A stretch of 46,463 nucleotides of DNA. It comes from a virus. The notes beneath the pieces were generated by a model. That model made no database searches. It was given only the letters and a program-made list of their open reading frames with translations, and was not told the DNA's origin. Both the position numbers and the translations under genes were made by a program. Of the stretch, positions 1 through 46,463 are shown piece after piece (within the stretch, counting starts at the first letter, position 1; every line of letters starts with the position of its first letter). The stretch is from the IMG/VR virus record IMGVR_UViG_3300009009_000020, positions 1 through 46,463 of that record. One strand, given 5' to 3'.

Positions 1-3000
1 GATCCACCAGATCTCTTTAATGTTCCTTCTACGTTTGATCCACCATTACCACTTGATGCTATAACAAATTGATTTGTTAAATTAGGAATTTTAAATGTAG
101 TTGTTGCTCCAGGTAAATCAGTAACTCCTGCCTGATATGCAGTTCCACCATAAGTATTTGAAATAACAGCGTGTAGTGTTCTGTAAGTATAGGTATTTAA
201 ATCTTGTCCATTGCATATACCCCACTGAGTAATACCAGGAGAAGATGGTAAATTATCAGTTGTTCCCGCCCATATTACAATACTTCCAATTGGAGTAACA
301 TTTGGAACAGCAAGATAATTTGCAGTTAAAGTTCCACTATCTGGTCCAGGTACGACACCATTTCCAGTAAGTGTTAAGTTACCAGCAAGAGTTGTTGTGG
401 TGTTAATTGCAACATTGCTACCAACTACAGAATTTAAAACTAAATTTCCAGAAGATGTATCAATTGTCTGATCATTTGTGACTCCTATTCTAATATTACC
501 GACATAAGCATCACTAAATGGTAAAGAGGATGTTCCAATATATGCTCCTTTTGAATCGTCTGGAACAATTCCAACTCCAGCAGTAATTAAGTTATTGCCA
601 GTGATGTTACCGTTTACGTTTAGATTTCTATTGATGCCGACTCCACCAGAAACAACAATTGCACCAGTAGCAGATGATGTAGATTGTGTTTTATTAGTAA
701 CTCTTAATCTTCCGGAAATAGTCAGATCAGTATTAAAAGTAACCGCACCATTAAAGGTAACTGGTCCATCAAATTGAGATAAAATAGTTCCAGAGTTTCC
801 ACCTTCCACAAGAAGTCTCTCTTTTACAATAACTTCATCATAAACAACACTCAATCTTGAAGGATCTTGCCCAGTGATTGTTGGAACGGGAATATCAAAT
901 GTTGTTTGTTGACCACTAGATGCCGAATATTTTGTATTACCAATAAAGAAATCACCATCACTATTCATTCCAGTGTAAATTACACTTCCACCAGAAGTTT
1001 CTTGGGATTGAGCAAGAAAATCTTCTCTTTCAGTTATGGTTTTAACTTGTAACTGTGGTAAACCTGTTGAGTAGTTACCTGGTCCATATCCAAGGTATTC
1101 AAATGTATGTCCAGAAGCACGAAGAATAGATGGTCTGCGGAACTCAATAGGAATTAATTTAATTTTACGAATTAAAGAACCATTAGAATGATTTTCTTTG
1201 AGAGTTCCCATAGCACCACGAATTACCGTGATTTGATTATTACTTGCACCACTTAATGTGCTGGAAGTAATTCTCATAATTTCATTATCAATTTGAATAT
1301 AAGATCCGAGTGGGAATCTTCTTGTTGTAGCAATACCAACATTAATCAATCTGACAGGAAATGATGCATCACTTTCAATATTTGCTAGCAATTCCATGCA
1401 CTCATTGTCATAGAAGAAAGATCCTCTAGTTGCAAGGTTTTCTCCAGTATCATCCGCAATACCTTCGTTTGAAGATAATGAATGTTTCAAAATACGTCTT
1501 GGAGTTAATCCAAATCCAGATGTCTTAGCAGTAAATTGAGTAATAGAAGGTGCAGCTATAACAAGGTAGTCGCCTAAATTATTATTGCTAGAATCAATAA
1601 CTCTAAATTGATTTCCAGAAATTAAACCATGTCTTGAAAAACAATTGAATGTTGTTATACCAGATGTAGAGTCATGTGATATTGAAGAAACATCAATAGG
1701 AATATTGCTGTTAATGAAGTATTGACCAACAACAGGGACAACATCAGATGCTGTTTTTGCAATGGAAATTTGATTTTTTGCAGGTAAACTTGTAATTCTA
1801 TAAAATCCGTCAGTAACTGTTCCGATACCTGTTAGTTGTATGGTATTTCCAACTGCAGTAGAAATACCAGATGTTGCTATGGTATATGATGCACTTGGAG
1901 CACCACCAATAACTCCACTATCAAAGAATAAAGTCTCTGCATTATTATATCCAGATCCACCAGAAATAATTTCTGCAGAAGTTACATTTCCTCCAGCACC
2001 AACAACTACTCTTGCTGTGGCACCATCCCAAGTTGTTAAGAAACTATCATTATACAATTTGACGTTAAAATATGTTCCGGCAGTATGACCAGAACCACCA
2101 CTTAATGTTCCGGTAACAACACCACCCAAACCATGTTCCCTATCAAATGTAATTGTTGCTGATGTTGCACTTGATGTAACATTAGTTACTTGAGGAGAAA
2201 TTCCAAATCCAGTGTAAAATTTATCAATAGTTTCTCTTGTTATACTCTTTTTAAGGTCATTTGTTACAACATCACCTAATGGACTTCTTTTTGCAAAAGA
2301 TTCCGCTGCCGGTGGATTATCATTTTTATTATCTCTATCAAGTTGAGGATACAAATCAACAATGTTTTGGGTATATGCAAGATCTGTAAATTCACTTTCA
2401 ATTTTGTTAGAGGCATTAATTAAATACAGATAATAAACTCCATCCTGAACATTATAAATGTACGGATTTATAACTTCTTTTCTGTATACAATAAAGTTTT
2501 TCTTATTATCATTTCTTTCAAATCTAGGAAGAGTAACATCTCTTACATTGGTGTTGCTTGTAAAAGTTCCTGGAGAATGAAGTACACCATAAATATCGGT
2601 TGCACTATATGTAAATGTTTTGTCATCTACTATGGTATCGACAAGAAAAACACCATTGTATCCACGATTTAATACTGCGGCAGTATTTGTGGAACTCTTT
2701 ACATTTTTGACAATTACTTGATCTCCATATTTTAAGTTATGAGGAAGATCAGATGTTACTGTAATTATCTTATTAATACTATCATAAGTACATTGGTTAA
2801 TAAATCTTGGATTTCTATTAAAAAGATAATCCAAAGAAGTAATGGAACTAAGAGTAAAGTCTGAGGTGCTTCTGGCACCAGTAGTGCTTGATTCTTGAAT
2901 AATAAATCCATCACTTGGATCTCTTGCATTATCAAGCTCTTTGGGAATAACTACACGAACTTTATAAATCTTTTCATCTAAACTTCTATTATCTTCATAT

Positions 3001-5390
3001 CTCTTTAAGTAAGAGACATCGGTTCTTTCTCCTAAAATTTCTACACTTAAAGTTGTTAAAGCATCGTAAATTTCATTACCAGTATTAACATGAATATACC
3101 AATTTGAATTTGCCGAATCCCATTGAATTGGGGATCCTATTTCACCCGCATTTTTATCGGATACTACACTTAATATTTTTAGTTGAACTCCACCATAAAT
3201 TTTTAGATACTGTGGAGTTGCAGTATCTGCATTAGTTTTTGAAGATGCAATTTGTATTTGATCACTTGTAAGTGTTATGCCATCACTTCTAGTTGCATTT
3301 GATTCGTTTGTAATTGCATAATAAATTTTATTATTTGTAATGTTTTCTGGGAGATCTCCAGATTCACTGATGATTCTAATTTTTTCACCATTTTTAATAT
3401 TATTTTGTCCAATATCAATTACGGATTGACTGTTTGGAGCAAGTGCAATATATGATTTTTCAGAACTATCTGTTCCAAAGGAAATATTAGAAGTAACCCT
3501 ATCAACCATTAAGATTGATGCTGAATAAGTATTAGTTGTATTCTCGTCAATATCTACATCAACATATAATTCATCATATCTTCTTGCACCTATTCTATAA
3601 CCTTGAGTGATAATGGGAGGGATATCATCTTGCTTATCAAAACCAAATAAGTAAAGATGACTAGAAATACCTACAGTTTTTGTTTTATTAACATCCAAAG
3701 AAATCCAGTCAATGTCAGTTTCTTCCGTAATAATTGATCTTGGAGTAACAATTGAAGTTATAAATGCTTTATCATCTTTATCAAAACTTTCCTGTTTAAA
3801 TCCATCACACCCCAAAGAGTGTTGACCAAAGTTAGAGTTGGAGTTTGTAATACTTCCATCTCCACCTGTTCTAGAATCAAAGTGTTTGTAGAAACCAATC
3901 GCAAACACTGATACAACCTGGATAAATGCATCATTACTAATTGTAATGTGAGATGGTTGCCATCCTCTTCTGTAAACTGCGCCAGAATCAAGGTGATAAA
4001 CCGTTGAAACATTTGTTGATGCTGATCCAGATGACAATAAAGAACCAGTTACCTTGGTAATATTAATACCATCATAGGTTCTACTTTGAGGATTATATTT
4101 TACAAATGCTCTATCGTCTTTTTGAAGTGAAACTCCAGTAAATTGAGCAACAACCATAGAACGGAATCCAGATGCCTTAGATCCATCTGCGTGCATTCCA
4201 TTCATACCCCATACTGAACGTAAGGAGATGTTAAAGATGTAAGGAGAAGCTCCAGAAACTGTATCAGTTTCAATAGTAACAGTTGCTGCAGAAGCACTTA
4301 ATCCAGCAGCAGAACCTGCAGGAAGGTTATCCCTTACAAAGGGTAAAAGATATGTAAATGTTGTTTCACTAAGAACAGTTTGAACTTTTGTTGATATATT
4401 GTAATCGTCAACATTTACTCCTCTTATTTTAACAGGAGTATTTGATGTTAAACCGTGTGGAAAACTTGTTGTTACAGTAATGATAGATCCTGGAGTTGCA
4501 CCATCTCCAGAAATTATAGAACTGATGTTTATTGGATCTGTTGCAAAAGCTCCAACGATTTCCCATTCTGGTCTTTGTTTTGCTAAACCTCCTGGTTCAT
4601 CTGGATATTTTTGATCTACATTTCTTCCTGATGCATTATTATATGCTCTAGTGAGTTTATAATAATACATATCCAAATCAGTAAAATCAAATTGAGATGG
4701 AATGTTAACTCCATCAGCATATTCAAATACTGTTAGTTTATGGTGTGAAAATGTGGGTTTCGATCTATTGTTAATTGAAAAATCTACAGGATCTGTATAG
4801 ACATTTTCTAGTTCATTACCATCAAAAACGGAAAGTTGCCAAAAATAACATGCGCCAGTTATTCTGAAAATAGAACTATTCCTTACATTAATATCAGTAG
4901 GGTTTGGAACGTATTTTGGTCTTATTTTAGTTTTTCTTAAATCAAGACCAACAATAGATGTTCCTCTAGGAACAATTACTCCACCATAAATGCTATTAAA
5001 TTTATAGAGAATATTATCTGGTTGAGTAATATCAAAATTAGAATTTAAATTGAGATCAAATTCTGCAATTGCTTCTGATTCTACTCCAGCAGGAGAAACT
5101 GCTCTTGGTGCATTATTTGATTCTCTAATTCCATACCCTGGTCTATTGTCTACAATATATTCTCCAGGAAACAGAAGAATTGTTGTTTTTTCTGTTATAT
5201 CGTTATCATTACCTCTTAAATATGAAAATCTTGCAGATTCAAGAAGTGCTCTTTGAATAGTTTTAAATGGTTTAGTTAATGAGTTACCTTGATTTTCAAC
5301 ACTATCAGTCGCATCTAGATCGTTTGGATTGACATAAAGAATACGTCCTTCTGTATTCTTAATAAAATTTTCTAATTTATTTAATGGCAA
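1..5390 (-). CDS. Giant virion structural protein, beta-helix plus tail-collar domain (partial, C-terminus beyond window)
   Basis: One minus-strand frame is open from the stop at 5424-5426 down to base 1, about 1800 codons. I translated it by eye and met no stop. The N-terminal part (from GRILYVNPNDLDATDS) and the following FPGEYIV strand look like a right-handed beta-helix. A later ITNSNSNFGQHSLGCDG motif recurs in the 2686-aa protein at 12763-20823. Near the window edge, IGSIVIWAG followed by WGICNGQ matches the phage tail-collar domain (PF07484), which is typical of fibre and baseplate-wedge proteins. No ATG exists at the 5' end. I place the start at TTG 5390, just ahead of PLNKLENF, because a late promoter at 5421-5428 would start RNA near 5415. 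An ATA at 5421-5423 directly after the previous stop is the alternative. Probably a gp10-like or fibre-adaptor structural protein; its exact role is uncertain. Confidence 0.85.
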   Translation of the reverse strand, partial: MPLNKLENFIKNTEGRILYVNPNDLDATDSVENQGNSLTKPFKTIQRALLESARFSYLRGNDNDITEKTTILLFPGEYIVDNRPGYGIRESNNAPRAVSPAGVESEAIAEFDLNLNSNFDITQPDNILYKFNSIYGGVIVPRGTSIVGLDLRKTKIRPKYVPNPTDINVRNSSIFRITGACYFWQLSVFDGNELENVYTDPVDFSINNRSKPTFSHHKLTVFEYADGVNIPSQFDFTDLDMYYYKLTRAYNNASGRNVDQKYPDEPGGLAKQRPEWEIVGAFATDPINISSIISGDGATPGSIITVTTSFPHGLTSNTPVKIRGVNVDDYNISTKVQTVLSETTFTYLLPFVRDNLPAGSAAGLSASAATVTIETDTVSGASPYIFNISLRSVWGMNGMHADGSKASGFRSMVVAQFTGVSLQKDDRAFVKYNPQSRTYDGINITKVTGSLLSSGSASTNVSTVYHLDSGAVYRRGWQPSHITISNDAFIQVVSVFAIGFYKHFDSRTGGDGSITNSNSNFGQHSLGCDGFKQESFDKDDKAFITSIVTPRSIITEETDIDWISLDVNKTKTVGISSHLYLFGFDKQDDIPPIITQGYRIGARRYDELYVDVDIDENTTNTYSASILMVDRVTSNISFGTDSSEKSYIALAPNSQSVIDIGQNNIKNGEKIRIISESGDLPENITNNKIYYAITNESNATRSDGITLTSDQIQIASSKTNADTATPQYLKIYGGVQLKILSVVSDKNAGEIGSPIQWDSANSNWYIHVNTGNEIYDALTTLSVEILGERTDVSYLKRYEDNRSLDEKIYKVRVVIPKELDNARDPSDGFIIQESSTTGARSTSDFTLSSITSLDYLFNRNPRFINQCTYDSINKIITVTSDLPHNLKYGDQVIVKNVKSSTNTAAVLNRGYNGVFLVDTIVDDKTFTYSATDIYGVLHSPGTFTSNTNVRDVTLPRFERNDNKKNFIVYRKEVINPYIYNVQDGVYYLYLINASNKIESEFTDLAYTQNIVDLYPQLDRDNKNDNPPAAESFAKRSPLGDVVTNDLKKSITRETIDKFYTGFGISPQVTNVTSSATSATITFDREHGLGGVVTGTLSGGSGHTAGTYFNVKLYNDSFLTTWDGATARVVVGAGGNVTSAEIISGGSGYNNAETLFFDSGVIGGAPSASYTIATSGISTAVGNTIQLTGIGTVTDGFYRITSLPAKNQISIAKTASDVVPVVGQYFINSNIPIDVSSISHDSTSGITTFNCFSRHGLISGNQFRVIDSSNNNLGDYLVIAAPSITQFTAKTSGFGLTPRRILKHSLSSNEGIADDTGENLATRGSFFYDNECMELLANIESDASFPVRLINVGIATTRRFPLGSYIQIDNEIMRITSSTLSGASNNQITVIRGAMGTLKENHSNGSLIRKIKLIPIEFRRPSILRASGHTFEYLGYGPGNYSTGLPQLQVKTITEREDFLAQSQETSGGSVIYTGMNSDGDFFIGNTKYSASSGQQTTFDIPVPTITGQDPSRLSVVYDEVIVKERLLVEGGNSGTILSQFDGPVTFNGAVTFNTDLTISGRLRVTNKTQSTSSATGAIVVSGGVGINRNLNVNGNITGNNLITAGVGIVPDDSKGAYIGTSSLPFSDAYVGNIRIGVTNDQTIDTSSGNLVLNSVVGSNVAINTTTTLAGNLTLTGNGVVPGPDSGTLTANYLAVPNVTPIGSIVIWAGTTDNLPSSPGITQWGICNGQDLNTYTYRTLHAVISNTYGGTAYQAGVTDLPGATTTFKIPNLTNQFVIASSGNGGSNVEGTLKRSGG

Positions 5391-5420
5391 TTTTCCGCAC
5401 CAGGAACTTCTTCTATCCTT

Positions 5421-5428
5421 TATTTATG
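5421..5428 (-). promoter_or_regulatory. T4-type late promoter CATAAATA
   Basis: The minus strand reads CATAAATA, a full match to the NATAAATA late-promoter core known from T4-like cyanophages. It overlaps the stop codon of the 101-aa gene and lies about 30 nt before the likely TTG start of the giant structural gene, which would give transcription from about 5415. Confidence 0.55.
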
Positions 5429-5729
5429 AAGTCAGATCTTCTCCATCATAATCAAATTCAACCTCTTCTGGCATGTCTTCTGGATTTTCTAAATCAACTG
5501 GAAACAAGCATGGATGTGCCTCTTCATCTATAAGATAAAATGAAGACTTATATAAGTCTTCTGGTTCAAATGTTCTTTCTTTGTCTGCTGCCCCACAAAG
5601 ATCTACATCATACAAATGACCATCTGGTAATTCATCAAACGTAAAAGGTACGTGATTGATAAAATACATCTTCACAATCATACTGCCATTATTGTACCAG
5701 CAGTATGCGTGATCAATACGATAAGACAT
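5424..5729 (-). CDS. Hypothetical protein, 101 aa, acidic C-terminus
   Basis: Starts at ATG 5729 (MSYRIDHAYCW). A longer in-frame reading from 5783 begins with GTG inside the tRNA-Met 3' half and is unlikely to be used. The protein has no membrane segment or motif I recognise. Its last 40 residues are strongly acidic, with many Asp and Glu. It lies directly downstream of the tRNA pair and is followed, in the same frame and with only the TAA stop between, by the giant structural gene. A late-type motif AATAAATA lies 21 nt upstream of the ATG. A small inverted repeat GGGA-AAA-TCCC ends just before the ATG and may shape initiation. Function unknown. Confidence 0.7.
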   Translation of the reverse strand: MSYRIDHAYCWYNNGSMIVKMYFINHVPFTFDELPDGHLYDVDLCGAADKERTFEPEDLYKSSFYLIDEEAHPCLFPVDLENPEDMPEEVEFDYDGEDLTS

Positions 5730-5749
5730 AGGGATTTTCCCATATCTTA

Positions 5750-5757
5750 TATTTATT
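5750..5757 (-). promoter_or_regulatory. T4-type late promoter AATAAATA
   Basis: AATAAATA on the minus strand, between tRNA-Met (ends at 5761) and the ATG at 5729. It fits the NATAAATA late core and would start transcription about 15 nt before the 101-aa gene. Confidence 0.45.
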
Positions 5758-5760
5758 TTA

Positions 5761-5833
5761 TGCTCCTTGCGTGGATCGAACACGCCTCAGGCGAATTATG
5801 AGTTCGCTGCATTCACCAGATTGCTAAAGGAGC
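5761..5833 (-). tRNA. tRNA-Met (anticodon CAU)
   Basis: The minus strand folds as a full cloverleaf. The acceptor stem is GCTCCTT/AAGGAGC, the D stem GCA/TGC, the anticodon stem GCGAA/TTCGC with loop CTCATAA, and the T arm GCGTG-TTCGATC-CACGC, with discriminator A at 5761. No CCA is encoded. The CAU anticodon means Met. A lysidine-modified Ile tRNA with the same anticodon cannot be ruled out, but the neighbouring UAU tRNA makes that less likely. It is 4 nt downstream of tRNA-Ile and probably co-transcribed from the promoter at 5924-5952. Confidence 0.9.
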
Positions 5834-5837
5834 AAGG

Positions 5838-5909
5838 TAGGACTGCTGAGAATTGAACTCCGTTCACACCGTTATAAGCAGTGGGCCTTAACCAATAGGC
5901 GACAGTCCC
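5838..5909 (-). tRNA. tRNA-Ile (anticodon UAU)
   Basis: 72-nt cloverleaf. The acceptor is GGGACTG/CAGTCCT with a G-U at the first pair, the D stem GCCT/AGGC, the anticodon stem CACTG/CGGTG around loop CTTATAA (anticodon TAT), and discriminator A at 5838. The T stem CGGAG/CTCAG has one G-A mismatch, the only clear defect. It would read AUA codons, which are common in this AT-rich phage and usually rarer in marine Synechococcus, so a translation-supplementing role is likely. Confidence 0.85.
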
Positions 5910-5910
5910 A

Positions 5911-5939
5911 TAAAACCAGATCAATTATAGAGGATCTGG
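5911..5939 (-). terminator. Inverted repeat CCAGATC-N10-GATCTGG plus TTTTA, overlapping a promoter
   Basis: On the minus strand a perfect 7-bp inverted repeat (arms 5933-5939 and 5916-5922) is followed by TTTTA (5915-5911). It could be a weak intrinsic terminator for the antitoxin transcript. Because the -10 box sits inside the loop, it could equally be an operator over the tRNA promoter. Confidence 0.45.
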
Positions 5940-5952
5940 AACTCTTTGTCAA
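5924..5952 (-). promoter_or_regulatory. Perfect consensus sigma70-type promoter TTGACA-N17-TATAAT
   Basis: Minus strand -35 TTGACA at 5952-5947, 17-nt spacer, -10 TATAAT at 5929-5924. This is an exact match to the bacterial housekeeping consensus. The predicted start near 5917 is just before tRNA-Ile. It should give strong early expression by unmodified host RNA polymerase of the tRNAs and possibly the 101-aa gene. Confidence 0.8.
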
Positions 5953-6131
5953 CTACCCTCTTCGTGATCCGTGTGTATTCGGATAAGATCGTCAACTTCT
6001 TCATATTCCTGATAAGGAATTAGCACCATGTTCCCATGTTTACTCTTGATAAGAAAAGACTCACCCGTCTCTACCCTATCAAGATATTCTTCAAAGTTTT
6101 TTTGAAGTTCTTCAATCGTTAGTGTTTTCAT
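5949..6131 (-). CDS. Phd/YefM-family antitoxin-like protein, no toxin partner
   Basis: 60 aa from ATG 6131 (MKTLTIEELQKNF). The pattern is that of the Phd/YefM antitoxin N-terminal fold: an opening strand, the helix EELQKNFEEYLDRVETG, then a strand pair FLIKSKHGNMVLIPYQEYEE. In known systems this domain binds DNA palindromes and its tail neutralises a toxin. The C-terminal tail here is very short (about 15 residues after EYEEV), and no toxin-like gene is adjacent: upstream is a 69-aa protein overlapping by 20 nt, downstream are tRNAs. It may act as a stand-alone regulator or block a host toxin; both are inference. An upstream in-frame start at 6170 lies deep inside the neighbouring gene and was not chosen. 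Confidence 0.7.
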   Translation of the reverse strand: MKTLTIEELQKNFEEYLDRVETGESFLIKSKHGNMVLIPYQEYEEVDDLIRIHTDHEEGS

Positions 6132-6321
6132 AGATGGCGAGGTCTGCGTATTTAATCTGTTCTTGATCAAGATTAGCGGTTACAACTTCAAGTACGTTCA
6201 TAAATTCTTGAATTGTATCACATTCAACCAGGCGTTCACCACCTTGATCACTCAAAAGAAGAAAAGTTCGGGCACAAACATCAATTACGATGCCCTGTAC
6301 ACATTCTTGCGTGGAACTCAT
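6112..6321 (-). CDS. Hypothetical protein, 69 aa
   Basis: Starts at ATG 6321 (MSSTQECVQG). The earlier in-frame start at 6345 is too close to the expected transcription start (about 6341) to be used. A beta-rich first half (IVIDVCARTFLLLSDQ) is followed by a helical segment ending in LAIYENTND. No family recognised. It overlaps the Phd-like gene by 20 nt and is first behind the promoter at 6348-6376, so the two form a small early operon. It sits where a toxin or antitoxin partner might be, but nothing in it resembles RelE, Doc or other toxins I know. Confidence 0.65.
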   Translation of the reverse strand: MSSTQECVQGIVIDVCARTFLLLSDQGGERLVECDTIQEFMNVLEVVTANLDQEQIKYADLAIYENTND

Positions 6322-6347
6322 TCGGCGGTTTTCTTGATTACCCACAT

Positions 6348-6376
6348 ACTATAGGGAGTCTTGGGCGATGTGTCAA
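6348..6376 (-). promoter_or_regulatory. Sigma70-type promoter TTGACA-N17-TATAGT
   Basis: Minus strand -35 TTGACA at 6376-6371, 17-nt spacer, -10 TATAGT at 6353-6348. It drives the 69-aa and Phd-like genes with a leader of about 20 nt. The -35 box overlaps the last codons of the upstream fibre-associated gene. Confidence 0.75.
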
Positions 6377-7494
6377 GCCCCCTCATAAGGCAATTTGTCC
6401 CAGGTTAAGAATCCGTTTCCAATCTTAAGATTTCCAGTATCAGATTCATAGCATTCAATATCATTTGCTGGAATAGGATTTTCATTTTGCCATTTTTCTA
6501 AAGTTCTTGAAAATCTATATCTCTGAGATGGTGGAATACTTGGAAGATTATTCCAAGAGTCAATTCCATTTCCAAATTTTCTTTCTCCAGTATCCATACA
6601 TATTCCAATAAAGGAAGAATCTAAAATTAAGTCATCAGATTCAAATTTTTCGGATGTTTGAATAATTTCATAAGGTCTAAGAATTGAAATATTAAATAAA
6701 TTTATAGGATTTATGTGTTGTGAGGAGTTTGATAATGAAAAATGTTCTTCAAAAATGTTGCTAAAATAAGATAATTTACGTAAAAGTAAAGTTTGCTCTA
6801 ATTTACATTCTTCAACTACCGCTAGTAATTTTGTAATTTGTAAGATGTTTTTAAGATCTTCAATACTAATATTCAATAAATTTAGTTTACCTTCTAATGA
6901 AGAATCTATAATTTCCGAAATTCCTAAAAGATTTTTTATTTGATCTTGACTTATATTGAGAAAATCAAATTTCTCTTCTATTGGTAAATTCACGACTTCA
7001 AGAACATTTGAAATATTTTTTATATCATCAGAATGACTATTAATTTCCAATACATCTTTTAATTGATCTACCGAAATATTTAATTTTTTTAATTTTTCTT
7101 CTATTGGTAAAGATTTTACTTGGCTTTCTGTTACATGATAGACAGGATCTATTCTTTCCCAAAAGTCATACTCAGAGTTCCATTTATAATTATTCTGATT
7201 ATAATCTAATGGTGGTTTAATTTTAGTATGATTATCTGGTTTTTCTAAAGGATTTTCATTATAAAAAGAAACTCCACTAAAAACATTATAATAAGTTCCT
7301 CTCAAATCTTCCCACACTTCCCAAATCTTACTTATTGTATTGAAGATTTGAATTTGATCATTTCCAACGTCTGGGGGGGAGGTGGAAGTTGCAAATGCAG
7401 AAATTAAATATTCACCTGGTTCTAGGGGAGATTCTAAAGCAATTCCTTCCGAAACATAATACTTATATTGGGGATGATAATTATATTCCTTCAT
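6373..7494 (-). CDS. Tail-fibre-associated protein with tandem helical repeats and two Mtd_N-like motifs, 373 aa
   Basis: Starts at ATG 7494 (MKEYNYHP); a TTG at 7515 is the only upstream alternative. Residues about 60-75 carry WEVWEDLRGTYYN, and YKWN..YDFWE follows, reminiscent of tail-fibre assembly chaperones. The middle (about residues 129-220) has three related segments of the form LPIEEK..LNIS..Q.K..L.I, likely a helical oligomerisation rod. The C-terminus has two motifs, CMDTGERKFGNGIDSWNNLP and ESDTGNLKIGNGFLTWDKLP, matching the DT..K.GNG..W..LP signature of the phage Mtd N-terminal domain. It lies immediately downstream of the collagen-like collar fibre (9-nt gap before the TTG) and may cap, adapt or help assemble it. 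Confidence 0.75.
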   Translation of the reverse strand: MKEYNYHPQYKYYVSEGIALESPLEPGEYLISAFATSTSPPDVGNDQIQIFNTISKIWEVWEDLRGTYYNVFSGVSFYNENPLEKPDNHTKIKPPLDYNQNNYKWNSEYDFWERIDPVYHVTESQVKSLPIEEKLKKLNISVDQLKDVLEINSHSDDIKNISNVLEVVNLPIEEKFDFLNISQDQIKNLLGISEIIDSSLEGKLNLLNISIEDLKNILQITKLLAVVEECKLEQTLLLRKLSYFSNIFEEHFSLSNSSQHINPINLFNISILRPYEIIQTSEKFESDDLILDSSFIGICMDTGERKFGNGIDSWNNLPSIPPSQRYRFSRTLEKWQNENPIPANDIECYESDTGNLKIGNGFLTWDKLPYEGA

Positions 7495-7523
7495 TTTTAT
7501 TTTTTTAATATACAATATATATT

Positions 7524-10500
7524 CTACTGGAACTTAATGCAGGGTAAAAGTGCAATATTATGTGGTCTGGATTCATTTGGTGGATCAGTCGTGGTTGCTG
7601 GATCTTGAGATATTGTAACTGTATTTGATGATGGATTTTGCGTAACTCCACTAATCGGTGCAGTACCAGAAGAACCACTAATTGGATGACCATGTGGATG
7701 ACTATGTGATGCAGCATCGGGATTAACAGTAATTGGATGAGTGTGGGCACCATTATTGCTTGTTCTGGCATTACTCTGCCCTCTGTTACTTCTGCCCCCA
7801 CCAGGTTGAGTTGGACCATCATTAGTATTAGTTCTATCATAACTATGATCATGTCCCCCATTACTATTAGCAGTTCCTCCATGTCCATGAGGTGCGCTTC
7901 CAGGAGCAGTTTGAGAAGCAGCAGCATAATTGCCAACAGGATGACTATGAGTTCCAGCATTAAATGGGTGACTATGATTACTAACAGAACTTCCTGGATG
8001 TGAATGGGATAAGTTTCTTGTTCCTTGTTGAGATCCAAATACTCTTCCAGAGTTTAATCCACCAGAAGTAGTATTGTCCCAACCACGAATAAATCTTCCT
8101 CTTAGATCTGGTATACCAAATGTGGTTGAACCATCTCCTGCACCAAAAGTAGTTCCAATTACATTAAATAATAAAGCATAAATTGTTCTACTAACTACAG
8201 CACCATTACAATATAGAAAATCTGTTGGTGCTGTGTTTTTCGTATACCATATAACAGTACCAATTGGTATGGGTGAAGATGCAGCACCCCCTAAACCTTG
8301 GGTTCCTTGATTACTTAAACCTTGAGTACCCTGAACACCCTGAGTACCTTGTCTACCTTGGGTTCCTTGAGTGCCTTGGTTATTGCTAAGGGGACCTTGA
8401 ATTCCTTGAGTTCCTTGAGTTCCTTGTCTTCCTTGAGTACCTTGAGTACCTTGATTATTACTAAGAGGACCTTGAGTACCTTGAGTACCTTGATTTGCTC
8501 TACCTTGAATACCTTGACGTCCTTGAGTACCTTGGAAATTGCTTAAAGTTCCTTGGGAACCTTGTCTTCCTTGAATTCCTATTGATCCTTGAGATCCCTG
8601 TCTACCAAAAATACCTTGAGATCCTTGAGTTCCTTGGTTACTTAATCCTTGAACACCTTGTCTTCCTTGAGATCCTTGAGTTCCTTGGTTGTTACTTAAA
8701 GGACCTTGAATTCCTTGAGTTCCTTGAGTTCCTTGCCTTCCTTGAGTTCCTTGAGGACCTTGAGTACCTTGCCTTCCTTGAGTTCCTTGGTTACTTAATC
8801 CTTGAACACCTTGTCTTCCTTGAGATCCTTGAGTTCCTTGATTATTACTCAGAGGACCTTGAATTCCTTGAGTACCTTGCCTCCCTTGAGATCCTTGAGT
8901 ACCTTGCCTCCCTTGAGATCCTTGAGTACCTTGATGTGCTCTACCTTGTGTTCCCTGTCTTCCTTGAGATCCTTGAAGACCTTGAGATCCTTGAGTACCT
9001 TGATGTGCTCTACCCTGAGCACCTTGAAGTCCTTGAGTACCTTGCCTTCCTTGTGTCCCCTGAAGACCTTGAGTACCTTGATGTGCTCTACCTTGAGCAC
9101 CTTGAAGTCCTTGAGTACCTTGCCTTCCTTGTGTCCCCTGAAGACCTTGAGTACCTTGATGTGCTCTACCTTGAGCACCTTGAAGTCCTTGCCTTCCTTG
9201 TGTTCCTTGAAGACCTTGTGTTCCTTGTTGTGACCTACCTTGAACACCCTGAAGTCCTTGAGTTCCCTGTCTTCCTTGAGTACCTTGAGATCCCTGAAGT
9301 CCTTGTGTTCCTTGTCTTCCTTGAGTACCTTGAGATCCTTGTCTTCCTTGAAGACCTTGTGTTCCTTGTGTACCTTGATCACCTTGAGTACCTTGCGCAC
9401 CTTGATCTCCCTGAGTACCTTGAGATCCCTGAAGTCCTTGAGTACCCTGAGTCCCTTGGCCACCTTGTGTACCTTGTCTTCCTTGTGTTCCCTGCGTACC
9501 TTGTCTTCCTTGTGTTCCTTGAGTACCTTGGAGTCCTTGTGTACCTTGAAGTCCTTGAGTACCTTGGGTTCCTTGATTACCTTGAAGTCCTTGAGATCCT
9601 TGGAATCCTTGAGTTCCCTGAGATCCTTGTCTTCCCTGAGTACCTTGAGATCCCTGAAGTCCTTGAGTGCCTTGAAATCCTTGAGTTCCTTGAGTGCCTT
9701 GAGTTCCTTGATTACCCTGAAGACCTTGAGATCCTTGAGTGCCTTGAGATCCTTGATTACCTAATCCTTGAGTTCCTTGAAGACCTTGTGATCCTTGTCT
9801 ACCTTGAAGTCCTTGAGTTCCTTGAGTTCCTTGCCTTCCCTGAGTTCCCTGAGTTCCCTGAGTACCTTGTGTTCCTTGTCTACCTTGTAAACCTTGAGTA
9901 CCCTGAGTACCCTGATCACCTTGAGTACCTTGCCTACCTTGTGTTCCTTGTCTACCTTGTAAACCTTGAGTACCCTGAGTACCCTGATCACCTTGAGTAC
10001 CTTGAATACCCTGATCACCTTGAGCACCCTGAGTACCCTGATCACCTTGAGTACCCTGAGTACCCTGATCACCTTGAGTACCTTGTGTGCCTTGATCACC
10101 TTGTACTCCCTGATCTCCTTGAAGTCCGACAGAACCAGAAAATCCCTGAGTACCTTGAGTACCTTGAGTTCCTTGTGTACCTTGAGTTCCTTGCCTTCCT
10201 TGAAGTCCTTGAGTTCCTTGAGTTCCTTGAGTAGATTGAGATCCTTGAAGACCTAATCTACCTTGAGTCCCTTGCCTTCCTTGAAGTCCTTGAGTTCCTT
10301 GGGTGCCTTGGGTGCCTTGGGTGCCTTGAGTAGATTGAGCTCCTTGATTTCCAAGACCTTGAACTCCTTGAGTACCCTGAGTACCCTGATCACCTTGCAC
10401 TCCTTGTGTACCCTGATCACCTTGAGTACCTTGAGTTCCCTGATCACCTTGAGTACCTTGAGTTCCCTGATCACCTTGTGTACCCTGATCACCTTGAGTA

Positions 10501-11189
10501 CCTTGAGTACCCTGATCTCCAGATAAACCTTGAGTACCCTGAGTACCCTGATCACCCTGAGTTCCCTGATCACCTTGAGTTCCTTGAGTTCCTTGTCTAC
10601 CTTGAGTTCCTTGAGTTCCCTGAAAACCTTGAGATCCTTGAGATCCTTGAGATCCTTGTGTTCCTTGTCTTCCCTGAAGACCTTGTGTTCCTTGAGATCC
10701 TTGAGATCCTTGAGATCCTTGAAATCCTTGAGTTCCTTGAGTTCCTTGAGTTCCCTGATCACCTTGAAGACCTTGAGTTCCTTGAATTCCTTGAGCACCT
10801 ATACCTTGGGTACCTTGAGTACCTTGAGTACCCTGAAGACCTTGTGATCCTTGAGTTCCTTGATGTGCTCTTCCTTGAGCACCTTGCCTTCCTTGAGATC
10901 CTTGAAGACCTTGAGAACCTTGTGTTCCCTGAGCACTTCCAGATAAACCTTGCGTTCCTTGAGTAGATTGTGTTCCCTGAAGACCTTGAGATCCCTGAAG
11001 TCCTTGAGTACCCTGAACACCTTGATTACTTAATCCTTGAGTACCTTGAACTCCTTGAGAACCTTGACTTCCTTGAGCGCCTGGATCTGGCAATCTTACC
11101 CAAGAATTTCCATTCCATCTCCACTTACTTCCACCGTAAGCATAAACTTCATTAATAAGTGGGTTTGCCGGAAAATTAAGTATTGACAT
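7524..11189 (-). CDS. Collagen-like tail fibre with C-terminal tail-collar domain, 1221 aa
   Basis: Domain order: an N-terminal cap (residues 1-35, YAYGGSKWRWNGNSWVRL), about 930 residues of Gly-X-Gln triplets dominated by GTQ with short breaks such as LSNNQ, RAHQ and LSNQ, then a tail-collar domain (from about residue 970: PIGTVIWYTKN, FLYCNGAVVS, TFGIPDLRGRFIRGWD). The tail is rich in His, Gly and Ser (repeated SHSHP and THSHP), as in many phage receptor-binding tips where His residues bind metal. Triplets of this kind form collagen-type triple helices in phages and bacteria. The near absence of proline is unusual. A late promoter (11231-11238) precedes it. Probably a long, thin host-binding fibre. 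Confidence 0.9.
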   Translation of the reverse strand: MSILNFPANPLINEVYAYGGSKWRWNGNSWVRLPDPGAQGSQGSQGVQGTQGLSNQGVQGTQGLQGSQGLQGTQSTQGTQGLSGSAQGTQGSQGLQGSQGRQGAQGRAHQGTQGSQGLQGTQGTQGTQGIGAQGIQGTQGLQGDQGTQGTQGTQGFQGSQGSQGSQGTQGLQGRQGTQGSQGSQGSQGFQGTQGTQGRQGTQGTQGDQGTQGDQGTQGTQGLSGDQGTQGTQGDQGTQGDQGTQGTQGDQGTQGTQGDQGTQGVQGDQGTQGTQGVQGLGNQGAQSTQGTQGTQGTQGTQGLQGRQGTQGRLGLQGSQSTQGTQGTQGLQGRQGTQGTQGTQGTQGTQGFSGSVGLQGDQGVQGDQGTQGTQGDQGTQGTQGDQGTQGAQGDQGIQGTQGDQGTQGTQGLQGRQGTQGRQGTQGDQGTQGTQGLQGRQGTQGTQGTQGTQGRQGTQGTQGLQGRQGSQGLQGTQGLGNQGSQGTQGSQGLQGNQGTQGTQGTQGFQGTQGLQGSQGTQGRQGSQGTQGFQGSQGLQGNQGTQGTQGLQGTQGLQGTQGTQGRQGTQGTQGRQGTQGGQGTQGTQGLQGSQGTQGDQGAQGTQGDQGTQGTQGLQGRQGSQGTQGRQGTQGLQGSQGTQGRQGTQGLQGVQGRSQQGTQGLQGTQGRQGLQGAQGRAHQGTQGLQGTQGRQGTQGLQGAQGRAHQGTQGLQGTQGRQGTQGLQGAQGRAHQGTQGSQGLQGSQGRQGTQGRAHQGTQGSQGRQGTQGSQGRQGTQGIQGPLSNNQGTQGSQGRQGVQGLSNQGTQGRQGTQGPQGTQGRQGTQGTQGIQGPLSNNQGTQGSQGRQGVQGLSNQGTQGSQGIFGRQGSQGSIGIQGRQGSQGTLSNFQGTQGRQGIQGRANQGTQGTQGPLSNNQGTQGTQGRQGTQGTQGIQGPLSNNQGTQGTQGRQGTQGVQGTQGLSNQGTQGLGGAASSPIPIGTVIWYTKNTAPTDFLYCNGAVVSRTIYALLFNVIGTTFGAGDGSTTFGIPDLRGRFIRGWDNTTSGGLNSGRVFGSQQGTRNLSHSHPGSSVSNHSHPFNAGTHSHPVGNYAAASQTAPGSAPHGHGGTANSNGGHDHSYDRTNTNDGPTQPGGGRSNRGQSNARTSNNGAHTHPITVNPDAASHSHPHGHPISGSSGTAPISGVTQNPSSNTVTISQDPATTTDPPNESRPHNIALLPCIKFQ
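8288..11083 (-). repeat. Degenerate 9-bp collagen-coding repeat array
   Basis: About 2.8 kb of minus-strand 9-bp units of the type GGT-ACT-CAA (Gly-Thr-Gln), many organised into 18-36 bp higher-order repeats. Nearly identical blocks recur around 9000-9210. The array lacks stops in several frames on both strands, so it produces long false ORFs on the plus strand. Confidence 0.9.
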
Positions 11190-11230
11190 TATTTAAGATA
11201 TATTATTAAAATTATTATTCATATTCATAT

Positions 11231-11238
11231 TATTTATT
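11231..11238 (-). promoter_or_regulatory. T4-type late promoter AATAAATA
   Basis: AATAAATA on the minus strand, overlapping the stop of the S74 protein, 42 nt upstream of the ATG of the 1221-aa collagen-like fibre gene. It fits the late core and would give a leader of about 36 nt. Confidence 0.5.
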
Positions 11239-12400
11239 TTTCCTCAAAAATTTTTATCTTATTTTCCAAACTTTCTATTCTTTCAAAAGCTTCTTGAAGT
11301 GCTTTCCACAGAACCGGGATTAATTCTTCCTTATGTAGCAATTTAGTTCCAGAAAATTCTTTTACTGCATTAGGAAGTTTATCTTCAACATTTTGTGCCA
11401 AGAATCCAGTATGAGTTATTCCACCATCATATAATTCACTATTTAACTTCCATTCAAAATCAACAACATTAATGTGATTTAAAATATTTAATGAATTTAT
11501 CTCTGTTGTTCTAATATTATCCTTCAGATTTTCGTCAGAAGTTTGAGTTCCTGCATTCCATATAGCAGTTGCATCATCATATAAAACTAAATTCCTATCA
11601 CTTTGCCAAGCAAATCTATATTGCCTATCAGATGTGCTTCCTATTCCAGTAGGACCAAAATATAAATCAACACCTCCATCAAAACCTGGACTTAATCCTT
11701 TATAAAATGTATTAATACCTAAATGTAAAGATTTTGTTGTATCAATTAAAAGATTTCCATTACAATTAAAATCTCCATTTAAAACTAAAGATGTTTGAGA
11801 ATATCCAATAGGACCAACAGTTAAATATACATTATCATTTGTTGTACCTATTCCAACATTCCCTAAAGTATGAATTCCTGAATAAGAATAATCAACTATC
11901 CATGGATTAATTGCCGAACCTCCATTAGCATCAACCCATTGTGAAGAATCTTGATCTTGATAAAAAATTCTAAGATCCCCAACACTGCTATCCCACCAAA
12001 GATCTCCAGCAAAAGGATCAATAGGTGGATTATCTGAAATAGTAACAGTCGGGGTATCAACTGTTATTGTTGAAATAGATCCTGAAGCAGTAGCTGTAAC
12101 TCCTCTACCAACGAAATTTAATTTTGAAACACTATTCGCAGTTCCTACTAAAATACCTTCATCAAAAATACTGATGCCAGAAGTTAATTCAGAAGGAGCC
12201 GATTCTACCCAATATCTATCATAAGTAGTTCCATTTTCAACTGTAACAAGAGTAAAGTATTTGTTAGCGGCAGCAAGTGGTCTTTCTCCAGGAAACCCCA
12301 AATTAGGCTCAGCTTCATCTAAACTTAAGTAAAGGTGTCTATCACTACTTAATCCAGAATATTCTTTTAAATTTTCTCTGCCGCTTAAAAATCTTGCCAT
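11234..12400 (-). CDS. Tail fibre/spike protein with lectin motif and C-terminal S74 intramolecular chaperone, 388 aa
   Basis: The last 102 residues are a Peptidase_S74 (endosialidase-type) chaperone domain: SDENLK at 288-293, DFEWK, THTGFLAQNVEDKLP, then a terminal coiled coil with ALQEAFERIESLENKI. Family members trimerise the fibre and cut themselves just before the Ser of this motif, so cleavage before Ser288 is expected. Directly upstream, QSDRNLVLY (266-274) is an exact match to the QxDxNxVxY mannose-binding signature of bulb-type lectins, followed by AIWNAGT. The N-terminal half is beta-rich with a short WWDSSVGDLRIFY repeat typical of cyanophage fibres. It is transcribed with the two genes upstream and lies between the two collagen-like genes. 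Likely a host-surface-binding fibre. Confidence 0.85.
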   Translation of the reverse strand: MARFLSGRENLKEYSGLSSDRHLYLSLDEAEPNLGFPGERPLAAANKYFTLVTVENGTTYDRYWVESAPSELTSGISIFDEGILVGTANSVSKLNFVGRGVTATASGSISTITVDTPTVTISDNPPIDPFAGDLWWDSSVGDLRIFYQDQDSSQWVDANGGSAINPWIVDYSYSGIHTLGNVGIGTTNDNVYLTVGPIGYSQTSLVLNGDFNCNGNLLIDTTKSLHLGINTFYKGLSPGFDGGVDLYFGPTGIGSTSDRQYRFAWQSDRNLVLYDDATAIWNAGTQTSDENLKDNIRTTEINSLNILNHINVVDFEWKLNSELYDGGITHTGFLAQNVEDKLPNAVKEFSGTKLLHKEELIPVLWKALQEAFERIESLENKIKIFEEK

Positions 12401-12406
12401 ATTTTA

Positions 12407-12760
12407 TTATTGTTTTGCAGTCTCTAAAACGCTTAAAACTAACTCTAATGAATCATTATCACTTGCTTGTATTTTAATAACATCATTAGTTTCAAGAACC
12501 AATCTTCCATCAGAAACTAAATTCATTCCATCATTTGGGGGTATTTTAATATTACTTGCAAAACGATAATCTGATGGAGTTTCTGTTTGGCGAGAATGTA
12601 ATGCGGTTACTCTAGAAAATGATGACCCAGTAGTAATATTAGAAACTTGACAAAGTACAACAATTGAAGCAACCCCAATCGGACAGGTATATATTCCAAC
12701 AAAATTTGTTGTTATACCTACACGTATTGTTCTAAACTTATTAAGAGCGATTGCTGCCAT
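12407..12760 (-). CDS. Small structural protein, 117 aa
   Basis: Starts at ATG 12760 (MAAIALNKFRTIR), 2 nt after the stop of the 2686-aa protein gene and 6 nt before the S74 gene. Predicted all-beta, with alternating polar and hydrophobic strands (VGIYTCPIGVASIVVLCQV, VIKIQASDNDSLELVLSVLE). No enzyme motif. Its size and position between two fibre genes suggest a minor virion or fibre-connector protein; I do not recognise a named family. Confidence 0.75.
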   Translation of the reverse strand: MAAIALNKFRTIRVGITTNFVGIYTCPIGVASIVVLCQVSNITTGSSFSRVTALHSRQTETPSDYRFASNIKIPPNDGMNLVSDGRLVLETNDVIKIQASDNDSLELVLSVLETAKQ

Positions 12761-12762
12761 TA

Positions 12763-15700
12763 TTACTTACCTAATGCTATAATTAAAGGAGTTACTGTAT
12801 TTAACAGACTTTGACTAAATGCTCTTCCGGTGATTGTTCCGGTTAATTGATTGATTACAACATCATCTCCAATTTGGAAGTTTCCTGCTTGGTTTGTACT
12901 GGTATAAACAACCTGACCACCATTACGTTTATCAACTTCATTTGCCTGAATTGAAACTCCACCTAAAGCTGGTTTTGCTGTAAAGATATTTGTTCCAGCT
13001 CCAACCCATTCCAATGAAATTGATGTTGCAATTTGTAAACTAATTCTGGAGAAATAAACTGTCGTTCCAGTACCAATATTATTATTTAGATTTTGTGTTA
13101 GGATAATTGTAGAAATTCCATTTTCTGGCAACGATGCACTTTCAATGCCATAGTATATTGGGTACATGACTGGTGCTGCAGATGCACCAGAACCTCCACC
13201 TCCAGTAATTTGTATGTTAGGAGGGTCTTCATATTGAGTTCCACTACTAATAACATCAATAGAAACTATTTTACCATTTTCAATATTTGGAGATCCTTCT
13301 GCCCTAATTCCATTTGGTCCACTTGGGAAGTCAAATGTAATTACGGGTGGATTACTTTGAGAATATCCACTTCCACCATCTAATATTTTGATAGTATCAA
13401 CAAAATAATACAATCTATCAAAATAAATTGCCTGTCCATCATAAGGTCTATAATCACCAACACCAGAAACAGTAATAATTGATGTTTCTATTTCGGCATC
13501 AGTTACAACTTCTCCAGTATACCTATAGATTGACTTGGACGTATTATCCCCAACACCATCAGAAACTAGACCATAATTACCAAATGATGCGTTAGAGTTT
13601 GTAATATCACACTGACCACCCGATTTTGTAAATATTCCAATATCATCACAGATTGTGAAAATAGAAACTAATTGTGAATATGCACCATTTGTAATAGAAA
13701 CTCCAATACCACCTTGATTATATTGCGTATAAGAGTCAACACTCATTGTACCAGTTACACCAATATCATCCTGATCTCCTGGTTCTGCATTAAATCCATC
13801 AACCTTCATTCCAATACTATCCCCAATGAAGTTTGTAGCATTCCTAATGTAGGGCCCCTGAGTAATTGGTCCCACACCTCTTGAATATGGGGGAAGAACT
13901 ACACCACCAGTAATATAATAATGTGGTATGGTCGATTTTCCAACATTTACAACAAAAGTATCTCCACTGTCAGAAACTGATAAAACCTCAAAATCATATC
14001 CTCTATTTCCTGATGGGAATAATGTTGTTGTTCCTGCACCACTAAGACATGCAAATTCTAAGTTCCTTAGAGTTACAAAGTCTCCTTTTCTTACTGAAGA
14101 ACCTGGGGAAACAATCGTTGTTATTCCAGTTGAATTATCATATTTTGCTTCGGTAACATTAATTGTCCTATCAATAACATATCCACCAGAAACATATGTG
14201 TGTGGTATGGTAGAAACTCCAGTATAAACATCAAACGAATCATCTGGATTTATTTTAGAAACATAAAATTCATATCCATAATAACCTGATGGGAATTTTT
14301 GTTGAGTTGTAGGACCTCCAGATGAACAAGAGAAAACTAAATCTCTAATTTCTATTCTGTCACCAACTTTAACTTGCAATCCGGGAGCTATTAATGTTGT
14401 TTTTCCAGAAGTCTCTTCATAAACTGCACTAGTAATACCAGTAAGAGTTTCAAATCCTTTACCACGATTTCCTGGATATGTTGTATTAAATCCAACATAT
14501 GAGAATGAAGTTGAACCAAATCCAACAACTGATGTCACAACACCTACACATGATTTCATAGCAGATGTAACATCAACACAAGAATTGATTACATTATTAT
14601 ATCCAGTTTCTGGATCTATCTGAATAGAAAGATCTTTAACCTGAGTGACACTATTTTGGAAATTTGTATACTTTTGAATAGTTCCTCCAGAAACATATGT
14701 GTGAGGAAGAACTGTTTTTCCAGCAACGAATTCAAATGTATTTGGTCCAACTACAGATTTGACTGGGAATATGTAATTAAATGTTCCATCTGGATAAGTT
14801 GTAGTTGTATAGTTTGCAGTTAGCGATCCTCCAGTTACATAATCATGATCTAAAGTTGAAGAACCAACATTTAACACAACTTTATTTGAAGTATAAAGTG
14901 CTGGATAAGAATTTAAGTTTCCATCAGAAACCACAGATGTAAGTATTGCAATTAAATTATCAATATTTGATTGGACATCCGCACAGGAACTCGGATCAGT
15001 ATTAAAACCTGTAACTGGATCTGCAATAATTGATAAATCTTTAACATTTAATTGATTTGTAATTGCCTTCTTGGCATAATCACGAACTACATTAAATGCA
15101 GTTATACTCTCTGCCTCTTCACCAACTAAACCATTGGAGATTGGATCTCCATTTTTATTAAAATATGCTCTAATTGCTTCACGAATGTACTTATTAGTTC
15201 CATATTTTATATCTTTTATCAAAGCATCAACAATATAACCAATATCTCTACGACACTTATTCTCACCAGTTACAAAGATTCCAGAATTAATTCTGATAGT
15301 ATTAAGAGAAGAAAGTGATCCTGCAGAAACAACAGACGTGATAATTGATGTTAAAGTATCTAATGTATTTTGAACATTTGCGCAGGAGGATGGTGAAGTG
15401 TTAATTCCAGTTGCAGGATCTGCAGTAATTGTTAAGTCCTTGACAGTAAGTTGATTTGTAATTGCCTGCTTCATTAAGTTTCTTGCCTGATTAAAAGCAT
15501 AAACAGATTCTGTTTCTTCACCAACCAATCCATTAGAAATTGGTGCTCCATTATTAAAGTATTGTTTTACAAATTCAATAGAATATGAATTTCCTCCAGT
15601 AAAGATATCTATAGAAACTGCATCAATAAAGTATCCAATATCTCTCTTACACTTTGTTTGAGTTGTAGAAATTCCTGGATATGCAACAACCGTAGCATTC

Positions 15701-18700
15701 CAAGAACTATCAACAATTTCAGTTCTATTTTGCTGGATCAATCTATAAGAATCTTTAAATCTTGAGAATCTTGTAGTTTGAACATCATTCGGGAAGTAAA
15801 AATCCGAATGACCAATCGCAATTGCTGCAAGAGATTTGTCAATAATTTCAATTCTATTCTTTTGAATTAAATTAGCAGCATCTATATAACGATTATCTGC
15901 GGTTGCAATTACCTTAAATTCATATCCAAGATTTCCTGATGGATAATATGCTGTAGATGGACCACCACCACTATTACATTCCCAAACAAGATTTTCTATT
16001 TTAACTTTTTTACCTGGCTCAATATATAAATGTGCTCCAGTAGTTGTTCCCAACCCAACGGCGGTAATGGTTGTAATTCCACTTATACGATCATAAGATG
16101 CAGTTGAAATTCCAAACACGGGTGTATAAAGTTTGGATATATTACCACCATATTGGTAAGAATGATCTAAAGTAGATTTTCCCACATTAACAACAAATGT
16201 TTTAGAATCAAGAACATCCTGAACTGTAAATTCATATCCAAGATTCCCCGAAGGATATGATGCCGTTGAAGGACCACCTCCACTATCACATTCAAATATA
16301 AGATTTTCTATTTTTACTCTATCTCCGGATATAATCTTTAACGATGTTGAAGTTTCTATTGTTGAAATTCCAGTCAATCTGTCATAAGAGGCAGTTACGA
16401 CACCAACGGGGAAACCAGCAGATCCTGAATCGCATGAATAAGTTAATCCCTGAACTTTAACAGGATCATTTCTAGTTAAACCATGATTAACTGCAGTAAC
16501 TGTAGTAATTCCTGTTATACCATCATAAATCGCATTTGTTACTACAGTTCCTAGACCAACTGGATATCCACCCCATGAACAATTATTAATAACTGCTCTT
16601 GCAACATTAAATGAATAATCTAGAGTTGATATAGTTTGATTAACTTCTCCTGGATTTTTTAGAATTCCAGTTTTTAAATTCCAATTATCATCATAGTATG
16701 CCTTACCTGCATCAACACATCTAGAATTTCCACCTCTTGTAATATCATGAATAATACATTTCCAAATATCCTTAATATCATCCGCACAGTCATTACTTTC
16801 TAATGTCACTCCAAATCTAATTTGTGGGGCATTTGATGTTGTTCCAGCACCAATCATATTAGTAACAATTCCAACTAATTGTCGAACTGTAGTTCCAACA
16901 CCAACACACCCACCTTCAACAGCAATAACTGATAGGTTTTTAATTTGCGTTACACTATTTCCAACTCCTTGATAAGAAATGGGAGGAGTTAAATTGTTAA
17001 TCACATGAGTTGCAATTCCTGCAGCATAATCTAATGCAGCAACAGTTGCTTGAGAAACACCAACACCAGTAATATGGATTAATCCACCAGAAGTATTAAA
17101 ATATGAATAACCCGCACCAATTGATTTGCGATTACTGTTTGCTTTTAGGTCATAAGATACTGCCTGCATAATGCTGACAACGTCTTCTTTGCAATTAATA
17201 TAACTGCTTATTCCAAGTGTGAAATTATATCCGGATGGCGATGTTAGAAAACCAACTGCCTCGGCGGCAATATAATCTAAATTAGAATCAATTAATTTTG
17301 CAGCATCCTGCTCTCTGTGATTTCCCGCAAACCCACTAAAACCACTTGTAAGGAATCCAACAGATTCTTTTGCAATATAATCTAGATTAAAACGAATCAT
17401 TCTAGCAGCATCAAAGAATCTATCCGTTGTTACTCCTAGTAAAGGTTGAAGAGCAATTATTGCAGCACCATTTGTAGAATTCTGTCCTATAAAACTTACA
17501 TCAGTTACATGGCATCCATTATTAACATAAAATAAGTCTCTGTCAGGGAATTTTGGAGTAACTACACAATTGCGAAGTTCCGTACCCTCAACAGATACTG
17601 TTTTTGCCAAGATAATTGGATTTTCTTCAACATAAACTCCAGGAAATACTTTTATAGTGTCTCCAGTAAGTGCTACTGATGCGGCAGATTTAATAGTTCT
17701 CTTGGGATAGTTTTCTGATAAACCTGTATTATTATCATCACCATTTTGAGATACGTAAATCGTTTTTCCAATAGGTCTATATGCGTCAATTTTTACTACA
17801 CCTTTTCCTGGATCTTGAGTTGCAGTTAAATCAATACCTATACCAGGAACAAGTTGTGTAACAATGCCTACAAGATTTACACCTCCACCATAAAATTCAG
17901 TTGCTCTTGCTGTTCCTCTTACAGTTAAATTATCAGTTATTACATTTGTATTGATTCCGATAGATCCTGTTCCTGGAATATAAGAAAGTTTTTCTGAAGA
18001 TGCAAAAACAGTTGATAGAGGAGTTATCGTTGGATCTTCAATAAAACTAACATATCTTGTAAGATTTGTTGTATTGTCATCAACTACATCAAATATTGCA
18101 GATCCTTGTAATCCTTGTAATCCTTGTAATCCCTGCAATCCTTGGGCACCTTGATTTCCTTGTGTACCCTGAGTGCCCTGATCACCTTGAGTACCCTGAA
18201 CGCCCTGATCACCTTGAGTTCCTTGAGTTCCTTGATTTCCCTGCGATCCTTGGGTTCCCTGTTCACCCTGAGTACCCTGATCACCTTGTGTACCTTGAGT
18301 TCCTTGCCTCCCTTGAGTTCCTTGAGTTCCTTGAGAACCTTGAGTACCTTGTCTACCTTGAGTACCCTGAGTTCCTTGAGTTCCTTGCCTCCCCTGAGTA
18401 CCTTGAGTACCTTGAGTACCCTGAGTGCCTTGTCTTCCTTGGGTGCCTTGGGTGCCTTGAGTACTTTGATTTCCTTGTGTTCCCTGTTTTCCTTGGGTTC
18501 CTTGAGATCCCTGAGTACCTTGAGATCCCTGAGTACCTTGATCACCTTGAAGACCCTGAACACCTTGAGTACCCTGATCACCTTGAGTACCCTGCGCTCC
18601 TTGATCACCTTGAGTACCTTGAGTGCCCTGATCACCTTGAGTACCTTGAGTGCCCTGATCACCTTGAGTACCCTGAACGCCCTGATCACCTTGAGTACCT

Positions 18701-20823
18701 TGAGTACCCTGATCACCTTGAGTACCCTGAAGTCCTTGAGTTCCTTGTCTACCTTGTAAACCTTGGGTTCCTTGAGTTCCTTGAGTTCCTTGAGAACCTT
18801 GAGTTCCTTGCTTTCCCTGAGTTCCCTGAGATCCTTGTCTTCCCTGAGTTCCCTGAGTTCCTTGAGTTCCTTGAGAACCTTGAACACCTTGCTCCCCCTG
18901 AGTGCCCTGAGTTCCTTGAGCACCCTGATCACCCTGAGTACCCTGAGTACCTTGGTCACCTTGAGTTCCTTGGATTCCCTGAGTACCTTGGTCACCTTGA
19001 AGACCCTGGGTTCCTTGTGTGCCCTGATCACCTTGTGTACCCTGATCACCTTGAGTACCTTGAGTGCCCTGATCACCTTGAGTACCTTGAGTACCTTGTG
19101 TACCCTGAGTACCTTGAGAACCTTGAGAACCTTGAATTCCTTGATCACCCTGAAGACCCTGGGTTCCTTGTGTGCCCTGATCACCTTGTGTTCCCTGAAC
19201 ACCTTGGTCACCTTGAAGACCCTGAGTACCCTGATCACCCTGAGTACCCTGAGTACCCTGAGTACCTTGATAACCTTGGGTTCCTTGAGTGCCTTGGGTT
19301 CCTTGAGTACCCTGATCACCTTGAGTACCTTGAGTACCCTGATCACCTTGAGTACCTTGAGTACCCTGATCACCTTGAGTACCCTGGGTTCCTTGAGTTC
19401 CCTGATCACCTTGAGTTCCCTGAGTTCCCTGAGTACCTTGAAGACCTTGAGTTCCTTGAGTTCCCTGCCTACCTTGAGTACCTTGAGTACCTTGAGTACC
19501 CTGATCACCTTGAGTACCTTGAGTACCCTGATCACCTTGAGTACCTTGAGTACCCTGATCACCTTGGGTACCCTGATAACCTTGAGTACCTTGAGTACCT
19601 TGAGTACCTTGTGTGCCCTGATCACCTTGAGTACCTTGAGTGCCCTGATCACCTTGAGTACCTTGAGTGCCCTGATCACCTTGAGTACCTTGAGTGCCCT
19701 GATCACCTTGAGTACCTTGAGTTCCCTGATCTCCCTGAGTACCCTGATCACCTTGAAGACCTTGGGTACCTTGAATACCCTGATCACCTTGAGTACCTTG
19801 AGTACCCTGATCACCTTGAGTACCTTGAGTACCCTGATCACCTTGAGTACCTTGAGTACCCTGATCACCTTGAGTTCCCTGAAGACCTTGAGTACCTTGA
19901 ATACCTTGATCACCCTGTAAACCTTGAGTGCCTTGTAAACCCTGAGTGCCTTGATATCCCTGAGTACCCTGAGTACCCTGAGTACCTTGATCACCTTGAG
20001 TACCCTGAGTACCTTGAGTACCCTGAGTACCTTGATCACCCTGAGTACCTTGAGTACCCTGATCACCCTGAACTCCTTGAGTACCCTGATCACCCTGAGT
20101 ACCCTGATCACCTTGAATACCCTGAAGTCCTTGAGTGCCTTGAATACCTTGATCACCCTGCAGTCCTTGAGTACCTTGATAACCTTGGGTTCCTTGAGTT
20201 CCCTGAGTACCTTGGTCTCCTTGAGTACCTTGAGTTCCTTGATAACCTTGTGTTCCTTGAGTACCTTGGGTTCCTTGGGTTCCTTGTGTACCTTGATCAC
20301 CTTGGGTACCTTGATCACCTTGAGTACCCTGATCGCCCTGAAGACCTTGAGTTCCTTGGAAGTTACTTAATGCACCCTGATTACCTTGAAGACCTTGAGT
20401 ACCCTGATCACCTTGAGTACCTTGAGTTCCTTGAAAGTTACTAAGAGATCCCTGAGTTCCCTGAAAGTTGCTTAATGCACCTTGTATTCCTTGATCACCT
20501 TGAGTACCTTGAAGTCCTTGAGTACCTTGATTGCTAAGACCTTGAAGACCTTGAATACCTACAGAACCTTGAGCAGAGGCATATAAAAGATCATTCCAGT
20601 ATGTTTCTCCATCGCCAAATTTAAATCTACGAGTATCAGATTCAATTCCAATAACACCTTTTTTTAAAAGAGGATTTTCAAGAGTCCATTCTTCTGCAGT
20701 TTTTACAACCTGTCCAATTGAACTATCAGTTTTTATGTCACCATAAACTGTAATGCCAGCATAAAATGTGGCATGATCATTATAAAACTGCTGTAAACTT
20801 GAATAATTAGTATTCCCCGACAT
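12763..20823 (-). CDS. Giant collagen-like beta-helix virion protein, 2686 aa
   Basis: Order: an N-terminal cap with a Mtd_N-like motif (residues about 58-80, ESDTRRFKFGDG..W), about 820 residues of Gly-X-Gln triplets (about 86-907), then about 1780 residues of non-collagen sequence. This opens with a beta-helix-like stretch (GKTIYVSQNGDDNNTGLS, KVFPGVYVEEN) and ends with ITNSNASFGNYGL and GGSGY beta motifs. Within it lie repeated modules: several copies of a helical unit (C.RDIGY..DA...D) and at least four copies of a beta unit (KIENL.F.C.SGGGPST, YPSGN.GYEF). The protein follows the 182-aa spike-like gene by 1 nt. Probably the largest virion protein and a long baseplate-attached fibre. Which end attaches is not known. 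Confidence 0.9.
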   Translation of the reverse strand: MSGNTNYSSLQQFYNDHATFYAGITVYGDIKTDSSIGQVVKTAEEWTLENPLLKKGVIGIESDTRRFKFGDGETYWNDLLYASAQGSVGIQGLQGLSNQGTQGLQGTQGDQGIQGALSNFQGTQGSLSNFQGTQGTQGDQGTQGLQGNQGALSNFQGTQGLQGDQGTQGDQGTQGDQGTQGTQGTQGTQGTQGYQGTQGTQGDQGTQGTQGTQGYQGTQGLQGDQGIQGTQGLQGIQGDQGTQGDQGTQGVQGDQGTQGTQGDQGTQGTQGTQGTQGDQGTQGTQGTQGYQGTQGLQGTQGLQGDQGIQGTQGLQGTQGDQGTQGTQGDQGTQGTQGDQGTQGTQGDQGIQGTQGLQGDQGTQGDQGTQGTQGDQGTQGTQGDQGTQGTQGDQGTQGTQGDQGTQGTQGTQGTQGYQGTQGDQGTQGTQGDQGTQGTQGDQGTQGTQGTQGRQGTQGTQGLQGTQGTQGTQGDQGTQGTQGTQGDQGTQGTQGDQGTQGTQGDQGTQGTQGTQGTQGYQGTQGTQGTQGDQGTQGLQGDQGVQGTQGDQGTQGTQGLQGDQGIQGSQGSQGTQGTQGTQGTQGDQGTQGTQGDQGTQGDQGTQGTQGLQGDQGTQGIQGTQGDQGTQGTQGDQGAQGTQGTQGEQGVQGSQGTQGTQGTQGRQGSQGTQGKQGTQGSQGTQGTQGTQGLQGRQGTQGLQGTQGDQGTQGTQGDQGVQGTQGDQGTQGTQGDQGTQGTQGDQGAQGTQGDQGTQGVQGLQGDQGTQGSQGTQGSQGTQGKQGTQGNQSTQGTQGTQGRQGTQGTQGTQGTQGRQGTQGTQGTQGRQGTQGSQGTQGTQGRQGTQGTQGDQGTQGEQGTQGSQGNQGTQGTQGDQGVQGTQGDQGTQGTQGNQGAQGLQGLQGLQGLQGSAIFDVVDDNTTNLTRYVSFIEDPTITPLSTVFASSEKLSYIPGTGSIGINTNVITDNLTVRGTARATEFYGGGVNLVGIVTQLVPGIGIDLTATQDPGKGVVKIDAYRPIGKTIYVSQNGDDNNTGLSENYPKRTIKSAASVALTGDTIKVFPGVYVEENPIILAKTVSVEGTELRNCVVTPKFPDRDLFYVNNGCHVTDVSFIGQNSTNGAAIIALQPLLGVTTDRFFDAARMIRFNLDYIAKESVGFLTSGFSGFAGNHREQDAAKLIDSNLDYIAAEAVGFLTSPSGYNFTLGISSYINCKEDVVSIMQAVSYDLKANSNRKSIGAGYSYFNTSGGLIHITGVGVSQATVAALDYAAGIATHVINNLTPPISYQGVGNSVTQIKNLSVIAVEGGCVGVGTTVRQLVGIVTNMIGAGTTSNAPQIRFGVTLESNDCADDIKDIWKCIIHDITRGGNSRCVDAGKAYYDDNWNLKTGILKNPGEVNQTISTLDYSFNVARAVINNCSWGGYPVGLGTVVTNAIYDGITGITTVTAVNHGLTRNDPVKVQGLTYSCDSGSAGFPVGVVTASYDRLTGISTIETSTSLKIISGDRVKIENLIFECDSGGGPSTASYPSGNLGYEFTVQDVLDSKTFVVNVGKSTLDHSYQYGGNISKLYTPVFGISTASYDRISGITTITAVGLGTTTGAHLYIEPGKKVKIENLVWECNSGGGPSTAYYPSGNLGYEFKVIATADNRYIDAANLIQKNRIEIIDKSLAAIAIGHSDFYFPNDVQTTRFSRFKDSYRLIQQNRTEIVDSSWNATVVAYPGISTTQTKCKRDIGYFIDAVSIDIFTGGNSYSIEFVKQYFNNGAPISNGLVGEETESVYAFNQARNLMKQAITNQLTVKDLTITADPATGINTSPSSCANVQNTLDTLTSIITSVVSAGSLSSLNTIRINSGIFVTGENKCRRDIGYIVDALIKDIKYGTNKYIREAIRAYFNKNGDPISNGLVGEEAESITAFNVVRDYAKKAITNQLNVKDLSIIADPVTGFNTDPSSCADVQSNIDNLIAILTSVVSDGNLNSYPALYTSNKVVLNVGSSTLDHDYVTGGSLTANYTTTTYPDGTFNYIFPVKSVVGPNTFEFVAGKTVLPHTYVSGGTIQKYTNFQNSVTQVKDLSIQIDPETGYNNVINSCVDVTSAMKSCVGVVTSVVGFGSTSFSYVGFNTTYPGNRGKGFETLTGITSAVYEETSGKTTLIAPGLQVKVGDRIEIRDLVFSCSSGGPTTQQKFPSGYYGYEFYVSKINPDDSFDVYTGVSTIPHTYVSGGYVIDRTINVTEAKYDNSTGITTIVSPGSSVRKGDFVTLRNLEFACLSGAGTTTLFPSGNRGYDFEVLSVSDSGDTFVVNVGKSTIPHYYITGGVVLPPYSRGVGPITQGPYIRNATNFIGDSIGMKVDGFNAEPGDQDDIGVTGTMSVDSYTQYNQGGIGVSITNGAYSQLVSIFTICDDIGIFTKSGGQCDITNSNASFGNYGLVSDGVGDNTSKSIYRYTGEVVTDAEIETSIITVSGVGDYRPYDGQAIYFDRLYYFVDTIKILDGGSGYSQSNPPVITFDFPSGPNGIRAEGSPNIENGKIVSIDVISSGTQYEDPPNIQITGGGGSGASAAPVMYPIYYGIESASLPENGISTIILTQNLNNNIGTGTTVYFSRISLQIATSISLEWVGAGTNIFTAKPALGGVSIQANEVDKRNGGQVVYTSTNQAGNFQIGDDVVINQLTGTITGRAFSQSLLNTVTPLIIALGK
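18101..20567 (-). repeat. Collagen-coding repeat array with perfect 27-bp higher-order units
   Basis: About 2.5 kb of minus-strand 9-bp Gly-X-Gln codon units. Exact 27-bp tandem units coding GTQGTQGDQ occur in runs, for example 19620-19710 and 19790-19870. Such arrays are prone to slippage and recombination, so copy number may differ between virions. Confidence 0.9.
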
Positions 20824-20824
20824 T

Positions 20825-21373
20825 TTAGAAAATACCCGTAAATGTATTGGTTAAAACATCAGTACCAACATAGGTACCTTCAAAACAAATTCCACCAAAA
20901 GTCATTGGTAATGGTGGTAGATTTCCAAGAAGAGCGTCAACAGAGGCTTCGGTTGCTTTTAATAAAATTCTACCTGCACTTGCCTTTATATTAATATCTT
21001 TACCTGCACTTAGTTCTAAATTTTCATCTGCATCTAATATTATATTTTTTCCTCTTATTCTAACTTCTCCATTTTTTTCAGCAGTTATCCAAACATCTCC
21101 ATTTTTTCCGGTTATAACTATATCAACACCAGTAGATTTGTTCTTTTGTCCAGCAATGATTTCAAGAGATCCGTCAGAATAAATTTTAGATAAACCGCCA
21201 GCACTTAATCCACTTAAACATATTTCATTTTTATCAGTTACACCATAAAAATTATAAACATCAACTCCATCAAAACCCATTTGTGGGTTACAAATATCAT
21301 ATCTAAAATTAGGCCCAAAGGTGCTTATACTTCTTTTTTGCCAATTTTGTTTTTTGAAAGATCTTTGAGCCAT
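20825..21373 (-). CDS. Beta-helical baseplate spike-like protein, 182 aa
   Basis: Starts at ATG 21373. From about residue 85 it shows short repeated strands: DGSLEIIAGQ, GVDIVITGKNGDVWITAEKNG, EVRIRGKNIILDADENLELSAGKDINIKASAGRILLKA. This strand-turn repeat is the pattern of the triple-stranded beta-helix of T4 gp5 and VgrG needles. It lies 1 nt downstream of the gp5-like OB gene, so it may be the spike part of gp5 encoded separately. The final 40 residues (PPLPMTFGGICFEGTYVG) may form the tip or a partner-binding end. No PAAR motif seen. Confidence 0.65.
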   Translation of the reverse strand: MAQRSFKKQNWQKRSISTFGPNFRYDICNPQMGFDGVDVYNFYGVTDKNEICLSGLSAGGLSKIYSDGSLEIIAGQKNKSTGVDIVITGKNGDVWITAEKNGEVRIRGKNIILDADENLELSAGKDINIKASAGRILLKATEASVDALLGNLPPLPMTFGGICFEGTYVGTDVLTNTFTGIF

Positions 21374-21374
21374 A

Positions 21375-23474
21375 TTAATTAATACAATCTATCTGCGTAA
21401 CAGGATTTATTATAAATTTACCTGTCTCATCAACTTGACTTGGGACAACCTCTAACTTTGGACTCAGAACAGCACCAAATCCAGTTTCACTAATTATAGT
21501 TATTTCTGGAATATCATCAACTGTAATAATTTTTTGAACATTTCTACTTGTTCCTATTCCAGTTTCAGGAGGTTGAATCGGAGTAACATTAGTTATTGGA
21601 TCAACTACTGTTATAATATTTATTGGAGTAACTTTAGTAATCTCACCACCAATAACTTCCAATTTATACTCATTTTCGTATTGATCAATCGCGTAATCAC
21701 CAGGAGAATAATCTTCTCCAGGATCAATGATGTCTACATCATCGACATAATATGGTTCTGTTTCTCCTATTGGATAATTCTCTCCTTCTGAAACCATATA
21801 AATTGATTCAAGTTCACCATCATCATTGATGATTGCTCTGGCAACAGCACCATATCCTTGATCACAATCATCTGATATTTCTATAAAAGGAGGAAAATCA
21901 TATTTTTTTCCCTTCTTGGTTACTTTAACACCTATAACACTTCCAGTTTTATTTTTTCCTTTTCCAACTATGTCTCCCATGATTGGAACTGCCTCTGCAC
22001 CTTTACCCCTACTACCAAATATTTTAACTTTTGGTGGACTGCAAGAAAGTGGTTCTCCAGTATAGCATTTAAATGAAGGTGATTTAGCAGAAGAAGAAAA
22101 GTTATCAAATGCAGATGCTATTTCCTTTGCCACAGTTTCTGCATCTTTTTTCTTATTACCGAATGCTGCGATTAAATCATCAGCGTTTACACTTTTCATG
22201 ATTTCTTTAAAATTTGGTCCAGGAGCATCTTTAGATCCTCTACCAATTAACCATTCATTTGCCTTAACTGAAAAATCTCTAACAAGGGGACTATTATTAA
22301 TTTTACTAACATTCGCAACAATTCCAGAAATTGATTCAACACTATTACGAAGAAAAGTCGCTGGATCAAATCCACCAACTAAAGATAAAACTTTTTGAGC
22401 ACCATCAAGAACTCCACTCAAACCAGAATCAATTTTTTTAATAATATGATTTATTAAAGATCCGCTAAATTGATTGACTGCACAACCCCTAAATTTTTTT
22501 GAATTTTTAGCAGTAGATTTTAATAAACTTGAAATTACAGATCCTAAAGAGTTAATTATATTATTTGCTAAAGATGGTAAAAGTTGTTGAATATTATTAA
22601 TAGGTCCAACCATGGCATTTTGTGCAGCAACTCCAGCCAAGTGTGCAACATTATGCTGTTTTGTTACAGCAAAAACTAAAGAATATACGAGTTGATATAA
22701 TGCTTTTAAACCTGCATTAATTACTGGTGCTAAGGCGTAATAAATTTTGGAAATCATACTTCCAACAAGACCAGTTGTAACAGATTGAATTTTATCAGTT
22801 ACAATATTGACTAATGAAGATAATTTAGATAATCCATTACTAACTGCATTTAAAAAATTAGTTACTTCAGCACCAATCTTATCAATTGTTTTTGAAGTAT
22901 TTTCTGTTGGTCCAACTATAATATCTCCAATTCCAGTAAAATATGTTCTCTCATCCTTTCCTAAACTTTTTGCTAATGGTTTAGGGACATGCCTAGGAGA
23001 TTTTTGGGAATTTGCATTTTGTTCGTTAGTTTGATCTTTTACTACATTTTTTCCATCATTCTTAATTTTATTTGTATAACCAGTAAAAGGAACAAATGGA
23101 TTCTTATAATCTTTTACTGAAACCTTAGAAGTTCTCCCAAATGCACCCATAATTACGGGAAGTTGTGCATTATCACCATCTAAGAAAAATCCAAATACAG
23201 TGTCACCAGGAGAAAGTTTTACATCAACTGCATAATTTCCTGCTCCAGTTCCAGAAGTTGGAGGTAAAAGAACCTGTGCCCAAGGTAAATCTTTATCTGG
23301 AAGATCAACAAGACTTGGTGGGTGATATCCCATTATACGAACTTTATACCTATTTCCCCAACCACCACCATTGATTTGGGTACTATGAGATTTTTCTGGA
23401 GAAATTTGCCCTATCCACCAACGAAAACCATCTCTCCCAACAAAATTACTTTTTATTAGAGATTCGTCTTGCAT
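21375..23474 (-). CDS. 5: Baseplate hub protein with gp5 N-terminal OB domain, no lysozyme domain, 699 aa
   Basis: Residues about 12-115 match the T4 gp5 OB domain: RYKVRIMGYHPPS, LPWAQVLLPPTSGTG, PGDTVFGFFLDGDNAQLPVIMGAFG. In T4 this part sits on the gp27 trimer in the hub. The T4 lysozyme domain that should follow is absent. Instead there is a long helical middle (about 185-450), an unassigned Cys-containing segment, and a beta-rich end with KYDFPPFIEI..DCDQGYGAVARAII repeats. Neighbours support a hub role: gp27-like gene upstream (5 nt gap), beta-helical gene downstream. The muramidase activity may come instead from the SleB-like domain two genes upstream. Confidence 0.85.
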   Translation of the reverse strand: MQDESLIKSNFVGRDGFRWWIGQISPEKSHSTQINGGGWGNRYKVRIMGYHPPSLVDLPDKDLPWAQVLLPPTSGTGAGNYAVDVKLSPGDTVFGFFLDGDNAQLPVIMGAFGRTSKVSVKDYKNPFVPFTGYTNKIKNDGKNVVKDQTNEQNANSQKSPRHVPKPLAKSLGKDERTYFTGIGDIIVGPTENTSKTIDKIGAEVTNFLNAVSNGLSKLSSLVNIVTDKIQSVTTGLVGSMISKIYYALAPVINAGLKALYQLVYSLVFAVTKQHNVAHLAGVAAQNAMVGPINNIQQLLPSLANNIINSLGSVISSLLKSTAKNSKKFRGCAVNQFSGSLINHIIKKIDSGLSGVLDGAQKVLSLVGGFDPATFLRNSVESISGIVANVSKINNSPLVRDFSVKANEWLIGRGSKDAPGPNFKEIMKSVNADDLIAAFGNKKKDAETVAKEIASAFDNFSSSAKSPSFKCYTGEPLSCSPPKVKIFGSRGKGAEAVPIMGDIVGKGKNKTGSVIGVKVTKKGKKYDFPPFIEISDDCDQGYGAVARAIINDDGELESIYMVSEGENYPIGETEPYYVDDVDIIDPGEDYSPGDYAIDQYENEYKLEVIGGEITKVTPINIITVVDPITNVTPIQPPETGIGTSRNVQKIITVDDIPEITIISETGFGAVLSPKLEVVPSQVDETGKFIINPVTQIDCIN

Positions 23475-23479
23475 AGTTT

Positions 23480-24799
23480 TTACTCTTTATTATTTGTTCC
23501 GTGTCTTCCAAAAGTATCTCTAACCAATTGCATAGAAGTATATGATCCCTCAGTATCAAAATGATGACAAAGTTCTTTTATCATATATAGTCCACTTTGA
23601 TCATCGTCAAATTCCTTATCGTTTGATGATATTTTAGGAAATTCGCACGTAATAATATCACCTGCACGTAAATTAGTATTTGATGGTATTGTTATGCTTA
23701 AAGTTTGAGTAAATAAAATATTGTATCTCATAATTGATTGAGATTGATATTTCAAAGGATCTGAATTCATATCAGTTGAAACATCTTTTTCAATAGTTCC
23801 AATATCAAGAACTTGTGTTATAATCCTTGTTGGAATATCTCCCAAATCAACATTTGAAGAATTTGATATTTTTGGAATCTTCAGATCGTCTCCTAAATTT
23901 TTTACTTTACTTGAATAATCACTTAATTTAAAAACTCCTTTATCAGGTCTAGTAAATTCAAATGTAAGTGGATTGTAAAAAATTCTCATACTAGAATACG
24001 TTCCCAATCTTAATTTTTCTAGAAGATTTTGATTTCTAATTGTTTTATATTTTAAAATATTAAAATCATTATCTCGGTCAATACTAGATTTATTGACCTC
24101 AGTAAAAGTATATGTTGCCTTAGATTTTTCCATAATCAATTTATCAATAGATCTAAATTGAAATCCATCTTTTGATTGAAAAAATACAAATCCAGCAGTA
24201 GAATCTCCAGAAAGATCGGGAACTGCCTTTGATGCTAACCAGACTAAAACAGTAAAAGGTTTTCTAAGATTACCAATAAAACCATATTTGTTTGAAGTTT
24301 TATCAATTTTTCCAATCTTGTCAGTTTTTAAATAATCTTTTAAAATTGACCTAACGGAATTTTCTATAGATGAATTAGTTGAATATTTTTTAGGAATCCT
24401 CGTTGATTCATTAGTTATTGCTTCTTTTGAAACTAAATTAAGAACAAAACTTTCTCTTTGAGTTTCACTAACTAAATTAGAAATACTGGAAACGTATAAC
24501 GAATCCTTACTATTTGTTGCGAAATCAAGTCCGGGATTTGTTGAAGAATTTCCTGCAATTTTTATGGCAACCTTTTCACCACCTCTTAAAGGCAATCCAT
24601 TGTAGATTGATTGCAGTTTTCCGTTATCTCCAGGAACACTATTCCCAGTGTTTACAACAATAACTTTAGCAGTAATTGTTGGGGAAAAAATATCTTCATA
24701 ATAATCAAATGAAACTACACCTTGTTTAATATCAACTGTTTTAGATTGATCATTTGATTCTATAAAAAATTGTTCATATATAGATTTTTTTACTGACAT
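23480..24799 (-). CDS. Baseplate hub protein, gp27-like, 439 aa
   Basis: An all-beta hub-type protein: an opening DIKQGVVSFDYYEDIFSPTITAKVIVVNTG strand group, SFVLNLVSKEAITNES, and a C-terminal domain with LRAGDIITCEFPK and SGLYMIKELCHHFDTEG..TSMQLVRDTFG. This last pattern is common to hub proteins of contractile tails that carry the gp5/VgrG spike. It lies directly upstream of gp5 and its start codon overlaps the previous gene (TAATG at 24799), matching the T4 pairing of gp27 with gp5. The name rests on fold pattern and position, not on clear identity to T4 gp27. Confidence 0.6.
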   Translation of the reverse strand: MSVKKSIYEQFFIESNDQSKTVDIKQGVVSFDYYEDIFSPTITAKVIVVNTGNSVPGDNGKLQSIYNGLPLRGGEKVAIKIAGNSSTNPGLDFATNSKDSLYVSSISNLVSETQRESFVLNLVSKEAITNESTRIPKKYSTNSSIENSVRSILKDYLKTDKIGKIDKTSNKYGFIGNLRKPFTVLVWLASKAVPDLSGDSTAGFVFFQSKDGFQFRSIDKLIMEKSKATYTFTEVNKSSIDRDNDFNILKYKTIRNQNLLEKLRLGTYSSMRIFYNPLTFEFTRPDKGVFKLSDYSSKVKNLGDDLKIPKISNSSNVDLGDIPTRIITQVLDIGTIEKDVSTDMNSDPLKYQSQSIMRYNILFTQTLSITIPSNTNLRAGDIITCEFPKISSNDKEFDDDQSGLYMIKELCHHFDTEGSYTSMQLVRDTFGRHGTNNKE

Positions 24800-26760
24800 T
24801 AGGTATACGCCAAATCTAAAAGTATTTTTTTATCGATAAAACTATTTAACGAACTATCAATCCCAAAAGTTTGAGGTTGGGTAAAAACTTGTGGCGAAGA
24901 AGGCTCAGAATTCTGTTGCGGGTATATGAATGGGACAACGTAAGATGGTGCTTCCTCAGGTTGAGATATTCTATCGAAAATTGAAGGTTTAGGTTTAGGT
25001 TGAATTTGAACTGGTGTTGGTTTTGGTGTAGGACCAACCTCGCTTGGAGCAGATCCTGGAGCACCATGAGAAACCGTTACTCCACCAGATCCAATAATTT
25101 CTGCTTCTCTACCATAACCTCCTCTCCAATAAACGGATCCAACAGCAAATGGAAATTTTACTTTAGATCCTGGTTGAGATGGGAATGTTGGTTTAGTATT
25201 TGGATTATGTTCCTGAATATCAATTCCGGGACTAGATCTTTGTGCATGAAGTTGTTGGTCACGAAGAATTTGAGATCTTAAAATACTATCATTTTTACTT
25301 GCTGGACTAATTTGACTATAATTGGTCAAATACACTGTAGATCCTCTTGCGTGCATCGCTTTTATTGCCTGAAAAGCAACTTCACGAATTCTTGCCAATC
25401 CTTCTGCACTATAATTTGGATTTTTTAAATCGATATGAAAGTGAGTTGCATATGTAGTTTCTCCAGATGCACCAGATCCACCTTGAATAAATCCTCCAGG
25501 TCCGGTTTGTGGAATTAATTGAGTTGTTCCTCTTGGTGGTGTTGGTTCTGGTCTTGATGTTGGTGGTTTTACTGGAGCAGGTAAGTTAAAAGGTGCTGGA
25601 CCACCTGTTCTGATTGGGTCTCCTCTACTTGGATCTGTAAGAAATTGATTATCTCCAAGTCCTCCACGCCAAGCAGTTCCCGGAAGACGACCATTTGGAT
25701 TATTTGAAGGAGATGCTCTAAATTCTAAAGCACCACCAACAAATTTTGCAGAATTTGCCTGTAATGATGGATTTTGAATATCGCTAATAATTTTTAGTAA
25801 AGAGTCTTTACTTTGACCAGACCATTTTGCAGCATCTTCTAAGGTTTGAATTTTTCTAAATTCTTTTGGACCACCAGGTCTTTTCCATACACCTTGAAAT
25901 TGAGATCTATTTACACTTTCACCAGCAGCAAGAATTTCGGTATATGTTGCTCCATATTTACCAGTTGCTTTTCGGTTTACAACTACTTGCATCATATCAA
26001 CTGTAGACTGTGATCCAGATCCCTCTGTAGAAAGTGCTGCTGCTATACGATACATTTCTGGACTATTTGATGCTGGAAGACCAGAAGGTTGAGAATAATC
26101 AGTATTAAGTGGTGGTGCTCCTGATCCTTCAAGAGGTTCCATTAATGGAGTTGTAATTAACTTTAATGCTTCATCAAAAGACATTCCCATTCCAGAAAAA
26201 GAATCTTGTAAGTTTTTCATAGCACCTTCAACTCTATTTTGACTATCCCTAAAATCAAATGATGAAAAGTTTTGGGCATATGCACTCAAAACATCATTAA
26301 ATGCAGATAAAACTCTCCCACTATTTGGTAGAAATCTTCCCAATATTTGGGTTAATTTTAAAACTCTCGCAACCAATTCTTGTGCCATTCCAGAAATTGA
26401 AGGTAAATTATAGACTAACCACCCAGCCATAATTGTACCAGCAAAATTTAATATCCTACTCGTAAAACTTTCACCAACACTAGACAATGCTCTAGATGGA
26501 GCACTGAAAACTGAACCTATCTTAGATAATTCAATAATACCTTCTTGTTTTTTTCTTCTTACAGATTCAACTTTTCTTTTATATAATATAGAATCTGACA
26601 CAATAGCACGTTTTTTTATATTTGATCTTTCATTTATATTTTTGCCAATCTTTGCAGTATATACATTTGTTCTATTCAATCCTTCGTTAAGAGAAAAGAA
26701 TCCCCTAGTTATATTTTTTACATTAATAAAAGATTTATAGATTAAATTTGATGTTGCCAT
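24799..26760 (-). CDS. Baseplate hub protein with SleB-like cell-wall hydrolase domain, 653 aa
   Basis: The N-terminal 200 residues are basic then helical, with a hydrophobic stretch NFAGTIMAGWLVYNLP (105-120). Residues about 235-370 resemble the SleB/Hydrolase_2 family (PF07486): RIAAALSTEGSG with Glu246 as likely catalytic acid, MMQVVVNRKATGKYG, SQFQGVWKR. These enzymes cut peptidoglycan glycan strands. The rest is Pro-rich linker plus a domain with THFHIDLKNPNYS and a GGYGREAE segment of unknown role. It shares its hydrophobic core motif with the next gene upstream. It most likely opens the host wall during injection, replacing the lysozyme lost from gp5. Confidence 0.7.
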   Translation of the reverse strand: MATSNLIYKSFINVKNITRGFFSLNEGLNRTNVYTAKIGKNINERSNIKKRAIVSDSILYKRKVESVRRKKQEGIIELSKIGSVFSAPSRALSSVGESFTSRILNFAGTIMAGWLVYNLPSISGMAQELVARVLKLTQILGRFLPNSGRVLSAFNDVLSAYAQNFSSFDFRDSQNRVEGAMKNLQDSFSGMGMSFDEALKLITTPLMEPLEGSGAPPLNTDYSQPSGLPASNSPEMYRIAAALSTEGSGSQSTVDMMQVVVNRKATGKYGATYTEILAAGESVNRSQFQGVWKRPGGPKEFRKIQTLEDAAKWSGQSKDSLLKIISDIQNPSLQANSAKFVGGALEFRASPSNNPNGRLPGTAWRGGLGDNQFLTDPSRGDPIRTGGPAPFNLPAPVKPPTSRPEPTPPRGTTQLIPQTGPGGFIQGGSGASGETTYATHFHIDLKNPNYSAEGLARIREVAFQAIKAMHARGSTVYLTNYSQISPASKNDSILRSQILRDQQLHAQRSSPGIDIQEHNPNTKPTFPSQPGSKVKFPFAVGSVYWRGGYGREAEIIGSGGVTVSHGAPGSAPSEVGPTPKPTPVQIQPKPKPSIFDRISQPEEAPSYVVPFIYPQQNSEPSSPQVFTQPQTFGIDSSLNSFIDKKILLDLAYT

Positions 26761-26761
26761 G

Positions 26762-28405
26762 TTATATTATGTTATAATGTACTTTTGAATACAAAATATA
26801 AAAATTATCCGAATTGGATGAAGGAATAGCAGGAACATCATTACTTCCAATTGTAGAACTAGTATTTGAGGAAGTATTTTGTTGCGGTTGTGGAACTGGA
26901 GCAATTACAATATTGGGTTGAGATTTTGCCAGTGGACCTACGGAAACCTCTCTTTTTGGTATATTCTCAACAAATGATTTTTCTGATTTTAAAAATATAA
27001 ATTCTTCTTTTGGTGATTCAGAAACGTATTGTGAATAATAATTTTCTACTTTTGGATCATTAGTCTGGTTCAATACTGAAGACATATTCATAAGAGATGT
27101 TTTTTCTTCAGTATTAGACTCTGAAAATACTTTATTAATATTTGTTATTTGATCACTAAAACTGACCGAAAGGTTTTCTGTTGGGGTTATGCTTTCTGCA
27201 ATTTTTTCGGATTGTTGTTGTATTTTTTGGGGATTAATTATTGGAGTTTGTGCTTGGGAAATAGTAGATGGAGTGTTTTTGTCTTGGATTGAACTTGAAA
27301 TATCTAATGAATTAGTTAAAGGAACTAATGGTTTTATTTCTATATTTTTATTTGGAGAGTTAAACTCTGGGTTATCAGTCAAATTATCCTTATTAGGAAT
27401 AAAATTATTAGAAAAAGATTGATTAACGTATAAAAAGTCTGAAGATTGTGGTGTAAAACTTGAAGAAATTTGATCTGGAGAATTTTGATTCCTAATCATT
27501 TCTTCCGTCGTTCCTGGAGAACGACCAAAAAGATTATCTAATATTGCACTACTTTGTGGGTTTACTGGACTTTTATCTACAAGATCAGGACCTGGTTCTG
27601 AAGCAGGGGTTGTTGAGTTATTGTTTTGATTCGGAGAATTATTTGATGATTGATTTTGGTTCTGGTTCTGATTTTGGTTTTCTTTATCATTTCCAGATAA
27701 TCCAAAAAATGATTTAAATGGGTTTATAATTAATCCTTCTGCAACAGATTTGCCAATTTTTCCAGATATTCCCAAAATAGTATTAGAAATGTCATTAAAT
27801 CCGTTTCTAAGATTTAAAAACACGTTTTCTGCTATAGAAAAATCTCCAGTTACATTTTGGCGAATTTGATTTAATCTATCAATATTTCCAGTAATTAGAG
27901 ATTGTAAAGAAGATATTCCTTGATATCCTAACCAACCTAAAAATAATTTAGAAAAAACTCCCATTAAAGAGCTTAATTCTGATGTTGTTTTTTCTGCAAC
28001 ATTAGAAACTGTTGGAGTTAAAGAAGAATCTATTTTTCTTTCTATGGCAGATTCAGATTCATCTCTGAGTGCTTGTTCTGCTAATCTTCTTTCTTGATCT
28101 CTTCTTTGATTTTCTCTAAAATTTTCAAGTGCATTATCATTAATAATAACATTTGATAATGCACCCAAAGATGCTGTAAGAGAATCAATTCTCTGTCTAA
28201 GAGATACAATTCCATCAGATACGACATTTAAAGAAGATTGATTTGCTTCTAAAACTTCTAATGTCTGTGGATCTGGTTTAGGTGTTTGATATTGCGAAAA
28301 GGGGTTTTGAGAAAGAATAAGAGATCTATCACCATTTAATCCCGAGGATGCACCGGATATTTGGATTCTATTTTCTTTAGAAAGTGGTGATGAGATCTCA
28401 ACCAT
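26762..28405 (-). CDS. Baseplate hub/tape-measure-like protein, 547 aa
   Basis: Starts at ATG 28405, overlapping gp51 by 8 nt. The N-terminal part has a coiled coil (about residues 50-125, RQRIDSLTASLGALS to LAEQALRDE). A hydrophobic motif FSKLFLGWLGYQGISSLQSLITG follows, with the same pattern as in the 653-aa SleB-like protein, and then a long Asn/Ser/Gln/Pro-rich low-complexity C-terminal half. No enzyme motif. Position after gp26 and gp51 matches where T4 keeps hub genes 27-28-29, so it could be a diverged hub or tape-measure component. Family not recognised with certainty. Confidence 0.65.
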   Translation of the reverse strand: MVEISSPLSKENRIQISGASSGLNGDRSLILSQNPFSQYQTPKPDPQTLEVLEANQSSLNVVSDGIVSLRQRIDSLTASLGALSNVIINDNALENFRENQRRDQERRLAEQALRDESESAIERKIDSSLTPTVSNVAEKTTSELSSLMGVFSKLFLGWLGYQGISSLQSLITGNIDRLNQIRQNVTGDFSIAENVFLNLRNGFNDISNTILGISGKIGKSVAEGLIINPFKSFFGLSGNDKENQNQNQNQNQSSNNSPNQNNNSTTPASEPGPDLVDKSPVNPQSSAILDNLFGRSPGTTEEMIRNQNSPDQISSSFTPQSSDFLYVNQSFSNNFIPNKDNLTDNPEFNSPNKNIEIKPLVPLTNSLDISSSIQDKNTPSTISQAQTPIINPQKIQQQSEKIAESITPTENLSVSFSDQITNINKVFSESNTEEKTSLMNMSSVLNQTNDPKVENYYSQYVSESPKEEFIFLKSEKSFVENIPKREVSVGPLAKSQPNIVIAPVPQPQQNTSSNTSSTIGSNDVPAIPSSNSDNFYILYSKVHYNII

Positions 28406-28571
28406 TTATTTTATTTTTTAGATTTTCCTCTTCTATGAATTGTTGGAGAAAAGAAAGATAAACTTCTCTTTCCCAAGGTATCATATTTTCTAGTTCTGTC
28501 AAACTATATTTATGATGTTGAACCAGAGCAAAATTAACTTTATAATATGACGCAAGATCTTCATGCGCCAT
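28398..28571 (-). CDS. 51: Baseplate hub assembly catalyst gp51-like, 57 aa
   Basis: A 57-aa ORF from ATG 28571 to TGA 28398-28400. The core LTELENMIPWEREVYLSFLQ and the following FIEEEN match the conserved part of T4 gp51, a non-virion protein needed to assemble the baseplate hub. It fits between gp26 (2-nt gap upstream) and the next hub gene (8-nt overlap), the same 26-51 order as T4. Confidence 0.85.
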   Translation of the reverse strand: MAHEDLASYYKVNFALVQHHKYSLTELENMIPWEREVYLSFLQQFIEEENLKNKING

Positions 28572-28573
28572 TG

Positions 28574-29293
28574 CTATGCGAAAAAATCAGTTAATCCTTC
28601 CAGAGTTACTTCATTTTCAACTTTAGTACTTGGATTTACAAATTTTATAGTGTGAGAAAGTTTTGGCATAGTTTCAAAAAACTTTTCAATCTGTTTAAAT
28701 TGATTTGATGAGAGTTGCTCAAGAAACTCTATCAGTTCTTTTTTACTACAATCAGAAGAAGTCCAAGATTCTTCTTCGGAATAAACCTGCTCAACACAAG
28801 AACAAATTAAATCAAAAGTTTCATCAATAGTTACATTACTCATATTGATAAAATTATTCTTAATAAATTCATTCATAGAAGGATATTTCATTCTTAAAGT
28901 AAGATTATCATCAAGTTTAATATCTCTACTATGCTGTTTACTAGTCTTAACTTCAATATCATCTAGGTTGATTTCAATAGGAATTTTTGTTTCCCCATCA
29001 TCTGGGCAAGTTACAAGAACTTCAACAGTTTCTCCAACTGATTTTCCACGAATATTTAAAAACAAATATTCAATATCAAAAGTCGCAAGATTTTCTACCT
29101 TAATACCCTTTGTTACAATACAATTAGATATTACGGTTTTAACTGCATTTGCTATTTGCTTTGGATCCTCACTCTCCATAGCAATAATAAGAATTTTTTC
29201 TTCTTTTACAAGAAAAGGTCTATATGTAATTTTTTTTCTTGTCGAAGGTATTTCCAACTCATAAGTTGGTGTGGCAATTGTTGGTAAAGGCAT
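28574..29293 (-). CDS. 26: Baseplate hub subunit gp26, 239 aa
   Basis: Resembles the T4 baseplate protein family (PF12322, gp26). An N-terminal PTYELEIPSTRKKITYRPFLVKEEKILIIAMES is followed by CIVTKGIKVENLATFDIEYLFLNIRGKSVGE and a Cys-containing CPDDGE segment. The C-terminal half is helical and acidic. Similar in size to T4 gp26 (about 208 aa). It is followed by gp51 as in T4, and a late promoter GATAAATA lies 26 nt upstream. Confidence 0.85.
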   Translation of the reverse strand: MPLPTIATPTYELEIPSTRKKITYRPFLVKEEKILIIAMESEDPKQIANAVKTVISNCIVTKGIKVENLATFDIEYLFLNIRGKSVGETVEVLVTCPDDGETKIPIEINLDDIEVKTSKQHSRDIKLDDNLTLRMKYPSMNEFIKNNFINMSNVTIDETFDLICSCVEQVYSEEESWTSSDCSKKELIEFLEQLSSNQFKQIEKFFETMPKLSHTIKFVNPSTKVENEVTLEGLTDFFA

Positions 29294-29318
29294 AATAACC
29301 TATAAAATTCAGTATAGT

Positions 29319-29326
29319 TATTTATC
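29319..29326 (-). promoter_or_regulatory. T4-type late promoter GATAAATA
   Basis: GATAAATA on the minus strand, overlapping the stop of the tube-fold gene, 26 nt upstream of the gp26 ATG. It matches NATAAATA and probably drives the hub gene block. Confidence 0.55.
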
Positions 29327-30068
29327 TTACTATTATTGGATTAACGTTTCCTGGTTGAGTTATAACAGGTCGTACTCCACTTTCATTTCCAAGTGATTGA
29401 CCAGTTCTATATTTAACTCCGGGATTAGGGGTTCTATTTATTACATTATTAAAATTGATATTGTTAAAGAAATCAATACTTGATATTGGTCCACAAACGT
29501 ATCTATCAAAATTAAAAGTTGCGCTTGCTTTTAATATATTCGATGTATCATAAGAAACTCCAATATTATTTAATGATATAGGGAATAACCCAAAAAAAGT
29601 ATATTCAATTTCTGATTTATAATCTCTATCAAATTTTATAATTCTTGTGCGATTAGTTTTATATTCTGATGGATATTTCATTCTAAAGAAATAACCATCT
29701 TTACCTGGATTTACTTGAGATCCACTTGATATGAATTCCATCCAATGCTCTAAAAATTTAACTGTGCGATATTCACTATCAACGTAAAATTCCAAATCAA
29801 TCTGAGTGAATTGGCGAGTATGTGCCATTTTCTCAACTACACCAGTAAAGTTTCCCACAATATCAGCAGTTGCAAATGAACTTCCTGGTAAAGATGCAGA
29901 GGAACAAAGTAAACCAATATTTTCAGTAATGAAAAAAGGATCAACTCCCCTGTCAAGTAAGTATTTTCTTACTGGATAAGGAACATCCATTATAACTTGA
30001 TAATGAGATGTTTGAGCAAGATTTGTTAGAGTATTTTTAAATCTTGATATTGGTCTCTTTATAGGCAC
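29322..30068 (-). CDS. Tail-tube-fold baseplate protein, probably gp54 (tube initiator), 248 aa
   Basis: Shows the tail-tube fold pattern shared by T4 gp19, gp48 and gp54: HYQVIMDV, LLCSSASLPGSSF, then TRQFTQIDLEFYVDSEYRTVKFLEHWMEF, FRMKYPSEYKTNRTRIIKFDRD and a closing FFGLFPISLNNIGVSYD..NILKASATFNFDRY. It is longer than tail tube gp19 (163 aa). It is next to gp26 and opposite the gp4/gp48/gp53 block, so the gp54 role (starting tube polymerisation on gp48) is more likely than gp19. The C-terminal 60 residues are an Asn/Pro/Val-rich extension. Confidence 0.65.
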   Translation of the reverse strand: MPIKRPISRFKNTLTNLAQTSHYQVIMDVPYPVRKYLLDRGVDPFFITENIGLLCSSASLPGSSFATADIVGNFTGVVEKMAHTRQFTQIDLEFYVDSEYRTVKFLEHWMEFISSGSQVNPGKDGYFFRMKYPSEYKTNRTRIIKFDRDYKSEIEYTFFGLFPISLNNIGVSYDTSNILKASATFNFDRYVCGPISSIDFFNNINFNNVINRTPNPGVKYRTGQSLGNESGVRPVITQPGNVNPIIVR

Positions 30069-30076
30069 TCTAAATA
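30069..30076 (+). promoter_or_regulatory. Late-promoter-like TCTAAATA (plus strand)
   Basis: TCTAAATA, one mismatch to TATAAATA, 33 nt before the gp4 ATG. Together with a mirror-image copy at 30102-30109 it forms a divergent pair in the only intergenic gap between the minus- and plus-strand structural blocks. Confidence 0.4.
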
Positions 30077-30101
30077 CCTTTAATAGGTTTTATTATGTAA
30101 T

Positions 30102-30109
30102 TATTTAGA
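30102..30109 (-). promoter_or_regulatory. Late-promoter-like TCTAAATA (minus strand)
   Basis: TCTAAATA on the minus strand, 34 nt before the ATG of the tube-fold gene at 30068. One mismatch to the T4 late core, and the same variant as its plus-strand partner. Confidence 0.4.
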
Positions 30110-30549
30110 TGTCATACAAAGGAAAATACAAACTAAAAAATCCACAAAAATATAAGGGTGATCCAACGCAAGTTGTTTGGAGATCGTTGTGGGAAAGAAA
30201 GTATATGAAATACTTAGATTTTAACGATAACATTTTAGAATGGTCTAGTGAAGAAATATTCATATGGTATAGATCTCCAATAGATAATAAACCCCATAGA
30301 TATTTTCCAGACTTTTATGTCAAAGAGCAAATGTTTGATGGGTCTATTCAAAAATATTTGGTAGAAATAAAACCATATAAACAATTATCCCCACCTAAAG
30401 AACCTAGGAAAAAAACAAAATCATATATATCCGAAGTAATGGAATATGCTAAAAACCAATCAAAGTGGGAATATGCAAGAGAATGGTGTAAAGATAGGCA
30501 GTATGGATTTAAAATTCTCACAGAAAACGAATTAAATATAAGATATTAA
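30109..30549 (+). CDS. 4: Head completion nuclease-like protein gp4, 146 aa
   Basis: Matches the T4 gp4 (gp50/65) head-completion family in size (T4 about 150 aa) and pattern: YKGDPTQVVWRSLWERKYMKYLD, ILEWSSEEIFIWY, then HRYFPDFYVKEQ and KYLVEIKPYKQ. The D...EIK arrangement is a PD-(D/E)XK nuclease core of the TnsA type. In T4 the protein finishes packaged heads so that tails can join. First gene of the plus-strand block, 2 nt before the next ORF. Confidence 0.85.
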   Translation: MSYKGKYKLKNPQKYKGDPTQVVWRSLWERKYMKYLDFNDNILEWSSEEIFIWYRSPIDNKPHRYFPDFYVKEQMFDGSIQKYLVEIKPYKQLSPPKEPRKKTKSYISEVMEYAKNQSKWEYAREWCKDRQYGFKILTENELNIRY

Positions 30550-30551
30550 AA

Positions 30552-30950
30552 ATGCCAAGAAAAACTTTAAAAGAAAGGCGAGCAAAAACTTCAGATACAA
30601 AAAGAAACAGAATTCGTAACCTTCATAATGATCTTATAGGAAATGAAAGTTCTGACGATCTAATGTTAAAAATATTAGAAGTTCTTACCGAAACCGAATT
30701 AGTTCCAAGAGTTGGTGGTTATTATGTATTTGTGTATTTTCCAAAAACACCTAATATAGAATATGACGTTCATCCCTTCGTAGCAGTAACTGATATTTTT
30801 AGATGGGGATTTCGGGGAATTAATTTTCACTGGGGAGAAGTACGCCAATATACTTGGGGAGAAATTGTTGGATCCTTACATAAAGTATATCCAGAAGAAA
30901 TAAAAGACTTACAGTCTATTCCTTTTGCAAAATTTAGAATAAATAATTAA
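30552..30950 (+). CDS. Conserved-looking phage protein of unknown function, 132 aa
   Basis: A basic N-terminus (MPRKTLKERRAKTSDTKRNRIRN) is followed by a compact domain with FVYFPKTPNIEYDVHPFVAVTD and FRWGFRGINFHWGEVRQYTW, rich in aromatic residues. No membrane segment or nuclease motif. It is tightly packed between gp4 (2-nt gap) and gp48 (14-nt gap), so a morphogenesis role is likely, but I do not recognise the family. Confidence 0.75.
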   Translation: MPRKTLKERRAKTSDTKRNRIRNLHNDLIGNESSDDLMLKILEVLTETELVPRVGGYYVFVYFPKTPNIEYDVHPFVAVTDIFRWGFRGINFHWGEVRQYTWGEIVGSLHKVYPEEIKDLQSIPFAKFRINN

Positions 30951-30964
30951 AAATATTACTATAA

Positions 30965-31987
30965 ATGCCTCTCGCAGTCGGTACACCAGTAACAGGTAAT
31001 ATTGATTATGCTTCCTCTGCACCAAATGTTAAACCAATAACAAATTATACTGATAATAGTGGAAGTGCAAGTCTAACAAATGCCCCCAAAAATAGTCTTC
31101 CTTTAAGGTATCCAAATGCTCAGTTGGAAGATACCACAGATTGGCTTGAAATAAAAGTAGTACAATATAGACCTCCGGGGTTTGGCACTCAAACAGGAAC
31201 AGTTAGATTTGGAACAGGAACTGCTGCTGTAAGAAATAAAGAATCTGGATCAATTAAAAACCCTATACGTTATATTCACCTTCCCATACCAAAACAATTA
31301 TCTGATGGAAACTCTGTTGATTGGGGTGCAGACAGATTAGATCCCCTTTCTGGAATGGGTGCCGCTGCAATTGAAGGATTAATTAAAAATCCAGCAAATA
31401 TTGGAAGCATATTACAAAATGCTTACAATAGTACAGTAGGTACTGTTCAAACTGGGGAAGGACAAAAGGCAGTAACAGTTGGAGTAACAAATAAAATTCT
31501 TAATAGTCTTGGAGCAAATGTTTCAACTTCAAGTATTTTAGGAAGAACTACGGGAACTATAACAAATCCAAACTTAGAATTACTTTTTAATAGTGTAAAC
31601 TTAAGAGAATTTATGTTTACCTTTGATTTTTCTCCAAGAGATTCTTATGAAGGTGAAATAGTTAAACAAATTATCAGAACATTTAAAAAGTCCATGTCCG
31701 CAAAAACAAGTGTTTTTGGTGGTCCTGGTGCTGGTTTATTAATTAGTGCTCCGGATGTTTTTGAGTTAAAATTTAAAAGTGGAAGCAAAAATCACCCATT
31801 CTTAAACGTATTCAAAACATGTGCATTACTTGATATTAGATTAGATTATACTGCATCTGGAAATTATTCAACATATTCTAACGGTACTCCAGTACATATC
31901 AGTATGTCTCTTACATTTAAAGAATTGAATCCCATTTATGCAGAAGATTACGATTCAGCAGATGCTGGATCAGGAGTAGGATACTAA
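30965..31987 (+). CDS. 48: Baseplate tail-tube cap gp48, 340 aa
   Basis: Matches the T4 tail-cap family (PF11091): IRYIHLPIPKQLSDGNSVDWG followed by RLDPLSGMGAAA, a Gly/Ala-rich middle, and LREFMFTFDFSPRDSYEGEIVKQIIRTFK with a late tube-fold strand set (HISMSLTFKELNPIY). gp48 caps the baseplate hub and supports tube start by gp54. Located between the 132-aa gene and gp53 with 1-nt spacing to gp53. Confidence 0.88.
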   Translation: MPLAVGTPVTGNIDYASSAPNVKPITNYTDNSGSASLTNAPKNSLPLRYPNAQLEDTTDWLEIKVVQYRPPGFGTQTGTVRFGTGTAAVRNKESGSIKNPIRYIHLPIPKQLSDGNSVDWGADRLDPLSGMGAAAIEGLIKNPANIGSILQNAYNSTVGTVQTGEGQKAVTVGVTNKILNSLGANVSTSSILGRTTGTITNPNLELLFNSVNLREFMFTFDFSPRDSYEGEIVKQIIRTFKKSMSAKTSVFGGPGAGLLISAPDVFELKFKSGSKNHPFLNVFKTCALLDIRLDYTASGNYSTYSNGTPVHISMSLTFKELNPIYAEDYDSADAGSGVGY

Positions 31988-31988
31988 A

Positions 31989-32639
31989 ATGAGTTACTTT
32001 AGAGAACTACCAGATATTGAGTATCAATCTCAATTATTAACTAAAAATTCTTCTTTAAATTATGTAAGAGTCAAAAACCTTTTCCGTAGAGTTAAACTTC
32101 GTGATGACTTACAAAATGTTTTTACTCTATTCAATAAGTATCAAATCAAAGATGGCGAAAGACCAGACACAATTGCAGAAAATTTATATGGATCTTCGGA
32201 TTTAGATTGGGTTGTTTTACTTTCAGCAAACATTACAAATGTTAGAAATTCATGGCCACTATCGGATAGAGATCTTTACAATTTTACTGAAGAAAAATAT
32301 GGTCTTAATCAAATGTATGAAGTAAAATATTATCAAACAACTGAAGTCAAAAATTCAAACGGTATTTTAATTTTACCTGCGGGAAAAGTAGTTGATAGAA
32401 CATTTACTATACCAAATCCAGATAACCCCAATATAACATTAAATCCTGTTACTGGTATATCTTTTTATGATTATGAAATTGAAAAAAATAATAAAAAAAG
32501 AACAATTTATATACTAAAAACACAATACTTGCAACAATATCTAAATGATATTCGCTCAATTATGTACTATGAAAAATCTTCACAATACATTAATACTAAA
32601 TTAATAAAAACCGAAAATACTTTAAATACACTACCATAA
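31989..32639 (+). CDS. 53: Baseplate wedge protein gp53, 216 aa
   Basis: Resembles the gp53 family (PF11246): SYFRELPDIEYQSQLL, a LysM-like segment DGERPDTIAENLYGSSDLDWVVLLSAN, and NSWPLSDRDLYNF. T4 gp53 (196 aa) joins six wedges around the hub. Last gene of the plus-strand block. Its 3' end overlaps the convergent Mom-like gene by 9 nt, with no terminator hairpin between them. Confidence 0.88.
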   Translation: MSYFRELPDIEYQSQLLTKNSSLNYVRVKNLFRRVKLRDDLQNVFTLFNKYQIKDGERPDTIAENLYGSSDLDWVVLLSANITNVRNSWPLSDRDLYNFTEEKYGLNQMYEVKYYQTTEVKNSNGILILPAGKVVDRTFTIPNPDNPNITLNPVTGISFYDYEIEKNNKKRTIYILKTQYLQQYLNDIRSIMYYEKSSQYINTKLIKTENTLNTLP

Positions 32640-33218
32640 GAGTTCTAAATTCTTATCAAAAACCATCACATATCGGTGTTTGCGGGAGCGTTCTTTCCAT
32701 TCTCCTGCAGCACCTTTAACTTTGCCTCTAGAGTGTTTAGTTCCGTCTGCATAGTAGAAATCTTTCTTTGGGTCTGAAAGTCCACAATACTTAAAGTTAC
32801 AAGCGCGATAGATTGTACCATCATGGAAATTACTATCAGCGTAAGAGATGATTGCTTTAACTTCTGTATCCTTCCGTAACTGTCTAATCGCTCTTGAAAC
32901 AAACCAAGAAGTGATATTATATTCGGTTCCTTGGGTTTCAGGGTGTATGCAAAGTCGTGAAAGTTCAAAGAGTCCTTCTTGCTCATTTCGTTCTAATCCA
33001 AATGCTCCTTGTGCGATTTCGGGAACAGGAAGTCCAGTAAAGATACAAACTCCCTGAATACCACCAATATTCAAAGGGCAAAAGTCGTTGCCCCTATATA
33101 AACCGTAGTTATATCCACTCTTAAATCCCTTTGAAAAGTCCTTAAGATAATGAAACCGCAGAAGTAACTCTGCGGCTTCGGATTTACTTACACGGTTAAT
33201 GTAGTAATCTGTTTTCAA
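32631..33218 (-). CDS. Mom-like DNA-modification protein (GNAT fold), 195 aa, TTG start
   Basis: Core LSRLCIHPETQGTEYNITSW..SRAIRQL followed by AIISYADSNFHDGTIYRACNFKYCG resembles the phage Mu Mom family, acyl-CoA-type GNAT proteins that modify adenine in DNA and so block restriction. No ATG exists before the conserved part. The start is TTG 33218, whose TTGA overlaps the gp32 stop, suggesting translation coupled to gp32. Being read with gp32 would place it in the replication phase, when new DNA can be modified. A different GNAT substrate cannot be excluded. The C-terminus (KVKGAAGEWKERSRKHRYVMVF) is basic. Confidence 0.65.
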   Translation of the reverse strand: MKTDYYINRVSKSEAAELLLRFHYLKDFSKGFKSGYNYGLYRGNDFCPLNIGGIQGVCIFTGLPVPEIAQGAFGLERNEQEGLFELSRLCIHPETQGTEYNITSWFVSRAIRQLRKDTEVKAIISYADSNFHDGTIYRACNFKYCGLSDPKKDFYYADGTKHSRGKVKGAAGEWKERSRKHRYVMVFDKNLELLW

Positions 33219-34132
33219 TCTTCGGCAAGGCGGGCGAAGTAAGAAAGAGCATCATCATCTTCATCCTCTTCTACTGTAGGACGACGAGTGGGTTTCAGAT
33301 TGTTGAGTTCAGAACGAAGATCATCATCAAGATCTTTTACAGGACCACGAGTGTATTCTTCTTCAGACTCAACTTCCTCATCAATACGAGCATTTTTAGC
33401 ACCGAGAACAGAACTCAAACGCTTCTTCAGTTCTTCATAAGTCTTAAACTCACTAGGAGACATGAAATCTGCAAGAGAGTATTGCTTCTTCCAGATTGCT
33501 TCAAGTGCATCATCATCATCCAGAAGAGCACTTTGAGAGGCAAATTCACTGGAATCATAATTACGATAACCAGCAACGTTCTTTGCCTTCAGTTTGAAGT
33601 TTGCACCTTGCCAGAAGTCAAAGGGATCAATGGGAGATTCATCTTCAAATTCAGGTTGCATTGCTTCGGTAATCTTATCGAAGATTTTCTTACCGTATTT
33701 GAAGAGAAACACTTTACCCTCATTCTCAGGGTTAGAAGGATCCTTCACCACATAGATGTTAGACACATATGTCAGTTTACGCTTCTGTTTGCGGGCAACT
33801 TCTTTACCAGCATCAGTACCATTGTTCCAGAGACCAGAGTTATGCTCACAAACGGGGCACTTTTGATTAATGCTTGTTAGGCAGTTGTCAATCAACCAAC
33901 CACCAGGACCTTGGAATGCGTGAGAATAAACCTTAACGAAAGGAAGATCTTCACCATCGGGAGCAGGAAGGAATCGGATTACTGCATATCCATTCCCACT
34001 CTTATCGCAGTCTAACTTCCATACACGCTCATCGGAAGAACTGCCAGAATTATTCATTTTTTCTACTTCTTTCACCAGTTTTTCGGTGAGAGAACCAAGT
34101 TTAGATTGCTTTTTAAGATCAGCAAATGCCAT
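33215..34132 (-). CDS. 32: Single-stranded DNA-binding protein gp32, 305 aa
   Basis: Clear gp32. The N-terminal basic part (MAFADLKKQSKLGSLTEKLV) serves cooperativity. The core has zinc ligands His71, Cys84, Cys92 and Cys95, spaced as in T4 gp32, and aromatic OB-fold residues. The tail from about residue 250 is very acidic (EEVESEEEYTRG..DEDDD), the region that recruits replication partners. Start ATG 34132 has a strong site GAGGT 7 nt upstream. It has its own promoter (34175-34203) in addition to read-through from gp33-gp59. The leader has sequence repeats that may serve self-regulation, as T4 gp32 controls its own translation. Confidence 0.95.
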   Translation of the reverse strand: MAFADLKKQSKLGSLTEKLVKEVEKMNNSGSSSDERVWKLDCDKSGNGYAVIRFLPAPDGEDLPFVKVYSHAFQGPGGWLIDNCLTSINQKCPVCEHNSGLWNNGTDAGKEVARKQKRKLTYVSNIYVVKDPSNPENEGKVFLFKYGKKIFDKITEAMQPEFEDESPIDPFDFWQGANFKLKAKNVAGYRNYDSSEFASQSALLDDDDALEAIWKKQYSLADFMSPSEFKTYEELKKRLSSVLGAKNARIDEEVESEEEYTRGPVKDLDDDLRSELNNLKPTRRPTVEEDEDDDALSYFARLAED

Positions 34133-34140
34133 TTAGATAC

Positions 34141-34198
34141 CTCGGATAGTTTGGATTCGGGGGATTACTCGGATAGTATAACAGGATTCGGAGGATCA
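34141..34198. repeat. Duplicated leader/promoter element upstream of gp32
   Basis: CTCGGATAGT occurs at 34141-34150 and 34168-34177, and GGATTCGG follows each copy (34153-34160 and 34184-34191). This makes two imperfect tandem units of about 27-30 bp. One covers the gp32 leader, the other covers the -10 region and spacer. Confidence 0.75.
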
Positions 34199-34203
34199 GT
34201 CAA
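34175..34203 (-). promoter_or_regulatory. Sigma70-type promoter for gp32, TTGACT-N17-TATACT
   Basis: Minus strand -35 TTGACT at 34203-34198, 17-nt spacer, -10 TATACT at 34180-34175. Predicted start about 34168, giving a leader of about 36 nt before the gp32 ATG. It overlaps the stop codon of the DUF1825-like gene. Confidence 0.75.
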
Positions 34204-34525
34204 GGTACTTCTTGAGGGATTCAATCGTTTTTGTCATACTAGTGAATAAAACTTGCATATCAGTTTCTGGGGAAAAACCCATAATTGCAACTGATTTGCG
34301 AAGATTCTCTTTCATCTCAACCGCTTGTGGGTCGTCTGAGAGAGATAACCTAGTATACATCACTCTTTGCTTTTCTAGCAAGAGGGACAGTTTTTCAATG
34401 TGTTCCAATTTGGTTTCGCGGTCCATCATACCGAAAGTAAGAATACTTCCGTAAATATTTTCTTGTAACTTATTAATTTCTTTCAGTTCTTCCTGAATAA
34501 TATCAGAATCAAAAAAGTTACTCAT
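34196..34525 (-). CDS. DUF1825-like protein between gp59 and gp32, 109 aa
   Basis: Starts at ATG 34525 (MSNFFDSDIIQEEL), overlapping the gp59 stop by 8 nt (ATGAGTAA). FFDSDIIQEE, the later RLSLSDDPQA and the all-helical end are the recognisable pattern of DUF1825, a protein family of cyanobacteria whose role is not settled. It may have come from the host. It lies in the gp33-gp59-gp32 operon, where T4 has no equivalent, so it probably acts in replication or transcription. That role is inference. Confidence 0.7.
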   Translation of the reverse strand: MSNFFDSDIIQEELKEINKLQENIYGSILTFGMMDRETKLEHIEKLSLLLEKQRVMYTRLSLSDDPQAVEMKENLRKSVAIMGFSPETDMQVLFTSMTKTIESLKKYLD

Positions 34526-35114
34526 TGATGATTTCCCGTAAAATCTTTTTAAATTGAAATACATCAATATTTATGAAGGGCATATATTTTTTAATCTTTA
34601 AACTAACAGTTTCCCATACTGGATCCAGTAGTTTTTTATCAAAATCTTTTGAGAAATGAAATACCTTGTCGTAGATTGTTAAAGTTTCTAAAGACAACTT
34701 GCCACTTAGAAACCTTTTGAGAACTGGTGGGTGTCCTTTGGAACAGTTCAGAGCATCCTCTAATTTGGTCTCCAAGAAGAATTCGTTGCTTTGTTCCTTG
34801 AATAAGTAAGTCAAACTCTGCTGCCTTCGCATCCAATCTGCGTAAGTCCTTTCTCCAGAATTGATAATTTCTCCAATCCATAAGTTCTGTGGGTTGTCTG
34901 CTGCTACAAAGTTTGATACTAGAAAATCTACGACTTCTTTATCAGAATACCTGCGACTTGTTTTCTCAAACCAGTATTTGTCACGACGTTTGTTGAACGA
35001 AGTGATACTGGCACGAGTCTTCGCACCATATTTAAAGAAGTCGTATTTTGGATTTGTGAAATGATTTTTAAGTGACAAATAATGTTGATAAGTTTCAAAA
35101 GGCGTCACGATCAT
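34518..35114 (-). CDS. 59: Helicase loader gp59, 198 aa
   Basis: Matches T4 gp59 (217 aa): MIVTPFETYQHYLSLKNHFTNPKYDFFKYG, RRDKYWFEKTSRRYSDKEVVDFLVSNFVAAD and WIGEI. gp59 loads the gp41 helicase on gp32-covered fork DNA. The start overlaps gp33 by ATGA at 35111-35114, and gp32 is two genes downstream, an arrangement known in T4 as 33-59-32. Confidence 0.92.
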   Translation of the reverse strand: MIVTPFETYQHYLSLKNHFTNPKYDFFKYGAKTRASITSFNKRRDKYWFEKTSRRYSDKEVVDFLVSNFVAADNPQNLWIGEIINSGERTYADWMRRQQSLTYLFKEQSNEFFLETKLEDALNCSKGHPPVLKRFLSGKLSLETLTIYDKVFHFSKDFDKKLLDPVWETVSLKIKKYMPFINIDVFQFKKILREIINE

Positions 35115-35371
35115 AAAGGCAATTTTGCTCTAGAAGTTTTTTTCATGAAGTTAAGACGAGTTGCGTCCCACTTTAACCTTTCTTTAAGTGGCTTTGAAAT
35201 CAATTTCGTAACAGATTCTATTTCAAGATTATTGATTTCACAATAATAACAAATAGCATCAATATAATTCATCTGTTCTAATGCCACAATATGCTCAATT
35301 TCTAGAGCAAATTTAGAAGGTGTTAAAAACTTGTTTTCTATTGCTTTTTCTAATTCTTTATTCTGTTCCAT
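35111..35371 (-). CDS. 33: Late transcription co-activator gp33, 86 aa
   Basis: Starts at ATG 35371 (MEQNKELEKAIENKF); an upstream reading from 35470 only repeats the exonuclease 3' end in another frame. FALEIEHIVALEQMNYIDAICYYCEINNLEIESVTKLIS aligns in pattern with the T4 gp33 core (a Met/Tyr-rich helix pair then I..KI). T4 gp33 bridges RNA polymerase and the sliding clamp for late transcription. The short C-terminal end here is KLPL rather than the T4 DFLL clamp motif. Position before gp59 supports the call. Confidence 0.75.
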   Translation of the reverse strand: MEQNKELEKAIENKFLTPSKFALEIEHIVALEQMNYIDAICYYCEINNLEIESVTKLISKPLKERLKWDATRLNFMKKTSRAKLPL

Positions 35372-36038
35372 ATGATTCCAGTTTATCTCTAACAAACTCT
35401 CTAATATATTCTGTGAGAAGTTTGATGTACTTTGATTTGTCTCTTTCTTCATAAACGACGCATTCTCCATTTTCGCAAGCCATAATAATTACAAGTTTTT
35501 TGACGGGAATTTCTGTAAGTTCATAAAACATACAGGCATAAGCAGCACACTGAACAAAATAGTGCTCAATCCACTCCCGTGGTTTTGGTTTTTTAGATGT
35601 TTTAAAGTCGATTATCGCTAATTCGCCATCAAACTCTGCAATACAATCTACGGTTCCTGCTACTCCAAGAACTTTGCTGTACAAGGAACCTTCGAGGGTA
35701 TAAATGTTATTTATACGATTTAAATCTGGTTTCGCAATTTTAAATAAAAATTCGGATAAAGGTTGAACTCCAGGAAGATTTTCGTTTTTAAGATGATGTT
35801 CTACTAAACTATGCATATCAGTTCCTCGACTGGTTGCTTGTTTAGTAATTTTATTTGCTTTATCTTCTCCGATTTTTTTACGCCAGTTTGCAAAAAACTG
35901 GCGATTTTTGTGACTTATAACTGAGGTAATAGAAACTAATTTGAAAAGTTTTTCTATATCAGGAACCTTATAATAACGAATGCCATCTATAGTCTCCCTT
36001 TCAAGGAAAGGAAGATCCACATCAATATGATTAAACAT
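35358..36038 (-). CDS. PD-(D/E)XK exonuclease (MGME1/Cas4-like), 226 aa
   Basis: Motifs in order: RGTDMHSLVEHHL (71-83), LEGSLYS with Glu116, GVAGTVDCIAEFDG with Asp131, AIIDFKTSKK with Asp144 and Lys146, and QCAAYACMF (163-171). This is the catalytic set of the PD-(D/E)XK nuclease clan in the layout of the MGME1/RecB-type exonucleases. Such genes are common in cyanophages and are thought to trim or recycle DNA. The end overlaps gp33 by 14 nt and the start codon overlaps the phoH stop, so it is part of the replication operon. Confidence 0.85.
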   Translation of the reverse strand: MFNHIDVDLPFLERETIDGIRYYKVPDIEKLFKLVSITSVISHKNRQFFANWRKKIGEDKANKITKQATSRGTDMHSLVEHHLKNENLPGVQPLSEFLFKIAKPDLNRINNIYTLEGSLYSKVLGVAGTVDCIAEFDGELAIIDFKTSKKPKPREWIEHYFVQCAAYACMFYELTEIPVKKLVIIMACENGECVVYEERDKSKYIKLLTEYIREFVRDKLESYGTE

Positions 36039-36793
36039 TAAAATCCTGCTTCCATTTTTGCAATAATGTATTCTTTGACAAGTCCAGAACGAACAATATC
36101 ATCTACACCAAATTCAATTATATCAAATGATGGCATTTTACGCAAGATAGACATAAAATCTATAATGCCATTGCGATCATTAGTTTTTACAAGGTCTGAC
36201 TGAGTTGCATCGCCACAGAACATAATTTTTGAATTTTCCCCAATACGTGTAATGATTGAATCTAATTCATGACTTGTACAGTTTTGGAATTCATCTACAA
36301 TCACAATAGAATTATCAAGTGTAGTGCCTCTTAAGAATGAAGTGCTCCAGAACTTAATAGTTTCCTGAGATTTAAGATTACCATAGAGCATCTCGAATTC
36401 GGCATCGGATGGCATCTGGAACATATATTTTACCATATTCTTATAGGGAATTTGGTAAATATCAGATTTATCTTCATATGTTCCAGGAAGAAATCCAATT
36501 TCACGAGTTGCTACCAGTGAACGAACAATATAAACTTTTTCATATGGAGATTTTTCATTTAAAACTTCATTAAGTGCGTTGTAGAGTGTAATAAAGGTTT
36601 TACCTGTTCCCGCACATCCATATGCAACTAAATGTTTTTGATTAGCATATGATTCAAAAAGTTTTTTCTGATTGTCCGTAAGAGGATCAATATCAATCAA
36701 ATAATCAGAAGTTAGTGATTTTCTACGCTTCATTTGACGTGTTGTTAAACCAACGCCAATTGGTTGGTCATTCGTCCTTCTTTTTCTTGTCAT
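36038..36793 (-). CDS. phoH: PhoH-family P-loop ATPase, 251 aa
   Basis: Walker A GCAGTGKT at residues 59-66 and Walker B IVIVDEFQN near 160. The lead-in LTDNQKKLFESYANQKHLVAYG and FCGDATQSDL sensor-like segment are typical of PhoH. The short basic N-terminus (MTRKRRTNDQ) replaces the PIN domain of PhoH2. A near-universal cyanophage gene; its role in phosphate stress is assumed in the literature rather than shown. 1-nt overlap with the exonuclease. Confidence 0.92.
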   Translation of the reverse strand: MTRKRRTNDQPIGVGLTTRQMKRRKSLTSDYLIDIDPLTDNQKKLFESYANQKHLVAYGCAGTGKTFITLYNALNEVLNEKSPYEKVYIVRSLVATREIGFLPGTYEDKSDIYQIPYKNMVKYMFQMPSDAEFEMLYGNLKSQETIKFWSTSFLRGTTLDNSIVIVDEFQNCTSHELDSIITRIGENSKIMFCGDATQSDLVKTNDRNGIIDFMSILRKMPSFDIIEFGVDDIVRSGLVKEYIIAKMEAGF

Positions 36794-36794
36794 A

Positions 36795-37037
36795 CTAGAT
36801 TTTTTTTACAGTTGAACCAGGAGCTTTTGATGCACGATCTAATACATCATTCCACCCAGGATTTTTGGAAATTAGTTTATTTTGCCAATCTCCAACTTCT
36901 CCAGGAGTGGCACATCCTTCAGACCAATCTCTCTGCCATTCTGGATTGTCTTTATACCATTGCATAATGTTGTTAACACTCATCTCAACAACTTTTTTTT
37001 CACCTGTTTCTTTGTTTATAATGGGATATATTGCCAT
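36795..37037 (-). CDS. Small protein resembling the C-terminal part of phage FmdB-like proteins, 80 aa
   Basis: Starts at ATG 37037 (MAIYPIINKETGEKK). The pattern NKETGE...MS, followed by NPEWQRDW and GWNDVLDRASKAPGS, resembles phage proteins annotated as FmdB-like, but the zinc-ribbon cysteines are missing; only one Cys (CATPGEVG) remains. Sits between thyX and phoH. Function unknown. Confidence 0.7.
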   Translation of the reverse strand: MAIYPIINKETGEKKVVEMSVNNIMQWYKDNPEWQRDWSEGCATPGEVGDWQNKLISKNPGWNDVLDRASKAPGSTVKKI

Positions 37038-37058
37038 AAGTTAAGAATTCAAGATAAT

Positions 37059-37697
37059 TTATTTAGACCATTCCAGTGCCTGTGCAACTGAAGGAAACTG
37101 TTCTTTGAAAATTTCTTTGCAAGCAAGAGCAATATCCATATGTTCTTTCTGAGTACCATTTGCTGAACGAAGATTGATATAATGAATCCATGACCTGCAA
37201 GAACCGGACATATAGATGCGTGTGGGCGTTGCTAAGGGCAGTACAAACCTTGCACACTCCTTTGCTACCTCGACATCAAGAAGTTGCTTGTAGAGTTCCA
37301 TACCCGCCTTAAAATGATCGTTGATCTTTAACCACAAATCTGCTTTAAGTTCTTCAGAAAGATCGTCAATAGAATTTTGACGGTTCTTAGTATCCTGACG
37401 ACGAAGTTCTGGAACAGGAATTTCTTCACCTAGCAGTGAAGAATCTGCATAACGTTGCGAAAATTCTTGATATGTGAACGAACGATGACGCAAAATTTGA
37501 GCCGCTATTCCACGATTCGTTTCAATCTCAAGACTCATAAAACTCTGTTCAAAAACAGACCAATGATTATGCTTAATGCAATAAGCAAGCAACTTGGCAT
37601 AGTTTTCGTTGTCTTGATTCGCAGGGTTGCTAACTCTAGCAACATATGCCATTGTTTTTTCTGCATCGGGAGTTACACTGATGAGTTTTACTGTCAT
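37059..37697 (-). CDS. thyX: Flavin-dependent thymidylate synthase ThyX, 212 aa
   Basis: The ThyX signature RHRSFTYQEFSQRYA (70-84) fits RHRx7S exactly. The N-terminal RVSNPANQDN and the C-terminal SCRSWIHYINLRSANGTQKEH complete the FAD/dUMP site. It makes dTMP from dUMP using methylene-tetrahydrofolate and NADPH, supporting synthesis of an AT-rich genome. The start codon overlaps the upstream 55-aa gene stop (ATGA). Confidence 0.95.
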   Translation of the reverse strand: MTVKLISVTPDAEKTMAYVARVSNPANQDNENYAKLLAYCIKHNHWSVFEQSFMSLEIETNRGIAAQILRHRSFTYQEFSQRYADSSLLGEEIPVPELRRQDTKNRQNSIDDLSEELKADLWLKINDHFKAGMELYKQLLDVEVAKECARFVLPLATPTRIYMSGSCRSWIHYINLRSANGTQKEHMDIALACKEIFKEQFPSVAQALEWSK

Positions 37698-37861
37698 TTT
37701 TTTCCAAATCCTTTTGATGTTTTTGCTTCAAGTTCTGAGAGTTCTTCTTTCAATGCTCGCAGTTGTTGTTTCATTTCTATGATTTTTTCTTCAGTATAAA
37801 GATGCTCTTGTTTTGTAAGTTTTTCAAGCAACTTTACTAGTTTTCGTGCTCTACTAGACAT
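37694..37861 (-). CDS. Small coiled-coil protein, 55 aa
   Basis: Starts at ATG 37861 (MSSRARKLVKLLEKL). Almost entirely charged helix with heptad spacing (KLVKLLEKLTK, IIEMKQQLRALKEELSELEAK) and a basic GFGKK end. A longer reading from 37879 starts inside the previous gene. Overlaps thyX by 4 nt. Unknown function. Confidence 0.65.
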   Translation of the reverse strand: MSSRARKLVKLLEKLTKQEHLYTEEKIIEMKQQLRALKEELSELEAKTSKGFGKK

Positions 37862-37862
37862 A

Positions 37863-38024
37863 TTATTCAGAATCCTCAAAAATTTCGTCGTAATCTAAAA
37901 TTGGTTTTTTTCTCATTGGTTCTTTATCTTTATATGCAGAAACATCTGAATAAACTTCTGCTTTTAGAGAATCAACCAACAATTCAAGATTACGAACAAT
38001 TAGTTTTAGTTTTTCTTTGTCCAT
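37863..38024 (-). CDS. Small hypothetical protein, 53 aa
   Basis: Starts at ATG 38024 (MDKEKLKLIVRNLELLVDSLK). An amphipathic helix is followed by a basic patch MRKKP and an acidic tail ending EIFEDSE. It is the first gene after the terminator/promoter at 38047-38084 and ends 1 nt before the 55-aa gene, so it opens the early replication operon. Upstream in-frame starts fall in the promoter and are rejected. Confidence 0.65.
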   Translation of the reverse strand: MDKEKLKLIVRNLELLVDSLKAEVYSDVSAYKDKEPMRKKPILDYDEIFEDSE

Positions 38025-38046
38025 TAAAATATTGTTCTCTCGCAGT

Positions 38047-38075
38047 ATCATACCACAAAAAAAGGAGGGAATCAA
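38047..38075 (-). promoter_or_regulatory. Sigma70-type promoter TTGATT-N17-TATGAT overlapping a terminator
   Basis: Minus strand -35 TTGATT at 38075-38070, 17-nt spacer, -10 TATGAT at 38052-38047. The -35 lies in the loop of the terminator hairpin. Predicted start about 38040, 16 nt before the 53-aa gene, feeding the thyX to gp32 operon. Confidence 0.6.
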
Positions 38076-38084
38076 TCCCTCCTT
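38056..38084 (-). terminator. Strong intrinsic terminator after the microprotein cassette
   Basis: Minus strand stem AAGGAGGGA/TCCCTCCTT (38076-38084 and 38062-38070), 5-nt loop, then a run of T. It lies 12 nt after the stop of the 27-aa ORF, so it closes that operon. Confidence 0.9.
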
Positions 38085-38095
38085 AAATTATTTAA

Positions 38096-38179
38096 TTACT
38101 TATAAATCATTTGAATAAACAAGGACAATATAGTAATAAACGTAACGGATGCAACTGTAATTTGTGCGATAATTAGCAT
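38096..38179 (-). CDS. Single-pass membrane microprotein, 27 aa
   Basis: ORF MLIIAQITVASVTFITILSL then FIQMIYK: one hydrophobic helix nearly the whole length, with a short polar C-terminal end. Strong ribosome site GTAGGAG 7 nt before the ATG, and TAATG overlap with the 31-aa ORF stop. In size and shape it recalls the tiny membrane subunits of photosystems and cytochrome b6f, but I see no match to a specific one. It might also act on a host membrane protein. Confidence 0.65.
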   Translation of the reverse strand: MLIIAQITVASVTFITILSLFIQMIYK

Positions 38180-38274
38180 TACTTCGCTCCTACGTTTGCA
38201 AGAAGTGCCTGATAGCGTCTTTGTTCTTTTTGCTTTTGCTCTTTAATAAGTTGAAGTACATTAATTTTTTTCAT
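38179..38274 (-). CDS. Basic helical microprotein, 31 aa
   Basis: ORF from ATG 38274 to TAA 38179-38181: MKKINVLQLIKEQKQKEQRR then YQALLANVGAK. A highly basic, Gln/Lys-rich amphipathic helix. Strong site AAGGAGGGG lies upstream, inside the end of the 45-aa ORF. Start and stop overlap both neighbours (TGATG and TAATG), so the three are translated as one unit. Function unknown. Confidence 0.65.
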   Translation of the reverse strand: MKKINVLQLIKEQKQKEQRRYQALLANVGAK

Positions 38275-38411
38275 CACTTATGCCCCTCCTTTACAAACTT
38301 AACACCACGATAAGTTTCGTTGTATTGTTGGGGTTGTTGCATCATTTGCTGTTGGTATTCAATACGCTTTTGAGTGTCATATTCAACACCACGATATACT
38401 ACTTTAGACAT
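38274..38411 (-). CDS. DUF4278-like microprotein with two YRG motifs, 45 aa
   Basis: ORF from ATG 38411 to TGA 38274-38276, with site AAGGAG about 8 nt upstream. The two copies of the YRGV motif (YRGVEYDTQKR near the start, YRGVKFVKEG near the end) separated by a Gln-rich stretch (QQQMMQQPQQY) are the layout of DUF4278, a small protein family of cyanobacteria. Probably host-derived. First ORF of the microprotein operon, directly after the structured leader. Confidence 0.7.
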   Translation of the reverse strand: MSKVVYRGVEYDTQKRIEYQQQMMQQPQQYNETYRGVKFVKEGHK

Positions 38412-38540
38412 TAGGGTTCTCCTTAGTTTTTTAGGTTAAAGAGCGTTCCTTCAGTCGGCGTTTGCGTTCGCTATTTGCGAATAGCGAATGAACGATCCGT
38501 TCCGCGTCGGCTTACTTCCGTCTGTTTTCCAGATGAACGT
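38412..38540 (-). other. Structured 5' leader RNA of the microprotein operon
   Basis: About 130 nt with no ORF I can support, clearly richer in G+C than the surroundings. It contains a 9-bp hairpin (arms 38467-38475 and 38480-38488, loop TGCG), a second hairpin GAACG-ATC-CGTTC (38490-38502) and two imperfect copies of a CGTTCC...GTCGGC element (38444-38460 and 38498-38511). It may stabilise the RNA, control translation, or itself be a small RNA. Confidence 0.6.
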
Positions 38541-38546
38541 AAGGTC

Positions 38547-38575
38547 ATTATAGACCTATTGCATTTATATAGCAA
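38547..38575 (-). promoter_or_regulatory. Sigma70-type promoter TTGCTA-N17-TATAAT
   Basis: Minus strand -35 TTGCTA at 38575-38570, 17-nt spacer, -10 TATAAT at 38552-38547. Predicted start about 38540. A late-like TATAAATG lies inside the spacer, so early and late use are both possible. Confidence 0.7.
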
Positions 38576-38578
38576 GTT

Positions 38579-38604
38579 AAAACTGTAACATCTGTTACAG
38601 TTTT
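38579..38604. promoter_or_regulatory. Perfect 12-bp palindrome containing GTA-N8-TAC (NtcA-type box)
   Basis: AAAACTGTAACA-TC-TGTTACAGTTTT is a perfect inverted repeat with a 2-nt centre. It contains GTA-N8-TAC, the binding core of the cyanobacterial nitrogen regulator NtcA. It sits just upstream of the -35 box, with its centre about 51 bp before the predicted start, not the usual 41. It could also act as a hairpin barrier or an operator for another protein. Confidence 0.55.
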
Positions 38605-38621
38605 AAAAAATCTTAAGGAGC

Positions 38622-38654
38622 AAAAAAATTGCCGGGATTTTTTCCCGGCAATTT
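38622..38654 (-). terminator. Strong intrinsic terminator after the 118-aa gene
   Basis: Stem AAATTGCCGGGA/TCCCGGCAATTT (38626-38637 and 38643-38654), 5-nt loop, followed on the minus strand by a T run (38628-38622). It ends transcription coming from 38660-40231 and isolates the microprotein cassette. Confidence 0.92.
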
Positions 38655-38659
38655 AGGAA

Positions 38660-39016
38660 TCACTTCCTCTTTTTCTTTTCGGGTGACTTATAACCCCAGA
38701 GTTTTGGGTTGACTCGTCCATATCCAAAGTCAATACTTTTTAAATTATCACGAAACTTATCCCAATACATATCAAATAAACGTGTTCTACTGCCTCGAGT
38801 AAGATCAAAACAAATTTTATCTTCCACAAAGTACTTTATGATATATGCATCATTAGGAGCATCTTTAGTACATACATCAGAATATGAACCATTTTCTATC
38901 ATAATGTCACAACCATACCGTGACTTGCAAGTTTCTTTTTCTACTGATGTCCAATGGTCCATACGCTCTCTTGTATCTTGTGCTTTTTCAATTACATCAC
39001 GAAGTTTACTACTCAT
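38660..39016 (-). CDS. Hypothetical protein, 118 aa
   Basis: Starts at ATG 39016 (MSSKLRDVIEKAQDTRERMD), overlapping the previous stop by ATGA. Contains four Cys (CKSRYGC, VCTKD, KICFDL), a mixed alpha/beta core DAYIIKYFVEDKICFDLTRGSR and a basic KSPEKKKRK tail. No recognised family. Last gene before a strong terminator. Confidence 0.7.
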   Translation of the reverse strand: MSSKLRDVIEKAQDTRERMDHWTSVEKETCKSRYGCDIMIENGSYSDVCTKDAPNDAYIIKYFVEDKICFDLTRGSRTRLFDMYWDKFRDNLKSIDFGYGRVNPKLWGYKSPEKKKRK

Positions 39017-39597
39017 ACACGATTTCCCCATTTAATATCTGGATATGCTTGTGCAACAATTTCTTTACTAATTTTGTATTTTGTTTCTAATTTTTTATCT
39101 TTAACAAGAGTTAAAATTTCTGCTTCAAGTGGATGAAGACCCTGAAGAATATTAATGAACATTGTTTCTCTACGAAGAGAACTCAGTCCATCATTACCAC
39201 CACGTATAAAATTATAAAACATTTTATACTCTTTTCTGATGGTAGTTTGTCCTTGATCATTCATGCCTAATGAGTTAGATCCCATCTCACCCATTTTACT
39301 TACTGCGTCCTTTACCTTATCGCTTACAGTGCCACTGAATGAATTTTGCTCTCCAGTACTAGCATAAGGAACATCTCCCTCTGGAAGGGCAGATACAAGG
39401 CTTTCATCAAAGTTCCAAATAAAAATTGCTTTTAAAGAAGGATCTTCATATTTTTTAAGAAGTTCAATCTTTTTAGTATTAGTTCTTTGTTTAGAAATAA
39501 CATCTAAAACTTCAAAAATAAAAGGATTAATTGGTAATTCTTTTACAGTTTGTTTTGAAGATGTTATATTATTCTTCGGTTTCGCTATCGTCGTCAT
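39013..39597 (-). CDS. Cyanophage protein of unknown function (DUF6433-like), 194 aa
   Basis: Starts at ATG 39597 (MTTIAKPKNNITSSKQ). INPFIFEVLDVISKQRTNTKKIELLKKYEDPSLKAIFIWNFDESL is a pattern I associate with a cyanophage protein family labelled DUF6433. The second half has YKMFYNFIRGGNDGLSSLRRETMFINILQGLHPLEAEIL, mostly helical. Role unknown; found among early-middle genes. It overlaps the membrane protein gene by 29 nt. Confidence 0.65.
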   Translation of the reverse strand: MTTIAKPKNNITSSKQTVKELPINPFIFEVLDVISKQRTNTKKIELLKKYEDPSLKAIFIWNFDESLVSALPEGDVPYASTGEQNSFSGTVSDKVKDAVSKMGEMGSNSLGMNDQGQTTIRKEYKMFYNFIRGGNDGLSSLRRETMFINILQGLHPLEAEILTLVKDKKLETKYKISKEIVAQAYPDIKWGNRV

Positions 39598-39799
39598 AAT
39601 CGTAATCAGTATTTTCAAATCTAAAGGCTATAACTTCATCAGGAATTAAATTTCCCTGAGTATCAAACATTTCTGGATGAGGTCTTGGTATTTCCCGATA
39701 ATTCATCATATATTCTCTAGCAACCCACCCAACTGTGAGACCCACTATAAGAAACAAAACGGTTAAAAATGAACCAAATACTAGACTAATTGCTAACAT
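39569..39799 (-). CDS. Small membrane protein with acidic tail, 76 aa
   Basis: Starts at ATG 39799. One N-terminal membrane helix (residues about 3-26, LAISLVFGSFLTVLFLIVGL) is followed by a soluble tail with PRPHPEMFDTQGNLIPDEV and a very acidic end (DYDYDDDSETEE). Overlaps the preceding 69-aa gene by 14 nt. Likely an inner-membrane protein of unknown function. Confidence 0.7.
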   Translation of the reverse strand: MLAISLVFGSFLTVLFLIVGLTVGWVAREYMMNYREIPRPHPEMFDTQGNLIPDEVIAFRFENTDYDYDDDSETEE

Positions 39800-39995
39800 T
39801 TTTCTTACCTCGGGAAATTACTTTTTTCTTCCTAGATATGAAGGAAAATTCAAAATAGATAGTTGTTTCCCGATTGAGAAAGCAAACCATCTTTTCAAAG
39901 ATAATATGGAACGGTTTGATTTGCTTTCTCTTTCCTCCATTAAGAATGAATTCAACACCACGATTTCTGTGGTTATTATTATTTATATTTGTCAC
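39786..39995 (-). CDS. Basic hypothetical protein, 69 aa, GTG start
   Basis: GTG 39995 overlaps the glutaredoxin stop (GTGA), the coupling style seen throughout this block. Asn-rich start, then RGVEFILNGGKRKQIKPFHIIFEKM and a basic end RKKKVISRGKKNVS. The reading is supported by overlap on both sides rather than by homology. A 40-aa ORF in another frame (from about 39941) is the alternative. Confidence 0.5.
   Translation of the reverse strand: MTNINNNNHRNRGVEFILNGGKRKQIKPFHIIFEKMVCFLNRETTIYFEFSFISRKKKVISRGKKNVSN
39980..39987 (-). promoter_or_regulatory. Exact T4 late promoter core TATAAATA
   Basis: TATAAATA on the minus strand inside the start of the 69-aa gene. It could add late transcription of the downstream membrane-protein and DUF6433-like genes. 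Chance occurrence in an AT-rich Asn-codon run is possible. Confidence 0.35.
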
Positions 39996-40231
39996 TTAAT
40001 AATCTGGTTTTCCTTAAGAAAATTAATAGTATCTACACACCCACCAATTTTTTTGTCATTGCAAATTACTTGTGGGAATGTAGATCCTTCTCCAAATTCA
40101 GAATAAAATTCTTCTCTAGAGAAATTTTCTTCAAGAGTATACTCGACATATACCATATTTGTCAAGTTAAAAACTTTTTTTACTTTTTCACAGTAAGGAC
40201 ATCCTGGTTTTGAATATACAGTAAATCTCAT
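39992..40231 (-). CDS. Glutaredoxin, 79 aa
   Basis: Active site CPYC (Cys11, Cys14) after MRFTVYSKPG, cis-Pro loop STFPQV and the glutathione-binding GGCVDT. Size and motifs are those of a class I glutaredoxin. In T4-like phages (NrdC) it reduces ribonucleotide reductase for dNTP synthesis. Lies 4 nt after the stop of the methyltransferase-GT2 gene. Confidence 0.92.
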   Translation of the reverse strand: MRFTVYSKPGCPYCEKVKKVFNLTNMVYVEYTLEENFSREEFYSEFGEGSTFPQVICNDKKIGGCVDTINFLKENQIIK

Positions 40232-40235
40232 TGCT

Positions 40236-41561
40236 CTAAAATCCTAAGTGTTTTTGTCTTACAAAATCTAAGTTATAAAATGTATATGATAATGGTAATT
40301 GATCATTATTAAATGGATACTTATATGGGTTAGTATTAACCCAATCAATACCAGTGTGCCAATGTGGTCCCCACTTATAGTAAATATACCACATTTCGTT
40401 CAAGATGCGACTGTGATGCATCTTACTTTCCAAAGATCTATCAACTCTCCAAGTTTGAGATCCTGTTGTTTCATAATCTTTTTCACCATGAAGATATGGA
40501 TACTCAACATTAACTCGCTTAATACCATACAACATTGTTCTAATATAGTAATCAACATCTTCAACATATGCTGGATAACAATTTTCATCAAATAAACCAC
40601 ATTCTTGAACAACCCAATCTTTCAACAAGAAAATATCCCAGGCACCCCTATTACCATGGACCATACCAACATTTAAATCTTTTGCTTTTTTAAGCATATT
40701 TTCCAAAAATCCTGGTGTAAATGCAACATCATGATTTGAAATAATCCAATATGGAGCATTCATACCACATTTAATAGTCATGTTCCAGGATCCAGAAACT
40801 CCGATATTTGCTGGCAGATGACAAACTTTTATCTGATTAATAAATGGGTGATTTTCCTTTGCCAAATTATCTAAATCCTCAGTTAATTCACCCCTACCAT
40901 TATTATCAAATATAAAAACTTGGTCAACGGGATAATCAATACTATCAATTAACCTTTTAATCCAATGAAACCCATTTACGATTGGAATTCCAATAACAGG
41001 AATTGGTTCTTTTTCGGATTCTTTTGTTTTTTTCAATCCCCAAAAATATAAATCTTTGGAGTTATGATTAACTTCAAAATAATAATAATCAAAGTGATCC
41101 TCAAAATTAATATGTTCACGAAAATCACTTTCATTTAAATTCCTGTAATAATCCCACCCAATATCAACCGTGAGTGGAGAATCCTCCGGACGTGTTCTCG
41201 TAGTTCCATGTTCTGCTCTTCCATCACTGGCACAAGTAAAAAATACCAAACCACCAGGACGACATAGTCTAACCATGTTTACAAATGTTTCAAGCCAATA
41301 TGGATTATGCTCAAAACATTCTAATGAACAGACAACATCATAAGCATTATCTGGTGCATTATATTTTTGACCTTCACAAACTACATCAACACCATCACCT
41401 GGTCCAACATCAACACCAACATAAGAACATTTTTCAAAAAAATCTCTTACGGTTCCGTTAATGTTTAAACTACCAATCTCCAAAACAAACTGGTCTTTAA
41501 AATATTTACCAGCCTTCTTTTTTAAATTTTCAACAAACTTTTTTTGTTCATTATGTGCCAT
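40236..41561 (-). CDS. SAM methyltransferase fused to GT2 glycosyltransferase, 441 aa
   Basis: Residues about 20-170 are a class I methyltransferase: VLEIGSLNINGT (SAM-binding loop), SYVGVDVGPGDGVDVV, AYDVVCSLECFEHNPYW and RPGGLVFFTCAS. Residues about 187-441 are a GT2-like glycosyltransferase: PVIGIPIVNG, VFIFDNNG, ANIGVSGSWNMTI, a metal-site-like NHDVAF where DxD is expected, and YVEDVDYYIR. The fusion suggests adding a sugar and methylating it, or a phage form of sugar-cap chemistry. Substrate not known. It is 3 nt after the multi-domain glycosyltransferase gene. Confidence 0.85.
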   Translation of the reverse strand: MAHNEQKKFVENLKKKAGKYFKDQFVLEIGSLNINGTVRDFFEKCSYVGVDVGPGDGVDVVCEGQKYNAPDNAYDVVCSLECFEHNPYWLETFVNMVRLCRPGGLVFFTCASDGRAEHGTTRTRPEDSPLTVDIGWDYYRNLNESDFREHINFEDHFDYYYFEVNHNSKDLYFWGLKKTKESEKEPIPVIGIPIVNGFHWIKRLIDSIDYPVDQVFIFDNNGRGELTEDLDNLAKENHPFINQIKVCHLPANIGVSGSWNMTIKCGMNAPYWIISNHDVAFTPGFLENMLKKAKDLNVGMVHGNRGAWDIFLLKDWVVQECGLFDENCYPAYVEDVDYYIRTMLYGIKRVNVEYPYLHGEKDYETTGSQTWRVDRSLESKMHHSRILNEMWYIYYKWGPHWHTGIDWVNTNPYKYPFNNDQLPLSYTFYNLDFVRQKHLGF

Positions 41562-41564
41562 TTT

Positions 41565-44500
41565 TTACTCCAAATTAAGATTCATTTTCTTTAGGTTTTC
41601 TTCAAGACGGGGTTTATGTTCCTCAAGAATTTCATAGTTATTTTTAATATCTAGTAGTAAAGTTTTTGCTTCTTCAACTTTACCCCACCACCAAGCACCA
41701 ACAGCTTTCTCAAATAGTAAACCATATTTACCAGGATATTCAACATCAGTTCTAAGTGGTTTTGAATTAAAATCACAATATCTAAGTCCTCTATCGGCAT
41801 GGATATAACAATCTTGCCACCATTGGCGTTTTTCTGCAAATCTACTCAACAGGAAATAAGCTTCTGGTCTAGATGGAAGTAAACATAAAGCCTGCTCAAG
41901 TAAAGATTTTGAACTACCATCACGAGTTCCTTGCTTTGTATAACAATATGATGCTCTTATTAATGCTTCATATGCAAGATTATCATCTATTGCTCTTTCT
42001 GCACATCTTAAGAAATAAGAAACCGCTGGAGCAGTGTGACTTTCTTTTTCATACCAAACTCCAAGATTAAAATTATGATCTGGATTTTCAGTATCTAGAG
42101 AATACTTATTAAGAAGATCTGTTAATTCATCATTCTTAGTTTTTTTTATATCTAAGATATTTGGAATTAAATACTGCTCAACATTCGGAAGACTGAAAAT
42201 TATTGGCGGAAGTTCTGTAATTGGATAAGGTTTCAATACAATATTTACATTTCCAGATGGAGAAGTTAATTCATCCTTAAAATTATACTTTTCCATATAT
42301 TCCCACAGTTCTTCTTGAGAATAATCTTTACCTAAAAATGTTTTCAAATTTTCATCATAATGACAAAAAGATTTAAATTTATTAATTCTATTTTGATTGT
42401 TCCCCATCCAACTAAAATGCCATCCCAAATCTTGACATACTTCCCCATTATGAGTTACATATCTAATTTCATACCCCCTTCTCATGTACTCTGCTCTAAT
42501 TTCAGTCGGAGTATTAATCATCAGGTGCTTTTTAAAGCACATAAACATAGATTTACTCCAAGAAGAAGGAGATCCATCTAAATTATACGCTCTATAATCT
42601 GCCCTTCCTTCAAGGTGTACAAGAGGAACTTTAAAAATATAATCTTTATTATTTTTTGCAGATCCATGTATAAATGGTATATTATTAGGACTAACAATTT
42701 CATCACAATCACTAATTATAAAAAATGTATCATCATCAAATTCAGAAATAATATTACACAGATAATCTCTTTGAATCCTTTCTCTACTTGCTATTTTTTG
42801 ATTTGGATTAAAATGAAGATCATAGTCTGAAGGATTTCCTGGATTGGAAAGATCCGCTTCAATAACTCTAATCTTATTTTTTGGAAGTCCAAGTTCATCA
42901 ATAACTTTATTACAACTATACTCTTTTGGAATACCACTATGCGTATAATTTGCATCAATAATTACAAACAAATCAACATGATCTCTTAAAAGTTTTACTC
43001 TCAATTCGAGTAATTCTTTTTCGTTAAAATACGGAAAACAATCAACAATCTTTGGTTTATTAGGCATAATAGTTTCATCCATGTTCACGGGTTTAATTTC
43101 AGTAAAAAACTTGGGAGTTTCTTTGTCTTTATTTTTCCACCATTCAATAACTTTTTCATGCGATATGTAATGGTTTTTCTTTTGCCCATCATTTACATCA
43201 GCATCTTTACCAACAAAGGTAGATTGAAACTTAACTTCTTCAGCAAATAATGGAATAGTGTAGCATTTACCAAGACTTGCAAAAAGAATATTTTCAATCA
43301 GAGGCATTGTTGTTTGATTGGGAATTTCAAGACAATACCCATCATCACGAATATAAGTATCGATTAATTTTTTAGCATATTCTCTCATGACAACATAAGC
43401 AGATGCCCCCCAATCATCCCAATACCTTTCACGAAGTTCAAATGTATCGTACTCTCCACGAATAGTAAACAACTGAAGACAATCGACATCTTTAGGTATA
43501 TTAGATATAAATTCTTTCCAAGTAAAGTTCCAATGCTCCACCGTTTCCAAACTTAAATCATCTTCACAGAAAAATCCATAATCTTCTTCGGTTGTTTCAT
43601 ACCATTCTTTTATTGCTTTTAAGTGAGATACTACACATCCCTTTGTTCCTTCGTTTAAACTATCAACATATTTTCCGTATACATGATCATTAGACTCAGA
43701 AAATCTTTTTGAAATAACTGCCGTAGGAACAATTCCATAAAAAGAAAATTCAGACTCTAAATTATCTCTTCGGTCTAAACTTTCTTCTAAAGAAACATAA
43801 TATACGGATGGAAACTCACTCAATTTATCACTCATATTTTTTTCCGCAAAATAATTTTGGTCATCTATTTTTTCAATATTCCATTTTGTTTTTGGTGGAA
43901 CATAGTAATTAATTATCTCAGCACACATATTTTTATTATTTTTAATATGTGTTTGAGAAATCCAATACTCAGTTTGCCACTTTTCTTCACCATCAGGAGT
44001 TAAATCTAATCTTTCTTTTATTCCTGATTCAACATACCCTTTAAAATTTTCGAATCTTTTTTTATCTGGATGTGGTATATGAATTACATTATAATCATAA
44101 TTTAACTTCTTATGCTCTAGTCCATATAGTTCTAGTCTAGTACAAATTTCATCATCCTCAAAAGCATAATATTTTGTTAAATTTTCATTGTACCCACCTA
44201 TTGAAAGTAAATTCTCTTTGGATACTAGGAGTAACCCAGTAAGATACTTAAAGAATTGGCAATAAGAATTAAAATAAGTGCTCCATTCATCAAGGGTTAA
44301 ACATGTCAAATCAACCATGGAGTTCCCAGTTTCTTTATCAATAAATTCTGGACTCTTAAAATTATGTTTTCCAGAAACAAAACTATTTTCATCAACTGGA
44401 TATTTGTTAAAGAAGTTTTCATACGGATTGAGTATGTAATCCGTATCAACTTTTAAAATATAATCTCCCTGTGCCAAACTAATCGCCAAGTTTAGTGGTT

Positions 44501-44702
44501 GAGGTTGATTAAAATATTTTTGGTCGGAGACAGTAATTACTTTTATTCTTGGATCTAATTTAGTTAAATGGTTGATTGGTTCATCAGAACTCCAATCAAC
44601 TATAATAATTTCTTTTATACAATCAAAAAGAAGCCAAGAACTAAGAGAAACTTTTAATGCATTTAAACGATTTTTACAAGCACAAACTAAAGATATGTTC
44701 AT
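41565..44702 (-). CDS. Multi-domain glycosyltransferase: GT2 + GT25 + GT17 + TPR-like, 1045 aa
   Basis: Four parts read in order. (1) GT2, residues 1-265: SLVCACKNRL, VDTDY (85-89) as metal site, and FEDDEICTRLELYG (181-194), typical of the C-terminal part of galactosyltransferases. (2) GT25-like, about 297-520: VYYVSLEESLDRRDN, GCVVSHLKAI, FFCEDDLS (377-384). (3) GT17-like, about 550-850: KIVDCFPYFNEKELLELRV, VIIDANYTHSG, FFIISDCDEIV (660-670). (4) TPR-like helical repeats, about 865-1040: NFNLGVWYEKE, ALIRASYCYTKQG, PEAYFLLSRFAEKR. Each catalytic acid cluster is present, so all three may work. It probably builds a trisaccharide or longer chain. GT25 includes collagen galactosyltransferases and LPS enzymes. 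Confidence 0.85.
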   Translation of the reverse strand: MNISLVCACKNRLNALKVSLSSWLLFDCIKEIIIVDWSSDEPINHLTKLDPRIKVITVSDQKYFNQPQPLNLAISLAQGDYILKVDTDYILNPYENFFNKYPVDENSFVSGKHNFKSPEFIDKETGNSMVDLTCLTLDEWSTYFNSYCQFFKYLTGLLLVSKENLLSIGGYNENLTKYYAFEDDEICTRLELYGLEHKKLNYDYNVIHIPHPDKKRFENFKGYVESGIKERLDLTPDGEEKWQTEYWISQTHIKNNKNMCAEIINYYVPPKTKWNIEKIDDQNYFAEKNMSDKLSEFPSVYYVSLEESLDRRDNLESEFSFYGIVPTAVISKRFSESNDHVYGKYVDSLNEGTKGCVVSHLKAIKEWYETTEEDYGFFCEDDLSLETVEHWNFTWKEFISNIPKDVDCLQLFTIRGEYDTFELRERYWDDWGASAYVVMREYAKKLIDTYIRDDGYCLEIPNQTTMPLIENILFASLGKCYTIPLFAEEVKFQSTFVGKDADVNDGQKKNHYISHEKVIEWWKNKDKETPKFFTEIKPVNMDETIMPNKPKIVDCFPYFNEKELLELRVKLLRDHVDLFVIIDANYTHSGIPKEYSCNKVIDELGLPKNKIRVIEADLSNPGNPSDYDLHFNPNQKIASRERIQRDYLCNIISEFDDDTFFIISDCDEIVSPNNIPFIHGSAKNNKDYIFKVPLVHLEGRADYRAYNLDGSPSSWSKSMFMCFKKHLMINTPTEIRAEYMRRGYEIRYVTHNGEVCQDLGWHFSWMGNNQNRINKFKSFCHYDENLKTFLGKDYSQEELWEYMEKYNFKDELTSPSGNVNIVLKPYPITELPPIIFSLPNVEQYLIPNILDIKKTKNDELTDLLNKYSLDTENPDHNFNLGVWYEKESHTAPAVSYFLRCAERAIDDNLAYEALIRASYCYTKQGTRDGSSKSLLEQALCLLPSRPEAYFLLSRFAEKRQWWQDCYIHADRGLRYCDFNSKPLRTDVEYPGKYGLLFEKAVGAWWWGKVEEAKTLLLDIKNNYEILEEHKPRLEENLKKMNLNLE

Positions 44703-44733
44703 ACGTTCAAAAAATAAATTTATCTATCATACG

Positions 44734-45534
44734 TTATATAGTTATCCAATCTGGGCAGTATAAATCTTTAGTATCCCAATTTTCTAAGTCTCCAGAAAAC
44801 CATTTTTTTGGTGCTACGATTTTTTTACTGTCTGACAACCACGCACCCCACCAACTATAAGAACTGTTAGCAATAATATGATAATTGCACATACTCATCA
44901 AACATAAATCAATTAAAGTATTATTAGATTTAGAAATTTTAAACCTATCATTCTTAAAGAAAAATTGTTTCTCACACCATTCAGGATCATCAGAAAAAAC
45001 TAATACTGGAATGTCTTCAGAAAAAATTTCTAGAGCAGATTGATAATAATTTAAATCAAGTAAATGAAAGTTTGAATCAGTTACATAATCAGTTCTTCGT
45101 ATATGTAAAGAAATTATTTCAGAATTACTAAACATTCCTTTAATATAAGTTTCACACATTTTTTTTGTAAAATTTCCAAAAGAAAAATCATTTTTTATAT
45201 CGTCTTTGATATGCTTAAAATATTTTTCAGTTTGAAAATATCCAAATAAATCAATATCATTCGGACAATTATAAAACAAATCTTCCTCAAAAGCAAAAGA
45301 AGATTCGTTTCTTGTTTTATAATCCGTCATCCCAACTTTATTGTTTATAATATTAGGAAAATTATATAAGTTTACATCAGATGCCTGAACTCTTTCATCA
45401 TTAGATCCAAATACTCCAGAAAGAGGAATACAAAATTCATGATTATTTTGAATTGCAATTCCCTTTAGTGCAGCATATTGGAACATTTGATTTCCCAATC
45501 TACCCCTATTTCCAAGTTTGTTAAATGATATCAT
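44734..45534 (-). CDS. GT11 alpha-1,2-fucosyltransferase-like protein, 266 aa
   Basis: GRLGNQMFQYA (11-21), HIRRTDYV (144-151) and HIIANSSYSWWGAWL (219-233) are the three hallmark motifs of the GT11 fucosyltransferase family (PF01531), which transfers fucose from GDP-fucose. Full length for bacterial members (about 260-300 aa). The start overlaps the beta-propeller gene stop (ATGA). GDP-fucose would have to come from the host, as no synthesis genes are in the window. Confidence 0.88.
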   Translation of the reverse strand: MISFNKLGNRGRLGNQMFQYAALKGIAIQNNHEFCIPLSGVFGSNDERVQASDVNLYNFPNIINNKVGMTDYKTRNESSFAFEEDLFYNCPNDIDLFGYFQTEKYFKHIKDDIKNDFSFGNFTKKMCETYIKGMFSNSEIISLHIRRTDYVTDSNFHLLDLNYYQSALEIFSEDIPVLVFSDDPEWCEKQFFFKNDRFKISKSNNTLIDLCLMSMCNYHIIANSSYSWWGAWLSDSKKIVAPKKWFSGDLENWDTKDLYCPDWITI

Positions 45535-46463
45535 TCTTCAAAGATATATTGTTTTACAAATTTTTGAGAAACTCTAAGAAGATATGCAGCATTATCTTGA
45601 AAACCAAAGGTCATTAAATAATCATCTCCATATTCACACATACCAACAGCAAATTCAATATTTGCATTTAAGAAAGAAAACTGACGTGAAACTTTAACTA
45701 TATTCCAATCATTATCCCAAACAACAAACCTATGCCTATAAACACCATCCTTCCTTCCTGCATCACTTCTTGTTAGATAAGTTTCATGATTAAGACAGAA
45801 TCTATGATTTTCATTATAAGGAATAATTTGAGAACCTCCACGAAGATCAATACATCCAAGATCTTTCCATTGAGTTAAAACAACTTGATCTGTGGTATTT
45901 TCTTCTAAATTATAACGAACTACTTCAGTACCATTAGTCCATTTGACAAAATGGAATGGCATATCAATAATTGGCATCCAATTTTTTTCACAATAAGATC
46001 CTTCATCACCTTTATGTCCAGGTGTAGGAATTCGATATTGGTTTATTTCTTTTACTGCACCATCTTCAGAAATTTCAATCTCAGAAAGTTCCATTCTTCC
46101 TGTTCCAATTTTATCTAAATCTCTACGTACACCACAAACATAAAGTTTTCCATTCCATCTAACAATTCTACAATCCTCAAGACCTACAAATTCCCAAAGC
46201 TCTTTATCTGGAAATTTAGAAGTATCAATTCTTTCATACCACTTCAATTGCATATTATCATCTATTTCACCCATAACATTATTTGTTCTCAACCTAACAT
46301 CATTTTCTGGATGAATATAAACTAATGGTCCCCAATGATGTTCGAATTTTCTTTTTTCTGAATGATATAAGGTATAGTTAATATTTCTAAGATTAACTAA
46401 AATTCTTCCATTATCATTATAAATTGAAGGATTGGTAATTGCAGGTCCTTTTAAATATTGTGA
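45531..46463 (-). CDS. Beta-propeller protein in the glycosylation cluster (5' end beyond window)
   Basis: Open to the window end, so 310 residues of a longer protein. Repeated blade-like strands include NPSIYNDNGRILVNLRNINY, WEFVGLEDCRIVRWNGKLYVCGVRRD, GRMELSEIEI, and NIEFAVGMCEYGDDYLMTFG. The Asp/Glu-rich blade starts and ELWEFVGLEDCR resemble five-bladed propellers of the GH130/GH43-like superfamily, but I cannot assign catalytic residues. It could be a glycoside phosphorylase or a sugar-binding partner of the glycosyltransferases. Stop overlaps the GT11 start. Confidence 0.7.
   Translation of the reverse strand, partial: SQYLKGPAITNPSIYNDNGRILVNLRNINYTLYHSEKRKFEHHWGPLVYIHPENDVRLRTNNVMGEIDDNMQLKWYERIDTSKFPDKELWEFVGLEDCRIVRWNGKLYVCGVRRDLDKIGTGRMELSEIEISEDGAVKEINQYRIPTPGHKGDEGSYCEKNWMPIIDMPFHFVKWTNGTEVVRYNLEENTTDQVVLTQWKDLGCIDLRGGSQIIPYNENHRFCLNHETYLTRSDAGRKDGVYRHRFVVWDNDWNIVKVSRQFSFLNANIEFAVGMCEYGDDYLMTFGFQDNAAYLLRVSQKFVKQYIFEE

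What the first reader, a model, noticed from the sequence alone, without database searches (positions are those of the whole stretch)
12763..20823. Hypothesis: the phage glycosyltransferases decorate its Thr-rich collagen fibres
The window encodes about 1750 residues of collagen-like Gly-Thr-Gln-type triplets with almost no proline, in two fibres (7524-11189 and 12763-20823). It also carries a GT25 domain (the family of collagen galactosyltransferases), GT2, GT17 and a GT11 fucosyltransferase-like protein. Known: Thr in bacterial collagen-like spore protein BclA and in some invertebrate collagens is glycosylated, which can stabilise triple helices lacking hydroxyproline. Linking the two here is inference. 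Decorating lipopolysaccharide or capsule instead is the main alternative.
Basis: inference. Interest (0 to 1): 0.7.

Follow-up and report, generated by a model that had tools for sequence, protein, structure and literature searches.

The report
Sugar-adding genes travel with collagen fibres
A marine cyanobacteria-infecting virus carries two huge collagen-like tail fibres plus a set of sugar-adding enzymes, and across related viruses one pair of those enzymes is found where this kind of collagen is found, which suggests (but does not prove) that the virus sugar-coats its own fibres.

Summary
Two tail-fibre genes hold 541 strict Gly-X-Y triplets (48% Thr at X, 95% Gln at Y, 4 Pro, 2 Lys). I ran the proposed co-occurrence test. 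GT25 alone does not track collagen; bMT and the TPR domain do. Of 46 contigs picked by unrelated markers, 13/13 bMT-positive contigs have Gly-X-Gln collagen versus 9/33 negatives (p=5e-6), and the 'collagen only' contigs on a hub tree look like truncated pieces of lineages that have both. Among 22 complete named cyanophages, 2 have both and 20 neither. Some other phages hold a contiguous bMT-TPR-collagen cassette. So the refutation criterion was not met, and virion-directed glycosylation is my leading explanation (0.5). The specific claim (Thr as target, GT25 as collagen galactosyltransferase) is not supported: Thr content does not follow bMT, Thr sits at X rather than Y, Lys is nearly absent, and GT25 is closer by sequence to bacterial GT25. 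Host-surface modification remains the main rival. No chemistry could be tested.

The parts
7524..11189 (-). Tail fibre 1: N-terminal phage domain, Gly-X-Gln collagen array (residues ~37-959, window ~8313-11081), C-terminal tail-fibre/collar-like domain
   Evidence: translation; triplet count; PHROG tail fibre hits
12763..20823 (-). Tail fibre 2: short N-terminal domain, Gly-X-Gln collagen array (residues ~85-921, window ~18061-20571), then ~1,760 residues of non-collagen tail-fibre sequence
   Evidence: translation; triplet count; PHROG tail fibre / virion structural hits
41565..44702 (-). 1,045-aa modular glycosyltransferase: GT2 (43848-44702), GT25 (43098-43844), GT17 (42303-43064), C-terminal TPR domain (41568-42167)
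   Evidence: Pfam; AF2 mean pLDDT 78 with helical hairpins 848-1039; TPR structures among Foldseek hits; TPR is the part kept across relatives
45531..46463 (-). bMT: five-bladed beta-propeller resembling GT108/GH130 beta-mannosyltransferase/phosphorylase; 5' end lies outside the window (complete, 331 aa, in identical contig L002:589-1584)
   Evidence: AF2 pLDDT 87, pTM 0.89; Foldseek PDB top hits GH130 beta-1,2-mannan phosphorylase and Leishmania MPT-2/MPT-4; invariant GLED-R motif in 32 homologues
44734..45534 (-). GT11 fucosyltransferase-like protein
   Evidence: Pfam PF01531 E=3e-26; phrog_2644
40236..41561 (-). SAM methyltransferase (41022-41561) fused to GT2 (40239-41000)
   Evidence: Pfam; PHROGs; same order beside the TPR-GT in relatives
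3..5390 (-). Long tail-fibre gene (phrog_529, Collar domain), open at window end; part of the fibre locus
11234..12400 (-). Fibre protein with endosialidase-type chaperone (Peptidase_S74), between the two collagen fibres
21375..23474 (-). gp5-like baseplate hub / tail lysozyme, used as an unrelated marker and for the phage tree

Best explanation
The cluster is a phage protein-glycosylation module aimed at the virion's own fibres, including or chiefly the Gly-X-Gln collagen-like ones. Shown: a core pair, bMT plus a TPR domain, is kept; the TPR domain is fused to exchangeable catalytic domains (GT2, GT25, GT17, FkbM or other methyltransferases) or stands alone; the pair co-varies with Gly-X-Gln collagen in T4-like cyanophages and is contiguous with a collagen fibre gene in some other phages. 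Inferred: the TPR superhelix holds the newly made fibre (or another virion protein) near the catalytic domains, as TPRs do in O-GlcNAc transferase; the GT-A domains start and extend a glycan; bMT adds a beta-linked manno-configured sugar, GT11 a deoxyhexose, and the methyltransferase caps. The likely benefit is shielding, solubility or stability of long proline-free collagen stalks. Which residue is modified is unknown; Thr at X is possible but not favoured by the data.
For: Marker-selected contigs: 13/13 bMT+ carry Gly-X-Gln collagen vs 9/33 bMT- (p=4.9e-6; contigs of 40 kb or more: 12/12 vs 2/15, p=6e-6). Hub tree: every 'collagen only' row is a piece of 53 kb or less, most of them next to (one hub-identical with) a longer contig that has both; the neither/both split needs at least 4 changes, not one clade. 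Named complete genomes 2/2 vs 0/20 (p=0.004), while GT25 alone shows no link. 22 of 38 contigs picked only for Thr-Gln collagen carry bMT, including phages with no detectable T4-like hub. Nearest collagen ORF is closer than chance over 28 contigs (p=0.0012); contiguous bMT-TPR-collagen genes inside a virion gene block in G036/L319, the same order in G044/L324, and bMT 26 bp from a collagen ORF in G031. TPR domain is the best kept and common part. bMT fold and motif. P0003 fold hits include COLGALT1, ppGalNAc-T2 and SunS, enzymes acting on polypeptides, and TPR proteins. No hydrophobic segment typical of a membrane anchor (max 19-residue hydropathy 1.34).
Against: No direct evidence of any glycan on a fibre. 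Proximity is not significant in the marker-selected set alone (p=0.24-0.54). Thr content does not follow bMT. Gly-X-Gln collagens occur without bMT in large contigs (G038 360 kb, G051 200 kb, G047 103 kb). bMT-TPR occurs in pelagimyophage-like contigs with no collagen within 8 kb (L561-L564, L567). No late-promoter-like motif before the GT genes, though it is present before fibre genes 7524-11189 and 3-5390. Foldseek hits to COLGALT1 and similar are fold-level and also include polysaccharide synthases; the inter-domain arrangement is not reliable (pTM 0.40).
Confidence: 0.5

Rival explanations
1. The enzymes remodel the host's lipopolysaccharide or capsule during infection (blocking superinfection or freeing progeny). 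They co-occur with collagen fibres because both belong to a host-recognition region that is exchanged as a block.
For: This is the published reading of glycosyltransferases in the related pelagimyophage host-recognition cluster (PMC7029224). GT25, GT11 and GT2 Pfam families are typical of surface-polysaccharide synthesis. The GT25 profile is nearest to bacterial GT25. Related clusters include many more GTs, a sulfotransferase and nucleotide-sugar genes, and a cytidylyltransferase/mannose-6-phosphate-isomerase protein.
Against: It does not by itself explain why bMT-TPR, but not GT25, tracks this one kind of fibre; nor the small bMT-TPR-collagen cassettes in phages without the other GTs nearby. 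No membrane anchors, flippase or lipid-carrier GT seen in the cluster.
Confidence: 0.3
2. Virion-directed glycosylation, but the target is another structural protein (adhesin, capsid or neck protein) rather than the collagen stalks.
For: Thr/Ser content of the collagen does not follow bMT. In pelagimyophage-like contigs bMT-TPR sits among neck and tail genes without collagen nearby. A LamG-like adhesin fragment lies directly upstream of bMT in the identical contig L002.
Against: The correlation is with Gly-X-Gln collagen specifically.
Confidence: 0.13
3. Only linkage: the module and the collagen fibres are two hitch-hiking parts of the same hypervariable region, with no functional tie.
For: Both lie in exchangeable regions of T4-like genomes. 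Adjacency is not general.
Against: Repeated joint presence/absence on the hub tree and the same pairing in phages lacking the T4-like hub.
Confidence: 0.07

Closest known systems
Mimivirus collagen glycosyltransferases (R699, L230) acting on collagen
   Same: A virus encodes both collagen-like proteins and enzymes that glycosylate collagen; mimiviral R655 and R699 appear among fold matches of P0003 (PMC9546862)
   Different: R699 modifies galactosyl-hydroxylysine; here Lys is nearly absent, no lysyl hydroxylase is in the window, the core enzyme is a GT108/GH130-like propeller and the GTs are tethered to TPRs
Bacterial spore collagen-like protein BclA glycosylation
   Same: Collagen-like protein glycosylated by enzymes of the same organism (PMC8968730)
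   Different: Gram-positive collagen-like proteins have Thr at Y and Pro often at X; here Thr is at X, Gln at Y, almost no Pro
O-GlcNAc transferase and other TPR-tethered glycosyltransferases
   Same: TPR superhelix joined to a sugar-transfer domain (OGT from own knowledge; TPR here)
   Different: Catalytic domains are GT2/GT25/GT17 or methyltransferases, not GT41; the TPR is often C-terminal or free-standing
Leishmania GT108 mannosyltransferases / GH130 beta-mannoside phosphorylases
   Same: Five-bladed propeller fold and invariant GLED-R motif; top PDB fold matches
   Different: 10-16% identity; no Pfam, PHROG or NCBIfam family matches the phage protein; found in viral contigs and in 8 loci of metagenome bins only
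Phage collagen-like side-tail proteins (E. coli prophage EPclA)
   Same: Trimeric collagen stalks in tail fibres without hydroxyproline (PMC3368898)
   Different: EPcl collagens are Pro- and charge-rich, and recombinant protein is not glycosylated; here nearly Pro-free Gly-X-Gln

Membership tests
Collagen hydroxylysine galactosyltransferase (COLGALT, GT25) | GT25 domain with metal-binding acidic motif | tested here: met
   PF01755 above cut-off; invariant EDD
Collagen hydroxylysine galactosyltransferase (COLGALT, GT25) | Closest sequence relatives are collagen galactosyltransferases | tested here: not met
   Profile search of PDB: bacterial GT25 8xlz E=2.6e-5, mimivirus R655 E=0.007; COLGALT1 not listed up to E=1
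Collagen hydroxylysine galactosyltransferase (COLGALT, GT25) | Lys (hydroxylysine) at Y of Gly-X-Y in the substrate | tested here: not met
   2 Lys in 541 triplets, both at X
Collagen hydroxylysine galactosyltransferase (COLGALT, GT25) | Two GT-A domains in tandem, fold as COLGALT1 | tested here: inconclusive
   COLGALT1 9evj is the top Foldseek hit (E=6.6e-13, 593 columns) but TM 0.17-0.30 and other two-domain GT-A enzymes follow closely
GT108/GH130 beta-mannosyl enzymes | Five-bladed propeller fold | tested here: met
GT108/GH130 beta-mannosyl enzymes | Conserved catalytic Asp in a GxED-R motif | tested here: met
   E117, D118, R120 invariant in 32 homologues; that this Asp is the catalytic one is from my knowledge of GH130
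GT108/GH130 beta-mannosyl enzymes | Mannosyl transfer from GDP-Man or Man-1-P | not testable with these tools
   needs an enzyme assay
Virion self-glycosylation system | GT genes vary with the presence of the target protein | tested here: met
   bMT/TPR vs Gly-X-Gln collagen: 13/13 vs 9/33, 2/2 vs 0/20, hub tree
Virion self-glycosylation system | Glycan on a virion protein | not testable with these tools
   needs mass spectrometry
Host O-antigen conversion cassette (Gtr type) | Membrane flippase and lipid-carrier glucosyltransferase with transmembrane segments | tested here: not met
   No 19-residue hydropathy above 1.34 in the four cluster proteins of the window; no such Pfam hits; genome outside the window not seen

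The most novel reading that the evidence does not exclude
A phage-specific collagen-fibre glycosylation system: a new GT108/GH130-like mannosyltransferase family forms a constant pair with a TPR substrate-holder, onto which different glycosyl- and methyltransferases are swapped, so that each phage lineage writes its own glycan on otherwise similar Gly-X-Gln collagen stalks.
Probability: 0.3. Interest if true: 0.85.

Novelty: new variant of a known kind. Interest (0 to 1): 0.66.

Why it matters
If true, abundant aquatic phages build glycosylated collagen without proline hydroxylation, using a compact enzyme set not covered by current family libraries. It would explain part of why large cyanophages carry so many glycosyltransferases, give a genetic handle on phage surface glycans (adsorption, shielding), and offer new tools for glycosylating recombinant collagen. 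Two cultured phages (S-SCSM2R, DSL-LC02) carry the pair, so the idea can be tested directly.

Tried and rejected
1) GT25 as the link to collagen: rejected as a general rule; GT25 occurs in 15 of 22 named genomes, collagen in 2. 2) Thr as the selected target: Thr at X in bMT+ 0.08-0.62, bMT- 0.06-0.36, p=0.24; Gln at Y is the constant instead. 3) General adjacency of bMT and collagen: not in marker-selected contigs (p=0.54 by cluster positions, 0.24 by ORFs), only in the collagen-selected set (p=6e-4). 4) Late promoters for the GT operon: none of the NATAAATA type. 5) Sequence relatives of bMT in the PDB: none; only the fold search gave an answer. 6) Defence-system reading: no meaningful PADLOC hit. 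7) SAR11 phage origin of the window: considered because of the pelagimyophage paper, but PhoH and hub are nearest to cyanophages S-SRM01, S-T4, P-SSM2. 8) Is a collagen contig of the Rhodobacteraceae bin the same as its 91,772-base bMT contig? C108 and C86 are 69,507 and 49,473 bases, so not these two. 9) Searches for papers on phage-encoded virion glycosylation gave little in the open library.

Full report
What is there. The window is a fragment of a T4-like cyanomyophage: PhoH is 77-81% identical to phages S-SRM01, S-T4, P-SSM2 and S-SKS1, and the baseplate hub is nearest to S-SRM01. Two fibre genes at the stated coordinates carry 278 and 263 strict Gly-X-Y triplets. X is Thr in 262 of 541 (48%), Y is Gln in 515 (95%), with 4 Pro and 2 Lys. 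For comparison, a published survey gives 3.1% Thr at X and 13.0% Gln at Y for viral collagens (PMC3368898), so these arrays are extreme. They lie in a fibre locus next to the hub. About 20 kb away on the same strand is the glycosyltransferase cluster: methyltransferase-GT2 (40236-41561), GT2-GT25-GT17 (41565-44702), GT11 (44734-45534) and a gene cut by the window end (45531-46463).

The last 200 residues of the 1,045-aa protein form a TPR-like helical domain (AF2 helices 848-1039; TPR structures among fold hits; Pfam TPR models hit its homologues). The gene at 45531-46463, complete in an identical contig (L002:589-1584), has no Pfam, PHROG or NCBIfam match, but its confident model (pLDDT 87) is a five-bladed propeller whose best solved matches are GH130 beta-mannan phosphorylases and Leishmania GDP-mannose mannosyltransferases. 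The motif GLED-R is invariant in 32 homologues. I call it bMT.

Co-occurrence test. I counted Gly-X-Gln collagen with the DNA pattern for (Gly-X-Gln)4-Gly; the same pattern read backwards gave almost no matches. (a) 22 complete named T4-like cyanophages: bMT and the TPR domain occur in two, S-SCSM2R and DSL-LC02; exactly these two have the collagen (p=0.004; these two were included because they matched P0003/P0009, before their collagen count was known). In DSL-LC02 the genes lie side by side; in S-SCSM2R they are about 8 kb apart. (b) 46 viral contigs picked by PhoH or hub, blind to both traits: 13 bMT-positive, all 13 with collagen; 33 bMT-negative, 9 with collagen (p=4.9e-6; three near-identical contigs collapsed, p=2e-5). 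With contigs of 40 kb or more: 12/12 versus 2/15. (c) On a hub tree all seven 'collagen only' rows are pieces of 29-53 kb and most sit beside a longer contig with both (one with an identical hub), so they look like truncation; the 'neither' state needs at least four changes, so the joint pattern is not one clade. Negative control: stand-alone GT25 is in 15 of the 22 named genomes with no link to collagen (p=1.0).

(d) Starting from collagen instead: of 38 contigs found only by Thr-Gln patterns, 22 carry bMT, many of them without a detectable T4-like hub. In G036 (L319) and G044 (L324) the order bMT, TPR protein, collagen fibre is contiguous, with a capsid gene close by in L319. In G044 the TPR protein is 185 aa with no GT domain, so the smallest set is bMT + TPR. 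The TPR domain is the constant part, and its fusion partners change: GT2-GT25-GT17, GT2-GT25, GT25, FkbM and other methyltransferases.

What this does not show. Adjacency is not general: in the 11 marker-selected bMT contigs the distance to collagen is no shorter than chance (p=0.24-0.54), in 17 collagen-selected ones it is (p=6e-4), together p=0.0012. Collagens without bMT exist in large contigs (G038, G051, G047). A bMT-TPR pair also sits among neck and tail genes of pelagimyophage-like contigs, stray in metagenome bins, with no collagen within 8 kb and followed by a cytidylyltransferase/mannose-6-phosphate-isomerase-like protein. In 84,980 bacterial and archaeal genomes only 8 loci turned up with this search, all in metagenome bins, so the family looks viral.

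Thr and GT25. If Thr were the selected target, bMT-positive collagens should be richer in Thr. They are not (0.08-0.62 against 0.06-0.36, p=0.24). Thr here is at X, whereas Gram-positive collagen-like proteins, the group to which glycosylated BclA belongs, have Thr at Y. The GT25 domain is nearest by sequence to a bacterial GT25 enzyme (8xlz) and then mimivirus R655, with COLGALT1 not listed. By fold the best match of the whole protein is COLGALT1, followed by chondroitin/heparosan synthases, SunS, mimivirus R655 and R699, and ppGalNAc-T2. That mixture of polypeptide- and polysaccharide-acting enzymes does not decide the acceptor. Hydroxylysine, the COLGALT acceptor, cannot be present in quantity (2 Lys).

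Explanation. I think a virion-directed glycosylation module is most likely (0.5): TPR as substrate holder, bMT and GT-A domains building a lineage-specific glycan on fibres. Shown: domain content, predicted fold of bMT, co-variation, contiguity in some phages. Inferred: substrate, donor, order of steps, benefit. Host-surface remodelling, the published reading for related phages (PMC7029224), stays the main rival (0.3). A different virion target (0.13) and mere linkage (0.07) fill the rest.

Known context. A virus that glycosylates collagen is known from mimivirus (PMC9546862), and bacterial collagen-like BclA is glycosylated (PMC8968730), so the kind is known. The phage setting, the nearly proline-free Gly-X-Gln substrate, the new GT108/GH130-like family and the TPR tether would be a new variant.

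Noticed in passing
window 32631-33218 (-): Mom-family protein (PF25680, E=7e-25) next to gp32 in a cyanophage: possible adenine modification of phage DNA.
   Followed up: no
L561 10266-11024, L567 3611-4369: Cytidylyltransferase fused to a mannose-6-phosphate-isomerase-type cupin directly after bMT-TPR in pelagimyophage-like contigs; may supply the activated sugar.
   Followed up: partly
L561-L568: Phage contigs (T4-like gp15 and terminase genes seen in L561) binned into bacterial and archaeal metagenome assemblies (Rhodobacteraceae, Bacteroidetes, Woesearchaeota bins).
   Followed up: partly
window 7524-11189 and 12763-20823; many loci: Gln at Y is nearly invariant in these collagens over phages while X drifts among Thr, Leu, Ala, Ile, Asn; the reason is unknown.
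   Followed up: partly
window 8495-10234 and 18066-20444 (+): 579- and 792-aa open frames antisense to the collagen arrays, by-products of the repeat.
   Followed up: yes
L002 1-264; L003 3631-4812: A LamG-like adhesin fragment and an RCC1-repeat-like protein (by eye) lie beside the GT cluster, pointing to a second adhesin locus there.
   Followed up: no
window 5760-5909: tRNA-Met and tRNA-Ile pair 90% identical to those of cyanophage S-TIM5, beside a possible Phd-like antitoxin ORF (5949-6170).
   Followed up: no

Follow-up and report, generated by a model that had tools for sequence, protein, structure and literature searches.

Three very short open reading frames (ORFs) that overlap one another on the minus strand of a viral genome raise the question of what controls such a compact cassette and on what part of host physiology it acts. 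In the 46,463-nucleotide window, namely the whole stretch of DNA that was analysed, the first-pass annotation described this cassette as self-contained and highly expressed, with a GC-richer leader of its own. That leader (GC content 0.47 vs. 0.347 for the whole window) is, as judged from its sequence, a glutamine (glnA, type-1) riboswitch, the main element that had been overlooked. We read the locus as a nitrogen-status-controlled microprotein operon of T4-like cyanophages, operating via an NtcA-like box and a composite glutamine riboswitch, with a probability of roughly 0.78. The support is sequence-based and consists of the RNA family, the nested pairing, conservation, coding selection, and the association with DUF4278.

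The operon and its upstream signals

All features of the cassette lie on the minus strand. The ORFs encode proteins of 45 aa (ORF1, 38274–38411), 31 aa (ORF2, 38179–38274), and 27 aa (ORF3, 38096–38179) and are linked by TGATG (ORF1/ORF2) and TAATG (ORF2/ORF3) overlaps, as first described. Their SD sites, which match TAAGGAGG over 7, 7, and 5 bases, respectively, were likewise found to be the strongest in the window; among the other 25 of its 28 likely starts, one has 5 matching bases and the remainder 4 or fewer. Intrinsic terminators located by a terminator scan flank the cassette at 38654–38626, belonging to the upstream gene, and at 38084–38062, ending the operon, and the 2-kb stretch around the cassette holds 6 terminator-like sites vs. 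0.8 expected. Concerning the sigma-70-type promoter (TTGCTA-17-TATAAT, 38575–38547), the hexamers are present and their position is kept in relatives, but the pattern alone occurs at chance level (8 sites vs. 7.1 in shuffles).

The order of the cassette is the same in isolates such as S-PM2, S-SZBM1, and S-B68, and dN/dS was below 1 in every informative pair of relatives for each of the three ORFs, with medians of 0.05 for ORF1 (the window's own type), 0.12–0.18 for ORF2, and, for ORF3, 0.33 in its own type and 0.17 in the other. These data indicate purifying selection on all three ORFs in relatives, so that the cassette, as a conserved and self-contained microprotein operon, is real by the evidence of its sequences.

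The Rfam scan of the leader returned RF01739 twice, at 38440–38496 (33.1 bits) and 38498–38539 (20.6 bits), the second match being scored at 29.7 bits (38494–38541) in the genome search. Both values (33.1 and 29.7) are under the gathering score of 35, which is explicable by the nested arrangement described below, and relatives exceed it (37.8, 35.6, 35.4, 35.9, and 35.1). In S-CREM1, for which it has been annotated, the element stands before the homologous gene, as it does in S-PM2, P-SSM2, P-SSM7, P-TIM68, S-CAM7, DSL-LC02/03, S-SRM01, single-cell phages, and others, several of them over the threshold. The outer composite (38444–38539), as supported by RF01739, covariation, and folding energies, carries the family hallmarks, i.e., P1 (CGUUC/GAACG), P2, and the loop-E core CGGAAGUA / GAAGGAACG, and its core CGUUCA..CGGAAGUAAG..CUGAAGGAACG retains that of the crystallised aptamer (GAAGUAA / UGAAGC loop E; sequence quoted in PMC5393176). 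In the helix covariation test for membership of RF01739, none of 500 shuffles was as high on all five measures. The Rfam matches to Glutamine-II (type 2), PreQ1, IS128, and snoR111 were weaker or far below their own cut-offs and were rejected. Based on this sequence evidence, a glutamine riboswitch very probably controls the DUF4278 operon.

As a separate observation, a manA RNA (RF01745) lies directly 3' of the DUF4278 gene in two single-cell phages, AG-345-O18 and AG-345-E15 (contigs L021, 2179–2376, 184.7 bits, and L019, 2180–2381, 162.2 bits); both scores are far above the cut-off, and two different riboswitch-type RNAs thus stand side by side.

The palindrome noticed in the first pass, GTAACAGATGTTAC at 38598–38585, has the form GTAN8TAC near the promoter and agrees with the marine NtcA consensus as used in PMC3037559; NtcA sites in cyanophages are already known from that work. 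Of 150 relatives, 140 have such a box in the 140 nt ahead of the aptamer, usually at a distance of 58–63 nt, vs. 152 of 4281 background windows (3.6%). With its centre at about −51.5 from the inferred transcription start, this putative NtcA site could activate or repress.

Several neighbouring features were also observed. A 53-aa phrog_878 ORF (37863–38024) starts just past the operon terminator; in S-PM2, P-TIM68, and S-SRM01, the cassette likewise has an ORF of this kind behind it, ahead of the thymidylate synthase gene. In the viral contigs L058, L101, L108, L126, and L128, an extra short ORF after ORF2/ORF3 encodes a different YRG protein (e.g., ..YHYDDMDKDNRPPACYQLTYRGCNYWSCY..). Elsewhere in the window (5760–5909), tRNA genes for Met (cat) and Ile (tat) are adjacent on the minus strand.

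The operon proteins and their possible targets

ORF1 is strongly conserved, carries YRG in 142 of 143 cassettes, and matches phrog_5049 (2.5e-10). The claim that it has the two-YRG layout of DUF4278 finds support in its relatives, since each of the 15 that were aligned hits PF14105 with E<=0.01, the lowest value being 1.4e-7; the window copy itself stays at 19.7 bits, below the cut-off of 25.3. The first search for cellular homologues gave three matches only, two in Prochlorococcus single-cell assemblies (L223, AG-337-J18; L224, 189 kb, AG-418-C09) and one in a Dehalococcoidia MAG (L222, RS371). Their phage-type genes exceed the PF14105 cut-off. All three "bacterial" contigs carry the phage-type composite and are for that reason probably phage sequence.

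The earlier descriptions of ORF2 as a soluble basic helix and of ORF3 as a single-pass hydrophobic peptide hold. ORF2 occurs in two sequence types, and its relatives hit phrog_545 in the N-terminal part, the members of this family being fusions with YRG repeats; ORF3 also has two types, ending ..SLYIQWLYK and ..FLIYAEVLLLNK. The suggestion that the small proteins are partners gains from fusions: S-CREM1 and some viral contigs encode ORF1 and an ORF2-type helix as a single protein, and S-T4 and the phrog_545 members do so with the two parts reversed, which is good evidence that both act together. As ORF2 or ORF3 is often absent in marine relatives, ORF1 is the constant member.

In cyanobacteria, according to a review (PMC6316151), glnA aptamers are found mainly with genes for DUF4278 proteins; the glutamine synthetase inactivating factor IF17, the expression of which is switched on by glutamine, has DUF4278 as its N-terminal part. 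Our scan of 30 cyanobacterial glnA loci found the same association: the next ORF carries YRG at 16 of them, many then with an IF7-like tail, others encode IF7-like proteins alone, and each of the 30 showed a single aptamer start. The phage cassette thus looks like a reshaped viral version of the host module. Because IF17 begins with DUF4278 and its genes share the riboswitch, the glutamine synthetase/inactivating-factor axis is the most likely site of action of the phage proteins, and we propose only tentatively that the operon acts on glutamine synthetase or its inactivating factors.

How they would act can be thought of in two ways. The phage may have split IF17 in two, with ORF1 as the DUF4278 part and ORF2 as an IF7-like inhibitory helix that together inactivate glutamine synthetase directly. 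The riboswitch and the DUF4278 part are the same as in host gifB-like genes, the S-CREM1 fusion follows the gifB order, and ORF2 aligns with IF7 over 20 ungapped columns in the gifB register; the hhalign probability of this alignment is, however, only 1.3%, and its score was equalled by 6–9 of 150 column shuffles. The IF7-like domain with its AR.LM..NRQ..ML.R motif was not recovered in ORF2: of the three arginines best conserved in the motif, only one aligns with an arginine in the window ORF2, and the NCBIfam model for IF7A (NF052599) matches the host proteins but neither ORF2 nor the S-CREM1 fusion. With the profile score reached by about 4–6% of shuffles, ORF2 is not an established IF7 homologue. 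As the DUF4278 part is dispensable for IF17 function and serves stability (PMC6316151), reading the proteins as glutamine synthetase inhibitors is weakened further, and we regard a split IF17 as unlikely.

The same property of the DUF4278 part, which affects stability rather than inhibition (PMC6316151), fits the second way, in which the small proteins would protect or divert host inactivating factors or PII signalling and so keep glutamine synthetase active during infection; nitrogen is needed for phage growth. A weak PII-like match also covers the YRG: in the search of the ORF1 profile against PDB, the top two matches were nitrogen regulatory PII-like proteins (E about 0.07; positions 23–39, the second YRG). 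This match, which may be chance or T-loop mimicry, is borderline and disappears when a single sequence is used, and PII T-loop mimicry by the YRG was not adopted. We consider protection or diversion slightly less probable than the split factor. Two further searches concerned possible relatives of these proteins. PirA, a PII-interacting small protein, was rejected as a relative of ORF1, since DUF4278 goes with IF17 instead (PMC6316151) and our literature search found nothing linking PirA with DUF4278; the search of solved structures with ORF2 gave nothing meaningful.

A probable nested RNA, with reading frames in its arms in relatives

By covariation, the two weak matches in tandem very probably form a single nested fold. 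In copy 1, the loop-E core is represented by its 5' half (CG[G/C]AAGUA), and the GAA before GGAACG is missing; in copy 2, GAAGGAACG is present and the AGUA is missing; the bases after the AGUA of copy 1 are complementary to those before the GAA of copy 2. This complementarity forms a long-range P3, in which AGCCGACGC (38504–38512), directly after CGGAAGUA, pairs with ACGCCGACU (38453–38461), directly before GAAGGAACG. Between the strands lies an inner permuted module (38462–38503) composed of a GGAACG-GAU-CGUUCA hairpin, the P2' hairpin UUCGCUAUU-CGCA-AAUAGCGAA, and CGCAA. The nested pairing indicates a canonical aptamer into whose P3 arm another aptamer-like module, circularly permuted, is built, and the inner module may not bind glutamine because the loop-E bases are absent there.

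When 26 distinct compact leaders were aligned, 99.3% of P3 cells were paired, with pair 1 appearing as AU, GC, GU, and CG and pair 8 as GC, UA, and AU, and both sides were changed in 20 cells vs. 5.7 in shuffles. None of 500 shuffles reached the observed pairing, the number of double-changed cells, or the covariation score, and sliding the partner strand lowered the pairing to 13–36%. The two strand lengths also covary: in 199 of 205 records, strands of 9, 7, or 6 bases on one side go with 3' tails of 14, 12, or 11, respectively. The shuffle test leaves the kinship of the leaders in place, but two-sided changes in several lineages together with coupled lengths are hard to obtain from relatedness alone. 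RNAalifold, run without a supplied structure, paired the first CGUUC with the last GAACG as outer P1, and the nested fold of the window core was calculated at −25.4 kcal/mol, compared with −8.3 and −12.3 kcal/mol for the two halves alone.

Published tandems are usually read as two ordinary riboswitches in series, each with its own P1, that give steeper ("digital") control, and the separate Rfam matches would suit such a reading here. Tandem glutamine riboswitches have been described (PMC2864571), including 157 doublets (PMC9481103), and both copies have the same P1 strands, which makes local P1 pairing possible. Two complete aptamers with their own cores were, however, not found, as the loop-E halves are split between the copies and the helix is nested; the copies are linked by complementary rather than identical changes with coupled lengths, and minimum-energy folds were nested in 59 of 80 leaders and sequential in 1 of 80. 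A serial arrangement is thus improbable.

The hairpin UUCGCUAUU-CGCA-AAUAGCGAA (38467–38488) was seen as a nearly unchanged P2' in many phages; the same hairpin is the outer P2 in DSL-LC03 and, in altered form, in S-SZBM1, a distribution that resembles that of a movable cap.

In many relatives, the loop of P2 (outer) or P2' (inner) reaches 90–260 nt and holds an open frame with its ATG atop the arm; the window leader is without either insert. Nearly half of the relatives have such a 49–68-codon ORF within P2 or P2'. Automatic scoring found it in 15 of 21 composites from isolate or single-cell phages, and in 26 of 55 of the ORF1-homology set and 23 of 68 of a set picked for compact P2', both of which are biased sets. 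Five long loops were scored as without an ORF, a count that includes Syn19, in which the ORF is visible by eye with its start just outside the scripted limit, and S-B68, for which the scan took a preceding chance CGUUCA as its starting point. ORFs of the P2' type have their start codon within the arm (UCUAUGG/CCAUAGA, UCCCAUG/CAUGGGA), and their final codons and stop lie in the sensor core (..GACGCAAAAGUUGACUGA = DAKVD stop), and one outer-type ORF ends GGACGCAAGUAA (GRK stop).

Five named families of embedded ORFs gave median dN/dS values of 0.11–0.33, with all pairs below 1, and the values were similar after dropping the codons that overlap the aptamer. The encoded proteins have a hydrophobic N-terminus in common and usually two cysteines, and some belong to phrog_504, phrog_6471, or phrog_13397, all families of unknown function. 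The arms also pair better with their own partners than with shuffled ones: compact outer P2 arms formed 5.14 pairs vs. 2.30 when shuffled (maximum 2.81) and inner P2' arms with an ORF 5.59 vs. 3.99 (maximum 5.18), while the arms of the outer ORF set (4.14 vs. 4.03) are too uniform for discrimination. The embedded ORFs suggest a competition, in relatives, between the sensor and a second protein for one and the same RNA. If the folding of the sensor on glutamine and the translation of the embedded gene are mutually exclusive, one RNA would serve two alternative protein programmes, the embedded protein being made at low glutamine and the DUF4278 operon at high glutamine, and the window would represent the compact form of this gene-bearing switch. 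We consider it possible but doubtful that an interlocked two-module glutamine switch, with aptamer arms doubling as genes, picks between the two programmes in this manner.

Proposed regulation and relation to known systems

The first proposal, taken as a cassette that is early, constitutive, and highly expressed and has no metabolite control, is the least probable reading: the strong SD sites and the promoter-like sequence of its own would fit it, but the leader is conserved, structured, covarying, and of a known glutamine-sensing family, the NtcA-like box is conserved, and "highly expressed" is better replaced by "nitrogen-status-regulated" because the leader is a glutamine riboswitch.

Under the preferred reading of a nitrogen-status-controlled operon, host NtcA would probably act at the upstream box and repress or tune transcription under nitrogen shortage; repression under nitrogen starvation is the host logic for such genes, which we infer to apply to the phage box by analogy. 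Transcription would start roughly at the first aptamer nucleotide, i.e., with the composite riboswitch. Glutamine, if bound, would close P1 and the loop-E core (AGUA/GAA) and thereby open the ORF1 SD, and by analogy with host work, it probably turns the leader ON. In the candidate expression platform (38419–38443), CUCUUUA just after P1 can pair with the ORF1 SD UAAGGAG in the minimum-energy fold and would be the SD-pairing partner in this phage. A 7-base anti-SD match was present in 39 of 82 distinct leaders, and partition-function folding with vs. without outer P1 raised SD exposure in 26 of 80 and lowered it in 6 of 80; in this phage type, formation of P1 does not free the SD according to RNAfold (0.01 to 0.03 unpaired), and the calculations did not reveal switching. 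The open SD would allow more translation of the DUF4278-like protein, its basic-helix partner, and the membrane peptide, which would then act on the host glutamine synthetase/inactivating-factor axis. The virus would thus probably read, and perhaps adjust, the nitrogen state of its host.

If this is true, many T4-like cyanophages, among them the model isolates S-PM2, P-SSM2, and Syn19, sense host glutamine via RNA and answer with small proteins from the host's own glutamine synthetase control family, which gives testable handles on how these phages cope with host nitrogen limitation. For RNA biology, the locus offers a permuted second aptamer module inside a first riboswitch and, in relatives, protein-coding genes inside an aptamer arm; current annotation and the published tandem survey would set aside or misread both forms. 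Host DUF4278 with a glutamine riboswitch, the S-CREM1 glnA element (PMC9964418), tandem glnA, and cyanophage NtcA sites are already known. The nested fold, the reading frames within the aptamer, and the operon of three proteins are apparently new, as our literature search found none of them, although priority is not certain.

Compared with the crystallised aptamer (GUA-AGGCCC...GGGCCU-GAAG; PMC5393176), the outer part has the same layout, but its P3 holds the inserted circularly permuted module GGAACG-NNN-CGUUCA-P2'-ACGCAA. The published tandems (PMC2864571, PMC9481103) likewise place two glnA-like segments ahead of one gene and are read as two riboswitches in series, whereas covariation here favours one interlocked structure; those doublets, from which PMC9481103 set aside cases with intervening ORFs or long gaps, may include phage cases. 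The S-CREM1 element has the same composite leader and promoter box before a 48-aa fusion of a DUF4278-like protein and a helix, and it is annotated as one cis-regulatory element, with the downstream family, the nested fold, and the NtcA box unmentioned in the accessible part of PMC9964418. In Prochlorococcus MED4, PMM1846 combines DUF4278, an NtcA motif in the promoter, and a glutamine riboswitch, like the phage locus with its small DUF4278 protein; it is a host gene in the group with type-2 riboswitches, and the accessible part of PMC6316151 mentions no partners like ORF2/ORF3. Phage ORF1 shares with IF17 the DUF4278 part, control by a glutamine riboswitch, and small size, but has two YRG rather than three and is without the IF7-like tail, being followed instead by a separate helix protein without demonstrable IF7 homology. 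Finally, the gifB leader of Synechocystis (type-1, RF01739) has P1, P2, the CGGAAGUA..GAAGGAACG core, and a downstream DUF4278 gene in common with the phage element, which differs in being phage-borne, in a P3 extended by the permuted module, in its two local Rfam matches, both under the cut-off, and, in its relatives, in the ORFs carried within P2 or P2'.

Follow-up and report, generated by a model that had tools for sequence, protein, structure and literature searches.

The window analyzed here is the whole 46,463-nucleotide stretch of IMG/VR virus record IMGVR_UViG_3300009009_000020 (positions 1 to 46,463). It is part of a T4-like cyanophage whose gp32-like, PhoH and thymidylate-synthase region is nearest to Synechococcus phages S-SRM01 and S-SKS1 (gene identities were taken in part from hit annotations). 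Near one end of the window lies a tight operon on the minus strand, in which a partial gene termed MGP is followed by a GT11 gene, by a large open reading frame encoding three glycosyltransferase modules and a tetratricopeptide (TPR) domain, and by a methyltransferase-GT2 fusion. The window also encodes two giant collagen-like tail fibers, whose triplets are almost all G-X-Q and are rich in GTQ; the X position is mostly Thr, with Asp, Leu, Arg and Ser. The positions of these features are collected in the table; handles of the form L001 denote individual loci examined in this study.

Table. Features of the window (minus strand throughout) and the evidence for each.
Feature	Coordinates	Length or residues	Evidence and remarks
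GT2-GT25-GT17-TPR protein	41565..44702	1045 aa	ATG start
GT2 module	43848..44702	residues 1-285	DxD 86/88 and ED 182/183; D86 and D88 kept in 17/17, E182 and D183 in 18/18 aligned relatives with the module
GT25 module	43083..43847	residues about 286-540	EDD 380-382, kept in 25 of 26 aligned rows
GT17 module	42198..43082	residues about 541-835	D665, kept in 12/12 aligned relatives with the module
TPR hub module	41568..42155	residues 850-1045	constant domain of the family; conserved alignment
MGP, GH130-like (beta-propeller family) enzyme	45531..46463		cut by the window end; full copy at L001:589-1581, 331 aa
GT11 (fucosyltransferase-type)	44734..45534		Pfam 3.3e-26; PHROG 2644; start overlaps the MGP stop by 4 nt
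Methyltransferase-GT2 fusion	40236..41561		starts 3 nt after the stop of the 1045-aa protein
Collagen-like tail fiber, candidate acceptor (inferred)	12763..20823	2686 aa	263 counted G-X-Y triplets, Y=Gln in 260, X=Thr in 145
Collagen-like tail fiber, candidate acceptor (inferred)	7524..11189	1221 aa	266 counted triplets, X=Thr in 115

An earlier note, made from the sequence alone and without stating a strand, described the large open reading frame as a phage protein that joins three different glycosyltransferase families to TPR-like repeats, and this observation is confirmed. The motifs on which the note relied are present: VDTDY (residues 85-89) and FEDDE (181-185) in the GT2 module, FFCEDD (377-382) in the GT25 module, and KIVDCFPYFNE (551-561) and SDCDE (664-668) in the GT17 module. 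The note had set two outcomes that would count against it, namely a domain search that failed to recover GT25 or GT17, and mutated catalytic residues in all relatives; neither was observed. Pfam places GT17 (PF04724, 9.8e-12, 45 vs 26 bits), GT2 (PF00535 8.3e-7, PF10111 3.8e-7, PF02709 2.5e-6) and GT25 (PF01755, 4.9e-6, 27.0 vs 24 bits) above their gathering scores, although GT25 falls just under the Pfam cut-off in many relatives. PHROG 2835, a phage “glucosyltransferase” family, covers the GT25 part at 1.3e-49, and the acidic residues are kept in the aligned relatives that carry each module. A phmmer search of the whole protein against the PDB returned only weak TPR and beta-1,4-galactosyltransferase hits. 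Pfam does not call a TPR in this one sequence; however, the profile of the C-terminal domain of about 196 aa matches solved consensus TPR structures (9qhb 1e-11, 8bu0 8e-8), and several relatives hit Pfam TPR models above or near cut-off. The protein has no transmembrane-like stretch.

The arrangement is not an assembly artifact. Nine non-redundant complete open reading frames share exactly the GT2-GT25-GT17-TPR order, and longer chains of up to 1478 aa exist. Against the nearest relative, silent-changed codons exceed amino-acid differences in every module (GT2 76 vs 17, GT25 69 vs 47, GT17 82 vs 41, TPR 51 vs 25). The same modules also exist as separate genes (L015, L044, L087), but a one-off fusion, recent accident or mis-assembly of three neighboring glycosyltransferase genes is already refuted by these relatives.

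The three glycosyltransferases are not the constant part of the system. A first scan of IMG/VR gave 74 relatives, and mapping of modules on them showed that GT2, GT25 and GT17 come and go while the TPR domain stays. A scan with the TPR alignment found at least 560 IMG/VR relatives, of which the best 80 were kept. Nearly every first-round locus that reaches far enough upstream has MGP there, 55-100% identical even where the GT11 is only 42% identical. With MGP as bait, genome assemblies returned five loci, all with the TPR gene next door. These contigs (L152-L156) are filed under bacteria and an archaeon (Rhodobacteraceae, Verrucomicrobia, Chitinophagaceae, Pirellulales, Woesearchaeota), yet several carry recognizable phage structural genes and they are probably viral: L152 has an apparent T4-type terminase start, and L155 and L156 have apparent tail-fiber sequence. 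With distant MGPs as bait on viral contigs, 76 of 77 informative loci have the TPR gene, usually starting within a few nucleotides of the MGP stop or overlapping it; five loci (L224, L270, L273, L277, L278) fuse MGP and TPR in one open reading frame, and some have a TPR-only protein of 169-210 aa beside MGP. The loci listed are partly redundant and do not exhaust the matches; all MGP open reading frames together form 99 clusters at 90% identity. A distant MGP homologue in phage DSL-LC01 (24%) has no annotated TPR gene beside it, so the pairing may not extend to the whole superfamily. MGP and TPR are therefore a functional pair, and the glycosyltransferases of the 1045-aa protein are accessories. 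In other loci (L252, L256, L259, L261, L276), MGP is fused to an FkbM methyltransferase and a radical-SAM domain (872-882 aa), and in L106 a RuBisCO large-chain-like protein (L106:6615-7865, Pfam 2.3e-43) is encoded inside the phage glycan operon between MGP and the TPR gene.

The identity of MGP rests on one profile-profile comparison. Two phage records call it beta-mannosyltransferase or MGP, but searches with Pfam and NCBIfam gave nothing solid, its profile returned nothing from the PDB at E up to 1, and the Pfam GH130 model does not match it even at E 10. The best single-sequence PDB hits, though weak (E 0.5), are a gut mannoside synthase. Alignment of the MGP profile with that of 36 GH130 proteins by hhalign gives 89.6% probability (E 1.9e-6), colinear over 250 columns including the G-(V/L)-E-D-x-R motif; on this single profile pair, the criterion of profile similarity over the whole length is satisfied. 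Control comparisons of MGP with GT2, GT25, GT17 and TPR profiles, of those glycosyltransferases with GH130, and of reversed MGP with GH130 give at most 0.8%. MGP is thus called GH130-like rather than a GH130 member. GH130 and GT108 share a five-bladed propeller and act on beta-mannosides (PMC8950772). A beta-mannosyl-type transfer by MGP is therefore likely but unproven; no fold was modeled for this or any other protein of the locus, and no activity was assayed.

Modules are exchanged rapidly around the TPR domain. GT2, GT25, GT17, methyltransferase, WavE, radical-SAM and DUF6445 modules attach to it in 35 architectures among 109 non-redundant complete TPR proteins, ranging from TPR alone to an FkbM-GT2-GT25-GT17-TPR-methyltransferase chain of 1478 aa, and many family members have no glycosyltransferase in the TPR chain at all. 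On a tree of the TPR domain alone, at least 57 changes of architecture are needed (shuffled mean 81.8, so that architecture is heritable but quickly changing), and GT17 in the chain changes 9 times. The tree is a quick one with several long branches, and individual placements are unsure. Modules also move between neighboring genes: the GT2 domain (GT2b) of the gene downstream of the 1045-aa protein is fused to the TPR protein in L046 and L052, and the methyltransferase of that gene leads a GT17-TPR protein in L017. The closest relative (L081) has a sulfotransferase in its glycan cluster (L081:2289-3071, PF13469 6.6e-16), so the glycan may be sulfated. Upstream of this cluster, L081 encodes a protein of seven RCC1 repeats (L081:1093-2271, Pfam 1e-68), which is unusual in a phage and is possibly part of a tail protein.

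Genomic linkage points to a virion protein as the acceptor. The gene directly upstream of MGP has collagen-like triplets in 21 of 91 clusters, whereas the gene directly downstream of the TPR gene has them in 1 of 93 (Fisher p 1.4e-6). About 20 of 75 upstream neighbors match tail-fiber PHROG families; none of the top 25 downstream families is a tail fiber. In the metagenome-assembled phage DSL-LC02, the pair sits between collagen-like and tail-fiber genes, and its genome paper reports GDP-mannose dehydratase and GDP-L-fucose genes (PMC10611076). In the cultured Synechococcus phage S-SCSM2R, the pair follows a gene annotated as baseplate wedge/tail pin. However, the idea that the TPR protein always lies next to a collagen-like fiber was rejected as a rule and is kept as an enrichment, since about three quarters of upstream neighbors are not recognizably collagen-like or tail fibers, and some are other glycan genes or unknown. 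In the window, the cluster is about 20-30 kb from the fibers, and the DNA upstream of MGP is missing. Thr in the X position as a universal acceptor is likewise not supported: X is most often Thr, but mostly Asn in L127 and L129, which leaves the linkage residue open.

The best explanation, held with moderate confidence, is that the 1045-aa protein is the modular subunit of a phage protein-glycosylation system. In this view, the TPR domain docks a virion protein, most likely a tail fiber, often with collagen-like G-X-Q repeats, and the neighboring MGP enzyme, probably a beta-mannosyl-type transferase, carries out the step common to all members, probably the addition of the first sugar. The GT2, GT25 and GT17 domains, with the neighboring GT11 and methyltransferase-GT2 proteins, would extend and decorate that glycan, and each lineage would make its own glycan on a conserved docking platform. 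The analysis itself demonstrates the domains, the conserved active-site motifs, the linkage and fusion of MGP and TPR, the exchange of modules, and the excess of tail-fiber and collagen-like genes just upstream; the acceptor, the identity of the sugar, the order of the steps and the benefit to the phage are inferences, for which there is no biochemistry, and the evidence for a glycan on a structural protein is genomic linkage only.

The interpretation offered in the earlier note is only partly supported. The note had read the protein as an uncommon one-chain assembly line for an oligosaccharide, with TPR repeats that suggest docking on a protein substrate as in O-GlcNAc transferase. Three glycosyltransferase families plus a TPR in one chain is right, and docking of a protein by the TPR is the best-supported reading. 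Yet the three-glycosyltransferase chain is only one of about 35 module combinations, and the constant unit is the TPR with the upstream MGP gene, which the note did not mention. The comparison with O-GlcNAc transferase holds only for mechanism, because Pfam finds only GT2, GT25 and GT17 type domains in the chain; these are GT-A-type families, working with a GH130-like enzyme, and no GT41 catalytic domain lies with the TPRs.

Alternative readings concern both the target and the role of the TPR. Cyanophage glycosyltransferase genes are often described as LPS or cell-wall genes (PMC9602691), and WavE (LPS synthesis) modules occur in L064 and L120; the enzymes might thus modify a host surface glycan (LPS or exopolysaccharide) during infection, with the TPR only holding the enzyme complex together. 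This is considered unlikely, because neither the protein nor MGP has a membrane segment, tail-fiber and collagen-like genes are enriched directly upstream, and no polymerase, flippase or lipid-carrier gene was recognized, though neighbors were not searched exhaustively. Glycosylation of phage DNA at a modified base to block restriction is how the glycosyltransferases of DSL-LC02 were interpreted (PMC10611076), and viral glycosyltransferases can hypermodify DNA (a 2024 paper cited in PMC12619734). This reading is considered very unlikely: a conserved TPR and an invariant GH130-like partner are not parts of known DNA-glycosylation systems, the linkage is to tail genes, and no base hydroxylase was found in the window, although the genome is incomplete and the search was not exhaustive.

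A narrower alternative, which can hold together with virion-protein glycosylation, is that the TPR assembles the MGP-glycosyltransferase complex for channeling and does not bind the acceptor. MGP-TPR fusions and near-total co-occurrence fit a contact between the two, and the linkage data do not distinguish an MGP-binding TPR from an acceptor-binding one. This possibility is regarded as doubtful but not negligible, since fusion does not exclude acceptor docking and the TPR of FlmG interacts with the acceptor (PMC7591256).

Both principles of the proposed mechanism have precedents, and the closest working analogues are FlmG and chlorovirus A111/114R. In FlmG of Caulobacter, a TPR domain joined to a glycosyltransferase domain interacts with the flagellin acceptor (PMC7591256); there the TPR is N-terminal, and the single glycosyltransferase is of the GT-B superfamily. 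Chlorovirus PBCV-1 A111/114R is one viral chain with three glycosyltransferase functions that build a glycan on a virion protein (PMC7826918). It is a eukaryotic-virus protein without the TPR hub or MGP partner, and its domains were not compared by sequence here. Mycobacteriophages carry glycans on virion structural proteins (Freeman et al. 2023, Cell Host Microbe; cited in PMC12619734), the acceptors being capsid and tail tube; no TPR-MGP core is known there. Known GH130/GT108 beta-mannoside phosphorylases and transferases act on mannan or oligosaccharides, none on proteins (PMC8950772 for GT108). SunS-type peptide S-glycosyltransferases, which were not compared by sequence, have GT2 and TPR in one chain, with the TPR for peptide recognition; they have one glycosyltransferase only and the substrate is a bacteriocin peptide. 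The system described here combines the principles of FlmG and A111/114R and adds an invariant GH130-like partner and rapid module exchange. No description of an MGP-TPR system was found in the open-access papers searched, although such absence is weak evidence, and the system would be new in kind if protein transfer by MGP were shown. A broader reading, possible but tentative, is that of a widespread phage system in which a GH130-fold enzyme acts as protein glycosyltransferase with an obligate TPR docking partner, onto which phages splice interchangeable glycosyl-, methyl-, oxygenase-like and radical-SAM modules, giving serotype-like glycan diversity on tail fibers, including their collagen-like repeats.

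Phage genomes, and cyanophages above all, carry many glycosyltransferases whose targets (DNA, LPS) are guesses. This family gives a concrete, testable rule: a conserved TPR and MGP core, linked to tail genes, with modules that change repeatedly. If the reading is right, it explains many of these genes, describes a cytosolic modular glycan assembly line, and shows that phage fibers carry variable glycans, with likely consequences for adsorption and host interaction.
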